DNA of 50,180 nucleotides from Haloparvum sedimenti (GTDB lineage: Archaea; Halobacteriota; Halobacteria; Halobacteriales; Haloferacaceae). The stretch is taken from positions 1 to 50,180 of the forward strand of contig NZ_LKIR01000004.1 in NCBI RefSeq assembly GCF_001462205.1. The letters run 5' to 3'. Under the pieces are notes generated by a model. It saw nothing but the letters and a program-made list of their open reading frames with translations. It did not search any database and was not told the DNA's origin. Of the stretch, positions 1-50,180 are shown one piece after another (position 1 is the first letter of the stretch; each line of letters opens with the position of its first letter). The translations under genes were made by a program, and so were the position numbers.

Positions 1-440
1 TCCAAAGCCATTTTATTATAATCCTCTGCCCCTGCTAACCCTTCCATAGCTTCTTGTGTTGGACGGGGTGTCGGCCCACCTACCCACCAATTCATACCGT
101 AAAAAGAAATATCGATTTTGTTGAAAGCGGGGTTCTTATTTTGGAAAATCGCTCCCTCCATCAGATAGGTGCACATATAAGTGGACGAACGCACTTCTGT
201 CATCCCTCTAGAAGAACTGTCTCGAACGCAATTTAACAAGGTGATATGATCCCCATTCTCATTCAGGCCGAAGATCTTGTTGAAGGTCTCCGCTGATCCT
301 GAACTGATGAAAGAATCACTTAGATCTCCCAGCAAGTCCAGATAAATACCTTTCTCTGGATCGAAAGTCATGTTTCCCATATATTGGTCATTTGGCTTTT
401 CCTCGGTCCACCACACTCCCTTATATTCTCGACTTTTCAT
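1..440 (-). CDS. ApeA-like HEPN defence protein, N-terminal part (3' end outside window)
   Basis: The frame is open from an ATG at 440 to the left edge, about 146 codons, without a stop. The translation opens MKSREYKGVWWTEEKP and continues through MTFDPEKGIYLDLLG, ITLLNC, a Ser/Thr-rich turn with STYMCTYLMEGA, and ISFYGMNWWVGG. This order (G-x-W-W, T-F-x-P-x-x-G, T-L-x-N-C, G-A-x-F) is what I know from the ApeA N-terminal domain 1, found before a HEPN RNase domain in ApeA anti-phage proteins, which cause abortive infection. The HEPN catalytic part would lie outside the window. A TATA-like TATAATAG at 464-471 sits 27 bases upstream, fitting a leaderless transcript. Base composition is far more AT-rich than the chromosome, so recent transfer is likely. 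Family recognition is by eye. Confidence 0.72.
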   Translation of the reverse strand, partial: MKSREYKGVWWTEEKPNDQYMGNMTFDPEKGIYLDLLGDLSDSFISSGSAETFNKIFGLNENGDHITLLNCVRDSSSRGMTEVRSSTYMCTYLMEGAIFQNKNPAFNKIDISFYGMNWWVGGPTPRPTQEAMEGLAGAEDYNKMAL

Positions 441-510
441 TAGCGGTCCTTTAGTCAATTATCTATTATACTTGGCGGTGGATTATCACATTCACTGTGC
501 CCTCTTGGCA

Positions 511-579
511 CCTGCCTTTCACCGGGATCGTCCGAACCGCGTGTCTGGTCTCCAGAGAACCTTTATTCTCGGCCGTGAA
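511..579 (-). pseudogene. Scrap of a second tyrosine-recombinase gene
   Basis: In one minus-strand frame this stretch reads FTAENKGSLETRHAVRTIPV followed by KGR. The part ETRHAVRTIPVK closely matches KTEHAVRTIPVK in the integrase remnant at 1981-2385, and the DNA is also alignable there. No other integrase motif is visible on either side, and the frame begins just after the stop codon of the PIN gene. I read it as a leftover of a second integrase copy, or a segment duplicated from the first. It is too short to be a gene. Confidence 0.5.
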
Positions 580-591
580 CTTATGTTCCTG

Positions 592-1083
592 CTAGATCTT
601 GTCCGTATTCCTCACATCATCTTTCAGATTCGAGCTTAGCGGAACGTCATCCAGGTAGTCCTCTACCCCTGAATCGAACTCTTGTTCAGAAATCCCGCAT
701 AGCTGGTACGTGTCGAGGGCAAATCGTGTTCCCCACTGTACGGATGTCCCGCGATTCTCTGCTGTTTGCTTGAGCCGCCGATCGTTTGTGACCAAAAGCG
801 CGTTATCGTCTCCATGTTCGGCGAGCCGAATACAGCTCCAGTCTGCTTCCCCGATTTGACCTGGGAGATCAACATCGAGAGCATTGAGATCGGCGACTTG
901 GATCATCATCCAGAACGGAAGCTCCGACCGCGAGTGGTATGGTTCGAACTCGCTCTCCCAGATCCGCTGTGGCACGATGAGCATTGATTCTGGATACCAA
1001 AATTGGAGTGACGTGAACCATCCCGCATTCTGCAATGCAGATAGGATACTGTTATCGAGAACGATTCGATCCGGCCTACTCAT
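592..1083 (-). CDS. PIN-domain protein (putative VapC-like toxin)
   Basis: A 163-residue protein. The first beta strand carries IVLDNSIL with Asp10, the position of the first PIN metal ligand. A later block has ADWSCIRLAEHGDDNALLVT followed by NDRRLK, which fits the PIN pattern of acidic residues before and inside the last strand (GDD...L.TND). PIN proteins are metal-dependent RNases, often toxins. I chose the ATG at 1083 rather than an in-frame start at 1143 because it overlaps the stop of the upstream gene by 8 bases (ATGAGTAG), typical of coupled toxin-antitoxin genes. The TAG stop at 592-594 lies directly beside the integrase scrap, so the C-terminus could be altered. GC is lower than in the chromosome. 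Confidence 0.68.
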   Translation of the reverse strand: MSRPDRIVLDNSILSALQNAGWFTSLQFWYPESMLIVPQRIWESEFEPYHSRSELPFWMMIQVADLNALDVDLPGQIGEADWSCIRLAEHGDDNALLVTNDRRLKQTAENRGTSVQWGTRFALDTYQLCGISEQEFDSGVEDYLDDVPLSSNLKDDVRNTDKI

Positions 1084-1894
1084 CGATGAGAGAAGATTCG
1101 TGGAGATCTTCGAGAGAGTCTGGGCCGAGGTTAGGACGGACACCGTGTCTATCGAGCAACTCGCGGAATTCGTTGTGGCTCACGTTAGCCAACTCTGCAC
1201 CGCGAGTGACCGAGATATCGAGATGCTTGTACGCGGAGACAGCACCATACCGGACTATCTCTTCTCGCAGCAACTCGAAATCGATCTCGTCAGGGTGCGG
1301 ACGGAAATACGATTCGCCGAAGGCCTCGTGAGTGTAATGGAGCCCCCTTGCGACATCGCGAACGACCGCCTCTTCGGAGACATCTCCGTTCTCGTACTTG
1401 ACCAGGTTGTAGAACCGTGCGTACAAAGCGAGGACAGCTGAGCTCAGGACTTCACCGTCGTAGTTGTCCTCGTGAAGCGCACGGTTTACCGCGTTCAGGA
1501 TTGCCTGGAGGCTTGCTGCCACAATCAGGTGTCCCTCGGGATTCCGAACAACGTATACCCCTTCTAAAACCTGCTTAATAAGGCTGGAGATAGCCTTCTT
1601 GAGAAAGATATTGAGTGTATCCTCGTCGAATGGGAACTGGCTGACGAGTGCGTCAATACTCCCGAACTGCGATTGCACCATCTCTTTGACTTCGTCTGCT
1701 GATTCGGTGAATCGCTGTTCTGGGGGCATTTGCTGGACGTTTCGGTAAAGCTCGTCGATGAACCCTTCATAGTCGTCAAAGATAACTTCGAACATCGCCT
1801 CGAAGTGCTGAATCTGGGACTTCAACGGACCAAGAGGATTGAGCGGATCTCGTGGGCCGGAGGGATCTATCCCGCCTCCCGAAACTTTGGGCAT
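1076..1894 (-). CDS. UPF0175-like putative antitoxin / DNA-binding partner of PIN protein
   Basis: A 272-residue protein. The first 200 residues are helical and unrecognised. Near the C-terminus AVSAYKHLDISVTRGAELAN and then VSHNEFRELLDRHGV match the UPF0175 helix-turn-helix pattern (A...Y....S...AAELAG.S..EF..LL...G) found in small antitoxins paired with PIN toxins. The gene precedes and overlaps the PIN gene, the usual antitoxin-toxin order. The ATG at 1894 is preferred over in-frame starts up to 1987: AGGGGAAT lies just upstream and a TATA-like TCTATATGA at about 1930-1938 lies before that. It is much longer than normal UPF0175 proteins (about 80-100 residues), so the long N-terminal region may sense or bind something else. 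I am unsure that it neutralises the PIN protein. Confidence 0.6.
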   Translation of the reverse strand: MPKVSGGGIDPSGPRDPLNPLGPLKSQIQHFEAMFEVIFDDYEGFIDELYRNVQQMPPEQRFTESADEVKEMVQSQFGSIDALVSQFPFDEDTLNIFLKKAISSLIKQVLEGVYVVRNPEGHLIVAASLQAILNAVNRALHEDNYDGEVLSSAVLALYARFYNLVKYENGDVSEEAVVRDVARGLHYTHEAFGESYFRPHPDEIDFELLREEIVRYGAVSAYKHLDISVTRGAELANVSHNEFRELLDRHGVRPNLGPDSLEDLHESSLIDE

Positions 1895-1980
1895 GTGTAT
1901 TCCCCTGTAGAGTGAGTTTAGCGAGGAATCATATAGACCCTTGGGACATTGCTTCACAACCATTTGAAGGAATTCAAACG

Positions 1981-2385
1981 CTACCACAACTCCTCTGCCT
2001 CCGCATCCAACTGCGTTCCCGCGTACTGCAGATAGTCATTCGCGCTCGATAGATCCGCATGCCCCATCGTTTGCCGAATGTACTGTGGTGACGCTCTACG
2101 ATGGGCGATGAGAGTCCCGTAGGTGTGCCGAAGAATATGCGGCATCACCTTCTTGTCCAACTCGGTGTCCTCCGCGACCGCTCGCACTCGGTTCCCGACC
2201 GTCTGCCGCGTCACGCCGATTTCGCCGTTCCACTTGAAGAACTGCCTGAACAACCGGAGCGTGTCCACGTCTTTCACTGGGATCGTCCGCACTGCGTGTT
2301 CCGTCTTCGGAGTTCATCCATCCTCGACCGCAGGCACCCGAACCTTGTCTCCCTGCCAGTCAACCCAGTCCGCGGTCGTGTAAAC
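1981..2385 (-). pseudogene. Decayed tyrosine recombinase (integrase), C-terminal remnant with in-frame stop
   Basis: The minus strand encodes TADWVDWQGDKVRVPAVEDG, then a TGA at 2316-2314, then TPKTEHAVRTIPVKDVDTL and onward in the same frame. Haloarchaeal integrases usually have GWTPKT here, so TGG to TGA is the simplest explanation. Downstream are the catalytic box HILRHTYGTLIA (H..R), GHADLSSANDYLQYAG with the second His and the Tyr nucleophile. The N-terminal domain and first catalytic Arg are missing: homology fades at about 2380, some 50 bases from the tRNA gene. Element integrases that use a tRNA 3' end lie just here. A GTG at 2292 could start a 103-residue fragment, but that would lack recombinase activity. 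Confidence 0.8.
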
Positions 2386-2431
2386 AAAAACGCAGCATCT
2401 GCTCCGCTGTCAATCACAGGAGCGAAAGAAG

Positions 2432-2506
2432 TGGGTTGGGGCGGATTCGAACCGCCGGCCTGCTCCGTGTGAAGGAGCCGTCATAACCGGGCTAGACCAC
2501 CAACCC
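2432..2506 (-). tRNA. tRNA-Val (anticodon CAC)
   Basis: On the minus strand the 75-base gene has a 7-bp acceptor stem GGGTTGG/CCAACCC followed by discriminator A, a D arm with TGGTCTAGCCCGGTTATGAC, an anticodon stem GCTCC/GGAGC enclosing loop TTCACAC (anticodon CAC, reading GUG valine codons), a variable loop, and a T arm GGCGG-TTCGAAT-CCGCC. No intron is visible and CCA is not encoded. The 3' end faces the decayed element, so this gene is its likely attachment site. No second copy of the 3' end is present in bases 1-2431; the distal att site would be outside the window. Confidence 0.95.
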
Positions 2507-2532
2507 GCGCATGCATTCGTACCCGAGGCCGA

Positions 2533-2542
2533 GACTTAAGGG
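2533..2542. promoter_or_regulatory. Shared TATA-like element between tRNA-Val and the divergent gene
   Basis: The palindromic CTTAAG core at 2535-2540 lies 29-34 bases upstream of the tRNA 5' end, the right distance for its TATA box. The same element lies about 50 bases before the start codon of the divergent gene at 2590, which would give a leader of roughly 25 bases. Confidence 0.45.
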
Positions 2543-2589
2543 TTACTTCTCGCGGGGGACTGAAGGGCGCGGCCGTCCATCGGTCACGC

Positions 2590-3108
2590 ATGACCCACGA
2601 GTTGGAGTTCGCGGAGCGGGCGCGGCAGGCGGTCGCGGGCCTGCTCCACGCGCCGCTGTCGCTCGTCGGCCTCTACGCGGAGCGGGAGACGCCGCGGGAC
2701 CAGTACGCCTGCACGCTCGCGATGCCGCACGAGGAGGTCGAGGCGCTGCTCCACCGCCTCGGCTTCGTCCGCAACCTGCTCTCCTCGCTGAAGTACCGCG
2801 CGTACGCCACGGACCCGGAGGTGACCGAGGCGAGTTGGGCGTGGTACCCCGAGGGCGCGCTGTGGAGCGACCACCAGCTTCACCTCGCGCTGTACGTCGG
2901 CCCCGACCGCGACACGACCGACGTGTACGCCCACTGGGAACCGTCGTGGATCCGGCACCCGATCCGCCACTACCGGGCGGAGGCGGTCGACGCGGCGGAG
3001 GGCGTCCGCCGGTTCAGAACCCTCCTCCGCGAGAACGAGGTCCCGTTCGACATCCGCGGGGTGGACGAGCGCTACGGCCCCGACGCGGCGGCCGCGTCCC
3101 GGGAATGA
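2590..3108 (+). CDS. Conserved hypothetical protein of haloarchaeal type
   Basis: A 172-residue soluble protein rich in Trp, Tyr, His and acidic residues. It begins MTHELEFAERARQAVAGLLH, has a middle section with SWAWYPEGALWSDHQLHLAL, and then DVYAHWEPSWIRHPIRHYR. No membrane segment, signal peptide or nucleotide-binding motif is visible. The spacing of hydrophobic residues suggests a mixed alpha/beta fold, and VYAHWEPSW followed by HP..HYR looks like a conserved patch. It is the first high-GC gene beyond the tRNA and reads away from the element, so it belongs to the chromosome backbone. I do not recognise a function. Confidence 0.75.
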   Translation: MTHELEFAERARQAVAGLLHAPLSLVGLYAERETPRDQYACTLAMPHEEVEALLHRLGFVRNLLSSLKYRAYATDPEVTEASWAWYPEGALWSDHQLHLALYVGPDRDTTDVYAHWEPSWIRHPIRHYRAEAVDAAEGVRRFRTLLRENEVPFDIRGVDERYGPDAAAASRE

Positions 3109-3144
3109 GGCGCGGGCGGGTCGCCACGGGGCTACGGTCGCGCG

Positions 3145-3426
3145 CTACTTCGCGTCCGCGTCCGCGGACTCGCCGCGGCCGCGGTAGCCGTCGAGTTTCT
3201 CGCGGGCGCTCGCGACCGCCTCGCGGGCCTCGCCCTCCGCGCGCTGCTCGAGCTCCTTCAGGTCGGCCTTGATCGCGTCCACGCGGGAGGGCTCCGGCTC
3301 CTCCTCGTCGCCCACGATGTCGCGGACGCGGGCCTCGATCGGTTCCAACTCCTCCTTGACGCCCGCCTTCGCGTGCTCGACCGCTCGCCCGAGGTAGTAC
3401 CGCGCGTCTTCGAAATGCTTGCTCAT
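3145..3426 (-). CDS. Small acidic helical protein, DUF7553-like
   Basis: A 93-residue protein starting MSKHFEDARYYLGRAVEHAK, then GVKEELEPIEARVRDIVG, an acidic turn EEEPEPSRV, and a second helix DLKELEQRAEGEAREAVASA. The two long heptad-like helices suggest a helical hairpin or short coiled coil. The pattern matches a haloarchaeal family I know as DUF7553, whose role is not established. A clear TATA box GAATATATCT at about 3448-3457 lies upstream of the ATG at 3426. It stands alone between a hypothetical gene and the CoA-transferase gene. Confidence 0.75.
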   Translation of the reverse strand: MSKHFEDARYYLGRAVEHAKAGVKEELEPIEARVRDIVGDEEEPEPSRVDAIKADLKELEQRAEGEAREAVASAREKLDGYRGRGESADADAK

Positions 3427-3507
3427 ACCTGTCCTCTGGTCGGCAACAGATATATTCCTTGTGGCGGGTCGCCGCCGCCTTCCCGGAAGGGCGGACAGAA
3501 AATCCTG

Positions 3508-4776
3508 CTACTCCTCGGGGATCGCCCCGCGCTCGCGGAGGTCCGCGAGGTCGGCGTCCCGGTAGCCGAACTCCCGGAGGACCGTCTCGGTGTGCTCGCC
3601 CAACAGCGGGGGATGCTGACGGTAGGTCGCGGGCGTCCGCGAGAACTTCATCGGTGAGCCGGGCATCGTCACGGTGCCCGCGGTCGGGTGCTCCATCTCC
3701 ACGCGCATCTCCCGCGCCTCGATCTGGGGGTCCGCGAACAGCTCCGCCATGTCCCGGACGTGGCTCGCGGGCACGTCGTGCGCCTCCAGCGTCTCCACCG
3801 CCTCGGCGGTCGTCCACTCCGCGAACGCCGCGTCGAGCGCAGCGTCGAGCGCCTCGCGGTTCCGCACGCGGTCCGCGTTCGTCGCGAAGCGCTCGTCGGC
3901 CAGCAGGTCCGGCCGGTCCAGGGCCTCGCAGAGCCGCTCCCAGAAGGCGTTCGACGTGCACGCGACCACGACGTAGCCGTCCGCGGTCTCGAACGCCTGG
4001 TAGGGAGCGATGGTCGGGTGCTTGCTCCCCATTCGCCCCGGCGGGTCGCCGGAGGCGAAGTAGTTGGTCGCCATGTAGCTCATCCACGCCGCCTGCCCGT
4101 CCAGCAGGCTTACGTCCACCTTCTGTCCCGTCCCGTCGCCCAGCTCGCGCTCCAGAAGCGCCGCGAGGATCGCCTGCGTGGCGTACATCCCCGCGCCGAC
4201 GTCCGCGAGCGCGACGCCCACCCGGACGGGCGCGCCGCCCTCCACGCCCGTGATCGACATCAGGCCGCCCCGCGCCTGCATCATGATGTCGTAGGCGGGC
4301 TTGTCGCGGTCGGGCCCCCACTCGCCGTACCCCGAGATGCCGCAGTAGACGAGGCCAGGGTTCTCCGCCGTGAGGTCGGGGTAGTCGAGGCCCCAGTCGG
4401 CCATCTTGCCGACGCGGAAGTTCTCCACGAGCACGTCCGCCTCGCTCGCGAGGTCGCGGAACACCTCGCGGCCCGCCTCGCTCGCGAGGTTCAACTCGAC
4501 GGAGCGCTTGTTCCGGTTGACGCTCACGTAGTAGGCGCTCTCGCCGGGATCGTCCGCGTCGGCTCCCGCCCGCCCGTCGGCCGCGTCGAACGTCGGGGGG
4601 TACCAGTCCCGCGTCTGGTCGCCCGACCCCGGTCGCTCGACCTTGATCACGTCCGCGCCGAGGTCGCCGAGCTGCAATGTACAGAACGGCCCCACCAGCA
4701 CGCGCGAGGCGTCGAGCACCGTCACGCCCGAGAGCGGCCCCTCGTCCGTCTCCGGATCGCGGGCCTCACCGACCAT
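3508..4776 (-). CDS. CaiB/BaiF family (class III) CoA-transferase
   Basis: A 422-residue protein, the usual length for family III CoA-transferases. It opens with GVTVLDASRVLVGPFCTLQL and GDLGADVIKVERPGSGDQTR, the hallmark N-terminal block, followed by NRNKRSVELNLAS. The catalytic aspartate is probably Asp192 in VALADVGAG, which would form the aspartyl-CoA thioester. Later GDGTGQKVDVSLLDG is also typical. These enzymes move CoA between organic acids. Substrates cannot be read from sequence; relatives act on succinate, mesaconate, malate or carnitine esters. It is divergent from the SDR-like gene, with a 154-base shared promoter region. The cupin and FAA hydrolase genes downstream of that SDR hint at organic-acid catabolism. 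Confidence 0.88.
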   Translation of the reverse strand: MVGEARDPETDEGPLSGVTVLDASRVLVGPFCTLQLGDLGADVIKVERPGSGDQTRDWYPPTFDAADGRAGADADDPGESAYYVSVNRNKRSVELNLASEAGREVFRDLASEADVLVENFRVGKMADWGLDYPDLTAENPGLVYCGISGYGEWGPDRDKPAYDIMMQARGGLMSITGVEGGAPVRVGVALADVGAGMYATQAILAALLERELGDGTGQKVDVSLLDGQAAWMSYMATNYFASGDPPGRMGSKHPTIAPYQAFETADGYVVVACTSNAFWERLCEALDRPDLLADERFATNADRVRNREALDAALDAAFAEWTTAEAVETLEAHDVPASHVRDMAELFADPQIEAREMRVEMEHPTAGTVTMPGSPMKFSRTPATYRQHPPLLGEHTETVLREFGYRDADLADLRERGAIPEE

Positions 4777-4930
4777 CGTGGCTCACCATGGTCGGGGATT
4801 TCGCCCGGTCGGCCAAAGCCTTTCGCCGAGAGATCGACTGCGGGCGCCAGCGCCACACAAAAGCGTTCGGAACGCGGCGGCGGCCGGCCCCAGCGACAAC
4901 GGTTATGCCACACGCGGCGAATGACGCCGT

Positions 4931-5725
4931 ATGGACCTACAGATCGACGGGAACGTCGCGCTCACGACCGCATCGAGCAGCGGACTCGGCTTCGCCTCCG
5001 CGCAGGCGCTCGTCCGCGAAGGCGTCAACGTCGTCGTCAACGGCCGGGACGAGGACCGGCTCGCGGAGGCCGCCGCGGAACTCCGCAAGGAGGCCGCCGG
5101 CGACGCGACCGTTCACCCCGTCCAGGGCGACCTCACCGACGAGGACGACATCCAGCGGCTCGTCGACGAGACGCTCGCGGAGTTCGGCCGCCTCGACCAC
5201 CTCGTCACCTCCGCGGGCGGTCCCCCCTCGGGGCCGTTCCTCGAGACCGACGACGAGGACTGGGAGCACGCCTACGAACTGCTCGTGATGAGCGTCGTCC
5301 GCCTCACCCGCGCGGCGGCCGAACCCCTACAGGAAGGCGACGGCGGGACCATCGTCAACATCACCTCCCGCTCCGTGAAGGAGGCCATCGACGGGCTCGT
5401 GCTCTCGAACTCCGTCCGGATGAGCGTCATCGGACTGGAGAAGACGCTCTCGCAGGAGCTCGCGCCCGACGTACGCGCCAACGCCGTGCTTCCGGGCCCC
5501 CACGAGACGAGCCGCATCGAGGACCTCGTGAACGCCGCCGTCGAGCGCGGCGAGTACGACTCCTACGAGGAGGGGCTACAGGAGTGGGCGAACAACCCCC
5601 TCGACCGAATCGGCGACCCCATCGAGCTCGGGAACACGGTCGCGTTCCTCTCCTCGCCGAAGTCCGGCTTCATCACCGGGCAGTCCGTCGTCATCGACGG
5701 CGGCGCCGGCAACGCGAACCTCTAA
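4931..5725 (+). CDS. SDR-fold protein lacking the catalytic Tyr/Lys
   Basis: A 264-residue Rossmann-fold protein of the short-chain dehydrogenase family. The glycine motif is TTASSSGLG (residues 12-20) rather than TGxxxGxG. Asp at GDLTDEDD and the later TSAGGPPSG (normally NNAG) mark the cofactor region. The active-site segment reads LSNSVRMSVIGLEK, so Tyr and Lys of YxxxK are replaced by Leu158 and Val162. This matches the BKR-like SDR subgroup known to lack a full tetrad. C-terminal GQSVVIDGGAGN is standard. It may still bind NAD(P), but ordinary hydride chemistry is doubtful. A TATA-like GGTTATGCC at 4896-4904 supports the chosen ATG. Confidence 0.85.
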   Translation: MDLQIDGNVALTTASSSGLGFASAQALVREGVNVVVNGRDEDRLAEAAAELRKEAAGDATVHPVQGDLTDEDDIQRLVDETLAEFGRLDHLVTSAGGPPSGPFLETDDEDWEHAYELLVMSVVRLTRAAAEPLQEGDGGTIVNITSRSVKEAIDGLVLSNSVRMSVIGLEKTLSQELAPDVRANAVLPGPHETSRIEDLVNAAVERGEYDSYEEGLQEWANNPLDRIGDPIELGNTVAFLSSPKSGFITGQSVVIDGGAGNANL

Positions 5726-5899
5726 ACTGCCGATTTCGTCGTTCGCGGCCATTTATCTACCTCCTGCGGGACCGCCGTAAGTCCCGTCTCCTCGCACTGC
5801 CCGCCGATTCGCTATCGCAGCGACCGATTTATCCGCGCGAAACCGGTGACGCGGCGGGACGACCGCAACCGCTTTTGTCGCCACACGCCAGCACCCGGC

Positions 5900-6247
5900 A
5901 TGGATCACGTTCCCTTCGACGACGCGGAGACGTACGAACCCGACGACGGCTGGCAGCGGGCCGCGCTCGCGGGCAGCGACCGATTCACCTTCGAGTGGTT
6001 CGAGAAGCCGCCGGGCCACTCCTCGCCGATGCACGACCACGAGAACGAGCAGGTCTGTGTCTGTCTGGAGGGCGAACTCACCCTGCACACCGAGAAGGAG
6101 ACCGTCACGCTCGCCGCCTACGACTCCGTCCACCTCGACGCGTGGGAGTCCCACCGCGTCGAGAACGCGGGCGACGAGCGCGCGGTCGGGCTGGACGTGT
6201 TCGCGCCCGGCCGCGGCTTCGAGTTCTGGACCGACCGGGAGGAGTGA
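5900..6247 (+). CDS. Single-domain cupin protein
   Basis: A 115-residue protein with the cupin motif 1 PPGHSSPMHDHENEQVCVCL followed by EG, giving metal-ligand candidates His45, His47 and Gln51, with motif 2 AYDSVHLDAWESHRVENAG giving His85. The glutamate usual in motif 1 appears as Gln51, a common variant. The fold binds a metal ion; substrate unknown. I start at the ATG at 5900 because MDHVPFDDAETYEP begins the conserved part and a TATA-like CGCTTTTGTCG at 5868-5878 lies 22-32 bases upstream; an earlier in-frame ATG at 5846 lies before that TATA. Its stop overlaps the next start by one base (TGATG), so it is coupled to the FAA hydrolase. Confidence 0.85.
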   Translation: MDHVPFDDAETYEPDDGWQRAALAGSDRFTFEWFEKPPGHSSPMHDHENEQVCVCLEGELTLHTEKETVTLAAYDSVHLDAWESHRVENAGDERAVGLDVFAPGRGFEFWTDREE

Positions 6248-7086
6248 TGGCGAGCGAGACATACCGACTCGCGCGTTCGGTCGAGGGGCGGCCCCTCCTC
6301 GGAAACGCCGAGGGGTTCGTTCCGCTCTCCGCGGCCGACTACCCCGCGGACGCGACGACGACCGACGCCCTCGCGGCCGCCGCGACCGGTGACCTGCCGC
6401 CGCTCGCGTCGCTCCCCGCGAGGCCCCGACCGGCGGAACACGTCCGGTTCGCGGCGCCGTTCGACCCCGGAAAGCTGTGGGGGATCGGGCTCAACTATGC
6501 CGACCACGCGGCGGACCTGGACGAGATCCGGCCCGAGGAGCCGGCGAGCTTCATGAAACCCGCAACGACGGTCACCGCCCCCGGTGGTCCGATCCGACTC
6601 CCGCCGCGGGACGTCTCCGACCGCGTCACCGCCGAGGCGGAACTCGGCGTCGTCATCGGCCGCACCTGCAAGGGCGTCGACGAGGCCGACTTCGCGGACG
6701 TGGTCGCGGGGTTCGTCCCCGTGATCGACATGACCGCGGAGGACATCCTCCAGCGCAACCCCCGGTTCCTCACGCGCGCGAAGAGCTTCGACTCCTTCCT
6801 CGTCGTCGGCCCGTGGATCTCCGCGCCCGCGAGCCTCGACCGCCTGTCCGAGACGACCGTCCGCACGGTGATCAACGACGAGGTGATCGCCGAGAACACG
6901 CTCGACCGGATGCTGTTCTCGCCGCCGGAACTCGTCTCGTTCCACTCCGACGTGATGACGCTGGAACCCGGTGACCTGATCAGCACCGGCACGCCGGGCG
7001 CGGGCGTCATCGAGGGCGGAGACACGGTCCGCGCCGAAGTCGACGGCGTCGGCGTCCTCGAGGCCAACGTCGTCCGCGAGTCGTAG
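6247..7086 (+). CDS. Fumarylacetoacetate hydrolase (FAH) family protein
   Basis: A 279-residue protein. After a variable N-terminal domain (about 1-75) comes the FAH core: KLWGIGLNYADHAADLDE, FMKPATTVTAPGGPI, AEAELGVVIGRTCK with the acidic metal ligands, GFVPVIDMTAEDILQ and KSFDSFLVVGPWI, ending with GDLISTGTPGAGV. This architecture fits 2-hydroxyhepta-diene-dioate isomerase, 5-oxopent-3-ene decarboxylase or acylpyruvase relatives, which cleave C-C bonds in 1,3-diketo or hydroxymuconate acids using Mg. Which substrate is used cannot be told. The ATG at 6247 follows the cupin stop directly, implying one transcript; the longer reading frame running in from upstream has no support. Confidence 0.88.
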   Translation: MASETYRLARSVEGRPLLGNAEGFVPLSAADYPADATTTDALAAAATGDLPPLASLPARPRPAEHVRFAAPFDPGKLWGIGLNYADHAADLDEIRPEEPASFMKPATTVTAPGGPIRLPPRDVSDRVTAEAELGVVIGRTCKGVDEADFADVVAGFVPVIDMTAEDILQRNPRFLTRAKSFDSFLVVGPWISAPASLDRLSETTVRTVINDEVIAENTLDRMLFSPPELVSFHSDVMTLEPGDLISTGTPGAGVIEGGDTVRAEVDGVGVLEANVVRES

Positions 7087-7559
7087 AGGACCTCACACCT
7101 CCTGCGGAGCTTCTCCGACCGGACCTTCTGTCGACGGATCGAGCGCCAGCCCCAAATTCTGTATCGCACTATGAAGTTTATCCGATCGGTGCCCGTCGGT
7201 GTATCCGGACAATTTTCGGCGAGTTCGTCGGAGGTCCTCCGAAATCGGGTCCGATCGACGGCGCGAGAGGAACGGTTGAGCCGGGGCGCACGGGAGGCGG
7301 CATCAGGCTGCCCGCTCACGTAGCGCCCCGTCGTCGAGACGCGTGCCGCGGTCGTCGAGAGGTGGAAGTTGTCTACGACCGATCGTCGATGTCGCGGCGA
7401 CCGTGTGGTGCGTCGCCCGCTCGCGCGTGTGCTCGAACGAGAAAAACGGAGCTCTGCCGCTTTGACGGGTGTGAGACCTAGCCGTCCGCGTTCGGTCCGC
7501 AGACTCCCGGTTCGGCGCCGTCACTCCCGGGGTCGAGGCGTCGAAGAAGGGGACCGCCG
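7087..7559. other. Intergenic stretch without recognised gene
   Basis: About 470 bases between the FAH gene and the small zinc-ribbon gene, unusually long for this tightly packed region. It contains several short open frames on both strands, none with a recognisable motif or a promoter at the right distance. The stretch near 7140-7215 is more AT-rich than its surroundings (for example TATGAAGTTTATCC) and could be a promoter or the end of a decayed gene. I see no tRNA, repeat or hairpin terminator worth calling. Confidence 0.4.
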
Positions 7560-7724
7560 CTACGCGGGGAGCGTGCTGATGCCGTTGATCCGCACGAACC
7601 CGTAGCCGCACTCCGGACAGCGCCACTTCGTCTTCTCGCCGAGGTGGAGGTTCATCGCCGCCGACCGGTAGAACGAGCGCGTTTCCTCGCAGTTGGGACA
7701 GTCGACCTCCGCTTCGAGGCTCAT
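7560..7724 (-). CDS. Small zinc beta-ribbon protein, DUF7838-like
   Basis: A 54-residue protein with two CxxC knuckles: Cys9-Pro-Asn-Cys12 and Cys36-Pro-Glu-Cys39. The segment between them, ETRSFYRSAAMNLHLGEKTK, is followed by WRCPECGYGFVRINGISTLP. Four cysteines in this spacing bind one zinc ion in a rubredoxin-like ribbon. I know similar haloarchaeal mini-proteins as DUF7838; their role is not known to me, although such ribbons often bind nucleic acid or protein partners. A TATA-like TTCAATTT at 7749-7756 lies about 28 bases before the ATG at 7724, so it is probably transcribed alone and leaderless. Confidence 0.82.
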   Translation of the reverse strand: MSLEAEVDCPNCEETRSFYRSAAMNLHLGEKTKWRCPECGYGFVRINGISTLPA

Positions 7725-7910
7725 ACGCGAACGTGGACGCGGCGGGAAATTGAAGATGTTGGTTCGGTTCGGTGCCGGCCGCGTCCCGAAAAGCTGACGA
7801 TCGGCATTCTATAAATCATATATGGCGATACACAATACTCCTATGGCCGTTTTTCTGGAGGGGGGTAGCTCGGTGAGCTCTACGAAGTAAGATCGATGGG
7901 CCGGTCCTCA

Positions 7911-8675
7911 TCACTCCTCCGCGGCGGTCCGTTCCTCGGCGACGAACGTTTCGAGGACGGACGCCGTGTCGCCGCTTCGCGAGAGGACGGTGACGATGTC
8001 GTCCGGCTGGACGGTGGTCGTCCCGTGCGGCGTGAGGACGCGATCGCCGCGCTCGATGGCGATGATAAGGGCGTCGTCGTCGAGGAGCCCGTCCTGAACG
8101 GCCGCCTCGAGCGTGAGTCCGACGATGGGCGCGTCCTCCGGAACCGTCACGTCGACGACGTTCGCGTCGCCCGCGAGGCTGATGAAGTCGGTGGCGTCGG
8201 CGGTCGGCGGTTCGTCGTCGGGGCCGAACGGCGCGTAGGCCCCGTCGGTCTCGCTTTCGACTAGCGTCTCGTCTTCGATCTCGATCCCGAGCTTCGAGAG
8301 GGCGCGGGTGATCCGTCGGAGCGACTCGGTGTTTCCACCCACCGCCAGGATGTGGAGATTCCGACGACCGGTCATCAGCTCCCGGACGTTTATCACTCCA
8401 GGGACGGCGAGCGCTTCGTGGGCCAGCGCCTTGCGCTCCGAGACGGGCGCGTTACAGACGTAGAGGGTGGTTAGGTGGCCCTCCGCGCGCTCGAAGTCGA
8501 TCCCCGCCGTGTAGCCGCGGATGATCCCGTGCTCCTCGAGCTGGTCGATCCGGTTCCGGATCGTCCCGGCCGAGACGTTCACCTCCTCGGCGATCGTCGG
8601 CGCGGACGTGGTTCGGGCGTCGCGCATCAGCTCGTAGATGATGCGCCGGTCGATCTCGTCGAGCCGGTAGTCCAT
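7911..8675 (-). CDS. Lrp/AsnC-type transcription regulator with C-terminal TrkA_C domain
   Basis: A 254-residue regulator. Residues 1-60 hold the Lrp winged helix (LDEIDRRIIYELMRDARTTS, then IAEEVNVSAGTIRNRIDQLE). A RAM-like sensor region follows, with GHLTTLYVCNAP and VPGVINVRELMTGRRNLHIL. Residues about 170-250 form a TrkA_C-like domain (VVDVTVPEDAPIVGLTLEAA, IAIERGDRVLTPHG, DDIVTVLS), which usually binds a small ligand. The ATG at 8675 is supported by TATA element GGATAAAGTG at 8698-8707; an in-frame start at 8699 would lie inside that promoter. It is divergent from a UspA gene and an amino-acid permease, so it probably controls them in response to an amino acid or nucleotide. Confidence 0.88.
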   Translation of the reverse strand: MDYRLDEIDRRIIYELMRDARTTSAPTIAEEVNVSAGTIRNRIDQLEEHGIIRGYTAGIDFERAEGHLTTLYVCNAPVSERKALAHEALAVPGVINVRELMTGRRNLHILAVGGNTESLRRITRALSKLGIEIEDETLVESETDGAYAPFGPDDEPPTADATDFISLAGDANVVDVTVPEDAPIVGLTLEAAVQDGLLDDDALIIAIERGDRVLTPHGTTTVQPDDIVTVLSRSGDTASVLETFVAEERTAAEE

Positions 8676-8697
8676 ACGAGCCGTACCACGGACACCC

Positions 8698-8819
8698 ACT
8701 TTATCCCGCCGCTCGGCGCGGAGCGGCGATGCGGTCGAACACTCGCATGGTGATTACTCATTCCGAAATATATATGATCTATTCTACGGATCACGCAATC
8801 TCATCGGAATAGTTATATT
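8698..8819. promoter_or_regulatory. Divergent promoter region with inverted repeat
   Basis: The minus-strand TATA box (GGATAAAGTG, 8698-8707) serves the Lrp-TrkA_C gene. The plus-strand TATA-like GTTATATT at 8812-8819 serves the UspA/permease side. Between them is an AT-rich tract with arms ATTCCGA (8760-8766) and TCGGAAT (8804-8810), a perfect 7-base inverted repeat with 37 bases between the arms. The right arm touches the plus-strand TATA box, a place where the Lrp-type protein could act. The link to that protein is inference. Confidence 0.5.
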
Positions 8820-8841
8820 TGTCGTCCCCGACGCTCGCGAC

Positions 8842-8973
8842 ATGAGACGCACCGATGCCAGAGGACGCGACCGGAGGCGTGCGACCACCGTTCCACGTCC
8901 GGATCGCCGGGGTCTCGGTCGTCGCACTCCCCCGGAGGAACAGTCGGGCCGAACCGTCGGAGGGGTGTTCTGA
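8842..8973 (+). CDS. Possible 43-residue leader ORF before uspA
   Basis: An ATG at 8842 lies 23-30 bases after the TATA-like GTTATATT, exactly where a leaderless haloarchaeal gene would start. The frame MRRTDARGRDRRRATTVPRP runs to TGAGGTG, where the TGA at 8971-8973 is one base before the GTG start of the UspA gene. The peptide is very Arg-rich and has no known motif. High-GC DNA produces such frames easily, so it may be untranslated 5' sequence or a leader used for coupling. Confidence 0.3.
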   Translation: MRRTDARGRDRRRATTVPRPDRRGLGRRTPPEEQSGRTVGGVF

Positions 8974-8974
8974 G

Positions 8975-9400
8975 GTGGCTCTTCTCGACCACGTCCTGTT
9001 GCCGGTCGTGACCGAGGCGGACGCGCGGGCGACGTGCGATGCACTCCGTCCGCATCTCGACCGCGTCCAGCGCGTCACCGCCCTTCACGTGATCGAGAAG
9101 GGCGGCGGGACAGTCGACAAGGCGCCGCTGGACAAGCGACGCGAGGACGCGGCCGCGTGTCTGGCGGTCGTCGAGACCCGGCTCGCCGGCGAGGTCCCCG
9201 TGGACACGCGGACGGCGTTCGGAACGGATGTCGTCGAGACCATCTTCGACGAGGCCGCGTCCGTCGGTGCGACCGTGATCGCTGTCCGTCCGCGGGGCGG
9301 GAGCCGACTCGTCCAGTTCATCGCCGGCGACACTGCGATAAAGCTCGTCACGGACCCTGAGGTGCCGGTGATATCGCTTCCGGAGGTCGAGGGGGAATAG
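8975..9400 (+). CDS. Universal stress protein (UspA) family protein
   Basis: A 141-residue UspA-type protein starting at GTG 8975 with ALLDHVLLPVVTEADARATC, a Usp first strand and helix. It ends with VIAVRPRGGSRLVQFIAGDT, then PEVPVISLPEVEGE, where the usual GSxxxxxVxxxSxxPVLVV is altered (GGSRLVQFIAGDTAIKLVTD), so ATP binding through the standard G-2x-G-9x-S/T motif is not assured. GTG is chosen because GGAGGGG at about 8960-8966 is a good ribosome-binding site and Usp homology begins at this codon; an in-frame ATG at 8855 would add 40 unrelated residues. It precedes the permease gene by 48 bases, probably in one operon. Confidence 0.78.
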   Translation: MALLDHVLLPVVTEADARATCDALRPHLDRVQRVTALHVIEKGGGTVDKAPLDKRREDAAACLAVVETRLAGEVPVDTRTAFGTDVVETIFDEAASVGATVIAVRPRGGSRLVQFIAGDTAIKLVTDPEVPVISLPEVEGE

Positions 9401-9448
9401 CGTGTTCCGAACTCGACACCACCACATGTTCGATCCGGAGGGACTCGC

Positions 9449-11665
9449 GTGAGCGACGAGGAACTCGCGAAGGACTTGGGGCTGGTCTCCGCGATGACCA
9501 TCGGGATCGGGACGATGATCGGCGCGGGGATCTTCGTACTCCCCGGGGTGGCCGCGCAGGCGGCCGGTCCGGTGGTCGTGGTCTCGTTCGTGGTCGGCGG
9601 GCTCGTCGCGATGGTCAACGCCTTCTCCGTCTCCGAGCTCGGTACGGCGATGCCGAAGGCCGGTGGCGGCTACTACTACGTGAATCGGGCGCTTGGTCCG
9701 CTGTTCGGCTCGATAGCCGGTATGGGCGACTGGATGGGGCTTGCGTTCGCCTCCGCGTTCTACAGCATCGGCTTCGGGCAGTACCTCGCCACGCTGGCTC
9801 CGATGCCGAGCGTGCTGTTCCTCACCGACGTGCAGGTCGGCGCACTGTTCGCGGGCGCCGCGTTCGTCCTCGTGAACTACGTCGGCGCGAAGGAGACCGG
9901 CGGGGTGCAGACCGTCATCGTGACGCTGCTTCTGGGGATACTCACGCTGTTCGCGGTCCGCGGATGGCTCGCGTTCGACACGGCGACGCTGCTCGGGACC
10001 GACGGCGTCGCACCGATGGGCTACGGGGCCATTCTCCCCGGAACCGCTCTCGTGTTCGTCTCGTTTCTCGGCTACGCGAAGATCGCCACGGTGGCCGAAG
10101 AGTTGAAGAATCCGGGCAGAAATCTCCCCATCGCCGTCATCGGAAGCGTGGCCATCGTGACCGTGATCTACGCCGTGCTCGTATCGGTCATGCTCGGCGT
10201 CGTCCCGTGGTCCGAACTCAGCACCAGCGCGCCGCTGACCCAGGCGACGGAGGTCGCATTCACGGGCGAGTACACGGGACTCGCCGTGGGGATCGTCACC
10301 GTCGGGGCGCTGTTGGCGACTGCCTCGAGCGCCAACGCCTCTATCCTCGCCTCCGCGCGGATCAACTTCGCGATGGGGCGGGACGGTATCGTCACCGACT
10401 GGCTCAACGACATCCACCCGAAGTTCGCAACGCCGTACCGGTCGATCGTCGTGACGGGCGCGATGATCCTCGTGTTCATCGCGCTGCTCGGGCAGGACCT
10501 CGAGATCCTGTCGAAGGCGGCGAGCGTGCTCCACCTCGTCGTGTACGCGCTGATGAACGCCGCCCTGATCGTCTTCCGGGAGACGGACGCGCCCGAGTAC
10601 GACCCGGACTTCACGGTCCCGTTCTACCCGCTGACGCCGATCCTCGGGATGGTGCTCTCGCTCGGGCTGCTCGCGTTCGTCGGCTTCCGCGAGCTGGCCC
10701 TCTCGGCCGCCTTCGTCGTCGGCTCCGTGCTGTGGTACGCCGTCTACGCACGCCGTCACACGGAGGGTCGAGGACTGCTCGGTCGCCACGTCTCGGAGGG
10801 CGGACCGAGCGAGGAGCCGACCGCAACCACGCCGGACCGGGATACGGGCCCGACGGTGATGGTCGCGCTCTCGAACCCCCGAACCGAGGGGGCGCTGATG
10901 ACGCTCGCCGGCGCGCTCGCGAAGGCGAAGGGGGGGACCGTGTTCGCGACGCACGTCGTGCAGGTCCCCGACCAGACGTCGCTGGCGGCCGCCGCCGAAC
11001 GCAGGCAGGGCGTAATGGACGAGTCCGAGCGCCTACTGGCCGACGCTAGGGAGGACGCCGAACGGTTCGACATCCCCGTCGAAACGCGGACGATCCTCTC
11101 CCACCAGGGCGTGGCGGAGGTGTTCGACGCCGCGCGCGATCACGAGGCCGACACCCTCATCATGGGCTACGGCGGCGCGCGGCTGGCCGGCGGGCGCGCG
11201 GAGGGGACGCTCGACGAGCTCGCGCAGAGCCTCCCGTGTGACGTGCTCGTGCTCAACGAGCGGTCGTTCGACCCGAGCGAGGTGCTGCTCCCGACCGCGG
11301 GCGGCTACTCCTCCGACCTGTCCGCGGAGGTCGCCCGCGCGCTCCGGGACGCGGTCGGCGCGAACGTCACGCTGCTGTACGTCGCGGAGGACCGCGAGAC
11401 GGGCCGGGTGTTCCTCGGCGAGTGGGCCGCCGAGCACGGCCTCGACGACGCCGAGATCCGCGTCGAGACGGGAGCGGTCGAGTCGGCGATCAGAAGGGCC
11501 GCGGCCGACCGGACCCTCGTCGTCGTCGGGGCGACCGAACAGGGCTTGCTCTCGCGCGTCGTGCAGGGCTCCCTCGCGCTCTCGGTGCTCGAGAACCTCG
11601 ACGCGTCGGTCCTGCTCGCGGAGCGCCCCACCTCGCGGTCCCTCCGCGAGCGGCTGTTCCGCTGA
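9449..11665 (+). CDS. APC-superfamily amino-acid permease fused to two UspA domains
   Basis: A 738-residue membrane protein. Residues about 1-430 are an APC transporter: LGLVSAMTIGIGTMIGAGIF with the GIGxMIGAGIF substrate-binding helix 1, MPKAGGGYYYVNRALGP, EELKNPGRNLPIAV, and about 12 hydrophobic helices. After a linker (RHTEGRGLLG, then DRDTGPTV) come two UspA-like repeats, about residues 470-600 (VMVALSNPRTEGALM ... LPCDVLVLNE) and 605-735 (VLLPTAGGYSSDLSAEVARA ... LDASVLLAERP). They should lie in the cytoplasm and may gate transport in response to a nucleotide. GTG at 9449 is the start. The neighbouring Lrp-TrkA_C regulator and UspA gene fit a regulated amino-acid uptake or exchange unit. 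Confidence 0.92.
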   Translation: MSDEELAKDLGLVSAMTIGIGTMIGAGIFVLPGVAAQAAGPVVVVSFVVGGLVAMVNAFSVSELGTAMPKAGGGYYYVNRALGPLFGSIAGMGDWMGLAFASAFYSIGFGQYLATLAPMPSVLFLTDVQVGALFAGAAFVLVNYVGAKETGGVQTVIVTLLLGILTLFAVRGWLAFDTATLLGTDGVAPMGYGAILPGTALVFVSFLGYAKIATVAEELKNPGRNLPIAVIGSVAIVTVIYAVLVSVMLGVVPWSELSTSAPLTQATEVAFTGEYTGLAVGIVTVGALLATASSANASILASARINFAMGRDGIVTDWLNDIHPKFATPYRSIVVTGAMILVFIALLGQDLEILSKAASVLHLVVYALMNAALIVFRETDAPEYDPDFTVPFYPLTPILGMVLSLGLLAFVGFRELALSAAFVVGSVLWYAVYARRHTEGRGLLGRHVSEGGPSEEPTATTPDRDTGPTVMVALSNPRTEGALMTLAGALAKAKGGTVFATHVVQVPDQTSLAAAAERRQGVMDESERLLADAREDAERFDIPVETRTILSHQGVAEVFDAARDHEADTLIMGYGGARLAGGRAEGTLDELAQSLPCDVLVLNERSFDPSEVLLPTAGGYSSDLSAEVARALRDAVGANVTLLYVAEDRETGRVFLGEWAAEHGLDDAEIRVETGAVESAIRRAAADRTLVVVGATEQGLLSRVVQGSLALSVLENLDASVLLAERPTSRSLRERLFR

Positions 11666-11745
11666 CCGGCGGCCCGGCTCGGGTTCCTCCGGCCGCCCCG
11701 GCCGGCTCCGGTGACTACATGGGGCGCCTCCGCGAGTGAGCGAGC

Positions 11746-12141
11746 ATGACCGCCTTCACGACCGAGATCGGCGTTCGGTTCCGGGACATCGACGCGATGG
11801 GCCACGTCAACAACGCGGTGTACGCCACCTACACGGAGCAGGCGCGGACGGACTACTTCAGGGAGGTGACCGACCGCGGCCTCGACGGGATCCCGAGCGT
11901 GCTGGCGACGCTGTCGGTCGACTTCCGGGCGCCGGTCACGCTGGAGGAGGGGTCGGTGACCGTCTCGCTCGACGTGCCGGAGCTCGGTCGTTCGTCGATT
12001 CCGATGTCCTACGAGATCAGGACGGAGAAGGGCGTCGCGGCGGAGGCCGAGACCGTGCAGGTGATCGTCGACGAGTCCGGCGACTCGATGCCGATCCCCG
12101 ACGATCTCCGGTCGGCGATCGAGGCGTATCACGACCTCTGA
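11746..12141 (+). CDS. Hotdog-fold acyl-CoA thioesterase (4HBT family)
   Basis: A 131-residue protein with the 4-hydroxybenzoyl-CoA thioesterase signature: VRFRDIDAMGHVNNAVYATY followed by TEQARTDYF. Asp in FRDIDAMGHVNN is the usual catalytic residue, and the His-Val-Asn-Asn that follows binds the CoA side. A second strand TLSVDFRAPVTLEEGSVTVS is also typical. It hydrolyses acyl- or aroyl-CoA; the acyl chain cannot be predicted. It follows the permease gene by 80 bases with a weak ribosome-binding region, and converges on the S9 peptidase gene, with only 21 bases between the stops. Confidence 0.9.
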   Translation: MTAFTTEIGVRFRDIDAMGHVNNAVYATYTEQARTDYFREVTDRGLDGIPSVLATLSVDFRAPVTLEEGSVTVSLDVPELGRSSIPMSYEIRTEKGVAAEAETVQVIVDESGDSMPIPDDLRSAIEAYHDL

Positions 12142-12162
12142 ACGGATGGAGGCGGGGACGAC

Positions 12163-14391
12163 CTACGTATCCGCTTCGCTCTCGCCGTCCGCCGTCTCGA
12201 CTGCGGGATCATGGCGCTCGAACCACTCGGTCAGCTCGCGGACGCGGTGAGTCGCGCGCTCGGGGTCGCCGACGTTGTGGTGTTCCTCGGGGTAGACGAC
12301 GAGCCGTGCGGGGACGCCCTGCTTCTTCACGCTCACGTAGAGCTGTTCGGCCTGCGAGGGGGGACAGCGCCAGTCCTTCCCGCCGGCGGTGATCAGGAGG
12401 GGGGTGTCGATCTCGCCCGCGTCCGTGATCGAGGAGTGATCGCGGTAGGCGTCGACGTTCTCCCACGGGAGCCCGAACTCCCACTGGTGCCAGTTGTGGT
12501 TGTCGTCCGTGCCGAACGTGGAGTAGAGGTCGTAGATGCCGTGTTCGGGCGCGGCCGCGGCGAACAGGTCCGTCCGCGTGACGATGTGGGCGGTCGTGAT
12601 CCCGCCGTAGGAGAACCCGGTGACGAACAGCCGGTCGGGGTCGGCGTAGCCGCGGTCGACGAGGTGCTCGACGCCGGAGATCACGTCGTCGGACTCCAGT
12701 TCGCCGCGGGAGCCGTTGAGCGCCTCCGCGAACTCGCTGCCGTAGGAGGTGGAACCGCGGTAGTTGACGCGGATCACGACGTATCCCCGCGAGCACCAGT
12801 AGGCGTGCGGGAAGTGGAACGTCGGCGCGTCGTAGGACATCGGGCCGCCGTGGATCGCCGCGACCGTCGGGGCCGGCTCGGGGTCGTCGGGGTCGAAGTC
12901 GGGCGGTCGGTAGACGACCGCCTCGACCGACTCGCCGTCCGAGTTCTCGAAGGTGATCCGCTCGCTCGTCGGCTGCTCGTGGGCGGTGAGGAACGACTCG
13001 TTGAGCAGCGAGAGCCGCCGGAGGTCCGCCTCCTCGGCATCCGCGAGCGCGTCCGCGTCGACCGCGTACACGTCGGAGCCGCCCTGCGGGCTGGAGAGGG
13101 TACAGGCGACCGTGCCGCCGGTCATGTCGAACCGGCCGAGGGTGCGGTCGCGGCCCTGCGAGTCGAAGACGCGCGTCGGGTCGTCGCGGTCGGCGTGCAA
13201 CTCGACGAGCCGGGTCCAGCCCTCGTCAGCGACCGGGCAGACCAGCGTGTCCGCGTCGCGCCACCGCGGCGCCCCGAACCGTGCGACCGTGCGGTCGAGC
13301 GATCCGGAGACGGAGGTCGGTTCACGGTGGCCGTCGGCCGCGTCAGCGTCGTCCGCGGCGACGTACACCTCCGTCGGCTGGTACCAGTTCGTCGGGTTGC
13401 CGCCGGCGAACGCCACCCGGTCGCCCGAGGGGGACCACTCGGGGCTCGAGCAGCGCAGCGTCCCGTCGGTGAGCCGCCGCCTGTCGGTCCCGTCGGGCGC
13501 GATGGTGTACACGTCGGCGGCGAGGGTGTCGTCGGGGTCGGTCGCCTCGCCCGGCGGGTCCTCCCGGTCGACGGAGACGTACGCGATCCGGTCGTTCGAG
13601 CCCCACGCCGGCTGGAGGCCCATGATCGGCTCCGAGGAGCCCGCGCCGTAGGCGTCGTCGAGTCTGGTCGCCTCGCCGGTCGCGGCGTCGACGACGAACA
13701 GGTAGGTGGTGACGGTGTCGGTGAAGCCCACGCCGTCGAACTTGTGCTGGAGGCGCTCCGTCTCGACCGGACCGCCCTCCTCGCGGGCGTCGAGGTACTC
13801 GCGCTCCTCGTCGGTGGGATCGCGCGCGGAGACAACGATCCGCTCGCCGTCGGGACCCCAGTCGAACTCGCGGACGCCCTCCTCGCGGTCGGTCACCTGC
13901 CGGGCGTCACCGCCGAGCGCGAGGTCGAAGGTCCACACCTGCGGCTTCGGCTCGTCGTCGCCGTTCGGGCCGCCGTTCTCGTCGTCGCCGTTCGGGCCGC
14001 CGTTCTCGTCGTCGTCGTTCTCGTCGTCGTTCTCGTCGTCGTTCTCGTCGCCGTTCGCCTCCTCTTCGGCGTGCTGCTCCTCGTCCGTCATTTCGTCCAC
14101 GTCCTCGCCGCGTCCGCGGCCGCGGTCGAGGTCCGCCTCGCGTGCCGCGAGGAAGGCCAGCCGCTCGCCGTCGGGGGACCACGCGGGGGCGCGAGCGTCC
14201 GACGCACGCGAGAGGCGGTGGGGGTCACGCGAGCCGTCCGCGGGCGCGACGTACAGCGCGCTGTGGCGCTCGTCCGGGTCGGGGTGCATCTCGTCCGCCA
14301 CGAACGCGACGCGCTCGCCGTCCGGCGAGACCGCCACGTCGTTCGGCATGCGGAGGTCGTGGTACGCATCGAGCGGGATGGGGTCGGGCAT
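12163..14391 (-). CDS. S9 family serine peptidase (acylaminoacyl/prolyl-oligopeptidase type)
   Basis: A 742-residue cytoplasmic peptidase. The first ~480 residues form a WD-like beta propeller with repeated SPDGERVAFV, WSPDGERLAFLA and WSPSGDRVAFAGG blades. The C-terminal alpha/beta hydrolase has GPMSYDAPTFHF (oxyanion region), the nucleophile elbow GFSYGG with Ser594, LLITAGGKDWRCPPSQAEQL with Asp673, and EEHHNVG with His704/His705. Such enzymes trim short or N-acylated peptides. Blade 2 carries an acidic tandem-repeat insert around residues 112-146. The ATG at 14391 has a TATA-like CAATTGGG at 14412-14419. No signal peptide is visible. Confidence 0.92.
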   Translation of the reverse strand: MPDPIPLDAYHDLRMPNDVAVSPDGERVAFVADEMHPDPDERHSALYVAPADGSRDPHRLSRASDARAPAWSPDGERLAFLAAREADLDRGRGRGEDVDEMTDEEQHAEEEANGDENDDENDDENDDDENGGPNGDDENGGPNGDDEPKPQVWTFDLALGGDARQVTDREEGVREFDWGPDGERIVVSARDPTDEEREYLDAREEGGPVETERLQHKFDGVGFTDTVTTYLFVVDAATGEATRLDDAYGAGSSEPIMGLQPAWGSNDRIAYVSVDREDPPGEATDPDDTLAADVYTIAPDGTDRRRLTDGTLRCSSPEWSPSGDRVAFAGGNPTNWYQPTEVYVAADDADAADGHREPTSVSGSLDRTVARFGAPRWRDADTLVCPVADEGWTRLVELHADRDDPTRVFDSQGRDRTLGRFDMTGGTVACTLSSPQGGSDVYAVDADALADAEEADLRRLSLLNESFLTAHEQPTSERITFENSDGESVEAVVYRPPDFDPDDPEPAPTVAAIHGGPMSYDAPTFHFPHAYWCSRGYVVIRVNYRGSTSYGSEFAEALNGSRGELESDDVISGVEHLVDRGYADPDRLFVTGFSYGGITTAHIVTRTDLFAAAAPEHGIYDLYSTFGTDDNHNWHQWEFGLPWENVDAYRDHSSITDAGEIDTPLLITAGGKDWRCPPSQAEQLYVSVKKQGVPARLVVYPEEHHNVGDPERATHRVRELTEWFERHDPAVETADGESEADT
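13954..14046 (-). repeat. Tandem repeats encoding acidic linker of the S9 peptidase
   Basis: Two copies of a 27-base unit (13954-13980 and 13981-14007) encode the peptide DENGGPNGD twice. Next to them a 12-base unit GTCGTCGTTCTC occurs about three times (about 14011-14046) and encodes DEND-type repeats. Both keep the reading frame. The protein gains a flexible acidic loop in the propeller. Copy number is likely to vary between strains through slippage. Confidence 0.8.
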
Positions 14392-14525
14392 GGGGCGCCG
14401 TACCCGGGCCGCCCAATTGGGTGTTTGGGTGGCGGAGAGCCGCGTGCGGAGGGGATGACGCGCCTGACTCAGCGTGCGTCCGGCAGCAGTCGGTGGGTCC
14501 CGCTTCGGAACCGTCGAATGATGTC

Positions 14526-14550
14526 AGATATAATATGACGCTGGATATAA
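14526..14550 (+). promoter_or_regulatory. Promoter of the six-gene AAA/HEAT operon
   Basis: Two TATA-like boxes occur, GATATAATATG at 14526-14536 and GGATATAAG at 14542-14550. The second lies 26-34 bases upstream of GTG 14576 and is the better placed for a leaderless transcript from there. This is the only obvious promoter before 25.65 kb. Only 175 bases separate the start codons of the divergent peptidase and this operon. Confidence 0.5.
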
Positions 14551-14575
14551 GTGAGTCCGACCCGGTGTGCGTCGT

Positions 14576-16489
14576 GTGTCATCAGATGACAAAAATCACG
14601 CCCCTGTCAGACGATCGGGTGACGCGTCTGGTCGCGGGGCGGTCCGAGCCGACGGTGGTGTGGATCTGGAGCCGCCTCCAGTCGAGGGGTCTCGGGAGTA
14701 CGCGACCGCGCTGGATCGGCTGACTCGACTGGACCGGCAGCGCAGGTCGGACTCGGAATCGCCGGACCGGCCGGCGGTCGTTCAGGCCGTCGATCGGTTC
14801 CTCCGCGTCGACTATCGTGGCGGTGGCTACGCGTCGGGCCTCGTGGAGGCGGCGAGACTGATCGTCGAGTTCCGCCTCGGGGCCGAGGACCTCCCCGAGG
14901 TCGACGTTCCGCGGAGCCCCCACGACGACCTCCTCGACTGGTGTCTGGCGGCCGGCCGCGACGACGCGTCCGGCGACCTCGATGCGGACCATTTCGAGTT
15001 CTGTATGGGTCGGTCGGAGTGGCGCCGGCTGCTGTTGCGGACGGTGGCGATCCACGGTGCGAGCGCCCCGCTGACCGACGACCAGCTCGTTCGGCTCTCG
15101 ACGCTGGACGTGGAGTCGGTGCCGGTCGTCCCCGTCGCGAGGGCGTTGCGGGAACGCGAGCGGTCCGACGCGGCTGCCGACCTGGTGGCCGAGGCGCTGG
15201 ACGCCGGGCCGTCGCTTCGGACGCCGGTCCCGCTGCTCGCGGTCGCGGACGACCTGGGACTCGAGGGGCGGTTTCGACGACATCTCCGGGGCAGCCTGAA
15301 CCGCTGGGCGCCGGAGCAGGGGGTCGACCGGCTGGAGTCGCTCGTGGAGTTCGGCCGCCGAGCGGAGTGCTACCCGGAGATCGTCCTCGCGGTCGAGCGA
15401 TGGCTCCGCGAGTGCGAACCCGACCCGGCGGCCGACAACGGTCGCCTGATCGCCGCCTCGATCGAGGCGTTGCTGTGCGGGACCGACACCGGCCGCGAGG
15501 ACGCGCTCGAGCTCTACCGGACGTACCTCTTCCCGGCGGCGGAGCTGTTCGACGTCGGTCCGGACCTGTTCGAGGCGGCGGAGGCGGCGGGCCGTCGGGA
15601 GATCGCGACCGACGTGTTGACCGCGTACGACGCCGACACCTACGTTTCCGGCGAGAGCGACCGGGAGACCGGGATGATGGCCGCCAGGGCGGCCGAAACG
15701 GACGAGCGCTGGCACGACGCGTTCGACGTCTGGGCGGCGCTGCTGGAGGACCACCCCGACGCGGACGTGTGCCGAAACGCGGTCGAGAACAGGCTCCGGG
15801 TCGGCGACCTCGAGACCGCCGAGGAGTACGTCGAACGGCTCGAGGAGGAGTTCGGCCAGGAGGTCCGAGCGGCCCGGTTCCTGATGCGGATCGGCAGCCG
15901 ACGCAACAACGCCAGACGGGTGGTCGAGGTCGCGGAGTCCACCGACGGCGTCTTCACCGACGCGTCGGCGGACGGTGCCGAGGCCGTGGCGACGGCGTAC
16001 GTCGAGTCGCTCGCCGGCCTCGGTCGGTGGGAGCGGCTCGAGTCGTTCCTCGAGGACGACGCGGCGCTGTCGAACAGGGACCGCCGGTTCTACGGCCGGC
16101 TGTCGAGGTTGATGCAGTACGTTCAGGAGGACGACGCCGCGGTCGACGGGCAGACCGCGGTCGACGTCACGGAGCGACTGCTGGCGGCGCCCATCGACAC
16201 CTCGGAGCTACAGCTCCTGTTGAACCTCGGCGTCGTGCGGAAGGTGGCGGACCGGGTTCGCACGGAGCACCCGGACCTCGAGGAGCGGCTCGACGTCGTG
16301 GAGGGGCTCGTCGAGATCCTGGTCTCGCTCCACGCCGAGCGGTTCATCGACGAACTGAGCGAGGCCGGCGTCGACACGGATGGCTTCGAACGGAACCTGG
16401 CTGAGTCCGACCTCAGACGGGGCGGACGACAGCTGCTGACGGAGCTCGAACGAGAGGCCCGGCGCGCGGGCATCGCGGAGGCACACTGA
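14576..16489 (+). CDS. Helical-repeat (TPR-like) protein, first gene of AAA/HEAT operon
   Basis: A 637-residue soluble, almost wholly helical protein that I do not recognise. From about residue 60 it shows repeated paired helices, and residues about 370-450 resemble TPR units (AARAAETDERWHDAFDVWAA, then LRVGDLETAEEYVERLEEEF). It lacks membrane segments, Walker motifs and known catalytic signatures. I chose GTG 14576 (reading SSDDKNHAPV) because it lies about 27 bases after the TATA box; GTG 14567 would add three residues. The stop is two bases before the next ATG, so the genes are co-transcribed. A scaffold or cargo-binding role is inferred only from the repeat architecture and the ATPase at the operon end. 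Confidence 0.7.
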   Translation: MSSDDKNHAPVRRSGDASGRGAVRADGGVDLEPPPVEGSREYATALDRLTRLDRQRRSDSESPDRPAVVQAVDRFLRVDYRGGGYASGLVEAARLIVEFRLGAEDLPEVDVPRSPHDDLLDWCLAAGRDDASGDLDADHFEFCMGRSEWRRLLLRTVAIHGASAPLTDDQLVRLSTLDVESVPVVPVARALRERERSDAAADLVAEALDAGPSLRTPVPLLAVADDLGLEGRFRRHLRGSLNRWAPEQGVDRLESLVEFGRRAECYPEIVLAVERWLRECEPDPAADNGRLIAASIEALLCGTDTGREDALELYRTYLFPAAELFDVGPDLFEAAEAAGRREIATDVLTAYDADTYVSGESDRETGMMAARAAETDERWHDAFDVWAALLEDHPDADVCRNAVENRLRVGDLETAEEYVERLEEEFGQEVRAARFLMRIGSRRNNARRVVEVAESTDGVFTDASADGAEAVATAYVESLAGLGRWERLESFLEDDAALSNRDRRFYGRLSRLMQYVQEDDAAVDGQTAVDVTERLLAAPIDTSELQLLLNLGVVRKVADRVRTEHPDLEERLDVVEGLVEILVSLHAERFIDELSEAGVDTDGFERNLAESDLRRGGRQLLTELEREARRAGIAEAH

Positions 16490-16491
16490 TC

Positions 16492-17538
16492 ATGGTAACT
16501 ACTGGAAACCTACTCATCGTCGCATCGATCCTGATCGGAACCGGCGGTCTCGGGGCGGTCCTCTACCGCTCCCAACAGCAGGAGCAGGCACAGCTCGAGT
16601 CCCTCGAGGACGAGATGAAGGGGGCGTTAGACGACAACGCGGACCGCATCGAGGCGTCGGTCGACCAGGCGGTGACCGAGCAGGTCGACAAGCTCGAGGA
16701 GTCCCAACAGGAGCTCAACGAGATCGGCGACGACTTCGAGGCGGTCTTCGACCGGATGGACGAGGCGGTCGGCGGGTTCTCCGCCGCGATCGGCACCGTC
16801 GATGACTTCGAGGGGCTCCGGCAGTGGGGGGAGACGCTCGACGACGCCGCCGAGCCCGTCGAGCGCGTCGCGAACAACGTCGAGACCTGGCGGCAGGAAC
16901 AGCAGCAGCTGCTCGACGAGACGACGGACATCCTCACCGAGTGGGCCGCCCAGCACCGGCGCGTCGAGGAGGTGTACGAGGAGTCCATGGAGGGCCTCGA
17001 GGAGTGGCAGACCGAGCACACGATCACCCAGCGGGAGAACTCCGAGGCGCTCAAGTCCCGCCTGGAGCAGCTCCAGGAGAACTCCGAGGCGATGCGGCGG
17101 ACGGTGGAGCAGCTGAACGAGACCATCCAGAAGGAGGCGGAGACGCGCGAGATGCTCGCGCAGGACGTGCCCGAGACCCTGGCCGGCCTCGAGGAGGTCA
17201 GCGAGACCCTCTCGGACCTGAACCAGCGGCAGTCGCAGGCGATCCAGAAGCTGGACGGCATCGCGACGCCGATGGAGGAGGCGGCCTCCGAGTTCGAGCG
17301 CCAGTCCTCCGAGGTCCTCGACCAGATCCGGCAACAGGCCGAACGGAACCGAACCGTCCAGGACGAGGTCTCGGAGGCGATCCGGAACTCGAACCAGGAC
17401 CTCGCCTCGAGCGTCGACGAGCTGCAGACCACGGTCGCCGAGCTCGAGGCGACCCAGACGCCCGCCGCGCTGGAGTACGCGAAGGTCGCGCTCCTGGCCG
17501 TCACCGCCGCGGGGGTCCTCGCCGTCGCCTTCCTATGA
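16492..17538 (+). CDS. Long coiled-coil protein with a membrane segment at each end
   Basis: A 348-residue protein. Residues about 6-25 (NLLIVASILIGTGGLGAVLY) and 329-348 (YAKVALLAVTAAGVLAVAFL, the very C-terminus) are hydrophobic helices. The roughly 300 residues between are heptad-rich, Glu/Gln-rich coiled coil (SQQELNEIGDDFEAVFDRMD, RLEQLQENSEAMRRTVEQLN). No HAMP or chemoreceptor tip motif is visible. Two spans place the whole coil on one side of the membrane. The Arg just after the first span and the Lys before the second suggest the cytoplasm. It could tether the soluble scaffold proteins of the operon. Its TGA overlaps the next start by four bases (ATGA). Confidence 0.78.
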   Translation: MVTTGNLLIVASILIGTGGLGAVLYRSQQQEQAQLESLEDEMKGALDDNADRIEASVDQAVTEQVDKLEESQQELNEIGDDFEAVFDRMDEAVGGFSAAIGTVDDFEGLRQWGETLDDAAEPVERVANNVETWRQEQQQLLDETTDILTEWAAQHRRVEEVYEESMEGLEEWQTEHTITQRENSEALKSRLEQLQENSEAMRRTVEQLNETIQKEAETREMLAQDVPETLAGLEEVSETLSDLNQRQSQAIQKLDGIATPMEEAASEFERQSSEVLDQIRQQAERNRTVQDEVSEAIRNSNQDLASSVDELQTTVAELEATQTPAALEYAKVALLAVTAAGVLAVAFL

Positions 17539-20345
17539 GCGACCGAGGGCAGGCCGACCCGGGACAGCTGGAGCGGTTCCTCTCGAACCGCGAGGGGGAG
17601 TCGGGGGTCAACCCCGGGGAGCTCCGGCCGCGGCACCTCGTGGCGGTGGCGACGACGACCGATGACGGCCTCGCGTCGCTCGACGAGGAGTTCGACTGGG
17701 CGGGGCTGCTGGAGGCGCTGTCGGAACTGGAAGCCGACGAGCAGTCCCGGTGGCTGCGACGGCTCGTCAGGAACCTGGGCACGCGGACCGCGGCGGGGAT
17801 CGAGTCCGAGGAGGGCGTCCGCGCGCTCGGCGACCGGGCGTACGGGCTCCGCCACCGGAACCCCGAGGTGTTCATCTCGTTCCTGGACGAGGTCCAGTCG
17901 CTGCTGCGGTACGACACCTCCTCCAAGGGCATCTCGGCCGCCGAAGAGGAGTTCCGGCGACTCGCGGAGATCGGGGACCGCCGGTCCGACGAACGCGTCG
18001 CGGCGTTCCGCGAACGGGACATCCAGCAGCGGCTCGTCGACCCGAACCTCGGCGCGGACTCGCGGATCTCGCTGCTGCGGACGCTCGGTGACGAACCGCT
18101 CGCGGACGTTCCGACGCGGATGGTCGTCGACGTCCTCTATCCGCTTCGGAACCACTACGACGCGGCGGTCGAGAAGGCGGCGCTCGACACCTACGAGAAG
18201 TGGGCGAAACAGCTCGACGACCGGCGCACGGCGGAGGAAGCCATCGAACTGCTCGAGGACGACCTCGCCGGCGACCTCGACGAGCTGCCGCCCTCGATGG
18301 TCACGGGCATCGTGATGTCCGGGTACGTCGGTCCCGCCATCGTCGAGTGGCTGCGTGAGCTGCCGCGCATCGAGAGCCGGCAGGAGGTCGTGGTCTCGGC
18401 CTTCGAGACGCTGGAGCACGTCTCCGGCCTCCGTGGCTGCGCGGACGACATCTGCTCGTTCCTCCTCCGGGACGCTCACGAGGACGAGACGGTGCACGCG
18501 GGCATCGACGTCCTCGAGTCGGTCCTCGTCGGCTTGGAGCCCCGGCAGGAGACGGAGACTCCGGCTCAGACCGACCACATGCGGGGCGTGTTCTTCACCG
18601 AGGCGGAGCTCGGCGTCGACGAGACGGTCCGGTCCACGCTGCAGACGATCGTCGAGTCCTCCTCCTACTCCGAGGCCGTCAGCGCGCACGCGGCGAGCGC
18701 GTGGCTCTCGGTTCGGCCGCCCGAGATCCAGCGGCTCCTGTGGGAGATCGATGTCGAGGACGTCGGGGAAAGCGCCGTCGCCGACGCCAAACTCGAGGCC
18801 GCGGCCGACCACCGGCTCGTCGAGTTCGTCGACGTCGCGGCCGACCTCTGGGACGCCGCCGAGGGCGACGCGGACAAACGGCTCCGGCTCGTCGACGCGC
18901 TGGACCGGCTCGAGTCGCGGGAGATCGTGGATGTCCTGCTGGACCCGGCGTTCGACGCGGACGACGAGGAACTACGACGTGCGGCCCGTGAGACGCTCGT
19001 CGACGCCGGCTACGAGTCGGAGGTCGAGCGCGAGTCACAGCGCCGCACCACCGCCGACCGGATCGAGACCCGCTTCGACGCGATGTCCACGGCGACGGAC
19101 ATCGACCGCGAGATACGCGACCGGACCGAGGAGCGAACGTCGACGGAGGACGAGCGAAAGCGGGCCGGACTGGAGGCGGCCGAGGCCGCGTCGAAGAGCG
19201 TCGACAACCTGTCGACGTTCCGGTCGCAGGGGGCGACGCGGATGCTGAAGCTGGCGCCGCTGTTCGACCGGCTGAAGGAGCTCGAGGAAGCGATCCGCGA
19301 GCTCGTCGGCCGGATCGACTCCCTCCGTGGCGAGGTGCAGACGGAGCGTGACGAGGCGAAACGGATCGAGCGCGAGATCACGTCGGTCGAGAGCGACATC
19401 GACGCGGCTGAGGGGGACTTGGACAGCGCGCGACGGGAGAAGGATGACGTCGAAAACCGGATTCAGGAGCTGCAACACGACATAATCCCCAGTCTGGAAC
19501 AGGAGGTCGGGTCGCTCCAGCGGGAGTTCCGACAGCTGGACGGCAAGGAGCCGTCACCGCGGGACTTTTCCGGGGAGAACTGGCGGGAGCAGTACGAGCG
19601 GAGACACGACGAGTGGGAACGGAAGATGGGCGAGATCAACCGGGAGATCGAGAAGCTGGAGGGGAAGCAGAACGACGCCGAGACGGAGCTCTCGAACCGG
19701 AAATCCGACCTGCGGCGGCTGAACGGCGACATTTCGGACCTCGAGGACGAGCTGCGACGGCTCCGCGATGACCATCGGGGCCTCGAGAGCGACCTCGAGG
19801 AATCGCTCCAGCGAATCGACGGGTACCGGCGCGAACTCGAGGAGCGACAGTCGGAGCTCCGCGAGATCAGGGAGGAGTACGACCGCGTCCAGGCGCGGGT
19901 CGACGACATCGTCGGCGAGTTAAACGGCGTGCGACAGTCCGCCCGGTCGCGGGAGGCCACGCTGCAGGAGCGGGGCGAGACGGCTCGGTCGCGCGCCGAC
20001 TCGCTCCGGGGGACGCTCCGGTCCCTCGCCGAGACGCAGTCCGAGGCGGTCGACCGGCGAGCGCGCCAGGCCGAGCACGTCAGGGAGCTCGCGGCTCGGC
20101 TCGACGCCGACCACGACGACCTTGCGGACCTCGGCGAGCGGACGAGGGCGGAGGTCCCGGAGGCCGACGTGGCGGCGGTCGAGTCGGCGGAGCGAGCGCG
20201 GAAACACCAGTACCGCCGCAACGAGACCGCGTGGCGGCTGGACAGCGTCTTCAGACGGGCCGTCGAGGCGGACAGGGTCGCGGATGTCGACCCCGAACTG
20301 GCGGACCGCGCCGCCGAGCGAGTCGAGGGCGGTGAGGAGCGATGA
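17535..20345 (+). CDS. HEAT-like solenoid plus long coiled coil, paralogue A
   Basis: A 936-residue protein. Residues about 1-500 are paired helices of HEAT/ARM type, including LLRTLGDEPLADVPTRMVVD and VLYPLRNHYDAAVEKAALDT. Residues about 550-905 are long coiled coil (RLKELEEAIRELVGRIDSLR, EREITSVESDIDAAEGDLDS), SMC-like in feel but without ATPase heads or a hinge. The transition AARETLVDAGYESEVERESQ is closely matched in the protein at 20947-23613. I start at the ATG in ATGA at 17535, overlapping the previous stop; the same frame is open far upstream, but that part is antisense-like filler inside the previous gene. No enzyme motif is seen, and a structural role is inferred. Confidence 0.78.
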   Translation: MSDRGQADPGQLERFLSNREGESGVNPGELRPRHLVAVATTTDDGLASLDEEFDWAGLLEALSELEADEQSRWLRRLVRNLGTRTAAGIESEEGVRALGDRAYGLRHRNPEVFISFLDEVQSLLRYDTSSKGISAAEEEFRRLAEIGDRRSDERVAAFRERDIQQRLVDPNLGADSRISLLRTLGDEPLADVPTRMVVDVLYPLRNHYDAAVEKAALDTYEKWAKQLDDRRTAEEAIELLEDDLAGDLDELPPSMVTGIVMSGYVGPAIVEWLRELPRIESRQEVVVSAFETLEHVSGLRGCADDICSFLLRDAHEDETVHAGIDVLESVLVGLEPRQETETPAQTDHMRGVFFTEAELGVDETVRSTLQTIVESSSYSEAVSAHAASAWLSVRPPEIQRLLWEIDVEDVGESAVADAKLEAAADHRLVEFVDVAADLWDAAEGDADKRLRLVDALDRLESREIVDVLLDPAFDADDEELRRAARETLVDAGYESEVERESQRRTTADRIETRFDAMSTATDIDREIRDRTEERTSTEDERKRAGLEAAEAASKSVDNLSTFRSQGATRMLKLAPLFDRLKELEEAIRELVGRIDSLRGEVQTERDEAKRIEREITSVESDIDAAEGDLDSARREKDDVENRIQELQHDIIPSLEQEVGSLQREFRQLDGKEPSPRDFSGENWREQYERRHDEWERKMGEINREIEKLEGKQNDAETELSNRKSDLRRLNGDISDLEDELRRLRDDHRGLESDLEESLQRIDGYRRELEERQSELREIREEYDRVQARVDDIVGELNGVRQSARSREATLQERGETARSRADSLRGTLRSLAETQSEAVDRRARQAEHVRELAARLDADHDDLADLGERTRAEVPEADVAAVESAERARKHQYRRNETAWRLDSVFRRAVEADRVADVDPELADRAAERVEGGEER

Positions 20346-20950
20346 GGCAGCGCCCCCGCCGCGCCGGCGACGCGGAGCGGAACCGGTCGAACTGGGACGA
20401 GCTGTTGAACGGGACGGAGAGCCTTCTGAACGACTCGAAGTCGCTCCAGCGGGAGATCGAGGGGTCGACGGACCGCATCGAGGAGACCTGGGAGGGAACC
20501 GCGGCCGACGTCGAGGAGACCCGGAGCGATGTCGCGCGGACGACGGACAGACAGGAGTCGGCACGGGGGGCCGAGGCCGACTTCGACGCCGGCGAGGCGG
20601 CCGGACCGCCGCCGGCCGTCTCGGAAGGTGAGTCGGTCCACGGCGACCCCGACCTCCCGGCGCGAAACGACTACCACCTCTCCGACCCCGTGACCGTCGA
20701 CGAGGCCGACGAAGCGGTCGGGGAGGCCGAACAGCAGTCGGCGGTCGAGCCCGAGACGCCGGTCCCGTACACCGAGAAGGGCTGGTTCGAGCTTCACTCT
20801 GACCGCTTCCCGATCGGCGAGGACGTCTTCCCGGTCGGCTTCCGCGAGGGGGCGCCCGAGGCGGCGGCCGACGACGAGGAGCGCCCGGCGGAACGCGAGC
20901 CAGCCGATCGCCGGCAGCGCGACGAGAAGAACAGGGAGGGGGACACATGA
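20342..20950 (+). CDS. Small acidic adaptor-like protein
   Basis: A 202-residue protein. Residues about 15-65 make one amphipathic coil (ELLNGTESLLNDSKSLQREI followed by EGSTDRIEETW). A disordered acidic middle follows, then a short conserved-looking block EKGWFELHSDRFPIGEDVFP (about residues 148-167), and a charged tail. No known domain. It overlaps both neighbours by ATGA, between the two HEAT/coiled-coil paralogues, so stoichiometric production with them is likely. The aromatic block resembles a binding peptide for a partner, possibly the ATPase; that is a guess. Confidence 0.7.
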   Translation: MRQRPRRAGDAERNRSNWDELLNGTESLLNDSKSLQREIEGSTDRIEETWEGTAADVEETRSDVARTTDRQESARGAEADFDAGEAAGPPPAVSEGESVHGDPDLPARNDYHLSDPVTVDEADEAVGEAEQQSAVEPETPVPYTEKGWFELHSDRFPIGEDVFPVGFREGAPEAAADDEERPAEREPADRRQRDEKNREGDT

Positions 20951-23613
20951 GCGGCGCGTCGGCGGTGTCGTCCGCCGTTCGCCGGCTCAGTGCGGGACGG
21001 GGGGACGCGGCACAGCGGAACGCGGACGCGCAGACGCTGGCGGACGCGCCGCCGGGAGACCGGCGCGTCACGCGCGCGCTGGTGTTGGGGCTCTGGGACG
21101 ACGACCGGGACGTTCGCCGGCTCTGCAAGCGCACCCTCCGGCGCCGGTTCCGGGAGATGCGCGCCGACGACCGGCGACTGCTTCTGGAGGTCCTCTTCGT
21201 GAACCTCGCGGGAGCGTCCGATCCGCCGAGACAGGCCGTGAGCTTTCTGTCCGCGGTCGTCGGCTGGGTGCGGAACCACCGGTCGTCCGAGCCGCACCTG
21301 TTCTCGGCGATCGTCGCCGAGGCCGAGCGCTCCCGGCGCGGCGGGAGCTATCCCCCTCGCGTCAGGAACGCCCTCAAGGACCTCTACCGGAGCGCCCCGA
21401 CCGACGACTCGCCGACGGCGGATGTCGTCACGAACTTCAACCAGCAGCGGTCCCTGAACCAGCTGCTCTCGGAGACGGCGCCGCCGGAGGAGGTCAAGAG
21501 CTCGCTCCGGCTGCTCGGCGACGGGTCGCTCTCGGAGACCGACTTCGATGTCCTGCTGTACCACCTGGTTCCGCTGCGGAACAGCAAGGACCAGTCGGTG
21601 ATGATGACGGCGCTGCGGAACCTGAAGGCGTGGTCGGCGGAGCTTCCGGGCGACGACGAGTTCGCGCTGACCGAGGCGGTCGAGGCGCTCGACGCCTACC
21701 AGCGCGCCGACCGCGAACAGCTCCCCGGCCGGCTCCGGAACGAGATCGCCCTCTCGGAGGTCGCGGTGGAGGCGCTCGGACGGGAAGTCGACCGGTTGCG
21801 CGACCTCCCCCAGTACCGACAGTCGATCGAACACGTCATCGAGACCCTCGACGGCGTCACCGGCGTCCGAGCGGTGGTCGACGTGCTGATCGATGTCGCC
21901 GCGGAGGAGACGGGTCCCGAACGGCAGGAGGCGGTCCGCGCGCTCTGTTCGGTCCTCACCGGCCTCGACGCGGAGATCGAGGAGCGGCCGGACGTTCGCT
22001 ACCGCGACCGCGTCCGGTACGTCACCGACGACGAGGTGGCGGCGACGGACGCGGAGATACGGGCGCTCTTCCAGGAGATCGGCGAGGGCGGGACGGCCGA
22101 CGAGGCGACCGTCTCCACCGCCGTGGCGGAGCTGATACGGTCCCGGCCGGAGGACCTCGCGGAGCGGCTGACGACGCTTCTGGCCGACCGTGAGCCCGAC
22201 GATCCGGTCGTCGAGGCCGCGCTGGATGCGGTCTCGGACGAGGTGATCCTCGCGGCGGCCGACCCGGTCGCCGAGGTGGCCGCGGACGCCGGCGAAAGCG
22301 ACCCGGCGGGAGCGCGGGAAGCGGTCGCGGCGCTGGAGACGCTCGGCCACGACGAGGCGCGCGAACACCTCTCGCAGCTGATGCGTGACGCGTCCAACCC
22401 CCTCGGGTCGGCGGCCAGGGACGCGCTCGTGCGAAGCGGGTACTACCAAACCGTTCGCGCGCGGGAGACGGCCGACCGAGCGCGCGCTCGGGCGAGCGAG
22501 AGCGAACGCCGGGCCGACCAGCGGGAGCGCCGCGAGGCCGACCGGCGCGAGGAGCGAGTCCAGTACAAACGGCGGGAGGCCGAGTTCCGCCGACAGCTGC
22601 TGTCAGCCGGCCGGACGCTCAGGGACGGCCTGATCGAGGTCCTGGAGCGCCGGATCGACTCCCTGGACACGCTCGTCGAACTCCAGCAGGAGGACCGTCG
22701 GGTCCAACGCCTCGTGGAGGAGGCGCCCAGCTACCACCAGCAGCTGGGTGCGTATCTGCGTCGCCTGGACCTCGGGACCGACGTGGAGGCGGGGATCGCG
22801 GAGGAGCTCGCGTGGATCGAGCGGAACGTCGCGTATCTGGAGCGGCTGGCCGAGGCCGACGACCGGCGCGCGTCCGCGCTCGACGACCGGTTATCCGAGG
22901 TCGACGAGGAGCTGTCCTCGCTGGAGGCGATCGACGCGCCGGATCGGGACCAGCGGACGCGGACCGAGCTCCTCGAGGCGGAACGCGAGTCGCTCCGGGA
23001 GATTTGCGAGGGGTATCGGACGGACGCTCGGGAGGGAGAGCAGACGGCCGCGGACCTGCGACAGCGTCTGGAGCGGAAGCGCGCGAACCTGGAGGACGCC
23101 TCGGTCGCCGTCTCGGGGTCGTTCTCGGACATCGAGGGCGCGATCGCGTTCGCGCAACAGCGCGAGCAGCGCATCGGCGCGCTCACCGACCGACGGGAGT
23201 CCGAGTGGGAGCGCGTGCTGGACGCGGCCCGCGAGCGCGAGTCCGACCTCGAGGACCGTCTGTCGACGCTCCGGTCGACCGTCGAGGAGCTGGAGTCGAT
23301 CCAGCGGTCCATCGACGGGACGACGAAGGCGATCGGCGACGACAGGCTGGCCCAACAACACCGCTCCCAGCAAAGCCGCGAGGACCAGGCGGTGCTGGGC
23401 CGGATCGAACCACGCGCCCGCGGAGCGGCCCAACAGCGACACGACGCGGCGGTCGCGGAGTCGGAGTTCCACAGACACCACGAGGAGTACCTGGCGTTCA
23501 TCAGGCGGTACTACGAGTCGCGGCTCGACGCCGTCGGGTCCGGGCGGTTCGCGGACCAGTACGCCGACTCGATACGGGAGATCGAGGCCGACGTGGAGGA
23601 GTACTATGAGTGA
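20947..23613 (+). CDS. HEAT-like solenoid plus coiled coil, paralogue B
   Basis: An 888-residue protein with the same plan as the protein at 17535-20345. A helical solenoid spans residues about 1-500, with SLRLLGDGSLSETDFDVLLY and HLVPLRNSKDQSVMMTALRN aligning to LLRTLGDEPL and VLYPLRNHYDAAVEKAALDT in its partner at nearly the same position. At about residue 489 AARDALVRSGYYQTVRARET matches the partner's transition into the coil. Residues about 500-880 are charged coiled coil (ASESERRADQRERREADRRE, RLSEVDEELSSLEAIDAPDR). No nucleotide-binding or membrane motif. The ATPase gene begins inside its last codons, an 8-base overlap. Probably arose by duplication and pairs with paralogue A. Confidence 0.78.
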   Translation: MSGASAVSSAVRRLSAGRGDAAQRNADAQTLADAPPGDRRVTRALVLGLWDDDRDVRRLCKRTLRRRFREMRADDRRLLLEVLFVNLAGASDPPRQAVSFLSAVVGWVRNHRSSEPHLFSAIVAEAERSRRGGSYPPRVRNALKDLYRSAPTDDSPTADVVTNFNQQRSLNQLLSETAPPEEVKSSLRLLGDGSLSETDFDVLLYHLVPLRNSKDQSVMMTALRNLKAWSAELPGDDEFALTEAVEALDAYQRADREQLPGRLRNEIALSEVAVEALGREVDRLRDLPQYRQSIEHVIETLDGVTGVRAVVDVLIDVAAEETGPERQEAVRALCSVLTGLDAEIEERPDVRYRDRVRYVTDDEVAATDAEIRALFQEIGEGGTADEATVSTAVAELIRSRPEDLAERLTTLLADREPDDPVVEAALDAVSDEVILAAADPVAEVAADAGESDPAGAREAVAALETLGHDEAREHLSQLMRDASNPLGSAARDALVRSGYYQTVRARETADRARARASESERRADQRERREADRREERVQYKRREAEFRRQLLSAGRTLRDGLIEVLERRIDSLDTLVELQQEDRRVQRLVEEAPSYHQQLGAYLRRLDLGTDVEAGIAEELAWIERNVAYLERLAEADDRRASALDDRLSEVDEELSSLEAIDAPDRDQRTRTELLEAERESLREICEGYRTDAREGEQTAADLRQRLERKRANLEDASVAVSGSFSDIEGAIAFAQQREQRIGALTDRRESEWERVLDAARERESDLEDRLSTLRSTVEELESIQRSIDGTTKAIGDDRLAQQHRSQQSREDQAVLGRIEPRARGAAQQRHDAAVAESEFHRHHEEYLAFIRRYYESRLDAVGSGRFADQYADSIREIEADVEEYYE

Positions 23614-25654
23614 GCCCGCCGACGGCGTCGAGTTTTCCGCCCTCCCCGACTGGGCGGAGCGCTTCGTTCGGGATCTGGACGATCGGTTCGGCGTTCTCTC
23701 GGGCGACCGCGCCGAGGAGAACTTCCCGCGGGGGGAGGCCCCGCCCTGGCTCCGCGGCGATCACGACGGGGGCGACGGGAGCCCGCCCGACTGGCTGGAC
23801 AGCTTCCTCATGGACGGGAACCCCGACCTCCAGCGGCTGTGGATGGACGAGGGGTTCCTGGGAACCGACCCCGAGTGGCTGGCCGAACTCCACCAACACG
23901 AGCGGGCGGACGTCGCCCGCGTGTTCATGCTCGTCGGCAACGTCCACGACTACGCGTTCTCTCCGCACCGCGGGTTCACGCCGGTCATCGACCGGCTGGA
24001 GCGGAGCGCGGCCGCGCGGAAGGACTGGGTCGTTCGCTACTCCCTCTCGAACGGCTTCTCCGACCCGATCAGGGGCGACGGGACGCCGGCCGACGACCCG
24101 ACGCCGTTCGAGGTGCTGGAGGAGGAGGACGACCTCGACCTCCGGGACGGGAGAGCCCGGAGCGCGCAGGAGGCGCTCGACCGCGACCTGCAGGTCATCG
24201 AGCGGCTGCTCGGGGCGGGCTACGACGGCGGCGTCTCGGTCATCGTGGACAACCTGCAGCTGCTGGTCCCGCCCGACTCCACGAACGTCAACCGGAACGT
24301 CCTGACGGACGCGATACAGCGGTGGGCGCAATCCCCGGAGATGTTCCGGAGCGAGAACCAGGTGGTCCTGTTGGCCGACGGGACCGACTCCCTCAACGAC
24401 GACCTCCGGTCCGGAACCAGCCACGTCGACACGATCGAGGTCCCGCGTCCCGAGACGGCCGAAGCCCGGCTGAAGTTCCTGACGACGCTCTTCACGGGGT
24501 CGCGCGTCGACCACATGCCCGGCGTGCGCATCGACGCGGCCGCCGAACCGGTCCGGTTCAGCGACGAGTTCGGCGACCGCATCGACGAGAAGCTCGCGAC
24601 GCTGGCGAACAGGACGTCGGGCCTCGACAGGGTCGGCCTCGAGAACCTCGTCTTACAGGCCCGATCCGAACGGGACGGGGAGCTGACGATGGAGTACGTG
24701 ACGGAGGCGAAGCGGGACCTGCTCTCCGAGGAGAGCGGGGGGCTGTTGCAGGTCACGGAGCCCGACCCGTCGACGGACCCGCAGGAGGCGTTCGCGGCCG
24801 TCGGCGGGCTGGAGCCGGTCCGCCGGAAGCTGCTGACGATCTCCGAGCTGCTGGACGAGGCCGGCGACTCCGAGATGGTCCGGCGCTCGCTCCCGAACGG
24901 TCTGCTGTTCCTGGGTCCGCCCGGCACCGGGAAGACGATGGTCGCCCGCGCGTTCGCGAACGCCTGCGGCGTCAACTTCGCCGAGTTCGGCGACATCCGT
25001 TCGATGTGGGTCGGCGAGTCCGAGCGGAACCTCTCGCGGGCGCTGGAGCTGATCCGCTCGCTGAAGCCGGTCGTCGTGTTCATGGACGAGATCGACCAGA
25101 GCCTCGGCCAGCGCGGGGACGGGACCGGCAGCGGCGTCGACCAGCGCCTGTTCGCGCGCATCCTGCAGTTCATGTCCGACCCGGAGCTGGAGGGCGAGGT
25201 GATCTGGATCGGCGCCAGCAACGAGCCGCACAAGATCGATCCCGCCCTCAAGCGGGCCGGGCGGTTCGACCTGACGATCCCGTTCCTCCGCCCGGACGCC
25301 GAGGCGCGGCGCGCCATCCTGGAGGTGAACTTCGGGCGGCGGGAGGCGACGCCGGCGCTCGAGGAGCGCGACTGGGCGGAGCTCGTGGAGCGAACCGAGG
25401 GGTACACCGGCGCCGAGCTGGAGCGGGTCGCCAAGGAGGCCGTCTGGAACCACCTGGCCGCGAACGGCACCGACGAGGGGTCGACGATCCCCGCGACCGC
25501 GGTCCTCGACGCGCTCGAGACGTACCAGCCGCCCGCGAACCGGTCCGAGTACCGCCGGATGGAGGACGAGGCCCTGGAGGAGGTGACCGCGGTCGACCTC
25601 CTTCCGGACAGGTACAAGGAGCGTCGACGCGAGCTGGGCGGCGGAGAGCCCTGA
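23606..25654 (+). CDS. AAA+ ATPase with degenerate N-terminal AAA-like domain
   Basis: A 682-residue ATPase. The C-terminal module is a classical AAA domain: Walker A GPPGTGKT (residues 437-444), pore-type segment DIRSMWVGESERNLSRAL, Walker B VVFMDEID (Asp494, Glu495), sensor 1 GASNEP with Asn539, and KRAGRFD with Arg553 as arginine-finger region, then a helical lid (EGYTGAELERVAKEAVWNHL). The N-terminal half has VFMLVGNVHDYAF and a Walker-B-like strand VSVIVDNLQLL (around Asp215) but no P-loop, so it looks like a second AAA fold that has lost ATP binding, a layout also seen in Ycf46-like proteins. As the only enzyme of the operon it probably remodels the HEAT/coiled-coil assembly. Confidence 0.85.
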   Translation: MSEPADGVEFSALPDWAERFVRDLDDRFGVLSGDRAEENFPRGEAPPWLRGDHDGGDGSPPDWLDSFLMDGNPDLQRLWMDEGFLGTDPEWLAELHQHERADVARVFMLVGNVHDYAFSPHRGFTPVIDRLERSAAARKDWVVRYSLSNGFSDPIRGDGTPADDPTPFEVLEEEDDLDLRDGRARSAQEALDRDLQVIERLLGAGYDGGVSVIVDNLQLLVPPDSTNVNRNVLTDAIQRWAQSPEMFRSENQVVLLADGTDSLNDDLRSGTSHVDTIEVPRPETAEARLKFLTTLFTGSRVDHMPGVRIDAAAEPVRFSDEFGDRIDEKLATLANRTSGLDRVGLENLVLQARSERDGELTMEYVTEAKRDLLSEESGGLLQVTEPDPSTDPQEAFAAVGGLEPVRRKLLTISELLDEAGDSEMVRRSLPNGLLFLGPPGTGKTMVARAFANACGVNFAEFGDIRSMWVGESERNLSRALELIRSLKPVVVFMDEIDQSLGQRGDGTGSGVDQRLFARILQFMSDPELEGEVIWIGASNEPHKIDPALKRAGRFDLTIPFLRPDAEARRAILEVNFGRREATPALEERDWAELVERTEGYTGAELERVAKEAVWNHLAANGTDEGSTIPATAVLDALETYQPPANRSEYRRMEDEALEEVTAVDLLPDRYKERRRELGGGEP

Positions 25655-25724
25655 CGGCACTAGGTTCGTCCCGTCGGTCGCGCCCGTGGCCAACCTTCAT
25701 GCCGACGCTGGCCCAACGTCAGGC

Positions 25725-25964
25725 ATGGCGATCACTCTGTACGCGCTGGACGGCTGTCCCTGGTGCGAGAAGGTCCACGACGCGCTCGAGGCGGCGGGCG
25801 TCGACTACGACACCGAGTGGGTCGAGGCGCTTCACTCCGAGCGCGACGAGGTCCGCCGCGTGAGCGGGCAGCGGGGCGTGCCGGTTCTCGTGGACGGCGA
25901 CCGCGGCGTGACGATGTGCGAGAGCGCCAACATCGTGGAGTACGTGGAGCGCACGCTGGCATGA
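25725..25964 (+). CDS. Glutaredoxin-like thiol-disulfide oxidoreductase
   Basis: A 79-residue thioredoxin-fold protein with the active site Cys11-Pro-Trp-Cys14 in YALDGCPWCEKV. The cis-Pro region GVPVLVDGD and a C-terminal TMCESANIVEYVERTLA (glutathione-transferase-like end) are also present. Haloarchaea use gamma-glutamylcysteine or other thiols rather than glutathione, so the true reductant is open. The ATG at 25725 is chosen because the preceding in-frame codons do not belong to the fold. It overlaps the adenosyltransferase gene by ATGA and lies 70 bases after the AAA gene. Confidence 0.9.
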   Translation: MAITLYALDGCPWCEKVHDALEAAGVDYDTEWVEALHSERDEVRRVSGQRGVPVLVDGDRGVTMCESANIVEYVERTLA

Positions 25965-26494
25965 CGATCTACACCGGCCGCGGGGACGCCGGCGAGACGG
26001 ACCTGCGGACGATGGAGCGGGTCTCCAAGACGGACCCGCGGATCGAAGCCTACGGCACCGTCGACGAGGCGAACGCGCTCCTCGGAACGGTTCGCCCGAC
26101 CGGCTACGACGACGTGGACGAGGTGCTCGAGGCGGTGCAGAACCACCTCCACATCGTCCAGGCGGACCTCGCGAACCCCGACCCGGACGAGGACGACCCG
26201 CGCGTGCGCCCGGAACACACCGAACGGCTCGAGGACTGGATCGACGGCTTCGACGAGGAGCTGGAGCCGCTCCGGTCGTTCGTTCTCCCCGGTGGGGGCG
26301 AGGGGGGCGCCGCGCTGCATCACGCCCGCGCGGTGACGCGGCGGGCGGAGCGGCGCGCGGTCGCGCTCGCGCGGACGGAGGAGACGAACGAGGAGGTCGT
26401 CACCTACCTCAACCGACTCTCGGACGCGCTGTTCACGCTGGCGCGCGTCGTCAACGCGCGGGACGGCGAGGTCGAGGAGTCGCCGAGCTACTGA
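25961..26494 (+). CDS. ATP:cob(I)alamin adenosyltransferase, PduO type
   Basis: A 177-residue enzyme transferring the adenosyl group of ATP to cob(I)alamin, giving coenzyme B12. The N-terminal ATP loop TIYTGRGDAGETDLRTMERV, the RIEAYGTVDEANALLGTVRP segment, FVLPGG, RAVTRRAERRAVALAR and YLNRLSDALFTLARVVN are the complete PduO signature in order. Length is normal for the single-domain form. It is translationally coupled to glutaredoxin, which may help keep thiols or cobalamin reduced; that link is inferred. No cobalamin riboswitch is visible upstream, as expected for an archaeon. Confidence 0.95.
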   Translation: MTIYTGRGDAGETDLRTMERVSKTDPRIEAYGTVDEANALLGTVRPTGYDDVDEVLEAVQNHLHIVQADLANPDPDEDDPRVRPEHTERLEDWIDGFDEELEPLRSFVLPGGGEGGAALHHARAVTRRAERRAVALARTEETNEEVVTYLNRLSDALFTLARVVNARDGEVEESPSY

Positions 26495-26632
26495 CACCGT
26501 TCCACGGCAGTTCTCGGCACGTTCTACGGGGTGTGGTGACGAGTGCGGCCCGATCGCGTGGGCGTCAGCCGGCCCGAACGCCAGAGTCGGCCCGAACGCC
26601 CCCAACCGGCTCGGCCACCGCCGTCGAACTCC

Positions 26633-27556
26633 TTACCGCTCTCTGTCGCCGCCGACGCCGGGGATCGCGACCAGGTCCTCGACGCGGGCCATCAGCTCGG
26701 TGGCCGTCAACACCAGACAGAGGTACGCGAGGCCGGTCACCGCGAAGATCATCGGGTACCGGAACGTGTCCGAGGCGATCTCGAACGCGCGGTAGTAGAG
26801 CTCGGGGACGGTGATAAACGCCGCCAGCGAGGAGTACTTGATCAGGTAGACGAACTCGTTGGTCCACGAGGGGATCGCGTAGCGCAGCCCCTGCGGGAGC
26901 ACCACGTAGTAGATCGTCTCGACCTTCGAGAGGCCGATGGCGCGGCCGGCCGTGAGCTGGCCCTCCTCGACGCTCTCGATGGCGCCCCGGATGTACTCGG
27001 CCTGGTAGGCGGCGCCGTTGAGCACGAACCCGAGGATGGCGACCCAGACGACGTTGCGCGCGAACACGTCCGAGAGCGCGACCGGGACGTACTGACCCAT
27101 GTTCAGCCCGAAGTGGAGCACGAACAGCTGGGCCAAAAGCGGCGTCCCGCGCAGCAGCTCGGTGTAGACGAGCGAGACGTACGCCGTGAGCCGGCCGTAG
27201 ACGCGCGCGACCGCCAGCGGGACGGCGATGAAGAACCCCACGGCGAGGCTGACGACCGTGATTACGACCGTGAGCCAGATGCCGCGGGCGATCTCCGGCG
27301 AGATGCGCGTCACGAAGGCCAGGTCGGTGGCGTACGCCGACAGCAGGGGGAGGGCGGCGAGCGCGCTCTCGACGGTCCCGGGCGCGACGAACGGCTCGCC
27401 GACGGGGACCACGGGCCCGCCGAGCCAGCGGTTCACCCAGGTCGCGAGCAGCCAGCCCCAGAAGACGACGCCCGCGGCGACGAAGAGGAGACGCCCCGCG
27501 GAGGGGATCGCCTCCCCCGGGTCGCTCACGTTCGCGGGGCGGGTGGAGTCGGCCAT
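26633..27556 (-). CDS. Polar amino-acid ABC transporter permease (second permease)
   Basis: A 307-residue membrane protein with five or more hydrophobic segments. The cytoplasmic ABC-interaction loop is GRAIGLSKVETIYYVVLPQG, then LRYAIPSWTNEFVYLIKYSS, typical of His/Glu/Gln/Arg-type permeases. The N-terminal 40 residues contain an extra hydrophobic stretch (LLFVAAGVVFWGWLLATWV) and the middle holds a longer periplasmic-side loop than usual. It is the last gene of a four-gene transport operon; its ATG overlaps the stop of the ATPase gene by one base. Confidence 0.88.
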   Translation of the reverse strand: MADSTRPANVSDPGEAIPSAGRLLFVAAGVVFWGWLLATWVNRWLGGPVVPVGEPFVAPGTVESALAALPLLSAYATDLAFVTRISPEIARGIWLTVVITVVSLAVGFFIAVPLAVARVYGRLTAYVSLVYTELLRGTPLLAQLFVLHFGLNMGQYVPVALSDVFARNVVWVAILGFVLNGAAYQAEYIRGAIESVEEGQLTAGRAIGLSKVETIYYVVLPQGLRYAIPSWTNEFVYLIKYSSLAAFITVPELYYRAFEIASDTFRYPMIFAVTGLAYLCLVLTATELMARVEDLVAIPGVGGDRER

Positions 27557-28371
27557 CAGTCGTGGCTCGCGATGCGGTCGAGGAAGCGGGCGGTCCGCTC
27601 CTTCTCGGGGTTATCGAACAGCTGTTCGGGGGGGCCACGCTCCACGACGCGGCCCTCGTCGAGGAAGACGATCTCGTCGGCGACCGCGCGCGCGAAGCTC
27701 ATCTCGTGGGTCACCACGAGCATCGTCATCCCGTCCGCGACCAGGTCGTGCATCACCTCCAGCACCTCCCCGATGAGTTCGGGGTCGAGCGCGCTCGTGG
27801 GTTCGTCGAACAGCATCAGCTTCGGCTCCATCGCCAGCGCGCGGGCGATGCCGACGCGCTGTTTCTGTCCCCCGGACAGCTCCGCGGGGTAGGAGTCGGT
27901 CTGGTCGGCGAGTCCGACGCGCTCGAGCTGGGCGTGCGCGCGCTCGTCCGCCTCCGCCTCGGAAAGGTCGAGCACTCGGCGGGGGCCGAGCGCGACGTTA
28001 TCGAGCGCGGTGAGGTGCGCGAACAGGTTGAAGTCCTGGAACACCATCCCGACCTCCCGCCGGAGCTCGTCGACGTCCACGTCGGGCGCAGTCACCTCCT
28101 CGCCGTCGAGGAAGATTTCGCCCTCCTGTGCCTCCGCGAGCCGATTGACACAGCGCAGCATGGTCGATTTCCCCGACCCCGAGGGGCCGATCAGGACGGT
28201 TACGTCGCCGCGGTCCATCTCGAAGGAGACGTCGTCGAGCACCTGCTCGTCGCCGTACCACTTCGAGATGTCCGCGACGCGGAGGTAGTCGCGGTCGCCG
28301 GACTCGGCGGCGTCGTTCGCGTCGGCATCGGCGTTCGCGTCGGCGTCCGGGTTCGAGTCAGCGTCGCTCAC
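27556..28371 (-). CDS. Polar amino-acid ABC transporter ATP-binding protein
   Basis: A 271-residue ATPase. Walker A GPSGSGKST, Q-loop VFQDFNLFAHLTALDN, signature LSGGQKQRVGIARALAM, Walker B LMLFDEPTSALD and the switch His in VVTHEMSFAR are all present and intact. The first 25 residues are a low-complexity acidic Asp/Ala/Asn run (for example DADANADADANDAAE) absent from bacterial homologues, probably a flexible salt-adapted tail. Overlaps the upstream permease gene by four bases. Confidence 0.95.
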   Translation of the reverse strand: MSDADSNPDADANADADANDAAESGDRDYLRVADISKWYGDEQVLDDVSFEMDRGDVTVLIGPSGSGKSTMLRCVNRLAEAQEGEIFLDGEEVTAPDVDVDELRREVGMVFQDFNLFAHLTALDNVALGPRRVLDLSEAEADERAHAQLERVGLADQTDSYPAELSGGQKQRVGIARALAMEPKLMLFDEPTSALDPELIGEVLEVMHDLVADGMTMLVVTHEMSFARAVADEIVFLDEGRVVERGPPEQLFDNPEKERTARFLDRIASHD

Positions 28372-29174
28372 GCCGACTCACCTCCGGGGATCGCGTAATA
28401 CTCGCCGAGGTAGTCGAGCGCGCGGTTCGTCGTGAACGTGAGGACGAAGTAGATGGCACTGATGAAGATGATGACTTCGAGCACCGCGGTCGTCCGCTCG
28501 ACGAACAGGTCGTAGCTGCGCGTCAGCAGCTCGGCCAGTCCGATGGCGAAGACGATGCTCGTGTCCTTCAGGACGATGGTGAACTCGTTCTGGAACCCGG
28601 GCACGGAGCGGCGGAGCGCCTGCGGCACGGCGACGTGGCGGATCGCCTCGAGCTGCGACATGCCGACGGCGCGTGCCGCCTCCAGCTGGCCGTCGTCGAC
28701 GCTGCCGAGCGTCGCGCGGAAGATCTGCGACTGGTAGGCCGCGCTGCGGAGCCCGAGCCCGAGGATCCCCGACATCACCGCGCCCGAGAGCGTTACCACG
28801 CCGAGGTCGATCGACGGCACTCCCAGCACGAAGTACATGAACACGAGGATCACCACGATCGGCGTCCCGCGCAGGACGACGCCGACGCTCTCGACGAGCC
28901 GCTTCGGGAGCCCCTCCCCGTACGTCTCGACCGCGCCCGCCGGGAAGCCGACGAGGAAGCCGAGCAGGATCGACGCGACCGTCAGCCCGACCGTCATCAG
29001 CGCGCCGCCGATGAGGTAGTCCGCGTTTCTGAACACGAACGCCCAGTCCTCGAGTTCGCCGATCTGCAGCGGCGCCGCGCCGCCGTCCACAAGCGCCGTG
29101 AGGGCGGTCGCGACAGCTCCGACGGACGCGGGGCTGTCGGCCGCGACGAGCGCGAGCGTCGACGTGGCGCTCAT
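28368..29174 (-). CDS. Polar amino-acid ABC transporter permease (first permease)
   Basis: A 268-residue integral membrane protein with hydrophobic segments around residues 45-75 (GGALMTVGLTVASILLGFLV), 90-115, 120-150 and near the end. The EAA-type loop reads GQLEAARAVGMSQLEAIRHV then AVPQALRRSVPGFQNEF, aligned to the loop in its partner. Two different permeases plus one ATPase and one binding protein form a heteromeric importer. Starts four bases after the binding-protein stop. Confidence 0.9.
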   Translation of the reverse strand: MSATSTLALVAADSPASVGAVATALTALVDGGAAPLQIGELEDWAFVFRNADYLIGGALMTVGLTVASILLGFLVGFPAGAVETYGEGLPKRLVESVGVVLRGTPIVVILVFMYFVLGVPSIDLGVVTLSGAVMSGILGLGLRSAAYQSQIFRATLGSVDDGQLEAARAVGMSQLEAIRHVAVPQALRRSVPGFQNEFTIVLKDTSIVFAIGLAELLTRSYDLFVERTTAVLEVIIFISAIYFVLTFTTNRALDYLGEYYAIPGGESA

Positions 29175-29177
29175 CGC

Positions 29178-29975
29178 CTACTCCTGTCCGAACCAGCGGT
29201 TGGTGATCTCCTCGTAGGTGCCGTCCTCGCGAACGGTCGCGAGCCCGCTGTTGAGCGCCTCGCGCACGTCGTCGTCGTCCTGCCGGACGCCGAAGCCGAA
29301 CTCCTCGCCGGTCTCCTCGACGAACGCCACTTCCACGTCGCGCTGGGACGCGAACGTCTCGGCGACGGGCAGGTCGATGACGACCGCGTCGATGTTGCCG
29401 TTCTCGAGGTCCTCGACCGCGAACACGTAGTTGTCGTACGAGGAGTAGTCGTCCTCGGAGATGATCCCGGGATCGATGAGGTTCGACTGCACTTGGTCGG
29501 CGCCGGTCGTCCCGGACTGCGCGCCGACGGTGCGGCCGTCGAAGTCCTCCCACCCTTCGGGCTGGAAGTCGCCGCCCTCGGCGACCAGCACGGACTGGTC
29601 GGACTGCCAGTAGGGGTCCGAGAAGGAGATGGTCTCCTGTCTGTCCTCGGTGATCGTCATCGCGGCCGCGATCACGTCGATCCGGTCGTTCGTCAGCGCG
29701 GGGATGAGCGAGTCGAACTCGAACTCCTCCCACGAGCCCAGCTCGTAGTCGGTCTCCGCGACGACCGCCTCGATGAGGTCCACGTCGAACCCGACGAGCT
29801 CGCCGTCCTGCTTCATCTCGAACGGGGCGAACCCGGGGGCGGTCCCCGGCGTGATCGTTCCGGCGGAGCCCCCGCCGATACAGCCGGCGGTGGCGGTCAG
29901 TCCGGTCGCGGCCGACGCGCCGGTGATCTGCAGGTACGTCCGGCGACTCATGTCCATCTGCGTGCGGCGTGACAT
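29178..29975 (-). CDS. Amino-acid-type ABC transporter substrate-binding lipoprotein
   Basis: A 265-residue family 3 solute-binding protein. It begins MSRRTQMDMSRRTYLQITGA, with a Tat-type twin Arg and a lipobox TAGC around residue 32, so it is exported folded and lipid-anchored outside. The mature domain has GFAPFEMKQDGELVGFDVDL, RIDVIAAAMTITEDRQETIS and FSDPYWQSDQSVLVAEGG, with typical ligand residues for polar amino acids. Start choice: ATGs at 29975, 29957 and 29951 are possible; 29975 has a weak TATA-like CCTTGAAACC about 27 bases upstream. The mature protein is acidic. Ligand unproven. Confidence 0.9.
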   Translation of the reverse strand: MSRRTQMDMSRRTYLQITGASAATGLTATAGCIGGGSAGTITPGTAPGFAPFEMKQDGELVGFDVDLIEAVVAETDYELGSWEEFEFDSLIPALTNDRIDVIAAAMTITEDRQETISFSDPYWQSDQSVLVAEGGDFQPEGWEDFDGRTVGAQSGTTGADQVQSNLIDPGIISEDDYSSYDNYVFAVEDLENGNIDAVVIDLPVAETFASQRDVEVAFVEETGEEFGFGVRQDDDDVREALNSGLATVREDGTYEEITNRWFGQE

Positions 29976-30104
29976 ACTGTTCACGTCGGCGAGCACCGGT
30001 TTCAAGGTTTCCTCCCGGACTCGTCCGGCAATCGTCGCCGACAACGTCCCTCCGTCCGCGGTCTTGTGAACAGATAGCGTCTCGAGAGCGTATAGACCAC
30101 AAGG

Positions 30105-30132
30105 ATTAACAATATACGACGTAAATGTTAAT
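30105..30132. promoter_or_regulatory. Candidate NikR operator
   Basis: ATTAAC (30105-30110) and GTTAAT (30127-30132) form an inverted repeat with exactly 16 bases between them. Known bacterial NikR operators have the layout 6-N16-6 (GTATGA-N16-TCATAC). Adding one inner base on each side keeps the symmetry (ATTAACA/TGTTAAT). The site covers the AT-rich promoter of nikR and ends two bases before its ATG at 30135, so it fits autoregulation. Confidence 0.65.
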
Positions 30133-30134
30133 AC

Positions 30135-30560
30135 ATGACCGTCGTCAGCGTCTCGATGCCGGAGGAACTGCTGGATCGACTGGACGGGTTCGCGGACGAC
30201 CACGGCTACACGGGCCGCAGCGAGGTGGTCCGCGAGGCCTCCCGCAACCTGCTCGGGGAGTTCGAGGACGCCAAGCTGGAGGACCGCGAGCTGATGGCCG
30301 TCGTCACGGTGCTTTTCGACTACGAGACGACGAGCGTCGAGGAGCGGATGATGCACCTCCGCCACGAACACGAGTCGCTCGTAGCGGCCAACTTCCACAG
30401 CCACGTCGGCACCCACTACTGCATGGAGCTGTTCGTGCTGGAGGGTCGACTCGAGGAGATCTCCTCGTTCGTCGGCCGGATCCGCGCGACGAAGGACACC
30501 CTCTCGGTCGACTACAGCGTGATGCCAGTCGACGAGTTCGGGCCGGTCGGCGCGGAGTGA
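30135..30560 (+). CDS. nikR: Nickel-responsive transcription regulator NikR
   Basis: A 141-residue protein. Residues 1-45 form a ribbon-helix-helix DNA-binding domain ([20 protein letters not shown], then [14 protein letters not shown]). The C-terminal ACT-like domain holds the square-planar nickel ligands: His77 in LRHEHE, His88 and His90 in FHSHVG and Cys96 in HYCMEL, matching E. coli His76, His87, His89 and Cys95 with an offset of one. It binds Ni(II) and then represses. The divergent ABC operon may be a target, although its binding protein looks like an amino-acid binder. Leaderless start judged from the promoter. Confidence 0.93.
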
Positions 30561-30602
30561 TCACCGGGCGTCGCGACTGTGACGACCCCGTGACGCCGCC
30601 CG

Positions 30603-31451
30603 TCACTCCACGGCCGACGCCGTGTCCTCGGTCGTCTCGCCGGCCGCGGGCGAGATGAACCGGTAAGAGGCGAACACGCAGCCGACCGCCAACGCGATCC
30701 CCGCGATCACGTCCACGAGCCAGTGGATCCCGAGGTACATCGTCGCGATCACCACCGAGAGCGCCAGCGGCGTGGCGATCGCGGCCCATCCGGGGTACTC
30801 GCGACGTGTCAACAGCGCGAACAGCCCGACGGTGACCGACAGGGAGGTGTGCAGCGACGGAAAGACGTTCGTGTTCTCGTTGATCTGGCTCGTGAGCGCC
30901 AGCACGTCCGGATTGAACGTGAAAAGCAGCGGCTGGACCATGTCGGGCATAATGTTGCGCGGCCCGTGGGCGTAGACGACGGTGTAACAGACCAACCCGA
31001 TGGCGTAGTTGAGCGCGTACGCCGTCATCAGGCGTTTGAGCGTGGTCGACTCCTCGAGGACGCCGTAGGCGACGAACGGGAACACCAGCAGGAACACGTA
31101 GCCGTAGACGTACACCCACGAGAAGTAGAGGGTGCGAAGCGGGGTCGCGAACGTCGCCTGTAGCCACGCGACGAACTCCCCCTCGAACGCGAAGATCGCG
31201 CCGGTGAGGTAGAGTCCGTACAGCTGCGAGACGACCTGGAGCCGTTCGCGGGCGACCGCGCTGACGAGGAGCACCGACACAAGCAGGATGATCTGCGGTT
31301 TGAGCTCTCGGATCCGGGGTAACGCGTTCTGTCGAAGCCGATAGAGCCGGCCCGGGCCGATGGTCGCGACGCCGACGATCAGACACAGCGAGACCGTCGA
31401 GATCGCGAGGTAGGTCACGACCGACAGCAGCACCGCGTACCGCTCGATCAC
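30603..31451 (-). CDS. PAP2-superfamily membrane phosphatase / inositol-phosphotransferase-like
   Basis: A 282-residue protein with about six hydrophobic segments. The PAP2 motifs appear in order: YAHGPRN (about residues 161-167), FPSLHTSLSVTVGLF with the catalytic-type Ser-Leu-His, and YLGIHWLVDVIAG with the final His and Asp. The arrangement (long N-terminal membrane part, YxxGPR, PSLH) is closer to inositolphosphotransferase-like PAP2 proteins than to diacylglycerol pyrophosphate phosphatases. It may dephosphorylate lipid phosphates or transfer a head group; unproven. Its ATG overlaps the stop of the upstream binding-protein gene by four bases, an unusual pairing. Confidence 0.82.
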   Translation of the reverse strand: MIERYAVLLSVVTYLAISTVSLCLIVGVATIGPGRLYRLRQNALPRIRELKPQIILLVSVLLVSAVARERLQVVSQLYGLYLTGAIFAFEGEFVAWLQATFATPLRTLYFSWVYVYGYVFLLVFPFVAYGVLEESTTLKRLMTAYALNYAIGLVCYTVVYAHGPRNIMPDMVQPLLFTFNPDVLALTSQINENTNVFPSLHTSLSVTVGLFALLTRREYPGWAAIATPLALSVVIATMYLGIHWLVDVIAGIALAVGCVFASYRFISPAAGETTEDTASAVE

Positions 31452-33340
31452 GGTTCCCTCACGAGCAGCACGCCCTCGTCGTCGTAGCGATACCCCGCTT
31501 CACGGAACGCCTCCCGGGCCGCCTCCACGTCGAGAGCGCCGTCCGTCCCGAAGAAGGGGGTCTCCGGGTCGCGTCCGTCGAACCGGAGGTCATCGGCGAG
31601 CCACTCGTCGGCGTTCGCGAGCGGCGAGGCGGCGGGCTGTGCGTACCCCTGAAACGCCTCGTCGACGACGTGGGCCTTGTCGATCAGGCCGGCGACCGCG
31701 CGGCGGAAGCGCGGGTTCGACAGCGGCTCGTTGCGGACGTTGAACCCGACGTGGTAGAACGCGGACGACTGCCGGCTCACAAGCGTCGCGTCGGCCTCGC
31801 GCCCGATCCGCGGCACTGCCTCGGGTCCGAGGTTCGAGACGGTGGCGTCGGCGCGGCGGTCGGCGACGTGCTCGACCGCCGCGATGTCGGACGGGACGAG
31901 GTTCAACAGCAGTTCGTCGAACGCCGGCTTCCCTCGCAGGTCCGCCGGGACCCCCTCGGGACCGCGGTCGAGGAAGTGGTCGTCGTTGCGTGCGAAGACG
32001 ACCCGATCGCCGGGCGACGCTTCGACGAACCGGAGCGGACCGCTCCCGACCGGTTCGGGGTTGTCCCACACGAGCGCGTCAGTCGTCTGCTCGTCGACCT
32101 CGATCCCCGCGATGGCGGCGACTTCCGTCCGCTCGCTCCAGATGTGCTCCGGCAGGATCGGAACCGTCAGCGCCCGCAGGCCGACCTGGGGGTGGGCGTC
32201 CGCGAACGTCACGTCGACGGTCCGGTCGTCGACGGCCTCGGCCCCTGTGACGAGCGTCGACCGGCCGCGGAAGCGCGGCGCGGGGATCGGCGCGTCCGCG
32301 GTCCCCATCGAGGTGTCCGAGAGGAACGCGTAGGTGAAGGCCACGTCCGCGGCGGTGAGGGGTTCGCCGTCGTGCCAGGTCGCTTCTCGGAGCGAAACGC
32401 GCACGGTTTGCTCGTCGAGCCACGACACGTCCCGCGCGAGCCACGGGATCCGGTCGTCACCGCGGGTCCGGATCAGGGAGTCGTACAGCAGTTCGGTGTA
32501 CGTGCCGTCCCGGCGGTACTCCGCCGCGATCGGGTTCCTGTTCTCCGCGACGCGGGGATCGGTCGTCACGAGCCGGAGCGTGGCGTCCGCCGAGGGCCCG
32601 TCCACCGCGGTCGTCTCCGTGGTCGTCTCCGCGGTCGCCTCCTCGGTCCGCTCCGACCCATCGTCCCCGGTCGTCTCGCCGTCTCCCGTCCCGCTCGCCC
32701 CTTCGTCGTCCCCCGATAGCGAGAGGGAGAGCAGCCGCATCGGTTTCGAGACTCGCTCGTCACGCCGCCATCCCTCGAACCGTCCTCGCTGGACCGCGGT
32801 GAGGGCGTCCGGGAACACGACCGTCACGAACGGCTGTTGACGGGCGATCTCGCGCTGAAGGTCGTCGACGACGGCCGGTCTGTCCTCGGGCGTCGCGCCG
32901 CGCTGCTCCTCGAGGAGGTCGTCGATGGTGAGGTCCGTGATGCCGAAGGGGTTCTGCCACCCCGGTTCCGGGTTGAACTCGGAGTGACAGAAGGGATAGA
33001 GCGCGTCGGGATCGATCCGTTGGTGCGCGGGAAACTGCCCGATGTAAATGTCGAAGCTCTGATTTATAAGGACCCGACGGTAGAGGTCCGCCTCCGCCAT
33101 CGTGTTCACACGGGTGGCGATGCCGACCGCGCGCAGGTGCTCCTCGAGGTGGCGGGCGACGCGTATTCCGTGCGGGTCCGCGTCCGCGGGCGTCGTGTAC
33201 ACGTCGAGGGTCATCTGTGTGCTCCCCTCACGCCCGGCGATGTTGCGTACGCGACCGAGACACCCAGCGCTCGCGGTGCCGAGTCCGGCGAGCGAGCCGG
33301 CTATCACCGCCCGACGGGTCGTGGCGGGGGAGGGCGTCAT
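31448..33340 (-). CDS. Family 5 solute-binding lipoprotein with permuted lobes
   Basis: A 630-residue exported protein: MTPSPATTRRAVIAGSLAGL then TASAGC give a Tat/lipobox signal. Residues about 43-210 (LDVYTTPADADPHGIRVARH, FDIYIGQF, NPFGITDLTIDDLLEEQR, VTVVFPDALTAVQRGRFEGW) match what is normally the C-terminal part of an SBP_bac_5 protein. A Thr/Glu/Asp-rich linker (about 225-275) follows, and residues about 280-630 (IAAEYRRDGTYTELLYDSLI, VRVSLREATWHDGEPLTAAD, VGSGPLRF, NPRFRRAVAGLIDK, ending EAGYRYDDEG) match the normal N-terminal part. The order is thus circularly permuted. TATA element TGTTATACG at 33364-33372 supports the ATG at 33340. No ABC permease is adjacent; the PAP2 gene follows. 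Confidence 0.85.
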   Translation of the reverse strand: MTPSPATTRRAVIAGSLAGLGTASAGCLGRVRNIAGREGSTQMTLDVYTTPADADPHGIRVARHLEEHLRAVGIATRVNTMAEADLYRRVLINQSFDIYIGQFPAHQRIDPDALYPFCHSEFNPEPGWQNPFGITDLTIDDLLEEQRGATPEDRPAVVDDLQREIARQQPFVTVVFPDALTAVQRGRFEGWRRDERVSKPMRLLSLSLSGDDEGASGTGDGETTGDDGSERTEEATAETTTETTAVDGPSADATLRLVTTDPRVAENRNPIAAEYRRDGTYTELLYDSLIRTRGDDRIPWLARDVSWLDEQTVRVSLREATWHDGEPLTAADVAFTYAFLSDTSMGTADAPIPAPRFRGRSTLVTGAEAVDDRTVDVTFADAHPQVGLRALTVPILPEHIWSERTEVAAIAGIEVDEQTTDALVWDNPEPVGSGPLRFVEASPGDRVVFARNDDHFLDRGPEGVPADLRGKPAFDELLLNLVPSDIAAVEHVADRRADATVSNLGPEAVPRIGREADATLVSRQSSAFYHVGFNVRNEPLSNPRFRRAVAGLIDKAHVVDEAFQGYAQPAASPLANADEWLADDLRFDGRDPETPFFGTDGALDVEAAREAFREAGYRYDDEGVLLVREP

Positions 33341-33576
33341 CTTCCCTGTAACTGGGCCGCCGTCGTATAACAGTCCTGCGGTCCGAACGAGCGACAGTCG
33401 CTGTGCGACCGCCACGACCCTTCGTGGTCCAACTTCGGTCCCGCCGATTTCGGCCTTCGATCGGGTGATACGGGCTTGTCGCTTCCCGTGCCTCTCGTGG
33501 CCGTTCGGTCTCGCGGTCGTGCACGCGAGATGCCGACCACGAACGCCTTTTCCGGCGTCGGCCCCCTTTTCGAGAC

Positions 33577-34197
33577 ATGAGCGAGACCACGCTCGAAGTG
33601 TACTCCGACTACGTCTGCCCGTTCTGTTACCTCGGTCGCATCGCATTCGACCGCTATCAGGAGGAGCGCGAGGAGCCGCTCGAGTTGGAGTGGCACCCCT
33701 TCGACCTCCGCGGACGAAAGCGCGGCCCCGACGGCGAGGTCGACGTGACCGCCGCCGACGGCAAGGACGACGAGTACTACGAACAGGCGCGCCAGAACGT
33801 CCGGAAGCTGCAGGAGCGCTACGACGCCGAGATGGCTCAGGAGCTCCGCAAGGACGTGGACTCGTGGAACACCCAACAGGCGTCGCTGTACGTCCGCGAG
33901 ACCCATCCCGAGTCCTGGCGGGCGTTCGACGAGGCGCTCCTGGACGCCCTCTGGAAGGACGGCCGCGACATCGGCGACCCCGACGTGATCGCGGACGTGG
34001 CCGCGGACGCCGGCCTCGACCCCGAGGAGATCCGCGAGGCGGTCGCCGACGAGGAGTGGCACGACCGGCTGGCGGCGGCCTTCGAGGAGTCGAAGCGCGC
34101 CGGCGTCACCGGCGTCCCGACGTGGGTCTACGACGGGTACGCCGCGAGCGGCGCCGTCCCGCCGGAGCATCTGGAGCGGCTAGTCGAGGGTGCCTGA
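33577..34197 (+). CDS. DsbA/FrnE family thioredoxin-fold protein
   Basis: A 206-residue protein beginning MSETTLEVYSDYVCPFCYLG with active-site Cys14-Pro-Phe-Cys17. Downstream are LEWHPFDLRGRKRGPDGEVD, the helical insert of the DsbA fold, and GVTGVPTWVYDGYAASGAVP with the cis-proline Val-Pro. No signal peptide, so it is cytoplasmic like FrnE-type proteins, which act as dithiol oxidoreductases or isomerases under oxidative stress. A TATA-like CGCCTTTTCC at about 33543-33552 precedes the ATG. The 236-base intergenic stretch to the divergent binding-protein gene holds only these promoters as far as I can see. Confidence 0.92.
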   Translation: MSETTLEVYSDYVCPFCYLGRIAFDRYQEEREEPLELEWHPFDLRGRKRGPDGEVDVTAADGKDDEYYEQARQNVRKLQERYDAEMAQELRKDVDSWNTQQASLYVRETHPESWRAFDEALLDALWKDGRDIGDPDVIADVAADAGLDPEEIREAVADEEWHDRLAAAFEESKRAGVTGVPTWVYDGYAASGAVPPEHLERLVEGA

Positions 34198-34222
34198 CGG
34201 GTCGGTCCCCCCGCGAACTGAC

Positions 34223-35044
34223 TCAGAGCCCGACGGCCGCCGCGTACTGGATCCCAAACAGCGTCGCGTTGTAGAGTCCGTGTGCGATCGCCGGCACGGC
34301 GAGGTTGCCGCTGCGTTCATAAAGGTACCCCAGCAGACAGCCGAGCAGCGTCGCGACGACGGCGTACAGCAGCGTTTCGACCTGCCCGCCCTGCACTGCG
34401 GGGGCATGGATCAGCCCGAAGAAGGCGCCCGCGATGAGGATGGCCGGCCACGCGGCGAACGCCCGCCGGAGCAGCCCCTGCACGACGCCCCGGAACAGCA
34501 GCTCCTCGGCCGGGCCGACGAAGAGCACCGAGACGACCACCATGTAGAGGAAGTAGGTGGGGTCCTCGCGGCCGGGGAGCATCGCCTGATTCTCGCCGGT
34601 GGAAAGTCCGAGAACCTGGAGCGCGTACAGCAGCACGAACTGGAGCGCGAGCAGTACGACGACCCCGCCGACGGTCAACAGTGCGTCCCGGCGGTCGAGC
34701 GCGCGGACCCTGATCAGGCCGGGTTCGTCGACGAGCGCGAGGAAGCCTGCGACGCCGATCCCGAACCCGAGGAACTGCAGGACGGTCCCCGCGACCGTGT
34801 ACAGCGAGGTGTCCGGCGTCAGCAGGCCGAGTCCGACGAGCGCATCGGTCCCCCACCCGGTCACCGCGACCGCGGCGAAGAACGCCCCCAGCACGACGAG
34901 GACGGCCTGCCCGAGCCGGAACGCCGCCGCGGCGGGGTCGGTGACGAGTTCCTCCGACTCCGGGCCACCGACTCGCGCGTCCTCCGCGGCGTCGCTCGAC
35001 GCCGTCCCGGCGGCCGCGTCGGGGCCCTCATCCGCCTGCGTCAT
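34223..35044 (-). CDS. CPBP family intramembrane metalloprotease
   Basis: A 273-residue membrane protein with about seven hydrophobic segments. The CPBP (CAAX protease/Abi) motifs are complete: FVGPAEELLFRGVVQGLLRR with the Glu-Glu-x-x-x-Arg, LIAGAFFGLIHAP with the first catalytic His, and AVPAIAHGLYNATLF with the second His and Asn. Such enzymes cleave within membranes; the substrate is unknown. I use ATG 35044 rather than an in-frame GTG at 35050 because the TATA-like CCTATACGC at 35069-35077 lies about 28 bases upstream. The first 45 residues are an acidic, probably disordered tail. Confidence 0.88.
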   Translation of the reverse strand: MTQADEGPDAAAGTASSDAAEDARVGGPESEELVTDPAAAAFRLGQAVLVVLGAFFAAVAVTGWGTDALVGLGLLTPDTSLYTVAGTVLQFLGFGIGVAGFLALVDEPGLIRVRALDRRDALLTVGGVVVLLALQFVLLYALQVLGLSTGENQAMLPGREDPTYFLYMVVVSVLFVGPAEELLFRGVVQGLLRRAFAAWPAILIAGAFFGLIHAPAVQGGQVETLLYAVVATLLGCLLGYLYERSGNLAVPAIAHGLYNATLFGIQYAAAVGL

Positions 35045-35085
35045 TGCCACTCGGTTGGGCGAGGCGGCGTATAGGCGCTCCGGAA

Positions 35086-36375
35086 CTACTCCCCGATCAG
35101 CAGTTCACGCTTCTCGGCGACCGCTTCGGCCTCCGCGAAGTCGCCGCCGCCCAGCAGGCCGCGGGCCGCCTTCTTCCCCCACTCGACCGCGGGCTGGGTG
35201 AACGTCTCCACGCTCGCCAGTTCGCCGTAGAGCACGCAGGCGGCCTCCATCCCGTACAGCAGTTCGCCCAGCGAGCGCTCGTCGACGCGGTCGACCTCCA
35301 CGCGGACGTTCGGTACGTCCGCGGCCGCGAGGCTCGCCTCCGTCGCCTCGAACTCGGCGTCGAGCAGGTCGCCGAGCGACGCGCCGCCGAGGTACGAGAG
35401 TCCCTCGAGGTCCGTCTCGGGGATGGCGCGGTCCGCGCGCTCGCGCGGCCGGACCATCGTCACGAGCTTGTCCGGCGGGCCGGCGCGGTAGAGCTGGAGT
35501 TGGGAGTGCTGGTCGGTCGCACCGAGCGCGCGGGCCGGGGTCTGGCCGACTCCGTCCTTGCCGAGGCTCTCGGCCCACAGCTGGGCGAACCACTCGGCGA
35601 ACGTCTCCAGCGACTCGGCGTAGGGCATCACCGCGTTCGTCGCCGCGCCGCGCTCCGCGAGCGCGTACGTCGCCGCGCCGTAGGCGTATCCCGGGGTCTC
35701 GAACAGCGATCCCGACAGCCCGCCCATCGCGTCGCGGCCGCCGGCCAGTACCGCCTCGATGTCGTGGCCCTGGAGTGCGGCGCAGGCGAGCCCGACCGTC
35801 GAGAGCGCGGAGAACCGACCGGGAACGCCCGCGGGCACGTCCAGCGCCGGGAGGTCGTGTCTCTCGGCCAGTCGGCGGAGGTTCCCCTCGGGGCCGGTGG
35901 TGACGAACGTGCGCTCGGTCCAGTCGACGCCCGCGTCGGCCATCGCCTCGCGCACGACGAGGAAGTTCGCCAGCGTCTCCGCGGTCGTACCGGAGTTGGA
36001 GACGACGTTGACGACGGCGTCCTCGAGCGGGAGGTCGGCGAGGAGGTCCGCGACGTGTTCCGGGTCGACGTTGTCGAGGAAGTAGGCGTCCGTCTCCGAG
36101 TCGAGCGCGTTCGAGAGGGTCGCCGCGCCGAGCGCGCTCCCGCCGATGCCGACGTTGATCACGGCCGCGGGACGGCCGAACGGCTCGACTGCGGCACGGA
36201 TCGCGTCCGGGTCCGCGGTCTCCGGGAGCGCGAGGCTCGCGTAGCCGAACTCGCGGTCCGCGCGCCCGGCCGCGATCCGCTCGTGGGCGTCGGCCACGCG
36301 GTCGTCGAGTCGGTCGAGCGTCCCCTCCGAGAGCCCGGGCGTCGTGCCGAGGGCGTTGCCGAGGTCTACCTGCAT
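35086..36375 (-). CDS. pgi: Glucose-6-phosphate isomerase
   Basis: A 429-residue PGI, the shorter archaeal type. Interconverts glucose-6-phosphate and fructose-6-phosphate. Sugar-phosphate-binding loops are clear: NVGIGGSALGAATLSNAL and VVSNSGTTAETLANFLVVRE. PGI signature 1 is seen as PAGVPGRFSALSTVGLACAA and signature 2 as LYGELASVETFTQPAVEWGK near the C-terminus. A TATA-like CGATAAGG at about 36400-36406 lies upstream of the ATG. In haloarchaea it serves gluconeogenesis and the semi-phosphorylated Entner-Doudoroff network. The downstream CPBP gene reads the same way but has its own promoter. Confidence 0.96.
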   Translation of the reverse strand: MQVDLGNALGTTPGLSEGTLDRLDDRVADAHERIAAGRADREFGYASLALPETADPDAIRAAVEPFGRPAAVINVGIGGSALGAATLSNALDSETDAYFLDNVDPEHVADLLADLPLEDAVVNVVSNSGTTAETLANFLVVREAMADAGVDWTERTFVTTGPEGNLRRLAERHDLPALDVPAGVPGRFSALSTVGLACAALQGHDIEAVLAGGRDAMGGLSGSLFETPGYAYGAATYALAERGAATNAVMPYAESLETFAEWFAQLWAESLGKDGVGQTPARALGATDQHSQLQLYRAGPPDKLVTMVRPRERADRAIPETDLEGLSYLGGASLGDLLDAEFEATEASLAAADVPNVRVEVDRVDERSLGELLYGMEAACVLYGELASVETFTQPAVEWGKKAARGLLGGGDFAEAEAVAEKRELLIGE

Positions 36376-36457
36376 GTATCGATCGGCGGCCGAACGGGCC
36401 TTATCGGTTGCTGTCGCGGGGCCGGGGTCCGGATCACCGGCAGCGGGTGCGGCGCCC

Positions 36458-37771
36458 TCAGAGCACGCCCGCTTCCTCGCCGACGCGCCGGGCGTGGCGG
36501 GTCGCGCGCTCGCGGACCGCGGCCGCGTCGATGCCGACGTGCTCGCCGTCCGCGTAGCGGACCTCGCCGTCGACCATCGTGAACGTCACGTCGTCGCCGT
36601 GGGCGGCGTACACCAGATGCGAGAGCGGGTCGTGAAGCGGCGTCGCACGCGTCAGGTCCGTGGTGAGGCCGATCAGGTCGGCGCGGTACCCCTCGCGGAG
36701 CGCGCCGATGCGCTCGAAGCCGGCCGCGCGGGCGCCCGCCTCGGTCGCCATCCGGAGGACGGTCGAAGCCGGAAGCCGGGTCGGCTCCCGCGCGTCGACC
36801 TTCCCGAGCAGGCTCGCCTGCCGCATCTCGGTGAATGGGTCGAGCGTGTTGTTACAGGGCGGGCCGTCGTTGCCGAGCGCGACCGTGATCCCGCGGTCGA
36901 GGTAGTCCTGCACCGGCGCGATCCCCGAGGCGAGTTTCATGTTCGAGGAGGGACAGTGCGTGACGACGGTGTCCGTGTCCGCGAGCACCTCGCGCTCGGC
37001 CTCGTCGGTGTGGACGCAGTGGGCGAGCGTCACGTCCGGCCCGGTCAGGCCGACCTCGTCGAGCCACAGGACGTTGCGCATCCCGGTGTCGCGCTCGACG
37101 ACCGCGATCTCGTCCTCGTTCTCGCTGGCGTGGGTGTGGATCGTGACGCCGTCGTGCCGGTCAGCGATCTCGCGGCAGCCGCGGAGGCACGCCTCCGTAC
37201 AGGAGACCGCGAACCGCGGCGTCATCGCGTAGCGCACGCGCCCGTCGGCCGCGCCGTGGTACTCGCGGATCAGGTCCTCGCTCTCCGCGAGCGCCGCCTC
37301 GGCGTCCTGTTCGAGCCCCTCGGGGGAGTCGTGGTCCATCAGGACCTTCCCGAGCCGACCGCGGATCCCCGTCTCGACGGCGGCCTCAAACGCCTCCTCG
37401 GCGTGGTGGACCGAGAGGTGGTCGAGGACGGTCGTGGTGCCCGACTCCAGACACTCCAGGTACCCCAACTCCGCGGCCGCGCGCGTCGCGTCGGCGTCCA
37501 TCGCTGCCTCCATCGGGAGGACCGCGTCGAACAGCCAGTCGAGCAGGGCGGTGTCGTCGGCGATCCCGCGCCCGAGCGACTGCACGGAGTGGACGTGCCC
37601 GCCCACCAGCCCCGGCGCGACGATGTCGACCTCGCGCCGCTCGTGGTCCGGGTACGTCTCGACGAGGGACGCCCGCTCCCCGACGGCGGCGATCCGCGAC
37701 CCCTCCGTCACAACCGCGCCGTCCTCGATGACCGTGTCCGCGTCCGCGACCACGGTGCCTGCGATCAACAT
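36458..37771 (-). CDS. Amidohydrolase, S-adenosylhomocysteine / 5'-deoxyadenosine deaminase-like
   Basis: A 437-residue metal-dependent hydrolase of the TrzN/MtaD/DadD group. The metal sites are present: GGHVHSVQSLGRGIADD (first His pair, usually N.H.H), VTIHTHASENEDEI, VTLAHCVHTDEAE, and GNDGPPCNNTLD with the catalytic Asp. C-terminal FTMVDGEVRYADG closes the composite beta sandwich. Relatives deaminate adenosine-type nucleosides such as 5'-deoxyadenosine, methylthioadenosine or S-adenosylhomocysteine, or other amino-heterocycles. The first His motif is GGHVH where relatives have NxHTH, so the specificity may differ. A weak TATA-like CTCTTGTAG at 37797-37805 precedes the ATG at 37771. Confidence 0.85.
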   Translation of the reverse strand: MLIAGTVVADADTVIEDGAVVTEGSRIAAVGERASLVETYPDHERREVDIVAPGLVGGHVHSVQSLGRGIADDTALLDWLFDAVLPMEAAMDADATRAAAELGYLECLESGTTTVLDHLSVHHAEEAFEAAVETGIRGRLGKVLMDHDSPEGLEQDAEAALAESEDLIREYHGAADGRVRYAMTPRFAVSCTEACLRGCREIADRHDGVTIHTHASENEDEIAVVERDTGMRNVLWLDEVGLTGPDVTLAHCVHTDEAEREVLADTDTVVTHCPSSNMKLASGIAPVQDYLDRGITVALGNDGPPCNNTLDPFTEMRQASLLGKVDAREPTRLPASTVLRMATEAGARAAGFERIGALREGYRADLIGLTTDLTRATPLHDPLSHLVYAAHGDDVTFTMVDGEVRYADGEHVGIDAAAVRERATRHARRVGEEAGVL

Positions 37772-37859
37772 GTCCGTCCGTTCGAGACCGCGGGGCTACA
37801 AGAGGGTGTCCGTTCGCTGTCGGTGCGGTCCGAAACGGGACCCCCGTTCGCGCCGCCGA

Positions 37860-38060
37860 TCAGAGCCCGAGCGATTCCAGCAGGTCGAACCCCACGTCCA
37901 GCCGCATGACGAGCTTGTACCCCAGATAGATCCCGACGATTCCCATGATCCCAGGCAGCTCCGGCGGGGCCGGGATCGGTACGCGGAGGAAGGCGAACAG
38001 AAAGCCGACGGCCAGCCCCGTGAGGGTCGCGAGGGCCGTCAGCGTCGCGGTGGAAGCCAT
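37860..38060 (-). CDS. XapX domain small membrane protein
   Basis: A 66-residue protein with two hydrophobic helices ([20 protein letters not shown] and [15 protein letters not shown]) joined by a proline-rich turn [11 protein letters not shown]. GxxxGxxxxxLxxPxPAPPxLxGxxGxxGxxxG is the XapX signature. The helices probably insert as a hairpin in the cell membrane. Function is not known for the family. The ATG at 38060 is selected because conserved sequence starts there; the frame stays open upstream but that part overlaps the promoter of the divergent cyclophilin gene. Confidence 0.82.
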
Positions 38061-38190
38061 TTCCCGCCTATCGCCCGTCAGCGGACAAAAGGCCTGCGCG
38101 TTCGGTCGGGTCGGTGTGGAAACCGCGAGACGAGCGACCGTGCGAGTCACGATGGGTAGGGTTTTCCGCCAGGCGCGCCTCCCGTCGCTC

Positions 38191-38757
38191 ATGGCACGAG
38201 AGGTTTCCAACCCCGACAATCCGCAGGTCACGCTGTCGACGAACCACGGCGACATCACGGTCGAGCTGTTCCAGGACCGCGCGCCGCGCACGGTCGAGAA
38301 CTTCCTCGGCCTCGCGCGTCACGACCCCGCCGCGGACGCTGAGCCCGCGGTCGACACGAACACCTGGGAGGACCCCGAAAGCGGCGAGGTCCGCGGCGAC
38401 TCGCTGTACGAGGGCATCGTCTTCCACCGCGTCATCGACGACTTCATGATCCAGGGCGGCGACCCCGAGGAGACCGGCCGCGGTGGCCCCGGCTACCAGT
38501 TCGACGACGAGTTCCACGACGACCTCACCCACGACGGTCCGGGGATCCTCTCGATGGCCAACTCCGGCCCGAACACGAACGGCTCGCAGTTCTTCATCAC
38601 GCTGGACGCGACGCCGCACCTCGACGGCAAGCACGCCGTCTTCGGGCAGGTCATCGACGGCATGGACGTCGTCGAGGAGATCGGCTCGCTCCCGACCGAC
38701 CGCCGCGACAAGCCGCAGCGCGACGTCGAGATCGAGTCCGTCGCGGTCGACGAGTAG
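38191..38757 (+). CDS. Cyclophilin-type peptidyl-prolyl cis-trans isomerase
   Basis: A 188-residue cytoplasmic cyclophilin. Speeds cis-trans isomerisation at proline during folding. Core motifs: [20 protein letters not shown] and [12 protein letters not shown] at the N-terminus, [20 protein letters not shown] with the catalytic Arg, [20 protein letters not shown], and [20 protein letters not shown]. An acidic insert (residues about 48-70) carries haloarchaeal-type surface charge. TATA-like GGGTTTTCCG at about 38158-38167 sits 24-33 bases before the ATG. No signal peptide. Confidence 0.96.
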
Positions 38758-38836
38758 GCCCGGTCCCGACGCCCCGTCGTTCCGCGCGTGCGAGTCGAGG
38801 GGAGCGTTAAGTGCCCGAGGCGCGACGGGCTTCGTG

Positions 38837-39409
38837 ATGATCGCGCAACTCCTCGGCGACGACCCCGACACCTCCGGACGGTATCTCGCGGAGGTCGTCT
38901 ACGGCGCGAACGACGGGATCGTGACGACGTTCGCGGTCGTCTCCGGCGTCGCCGGCGCGTCGCTTTCTCCCGCCATCGTGTTGGTGCTCGGCGTCGCGAA
39001 CCTGCTCGCCGACGGGTTCTCCATGGGGATGAGCAACTTCCTGAGCCGGCGCTCGGAGCTGGACTATCGGCGCTCCCGTCAGGACGCTGCCGGGAAGACG
39101 CCGGCGGGGGCCGAGAACGCGGCCGAGGGGCTCGAGGACGGGAAATCTCCTGGAGCGACCGCTGCCGTCACGTTTCTGTCGTTCGTCGTCGCCGGGGCGG
39201 CACCGCTCGTTCCCTATGCGCTCGGCGTCGAGGGAGCCTTCCGGCTCTCGGTGGCGTTCACCGCGCTGACGTTCTTCCTCGTGGGCGCAAGCCGGAGCCT
39301 CGTGACGACGCGTCGGTGGTACGCCGGCGGTACCGAGATGCTCCTCGTCGGGATGGCGGCCGCACTCGTCGCGTACACCGTCGGGAACGTGCTCGGTGGG
39401 CTCGCCTGA
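38837..39409 (+). CDS. VIT1/CCC1-type membrane transporter
   Basis: A 190-residue membrane protein of the VIT1/CCC1 (vacuolar iron and manganese transporter) family. Signature regions: YLAEVVYGANDGIVTTFAVV, SGVAGASLSPAIVLVLGVAN with LLADGFSMGMSNFLS, then a short charged cytoplasmic stretch and three C-terminal helices (FLSFVVAGAAPLVPYALGVE). The long metal-binding cytoplasmic domain of plant VIT1 is reduced here, as in many prokaryotic members, so substrate (Fe or Mn) is open. ATG 38837 is supported by TATA-like GCGTTAAGTG at about 38803-38812. Confidence 0.88.
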   Translation: MIAQLLGDDPDTSGRYLAEVVYGANDGIVTTFAVVSGVAGASLSPAIVLVLGVANLLADGFSMGMSNFLSRRSELDYRRSRQDAAGKTPAGAENAAEGLEDGKSPGATAAVTFLSFVVAGAAPLVPYALGVEGAFRLSVAFTALTFFLVGASRSLVTTRRWYAGGTEMLLVGMAAALVAYTVGNVLGGLA

Positions 39410-39490
39410 TCCCGAGGCCACCGCCGAGGGCTGCGGTACCGGACGGGTATCGAACAAGTTTAACAGCGCGCGCCCGGTAGCTCGGAACGA

Positions 39491-40165
39491 ATGGGTGTGG
39501 GTACCCTCCTCCCGACCGCGACGCTCGACGCCCTCTCGACGATAGCGGCGCTCTCCGGTCCCCCGGCGACCGCGACCCTCGACGGACTCCTCGCCGCCGG
39601 GACGGCCGACTCCCTGCTCTCCGCGGCCGCGCTCGAGAACCTCTGGTCGACGGTCGTCGCCGTCTCACAGAGCGCCGTCGAGTCGGCAACCGGTTGGGGC
39701 GGACTCGGGGTCATCTTCGTCTACTCCTTCCTGATCGCGTTCGCGCTGCCCGGACCGAGCGAGGTGGTGCTGGCGGCGCCGCTGGATCTGGGGCTCCCCT
39801 ACTGGGCGGTGCTGGGGCTGATCATGCTCGTGAGCGCGACCGGCAAGGCGCTCGGGAGCCTCTTCGCGTTCCACCTCGGCCAGGAGGCCAAGCGTGCGGG
39901 GCCGGTGATCCGGTGGCTGGAGCGGTCGCGGTTCGACGTGGTCGAGTGGTCACAGAAGCGGACGGTGACGGTCGCGCGTCGGTACGGCTACGCCGGACTG
40001 GCGCTCGCGCTGTGCGTCCCCTTCTTCCCCGACACGATCTCCATCTACGCGTTCGCGGTGCTGGAGCGCGACTATCGGAAGTTCGCGGTCGCGACGTTCC
40101 TCGGGAGCCTCGGCCGCCTCGTGGTCACCATCCTGCTCGTCGGCGGCGCGCTGGCGGTGTTCTGA
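39491..40165 (+). CDS. DedA/YqaA-like membrane protein (VTT domain)
   Basis: A 224-residue membrane protein. After an Ala/Leu-rich N-terminal region comes the VTT (SNARE-associated Golgi-type) core: FALPGPSEVVLAAPLDLGLP, the glycine-containing loop VSATGKALGSLFAFHLGQEA, an amphipathic helix and a re-entrant GYAGLALALCVPFFPDTISI, then FLGSLGRLVVTILLVGG. This is nearer to the YqaA subgroup than to classic DedA; the family is linked to lipid scrambling or flipping and envelope integrity. TATA-like AGTTTAAC at 39457-39464 lies 27-34 bases before the ATG. Confidence 0.82.
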   Translation: MGVGTLLPTATLDALSTIAALSGPPATATLDGLLAAGTADSLLSAAALENLWSTVVAVSQSAVESATGWGGLGVIFVYSFLIAFALPGPSEVVLAAPLDLGLPYWAVLGLIMLVSATGKALGSLFAFHLGQEAKRAGPVIRWLERSRFDVVEWSQKRTVTVARRYGYAGLALALCVPFFPDTISIYAFAVLERDYRKFAVATFLGSLGRLVVTILLVGGALAVF

Positions 40166-40201
40166 ACGCCGGCGCTTCCGGCGGGTTCGTTCCGGACCGC
40201 G

Positions 40202-40651
40202 CTACGCGACGCTCGTCTTGACGATGGTCACCGGCCTGCTCGACCCGCGAGCGACGCGCTCCGTGACGGAGCCGAGCATCCGTCGGTAGTCGCCGGAGCG
40301 CTCCTTCGAGCCCATCACCGTCAGATCGATGTCCTCGTCGCCGATGTAGCGGAGGATCTCCTCGTGCGGGTCGCCGTGGACGACCTCGGTGACGACCTCG
40401 TCGACGCCGGCCGACGCCGCGCGCTCGGCGATGTCGCCGACGGCCTCCAGCCCGGTGTCCTCCAGCGTCTGCTCGACGCCCTCGAACTCGTGGACGAACT
40501 CGTCGCCGGAGTAGGCGTTCACCACGTCGCTGTCCACGACGTACAGCACGTGGAGCGCCGCGTCGTAGCGCTCGGCGGTTTCGATGGCGTGATCGGTCGC
40601 ACGCTCGACGCCCTCGCTTCCGTCGGTCGGCAGGAGGATGTTGTCGTACAT
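40202..40651 (-). CDS. Universal stress protein, UspA family
   Basis: A 149-residue single UspA domain. Starts MYDNILLPTDGSEGVERATD, with the Asp-Gly-Ser typical of the family. The ATP-binding signature is complete: DLTVMGSKERSGDYRRMLGS, followed by VTERVARGSSRPVTIVK (G-2x-G-9x-G-S/T type). Such proteins bind ATP or other nucleotides and respond to stress; a specific target is not seen. A TATA-like CTTTTATG at about 40676-40684 supports ATG 40651. Divergent from the DUF5802 gene, with a palindromic site between them. Confidence 0.93.
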   Translation of the reverse strand: MYDNILLPTDGSEGVERATDHAIETAERYDAALHVLYVVDSDVVNAYSGDEFVHEFEGVEQTLEDTGLEAVGDIAERAASAGVDEVVTEVVHGDPHEEILRYIGDEDIDLTVMGSKERSGDYRRMLGSVTERVARGSSRPVTIVKTSVA

Positions 40652-40730
40652 CGTTTGCCGACTCGCCCGGCATGCGCATAAAAGAGGTGGCGGCCTCCCG
40701 CCTCGAGGGAACCGGTCGACTCGCGCGTCG

Positions 40731-40758
40731 ACATAAGGATTGCCGGCAAGGCTTATGT
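40731..40758. promoter_or_regulatory. 28-bp imperfect palindrome in uspA/DUF5802 divergent promoter
   Basis: Outer arms ACATAAG (40731-40737) and CTTATGT (40752-40758) flank a perfect inner palindrome TTGCCGGCAA (40740-40749); only two base pairs between these parts do not match. The right arm includes the probable TATA box (GCTTATG) of the gene starting at 40789. A dimeric regulator bound here would block that promoter. No candidate regulator is adjacent. Confidence 0.55.
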
Positions 40759-40788
40759 CTGGTCGTGTGAGAGATTAACACGCACAGC

Positions 40789-41133
40789 ATGTTTGAACGC
40801 TTCTCAAGCGGCTACTACCTCGGCAAGTTGTACGTGCAACCGCATGACGGCGACCGGGCCGTCATTCGGCGAGAGGACCACGAGCGCGTGAACGAACAGC
40901 TCTACGCGACCGGCGAGGGCGTGGAGCGACTCGACGCCCCCCTCGTGATGAAGGTCGACCGGAGCCACATCCCGGTCTCCGGGGGTGAGGACGTTCCCGA
41001 GGGGACGCTCGCGGTCCCGCGCGAGTTCGCGACCGACGACCTCCCGGCGACGCGGGGCGTCCTCCTCGCGGACGCCGACCGCGCGGCCGACCTCCTCCGC
41101 TGGGAAGGGTACGAGCCCGCGGTCAACGCCTGA
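40789..41133 (+). CDS. DUF5802 family haloarchaeal protein
   Basis: A 114-residue protein opening MFERFSSGYYLGKLYVQPHD, then RAVIRREDHERVNEQLYATG and LDAPLVMKVDRSHIPVSGGE. It has no membrane segment; the spaced hydrophobic strands suggest a small mostly-beta protein. I recognise the pattern as DUF5802, restricted to haloarchaea as far as I know, with no assigned role. The TATA-like GCTTATG at 40751-40757 gives a short leader before the ATG. Confidence 0.85.
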   Translation: MFERFSSGYYLGKLYVQPHDGDRAVIRREDHERVNEQLYATGEGVERLDAPLVMKVDRSHIPVSGGEDVPEGTLAVPREFATDDLPATRGVLLADADRAADLLRWEGYEPAVNA

Positions 41134-41197
41134 TCACCGCGTTCGGCCTCGCAGTCGCCTCGATACCGCGTCGAGCGTGCTACGTCACGCCATACCT

Positions 41198-41230
41198 TGC
41201 GAAATTCGAAATCTTCCTGCGAGATTCGCA
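41198..41230. promoter_or_regulatory. Double palindromic operator-like site upstream of carB
   Basis: TGCGAAATTCGAA (41198-41210) and TGCGAGATTCGCA (41218-41230) are near-identical 13-base palindromic elements starting 20 bases apart, about two helical turns. The second has perfect arms TGCGA/TCGCA. They lie just upstream of an AT-rich TATA candidate CTTATTA (41244-41250), which is about 25-31 bases before the carB start codons. This layout suits co-operative binding of a regulator. Confidence 0.55.
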
Positions 41231-41274
41231 CTCTTTCGCCGACCTTATTACGATGTGCGCACCACGGAGAGGTG

Positions 41275-44200
41275 ATGACCGACTCGAAGGGGTCTCAGGA
41301 CGGTACGGCGTCCGAGGACCGCACGATCCTCCTCATCGGAAGCGGACCGATCCAGATCGGACAGGCCGCGGAGTTCGACTACTCCGGCGCGCAGGCGTGT
41401 CGCGCCCTCCAGGAGGAGGGGGCCCGAGTCGTTCTGGTCAACTCCAACCCCGCCACGATCATGACGGACCCGGAGATGGCCGACCGCGTCTACATTGAGC
41501 CCATCACGCCCGAGGCCATCGCGGAGATCATCCGCGAGGAGCAGCCCGACGGCGTGATCGCCGGTCTCGGCGGCCAGACCGGACTCAACGTCACCGCCGA
41601 GCTCGCCGAGCAGGGCATTCTGGAGGAGCACGACGTGGAGATCATGGGCACGCCGCTGGACACCATCTACGCGACGGAGGACCGCGACCTCTTCCGCCAG
41701 CGGATGGAGAACATCGGCCAGCCGGTCCCCGCGTCGACGACCATCTCGCTCTCCGAGGGCGAGTCCGTCACCGACTTCGACGAGGCGGCGTTCCGCGAGC
41801 GCGTGCAGGCCGCGGTCGACGAGGTCGGCGGCCTCCCCGTCATCGCGCGGACGACCTACACGCTCGGCGGCTCCGGCTCCGGCGTCGTCGAGGAGTTCGA
41901 CGAGCTCGTCGAGCGCGTCCGCAAGGGGCTGCGCCTCTCACGGAACGGCGAGGTGCTGATCACCGAGTCCATCGCGGGCTGGGTCGAGCTGGAGTACGAG
42001 GTGATGCGGGACGCCGACGACTCCTGTATCATCATCTGCAACATGGAGAACCTCGACCCGATGGGGATCCACACCGGCGAGTCGACGGTCGTGACCCCGT
42101 CGCAGGTGATCCCCGACGACGGCCACCAGGAGATGCGCGACGCCGCGCTCGGCGTCATCCGCGAACTCGGCATTCAGGGCGGCTGTAACATCCAGTTCGC
42201 GTGGCGCGACGACGGCACGCCGGGCGGCGAGTACCGCGTCGTCGAGGTGAACCCGCGCGTCTCGCGCTCCTCCGCGCTCGCGTCGAAGGCGACCGGCTAC
42301 CCCATCGCCCGCGTCACCGCGAAGGTCGCGCTCGGCAAGCGCCTCCACGAGATCGACAACGAGATCACCGGGGAGACGACCGCGGCCTTCGAGCCCGCCA
42401 TCGACTACGTCGTCACGAAGGTGCCGCGCTGGCCCATCGACAAGTTCGACGACGTGGACTTCGAGCTGGGCACCGCGATGAAGTCGACCGGCGAGGCGAT
42501 GTCCATCGGCCGCACCTTCGAGGAGAGCCTGCTGAAGGCGCTGCGCTCCTCGGAGTACGACCCCGCGGTCGAGTGGGACGAGGTGAGCGACGAGGAGCTG
42601 GCGACCGACTACCTGGAGACGCCGACGCCGGACCGCCCGTACGCCATCTTCGAGGCGTTCGACCGCGGTTTCTCGGTCGACGAGGTGGTCGACCTGACGG
42701 GGATCAAGGAGTGGTACGTCGAGCGGTTCGAGACCGTCGCGGACGCCTCCGAGGCGGCCGCGGAGGGCGACCTTGTGACGGCCGCGGAGGCCGGGTTCAC
42801 CGACGCCGAGGTCGCCGCGAGCGCCTCGACCGGGGAGTCCTCGGCCGCGGAGGTGGCGACCGGCGCGGCGACCGCGGCGGCCGCGGCGGCCGGCGGCGAG
42901 GGCGGAGCGGGCAGCGAGGGGGCCACGACCGTCGACGACGTGGAGGCCACGGTGCCGGACCGCAGCTACAAGCAGGTCGATACCTGCGCCGGCGAGTTCG
43001 AGGCGACGACCCCGTACTACTACTCCTCGCGGCTGCCGGAGTACCTCGCGGGCGACGGCGGCGCGAGCGCGGGCTCGGCGTACCACGACGAGCTCCGCAT
43101 CGACCCCGAGGTGGAGAGCGTCGTCGTGGTCGGCGGCGGCCCGATCCGCATCGGGCAGGGCGTGGAGTTCGACTACTGCGCGGTCCACGCCGTCCGCGCG
43201 CTCCGCGAGATGGGCATCGACGCGCACGTGATCAACAACAACCCCGAGACGGTCTCGACCGACTACGACACCTCGGACGGCCTGTTCTTCGAGCCGATCA
43301 CCGCCGAGGAGGTCGCGGACGTGGTCGAGTCCACGGGCGCGGACGGCGTGATGGTCCAGTTCGGCGGGCAGACCTCCGTCAACGTCGGCGAACCGCTGGA
43401 GGCCGAACTCGACCGCCGCGGGCTCGACTGCGAGGTCATGGGGACCTCCGTCGAGGCGATGGACCTGGCGGAGGACCGCGACCGCTTCAACGTCCTGATG
43501 GACGAGCTGGGCATCGCCCAGCCCGTCGGCGGCACCGCGACCAGTCGCGAGGAGGCGCTGGAACTGGCCCACGAGGTCGGCTACCCCGTCCTCGTGCGCC
43601 CCTCCTACGTGCTCGGCGGGCGCGCGATGCGCGTCGTCGAGGACGACCAGGAGCTCGAGACGTACATCGACGAGGCGGTGCGCGTCTCGCCGGACAAGCC
43701 CATCCTCGTCGACCAGTTCCTCGCGGACGCGGTCGAGCTCGACGTGGACGCCGTCTCCGACGGCGAGGACGTGCTGCTCGGCGGCGTGATGGAGCACGTC
43801 GAGAGCGCGGGCGTCCACTCCGGCGACTCCGCGTGCGTCATCCCGCCGCGCTCGCTCTCGGAGGAGACCCTCGGCCGCGTGCGCGAGGTAACCGAGGACA
43901 TCGCGACCGCACTCGACACGGTCGGCCTGCTGAACGTCCAGCTCGCGGTGACGGGCGTCCACGACCCGGCCGAGGAGGCCGAGGTGTACGTGCTGGAGGC
44001 GAACCCGCGCTCCTCGCGCACGGTCCCGTTCGTCTCGAAGGCGACGGGCGTCCCCATCGCGAAGCTCGCCGCGCGCGTGATGGCCGGCGAGTCGCTCGCG
44101 GACATCGACGCCGACGAGCAGATCCCCGAGCACTTGAGCGTGAAGGAGGTCGTGCTCCCGTTCGACCGCCTGCCGGGCTCGGACCCGCGGCTCGGCCCGG

Positions 44201-44622
44201 AGATGAAGTCCACCGGCGAGGTGATGGGCACCGCGACCTCCTTCGGCAAGGCGTACGGCAAGGCGCAGGACGCGACCGGCAAGCCAATCCCCGAGTCTGG
44301 CACCGCGGTCGTCGACCTCTCCGCCGAGGAGTTCCCCGACCCCGACACCGAGGCGGGCGAGGCGCTCGTCGAGGGCTACGCGGAGCACTTCGAGCTGAGC
44401 GAGGCGACGGACCTCATCGAGGCCGCGCAGGCCGGCGAGCTCGACCTCATCGTCTCCCGTCAGCGCGACCTGCTGGAGGTGGCCGTCGAGGAGGAGATCA
44501 CCTACTTCTCGACGCACGCGAGCGCGAGGGCCGCGCTCGAAGCCCTCGACCACGCGGGCGACGACCTCGACGTGATGGCGGTCTCGGACCGCCCGAAGCG
44601 CGTCGCCGAGTGGGGGAAGTAG
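41275..44622 (+). CDS. carB: Carbamoyl-phosphate synthase large subunit
   Basis: A 1115-residue enzyme making carbamoyl phosphate from ammonia (delivered by CarA), bicarbonate and two ATP, for pyrimidine and arginine synthesis. The two ATP-grasp halves are both intact: ILLIGSGPIQIGQAAEFDYS with TYTLGGSGSGVV and VEVNPRVSRSSALASKATGY, then VVVGGGPIRIGQGVEFDYCA with PSYVLGGRAMRVV and LEANPRSSRTVPFVSKATGV. A C-terminal MGS-like allosteric domain is present but short. The linker near residues 518-562 is Ala/Gly-rich and longer than in bacteria. Preferred start is ATG 41275 after GGAGAGG; GTG 41272 is next to it. The partner carA is not in the window. Confidence 0.97.
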   Translation: MTDSKGSQDGTASEDRTILLIGSGPIQIGQAAEFDYSGAQACRALQEEGARVVLVNSNPATIMTDPEMADRVYIEPITPEAIAEIIREEQPDGVIAGLGGQTGLNVTAELAEQGILEEHDVEIMGTPLDTIYATEDRDLFRQRMENIGQPVPASTTISLSEGESVTDFDEAAFRERVQAAVDEVGGLPVIARTTYTLGGSGSGVVEEFDELVERVRKGLRLSRNGEVLITESIAGWVELEYEVMRDADDSCIIICNMENLDPMGIHTGESTVVTPSQVIPDDGHQEMRDAALGVIRELGIQGGCNIQFAWRDDGTPGGEYRVVEVNPRVSRSSALASKATGYPIARVTAKVALGKRLHEIDNEITGETTAAFEPAIDYVVTKVPRWPIDKFDDVDFELGTAMKSTGEAMSIGRTFEESLLKALRSSEYDPAVEWDEVSDEELATDYLETPTPDRPYAIFEAFDRGFSVDEVVDLTGIKEWYVERFETVADASEAAAEGDLVTAAEAGFTDAEVAASASTGESSAAEVATGAATAAAAAAGGEGGAGSEGATTVDDVEATVPDRSYKQVDTCAGEFEATTPYYYSSRLPEYLAGDGGASAGSAYHDELRIDPEVESVVVVGGGPIRIGQGVEFDYCAVHAVRALREMGIDAHVINNNPETVSTDYDTSDGLFFEPITAEEVADVVESTGADGVMVQFGGQTSVNVGEPLEAELDRRGLDCEVMGTSVEAMDLAEDRDRFNVLMDELGIAQPVGGTATSREEALELAHEVGYPVLVRPSYVLGGRAMRVVEDDQELETYIDEAVRVSPDKPILVDQFLADAVELDVDAVSDGEDVLLGGVMEHVESAGVHSGDSACVIPPRSLSEETLGRVREVTEDIATALDTVGLLNVQLAVTGVHDPAEEAEVYVLEANPRSSRTVPFVSKATGVPIAKLAARVMAGESLADIDADEQIPEHLSVKEVVLPFDRLPGSDPRLGPEMKSTGEVMGTATSFGKAYGKAQDATGKPIPESGTAVVDLSAEEFPDPDTEAGEALVEGYAEHFELSEATDLIEAAQAGELDLIVSRQRDLLEVAVEEEITYFSTHASARAALEALDHAGDDLDVMAVSDRPKRVAEWGK

Positions 44623-44709
44623 CGGCGACCGACTGCGCTCCCGCCGCGGTCGCCCGGCGGTCGGCGCTGCCGGCCGCAGCTATTTGTGAACCGGTCCCGA
44701 TGACCGCGT

Positions 44710-45147
44710 ATGGGAGCGGTGGCGAAACTGACGGACGCGTTCTGGGAACGGCACTCGAACCCGAAGAGCGGCTGGAGCCGGGTCCTCGTCCTCCCGGCGC
44801 TCCTCTACGCGGTCTATCGGCGGGACTGGAACCTGGCAGCCGCCGCGGTCGGGTTCACCGTCGTCAACCCGGTCCTGTTCTCGCCCCCGGCGGACGACGA
44901 CGCGTGGATGACGCGGGTGGTGCTCGCCGAGCGGTGGTGGACCGAGGAGCGCGGGGAACCGGTCCTCGCGACCGCTTATCCGAGCGTCCTCAACCTGCTC
45001 AACCTCCCCGTGACGGCGTACGCGTTCCTCGCCGCCTACCGCGGGAACCCGGTTCGGGCGGCGCTCGGCGGCTTGGGGTCCGTCCTGCTGAAGTTCTGGT
45101 ACGTCGGGGCGCTGGTTCAGCGGTACGACGAGGCACGATCCGAGTGA
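44710..45147 (+). CDS. Membrane-associated protein, DUF6653-like
   Basis: A 145-residue protein with three or four hydrophobic segments (RVLVLPALLYAVYRRDWNLA, AAVGFTVVNPVLFSPP, LNLPVTAYAFLAAY, LGGLGSVLLKFWYVGALVQR). A central RVVLAERWWTEERGEP block with paired Trp is notable. The layout matches a small family I know as DUF6653, without known function. A TATA-like GCTATTTGTG at about 44679-44688 lies 22-31 bases before the ATG. It converges on the methyltransferase gene with 9 bases between stops. Confidence 0.75.
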   Translation: MGAVAKLTDAFWERHSNPKSGWSRVLVLPALLYAVYRRDWNLAAAAVGFTVVNPVLFSPPADDDAWMTRVVLAERWWTEERGEPVLATAYPSVLNLLNLPVTAYAFLAAYRGNPVRAALGGLGSVLLKFWYVGALVQRYDEARSE

Positions 45148-45156
45148 GCGTGTCGG

Positions 45157-45804
45157 TCAGTCGTCGGCGGCCGGCGGCTCGAACGCGCGCAGCGTGTCGT
45201 TCCCGACGGTCTCGGCCGCGATCTGCTCGCAGCCGCGGTCGCCGAGCACCGACGCCCAGTCGCGGTAGTAGAGCGGCACGTCGTCGTCGACGTAGTTGAC
45301 GTTCGCGTCGTCCGCGGTGTCCGCCGAAGGTGACGGTCCGCCCCCCTCGCCCTTTTCGATCTCGACGGTGACGATCAGGTCCTTCGCGACGCGGACGAGG
45401 TCGTCGAACACCCATGCGTTGTCGGGGTGGACGTGCTGGAGCGTCTCGACCGAGAAGACGGCGCCGTAGCGGTCGTCCTCGACGTCCGGGAGCACGTCCT
45501 CGACCGCGGCCGCGTGGAAGGTCCCGGCCGCGAACAGGTCGGGGTACTCGTCGGCCATCACGTCGAAGGCGGTCTCGTTGATCTCGATGCCGTGGAGGTC
45601 CGCGTACCCGGCCTCGCGGAGGTGTTCGAGGTGGCGGCCGGCGCTACAGCCGACTTCGAGGACCGCGGCGTCGGCGTCGACGCGCTCCGCGAGGTGCGCG
45701 CGGACGCGCTCGCTGCGCTCGTCCGCGCCGTAGTGGGCGTAGTAGTCGGGGGAGTATTCGCCCGCGCGATCCGCCCAGCTCGCGAGCACGTCGTTCTCGT
45801 TCAC
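45157..45804 (-). CDS. Class I SAM-dependent methyltransferase
   Basis: A 215-residue enzyme. The SAM-binding motif I is AAVLEVGCSAGRHLEHLREA, acidic end of strand 2 in DLHGIEINETAFDVM, motif IV region YGAVFSVETLQHVHPDNAWV. The loop with GGGPSPSADTADDANVNYVD is an acidic insert. No target-recognition motif shows the substrate. Start: GTG 45804 (reading NENDVLASWADRAG) is favoured because TATA-like GTTTTACG at about 45828-45835 is about 28 bases upstream; the upstream extension to 45894 would need a TTG start and lies across this promoter. Confidence 0.85.
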   Translation of the reverse strand: MNENDVLASWADRAGEYSPDYYAHYGADERSERVRAHLAERVDADAAVLEVGCSAGRHLEHLREAGYADLHGIEINETAFDVMADEYPDLFAAGTFHAAAVEDVLPDVEDDRYGAVFSVETLQHVHPDNAWVFDDLVRVAKDLIVTVEIEKGEGGGPSPSADTADDANVNYVDDDVPLYYRDWASVLGDRGCEQIAAETVGNDTLRAFEPPAADD

Positions 45805-45945
45805 TTCGTGACCGACGAGGCGGGCGCGTAAAACCTCGGTGGCTGGCGGCTGCGCGCGGGCGTCCTCCGCGGACGGCGACGCGAAATGAACCAAACCGAA
45901 CGGATGGCCACGAACGTGGTCGCTGACCGGATGCGGAAGGACCGC

Positions 45946-46302
45946 TCACTCGTTCCGATTCATCAGTCGGAGGTTCCGCTCCATCACGGCGACGAGACCT
46001 CCGACGAAGAGGAGGCCCGGCCACGCGTAGACGAGCGTGCGCTGTGGGGGAAACGCTCCCGCCCCGAGCCCCGACTCCGGCGGCTGCCAGGTGAGGACGT
46101 GCCAGTATACGAGTACGAGCCAGAGCGCCGCGAGGACCGCAGGCGTGCGAAGCTCCCACTGCCACCAGCTTTGAGCCACCGCCAGCCCGACGACCGCGCC
46201 GCCGACGGCGACCCAGACGTATCCGTAGTTCCACGGATCGAGAACGACCGGCGGAAGCACGACGATCGCCCCGAGAATCGCCGAGAGAAGCCGCCTGATC
46301 AT
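45946..46302 (-). CDS. Small integral membrane protein
   Basis: A 118-residue protein with about four hydrophobic helices: LLSAILGAIVVLPPVVLDPW, GYVWVAVGGAVVGLAVAQSW, LAALWLVLVYWHVLTW and LVYAWPGLLFVGGLVAVMER. No catalytic or transport motif. I chose ATG 46302 because an earlier in-frame GTG at 46407 lies inside the 16-base tandem repeat and would add a Cys/Arg-rich stretch before the first helix. Unknown function. Confidence 0.7.
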   Translation of the reverse strand: MIRRLLSAILGAIVVLPPVVLDPWNYGYVWVAVGGAVVGLAVAQSWWQWELRTPAVLAALWLVLVYWHVLTWQPPESGLGAGAFPPQRTLVYAWPGLLFVGGLVAVMERNLRLMNRNE

Positions 46303-46360
46303 GACGGGACTCCCTATTGCAGTCTCAAATACTTTCTTCCGGAAGAGACGGACATCCCTC

Positions 46361-46424
46361 GAACTGCGACCGCACCGAACTGCGACCGCACCGAACTGCG
46401 ACCGCACCGAACTGCGACGGCACC
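46361..46424. repeat. Four tandem copies of a 16-bp unit
   Basis: GAACTGCGACCGCACC is repeated three times exactly (46361-46376, 46377-46392, 46393-46408) and a fourth time with one change (46409-46424, GAACTGCGACGGCACC). It fills most of the intergenic gap between the membrane protein and the DUF7126-like gene. The period is not a multiple of three, so it is not a coding repeat. No spacer between units, so not CRISPR. Confidence 0.95.
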
Positions 46425-46441
46425 CAACCGCGCTCCCCCGA

Positions 46442-46789
46442 TCAGGCGTCGCCGTCCGCCAGCAGCTCCTCGGCGACCGTCTCGGCGTCGAGCAGGGCGG
46501 GATCGACCGCCAGATCCGCGACCGCGGCGACGAACTCCGGCAGCGAGCGGTCGGCGTAGGTGACCACGCGCACGTCCGCGTTTAGCTCCTTCGCGACCGG
46601 GATGCCGGTCGCCTCCTCCACGTCGGTCAGGACGAGCAGGTCGGCGTCCGCGATGCCCGCCTCCTCCAGCGCGCTCGCGGAGACCTCGGCCTCGATGCGC
46701 GTGACGGCGGCGCCCTCGGCTTCGAGCGCGTCGCCGAGGCCGTGCTCGTCGGGGCCGGCGACGACGGCGCGGGTGGTGGCTCCCGCCAT
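46442..46789 (-). CDS. DUF7126-like Rossmann-type small protein
   Basis: A 115-residue protein: TTRAVVAGPDEHGLGDALEA at the N-terminus, AGIADADLLVLTDVEEATGI and NADVRVVTYADRSLPEFVAA. Strand-turn-helix repeats resemble a truncated CheY/TrkA-N-like alpha/beta fold without a full nucleotide-binding motif. I associate this with DUF7126, which sits beside guaA and pyrG in haloarchaea. ATG 46789 overlaps the guaA stop by one base, so it is translated with it. Possible helper of GMP or CTP synthesis, not proven. Confidence 0.75.
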   Translation of the reverse strand: MAGATTRAVVAGPDEHGLGDALEAEGAAVTRIEAEVSASALEEAGIADADLLVLTDVEEATGIPVAKELNADVRVVTYADRSLPEFVAAVADLAVDPALLDAETVAEELLADGDA

Positions 46790-47706
46790 CACTCGTACTC
46801 GATGGTCGCGGGCGGTTTGTGGGTCACGTCGTAGAGGACGCGCGCCACGTTGTCGTTCTCGCCGGTGATCCGGCTCTGGATGCGCTGGAGCGTCGCCCAG
46901 TCGATCTCCTGTGCGCGGGCGGTCATCCCGTCGCGGCTCTCGACGGAGCGGACCGCCACGACCCAGCCGTGGACGCGGTTGTCGCCCTTCACGCCGGTCG
47001 CCTTGCCGAGCACGGCCGCGAACGCCTGCCACGGCTCGTACTCCTCCAGTTCCTCCTCGACGACGTGACACGCCTCGCGGGCCACGTCGGCCTTCTCGCG
47101 GGTCACCTCGCCGACGACGCGGACCGCGAGCCCCGGCCCGGGGAACGGCATGCGCTCCGAGATTATCTCCTCGAGGCCGAGTTCGCGGGCGACCTCGCGG
47201 ACCTCGTCCTTGTAGAGGTCGCGGACCGGCTCGACGATGGCCTCGAAGTCGACGACCTCGGGGAGCCCGCCGACGTTGTGGTGGGACTTGATGTTCCCTT
47301 CCGACTCGATGCGGTCGGGGTAGATGGTCCCCTGCACGAGCACGTCCGCGTCCAGGTCGCGCGCCTCGCGCTCGAACTCCTTGATGAACTGGTCGCCGAT
47401 GACCTTCCGCTTCTCCTCGGGGTCGGTGACGCCCGCCAGCCGGTCGAAGTAGCGGTCCGCCGCCTCGATGACCCGCAGCGACTCCATGAAGGAGAACGTC
47501 TCGCGGATCTCCTCCGTCTCGCCTTTCCGCATCAGGCCCGTGTCCACGTACACCGGGGTGAGCTGGTCGCCGACCGCCTCGTAGGCGAGCGTCGCCGCGA
47601 CCGAGGAGTCGACCCCGCCCGACAGCGCGATCACCGCGTTCGCGTCGCCGATCTGTTCGCGTATCTCTGCGACCGCCTCGTCGATGAATGCCTCCGCGTC
47701 AACCAT
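46789..47706 (-). CDS. guaAB: GMP synthase, ATP-pyrophosphatase subunit (subunit B)
   Basis: A 305-residue enzyme converting XMP to GMP with ATP; ammonia comes from a separate glutaminase subunit, as in archaea. The PP-motif is SGGVDSS (residues 29-35). The dimerisation and XMP-binding part follows: [40 protein letters not shown], and ends [14 protein letters not shown], the canonical C-terminus with substrate-binding residues. Its ATG immediately follows the pyrG stop, and GAGGT inside the end of pyrG may act as ribosome-binding site. The glutaminase subunit is not in the window. Confidence 0.96.
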
Positions 47707-49389
47707 TTATAAGGATACCTCGTTGGGTTCGTCCACTGGTCCGCTCGCGTTGCCGTTCTGTTTCGTCTCCGCCATGTCGAGGACCGCCTCCACGAACGCC
47801 ACGAACGGGGGGCTCGCGCGGTCGGGCCGCGACCGGAACTCTGGGTGCGCCTGCGTGCCGAAGAAGAAGGGGTGGTCCTCGCGTTCGAGGATCTCCATCC
47901 GGTTGTCCGCGCGGCCGGAGAAGACCAGCCCCTCGGTCTCGAGCTGGTCGATGTACTCGGGGTTCACCTCGTAGCGGTGCCGGTGCCGCTCCGTACAGGA
48001 GTCGGCTCCGTACACCTCGTGGGCGAGCGTTCCCTCGTCGATGTCGGTCACGTGGGCGCCGAGCCGCATCGTGCCGCCCATGTCCTCCGTCTCGTACTGC
48101 TCGGGCAGCAGGTCGATGACGGGGTACGGCGTCTCCTCGTCCAGCTCAGCGGAGTGGGCGCCCTCCATCCCGAGGACGTTGCGCGCGTGCTCGACCACGG
48201 AGAGCTGGAAGCCGAGACACAGCCCCAGCAGGGGAACGTCGTGCTCGCGGGCGTACCGGATCGCCTCGATCTTCCCCTCCGTGCCGCGGGAGCCGAACCC
48301 GCCGGGAACGACGATGCCGTCCGCCTGCTGGAGGCGTTCGGTGTGTTTCTCCGCCATCTCGTCGGCGTCGACCCACAGCACGTTCACCTCGGTCTCGGTG
48401 TGGATGCCGGCGTGTTTCAGCGCCTCGTGGATCGACATGTACGCGTCCTCCAGCCCGTACTTGCCGACCAGCGCCACGTCGATCTCCGTCTCGCGGTCGC
48501 GGGTCACCAGCTCGCGCCACCGCGTGGACCGCTCCGCCTTCGGGAGCGCCTCGTCGGCGAGGTTCAGCCGCTCCATCACGTACTCGTCGAGGCCCTCGTC
48601 CTCGACGACGAGCGGGACGTGGTAGACGTCCTCCACGTCCGGGTTCGAGAAGACCGCCTCCGTCGGCACGTCGCAGAACAGCGCGATCTTCTCTTTCACG
48701 TCCGGGTCCAGCTCGTCGTCCGCGCGCCCGACGAGGATGTCGGGCTGGAGGCCGATGCTTCGGAGCTCCTTGACGGAGTGTTGGGTAGGCTTGGTCTTCT
48801 GCTCGCCGTTTTGCGAGTAGGGAACGAGCGTGACGTGGGTGAAGAGCACGTCGCCCTCGTCCTCCTCGTGGGAGAACTGTCGGAGCGACTCGAGGAACGG
48901 CATCGACTCGATGTCCCCGACCGTTCCGCCGATCTCGACGATGCACACGTCGGAGCCCTCCGCGGCCTCGCGGATCCGACGCTTGATGTCGTCGGTGACG
49001 TGGGGGATGATCTGGACCGTCTTGCCCAGGTAGTCGCCGGCGCGCTCCCGTTCGATGACGTGTTGATAGGTCTTGCCCGTCGTGACGTTGTGGTCGGAGG
49101 TCATGTCGACGCCGAGGAACCGCTCGTAGTTCCCCAGGTCGAGGTCGACCTCGCCGCCGTCCTTCAGGACGTACACCTCGCCGTGCTCGTAGGGGTTCAT
49201 CGTTCCGGCGTCGACGTTCAGGTAGGGGTCGATCTTGACCGCCGTCACGTCGAAGCCCGCGTTCTCGAGGAGTCGGCCGGTGCTGGCGGCGGTGATTCCC
49301 TTGCCGAGCCCGGACATGACACCTCCGGTGACGAAAACGAACTTCCGACCCAGCGAGGGGTCGTACCCCGTATCGGGATCCGTCGGCAT
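47707..49389 (-). CDS. pyrG: CTP synthase
   Basis: A 560-residue amidoligase that makes CTP from UTP, ATP and glutamine. N-terminal synthase domain: [20 protein letters not shown], ITVxx-type [20 protein letters not shown], and [21 protein letters not shown]-terminal class I glutaminase: [20 protein letters not shown] and [20 protein letters not shown] with nucleophile Cys391, then [11 protein letters not shown] and HPEFRSRP with the catalytic His-x-Glu. A normal-length, intact gene. First of the pyrG-guaA-DUF7126 operon, combining two nucleotide amination steps. Confidence 0.98.
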
Positions 49390-49540
49390 ACCGAAGGTGT
49401 GCGAGCATCCTCCTAAACCGTTTCGGGAGCCCCCTCGTGTGCGGCCCGCTCACAGGGCCGCCGGCACCCCCGCGGCCGCGAGCTGCCGAAGGAGCTGTCG
49501 CCGGCCGCGATACGTCCGCGGGCCGTGACACGACCGTCGG

Positions 49541-50180
49541 CTATCGGTCTGGACCGTCGAGTTCCAGTACGTCGTCGGGGCGGTCGCGCTCGAAGGCGAA
49601 CCGGCCGGTCGACCGCGTCCGGAGCGTCACGGTCGCCACGCGGAGGACGTACGCCGACAGCAGCATGAACGGCGCCATCGAGACCGTGGTGACGACGGTC
49701 GTCGCCGTGTGGGTGTCCGGGAAATCGCCGGTGTGGAGCAGCACGAACGACACGAGCAGGATCGTCGGTAGCGAGACGTAGATCAGGTGTTTCGACAGCG
49801 CCGCGAACTCCTGGCTGAAGTAGAGCGTCTTGAAGTACTCGCGGGTGGCCGCGAAGTGGCGCAACAGCGCGAGCAGGTCGTCGACCGTCTCGTCGGCCTC
49901 CGGCGGGAGCACCTCCTCGTGCTCGGCGCGCAGCCGCCGAAGCTGGTTGGTCAGGAGGACCTGATCGTAATCGAGCGTCGCCAGCACCAGCGAGACGGTG
50001 TCGTCCCGTCCCTCGAGCCGAGACTCCAGGTCGTAGGTTTGCTCGGCCATCTCGCGGAGGTACTCCTCGACGTTCGCCTGGAGGTCGGCGTCCGCCTCGG
50101 CCACGTCGTCCGCGAGCTCGCCCGTCTTCGACGCGACCGCGTCGACCAGCACGATGAGGTAGTTCGTCGGGTCCGCGGGC
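49541..50180 (-). CDS. Membrane protein with coiled N-part, 5' end outside window
   Basis: The frame is open through the right edge, so the true start is not seen; an internal GTG at 50152 would be the first start inside the window, but the residues before it (PADPTNYLI) look like coding sequence. At least 213 residues are visible: a helical, acidic region (DDVAEADADLQANVEEYLRE, LRHFAATREYFKTLYFSQEF) and then two hydrophobic helices (LIYVSLPTILLVSFVLLHTG and VVTTVSMAPFMLLSAYVLRV) before a charged tail. I do not recognise a function. The 151-base gap to pyrG carries the pyrG promoter region and nothing else clear. Confidence 0.72.
   Translation of the reverse strand, partial: PADPTNYLIVLVDAVASKTGELADDVAEADADLQANVEEYLREMAEQTYDLESRLEGRDDTVSLVLATLDYDQVLLTNQLRRLRAEHEEVLPPEADETVDDLLALLRHFAATREYFKTLYFSQEFAALSKHLIYVSLPTILLVSFVLLHTGDFPDTHTATTVVTTVSMAPFMLLSAYVLRVATVTLRTRSTGRFAFERDRPDDVLELDGPDR

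Follow-up and report, generated by a model that had tools for sequence, protein, structure and literature searches.

What six adjoining genes for an AAA+ protein, a membrane-anchored coiled coil, and four further proteins accomplish together in a haloarchaeon is the question raised by this locus. The genes lie in a 50,180-nucleotide stretch of DNA from Haloparvum sedimenti, the whole of which is referred to below as the window.

The six-gene operon and its conservation

Our analyses place six ORFs head to tail on the + strand, in the interval 14576–25654 of the window (Table 1). ORF1 and ORF2 are separated by a 2-nt gap and the later junctions overlap by 4, 4, 4, and 8 bases; the overlaps of four to eight bases described earlier for this cluster thus hold at four of the five junctions and fail at the first. 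Gene calling by codon usage returned the same six ORFs, with ORF1 shortened to 14660. ORF1 has a GTG start, a further in-frame GTG lies upstream of it at 14567, and the gene is probably leaderless. The TATA-like element GATATAAGTGAG and the 32-nt spacing between this 12-mer and the ORF1 start are identical in the window and in Halorubrum sp. GN11, and the DNA around the element upstream of ORF1 has otherwise diverged between the two (sequences compared by eye). This identity supports a single putative promoter for all six genes.

The genome of Halorubrum sp. GN11 (G133; L013/L014, equivalent to L019) keeps all six genes in order. Conservation relative to the window is highest for ORF2 and, after it, for ORF6 (Table 1). 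In a second Halorubrum carrier, H. californiense (L018), ORF4 to ORF6 can be seen before the contig ends, as can ORF3 at its 3' end. The dN/dS values between GN11 and H. californiense are 0.33 for ORF4, 0.17 for ORF5, and 0.11 for ORF6, which marks these three as selected proteins; the window compared with GN11 has a dS of 0.8–0.9 and yields less reliable dN/dS values of 0.27–0.77. Because the full order is kept in GN11 and the dN/dS of ORF4 to ORF6 is 0.11–0.33, the ORFs are regarded as genes and not as chance open frames, and their interpretation from sequence as a co-transcribed unit with conserved order is supported. Accordingly, the six ORFs of the preliminary description are real and located where it had placed them, its single promoter is borne out by the shared element, and the conservation of gene order that it had named as a check is found complete in GN11 and, for the part of the cluster on the contig, in H. 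californiense.

Table 1. Positions and characteristics of the operon features in the window, with amino acid (aa) identities to Halorubrum sp. GN11
Feature	Position	Strand	Identity to GN11 (%)	Basis and remarks
TATA-like promoter element (putative), GATATAAGTGAG	14544..14555	+		Same 12-mer in GN11 at L019:938-949, start 970
ORF1, 637 aa, all-helical, probably TPR/HEAT-type repeats	14576..16489	+	42	Ortholog in GN11; sub-threshold TPR match
ORF2, 348 aa, membrane-anchored coiled coil	16492..17538	+	69	Hydrophobic ends in both species
ORF2 N-terminal membrane span (predicted), about residues 2-24	16495..16563	+		Kyte-Doolittle 19-residue windows; conserved in GN11
ORF2 C-terminal membrane span (predicted), about residues 327-347	17470..17532	+		Kyte-Doolittle maximum 2.23 (window), 2.18 (GN11)
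ORF3, 936 aa, HEAT-like N-terminal half and long coiled coil, ORF5 paralogue	17535..20345	+	51	hhalign; coiled-coil matches 570-900
ORF4, 202 aa, small acidic protein	20342..20950	+	36	Fastest diverging
ORF5, 888 aa, HEAT/ARM solenoid (1-495), then long helices 499-660 and 667-862	20947..23613	+	46	AF2, Foldseek
ORF6, 682 aa, two-domain AAA+ ATPase, p97/Cdc48-like ring architecture (predicted)	23606..25654	+	61	PF00004 E 4e-32; Foldseek
ORF6 D1, degenerate AAA domain, residues 90-376	23873..24733	+		AF2 secondary structure; 11-row alignment
ORF6 D2, AAA domain, predicted active, residues 396-640	24791..25525	+		Motifs in window protein, largely conserved in alignment

The AAA protein and its partners

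The sequence and model of ORF6 characterise its product as p97-like, with an inactive first AAA domain (D1) and a second one (D2) that is predicted to be active and to bear a pore loop. D1 has GNVHDYAF at the P-loop position and VIVDN at the Walker B position, and D2 carries GPPGTGKT, FMDEID, the arginine fingers of RAGRFD, and the pore-loop motif MWVGE (W/Y-V-G). The AF2 model, of moderate confidence (mean pLDDT 64; 6-row alignment), contains two AAA domains, and Foldseek aligns it with p97 over about 645 columns covering both of them (E 3e-18). The family search found no MIT domain in ORF6, the N terminus of which (residues 1–88) is modelled with low confidence. No protease motif is present, and the HbYX tail for docking to the proteasome is missing from the C terminus, RRRELGGGEP; the product is therefore predicted from its sequence to be a pure unfoldase. 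An identity as FtsH or PAN was rejected on the same two grounds and on that of the degenerate D1.

The partners are less readily assigned. ORF1 has no Pfam match, and its best indication of a fold is a HemY-type TPR match of E 1.3e-3, below the cutoff. ORF2 encodes an acidic, cysteine-free coil between two hydrophobic end segments, in the window and in GN11, and its database matches are of the coiled-coil type only. The N-terminal halves of ORF3 and ORF5 align with each other by hhalign with a probability of 99.1% (E 5e-19). The AF2 model of ORF5 has a mean pLDDT of 73 (six-row alignment including paralogues), and its best Foldseek matches are PP2A-A HEAT and armadillo proteins, with E values of 1e-5 to 1e-6. 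ORF4 has no family match, and a role for it as an adaptor is a guess. ORF1, ORF3, ORF4, and ORF5 all diverge quickly and belong to no known family. Thus, the two-part AAA+ protein, the coil with a membrane span at both ends, and the pair of HEAT-coiled-coil paralogues that had been read from the sequence are corroborated (viz. by the AF2 model, Foldseek, and alignment; by hydrophobic segments in two species; and by hhalign together with the solenoid and long helices of ORF5, respectively), and the TPR-like nature of ORF1 is weakly supported by its sub-threshold match.

Matches of the coiled-coil proteins to SMC, Rad50, ZorA, Mce4, and EzrA were rejected, all being below curated cutoffs and typical of coiled-coil background. 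A PspA profile run against the operon gave coiled-coil-level scores only (best E 0.005), Pfam reported no PF04012 in ORF1 to ORF5, and sequence search found no protein of the Snf7/PspA fold in the operon.

Distribution in haloarchaea and relatives in bacteria

Orthologues of ORF6 are present in 3 of 171 genomes of the family and in 2 of 145 genomes sampled from the class, and the degenerate D1 occurs in a single one of 295 genomes of the phylum, that of the window itself (the two Halorubrum carriers lie outside this last sample). The insertion sites also differ. The copies of GN11 and H. californiense both come after one and the same gene pair, read from sequence as DabA/DabB-type, and lie about 6–8 kb from a glutaredoxin-like/cobalamin adenosyltransferase-like pair. 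The window copy occupies a different spot, directly between an S9-peptidase-like gene and the glutaredoxin-like/cobalamin adenosyltransferase-like pair. Cluster-free versions of both settings exist in relatives: G006 has that of the Halorubrum type and G026 that of the window type, with the S9-like gene followed by a 331-aa gene and then by the glutaredoxin-like/adenosyltransferase-like pair. The patchy presence and these cluster-free settings mark the cluster as an accessory module within a region that varies between genomes.

The GC content is 0.705 in the cluster and 0.689 in the window. From equal base composition the preliminary description had concluded that the cluster was probably long resident in the lineage, a conclusion that is not supported, given the rarity of the cluster in the family and of D1 in the phylum, the empty sites in relatives, and the differing insertion spots. 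Since the GC is equal, base composition cannot detect transfer between haloarchaea, and the value is compatible with such transfer or with loss in most lineages. A mobile-element reading was rejected: no phage, viral-contig, or plasmid homologues of the parts tested were found, and no flanking repeats surround the cluster. More generally, the region upstream of the glutaredoxin-like/adenosyltransferase-like pair (window 11746–25964 and loci L125–L131) is different in almost all of the haloarchaeal genomes that were read, which suggests a variable region in which accessory genes settle.

Outside the haloarchaea, a D1 profile of 9 rows, among them the window D1 and bacterial rows, finds members in 75 of 284 bacterial genomes from the phylum of the bacterial relative G145. 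The E value is 2e-94 for window ORF6 and about 1e-46 to 1e-20 for pspA-adjacent bacterial genes, and the profile recovers pspA-linked genes that are absent from its rows. We read 63 loci of the family. In the sister clade, 14 of the 17 loci with a callable AAA gene have a PspA_IM30 gene in the same orientation no more than 5 kb upstream, several of them at less than 150 bp; three of these PspA_IM30 genes were checked by Pfam (E 3e-21, 6e-19, and 1e-11) and the others by means of a profile made from five of them. Some of the pspA-AAA operons also carry an ABC transporter and a substrate-binding/OmpA protein. This very set, in which proteins with two AAA domains, the N-terminal copy inactive, are encoded beside PspA, has been described independently, with a proposed function in ATP-dependent membrane remodelling (Ravi et al., 2024, PMC11237479). 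The motor family is already known from gene context.

The other clade (L109, L110, and L175–L212, e.g., L175, L187, and L212) shows a near-fixed position of the double AAA gene 50–500 bp upstream of rplU, where the loci read also have rpmA and obgE; membrane remodelling does not explain this context. Since many family members are solo genes near rplU, the client of the AAA protein need not be a membrane polymer.

One bacterial locus resembles the haloarchaeal operon more closely. In L021, from a Proteobacteria MAG (SXON01000006), a helical-repeat gene is followed by genes for a 215-aa TM-coil, an 895-aa helical/coil (HEAT-like) protein, and a 298-aa coil, and then by an AAA gene whose product is 33% identical to ORF6; a radical SAM gene overlaps the AAA gene by 4 bases, after which come an opposite-strand gene and a Tubulin_2 gene. 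In an ML tree the L021 AAA protein groups with the three haloarchaeal ones with support of 99/98 (97/98 after removal of two other long rows), a grouping that is suggestive but not secure because of its long branch, which may reflect a long-branch effect. This genome has a second, ordinary member of the family, which falls in the other clade (L173). Comparison of ORF1 to ORF5 with the L021 partners by hhalign, using shallow profiles, gave nothing significant, and the resemblance is one of order, size, and fold class only. A layout of this type is absent from all other bacterial loci read. The Clostridiales (L020), Yanofskybacteria (L022), and Paenibacillus/Aneurinibacillus plasmid (L015–L017) loci were rejected as full systems, having the AAA gene without the partners.

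Several further arrangements were observed near relatives of D1. The look-alike cluster of L021 is followed (12189–20618, also L111) by genes for a secreted protein with a MIDAS-like DRSGS stretch (read by hand; no Pfam match), for the Tubulin_2 (FtsZl1) protein, and for two large proteins that are uncharacterised, of which one has a P-loop-like motif. The genome of the window has a Tubulin_2 family protein on another contig (G000:C26:9639-9824, L099; open frame of 1267 aa), and none scored above the cutoff in the two Halorubrum carriers; Tubulin_2 was rejected as part of the haloarchaeal system, being unlinked to the cluster in all three haloarchaea. In L169 (G164:C79:7500-27000; 2101–11804) the same degenerate D1 has a second domain of the ClpA/B type (AAA_2) attached to it. 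The gene for this protein is overlapped by a radical SAM gene (NrdG-like) and preceded by genes for proteins of 281 aa and 868 aa and for an SF1 helicase; it seems to belong to another system that makes use of this D1. In L172 (6798–10089) a 275-aa D1-like protein directly precedes an 823-aa AAA protein carrying a further D1.

Function and comparison with known systems

The best reading of the operon, to which we assign a probability of about 0.5, is that it encodes an ATP-driven machine that remodels a membrane scaffold, acting like Vps4 on a different polymer. The ATP-driven scaffold at the membrane that had been proposed for this cluster is thereby retained, and the co-transcribed unit, the AAA motor, and the membrane-anchored coiled-coil/HEAT partners on which it draws are supported. 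Anchored through its two ends, ORF2 would make up a membrane-bound coiled-coil layer, upon which ORF3 and ORF5, with their HEAT solenoids and coiled-coil tails, may assemble together with ORF1 and ORF4 as scaffold and adaptors. ORF6 would form a hexameric double ring, in which the inactive D1 ring could serve docking and assembly and the D2 ring would thread a partner (ORF2, ORF3, or ORF5) through its aromatic pore loop, so that the scaffold is disassembled or re-set. The physiological purpose may be envelope maintenance or spatial organisation. This remodelling reading is supported by the p97 match across both rings and the catalytic and pore motifs of D2, by the conservation of ORF2 and ORF6 as the best conserved pair, and by the pspA genes beside bacterial relatives, the proposal made for those relatives (PMC11237479), and the L021 layout. 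It is weakened by the absence of a PspA/Snf7 homologue from the operon, the hhalign result for the L021 partners, the moderate confidence of the AAA model, the long branch of L021, and the solo family members near rplU.

The main rival is a role in conflict or defence, which is prompted by the patchy distribution and by a resemblance to the FtsH ternary systems, where a double AAA protein with an inactive first and an active second domain is accompanied by unique proteins of alpha-helical build and by a radical SAM enzyme (Kaur et al., 2020, PMC7159879). The operon would then be a haloarchaeal derivative of these systems, its double AAA protein controlling how a large helical complex that responds to infection is assembled and taken apart, and either it would retain no recognisable effector or ORF4 or ORF2 would be a membrane-acting one. 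By comparison with the published description, ORF6 has the double AAA with the first domain inactive, ORF1 to ORF5 would correspond to the several unique alpha-helical proteins, and L021 has the radical SAM gene adjoining its AAA gene; patchy distribution and a variable insertion region are moreover typical of defence genes. However, Pfam finds neither MoxR nor vWA in the window operon, which for this reason is not an FtsH ternary system though its AAA protein fits the description, and no MoxR-type P-loop lies near L021. No FtsH ternary effectors (viz. NEFF1, radical SAM plus peptide, or a Ubl system) or ubiquitin-like conjugation genes were found in the operon, nor any toxin, nuclease, TIR, caspase, or other effector, and the neighbours are housekeeping genes. 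PADLOC returns generic AAA (IetA) and coiled-coil models only and no described defence protein set, and the search of phages, viral contigs, and plasmids bears against this reading as well. We consider it unlikely.

An improbable alternative is that ORF6 is an assembly chaperone or part of a polar scaffold, a dedicated unfoldase that builds or localises one specific membrane complex or surface appendage and remodels no membrane, the HEAT/coil proteins serving as cytoskeleton or structural spacer. Spacers are commonly made of long coiled coils and HEAT solenoids, and L021 adjoins a Tubulin_2/FtsZl1 gene and the MIDAS-like secreted protein, a setting akin to the Tubulin_2/FtsZl1-vWA neighbourhoods for which a multicomponent membrane complex has been proposed (Makarova and Koonin, 2010, PMC2875224). 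In the three haloarchaea, by contrast, there is no such linkage to Tubulin_2, and no appendage, secretion, or surface gene is linked to the cluster at either haloarchaeal site. That the genes are unrelated and merely co-transcribed, sharing no machine, accords with the quick divergence of four of them, but is very hard to reconcile with an order and orientation that remain complete at 36–69% identity in different flanking DNA behind the same promoter element, and with a similar layout in one bacterium; we give it very little weight.

If the scaffold reading is true, AAA-driven membrane scaffolds gain one more type, and one that was transferred between domains. A bolder version, tentative and rather doubtful, makes the operon an archaeal machine for membrane remodelling or organisation that was shared by transfer between bacteria and haloarchaea; in it, a p97-like motor whose first ring is inactive would work on a membrane-anchored coiled-coil/HEAT scaffold with no relation to ESCRT-III, dynamin, or the tubulin/actin families. 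The operon may give cells a means, not studied so far, of reshaping or maintaining their membrane, the bacterial relatives of its motor being found next to membrane-remodelling genes. The combination of the motor with the five partners, its haloarchaeal presence, and the same layout in a bacterium were absent from the main text of the open-access literature searched.

The preliminary description could match the cluster to no described system. This is still the case for ORF1 to ORF5, but ORF6 fits both the PspA-partner family (PMC11237479) and the double AAA protein described for FtsH ternary systems (PMC7159879). With p97/Cdc48 (VCP) it shares two stacked AAA domains, and its D2 is closest to p97 by sequence and fold; it differs in that D1 has lost the nucleotide site, no p97 N domain is found by family search, and outside D2 the sequence similarity is only weak. 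Archaeal/eukaryotic ESCRT-III/Vps4 (Cdv) has in common with the operon a classical-clade AAA protein, an aromatic pore loop, membrane-associated coiled-coil partners, and the action proposed here. However, ORF6 has two AAA domains instead of one, and since PspA/Snf7-fold proteins and MIT-type domains are absent from the operon by family search, it is proposed to act like a Vps4 system rather than to be one. The PspA-associated double-AAA proteins share the AAA architecture, with homology detectable through the degenerate D1, and likewise have the AAA gene at the operon 3' end with a gene for a membrane-associated coiled-coil protein. They differ in that the present operon has a haloarchaeal host and no pspA or snf7, its partners being instead a TM-anchored coil, two HEAT-coil paralogues, a repeat protein, and a small acidic protein; the claim is hence limited to homology of the AAA protein and does not place the operon among PSP systems. 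On gene context alone, the double-AAA family has been put forward as a bacterial counterpart of Vps4, and the present operon offers the same motor with a self-contained, non-PspA partner set in a culturable and genetically approachable group, so that what double-AAA motors pull on becomes testable in a small system.
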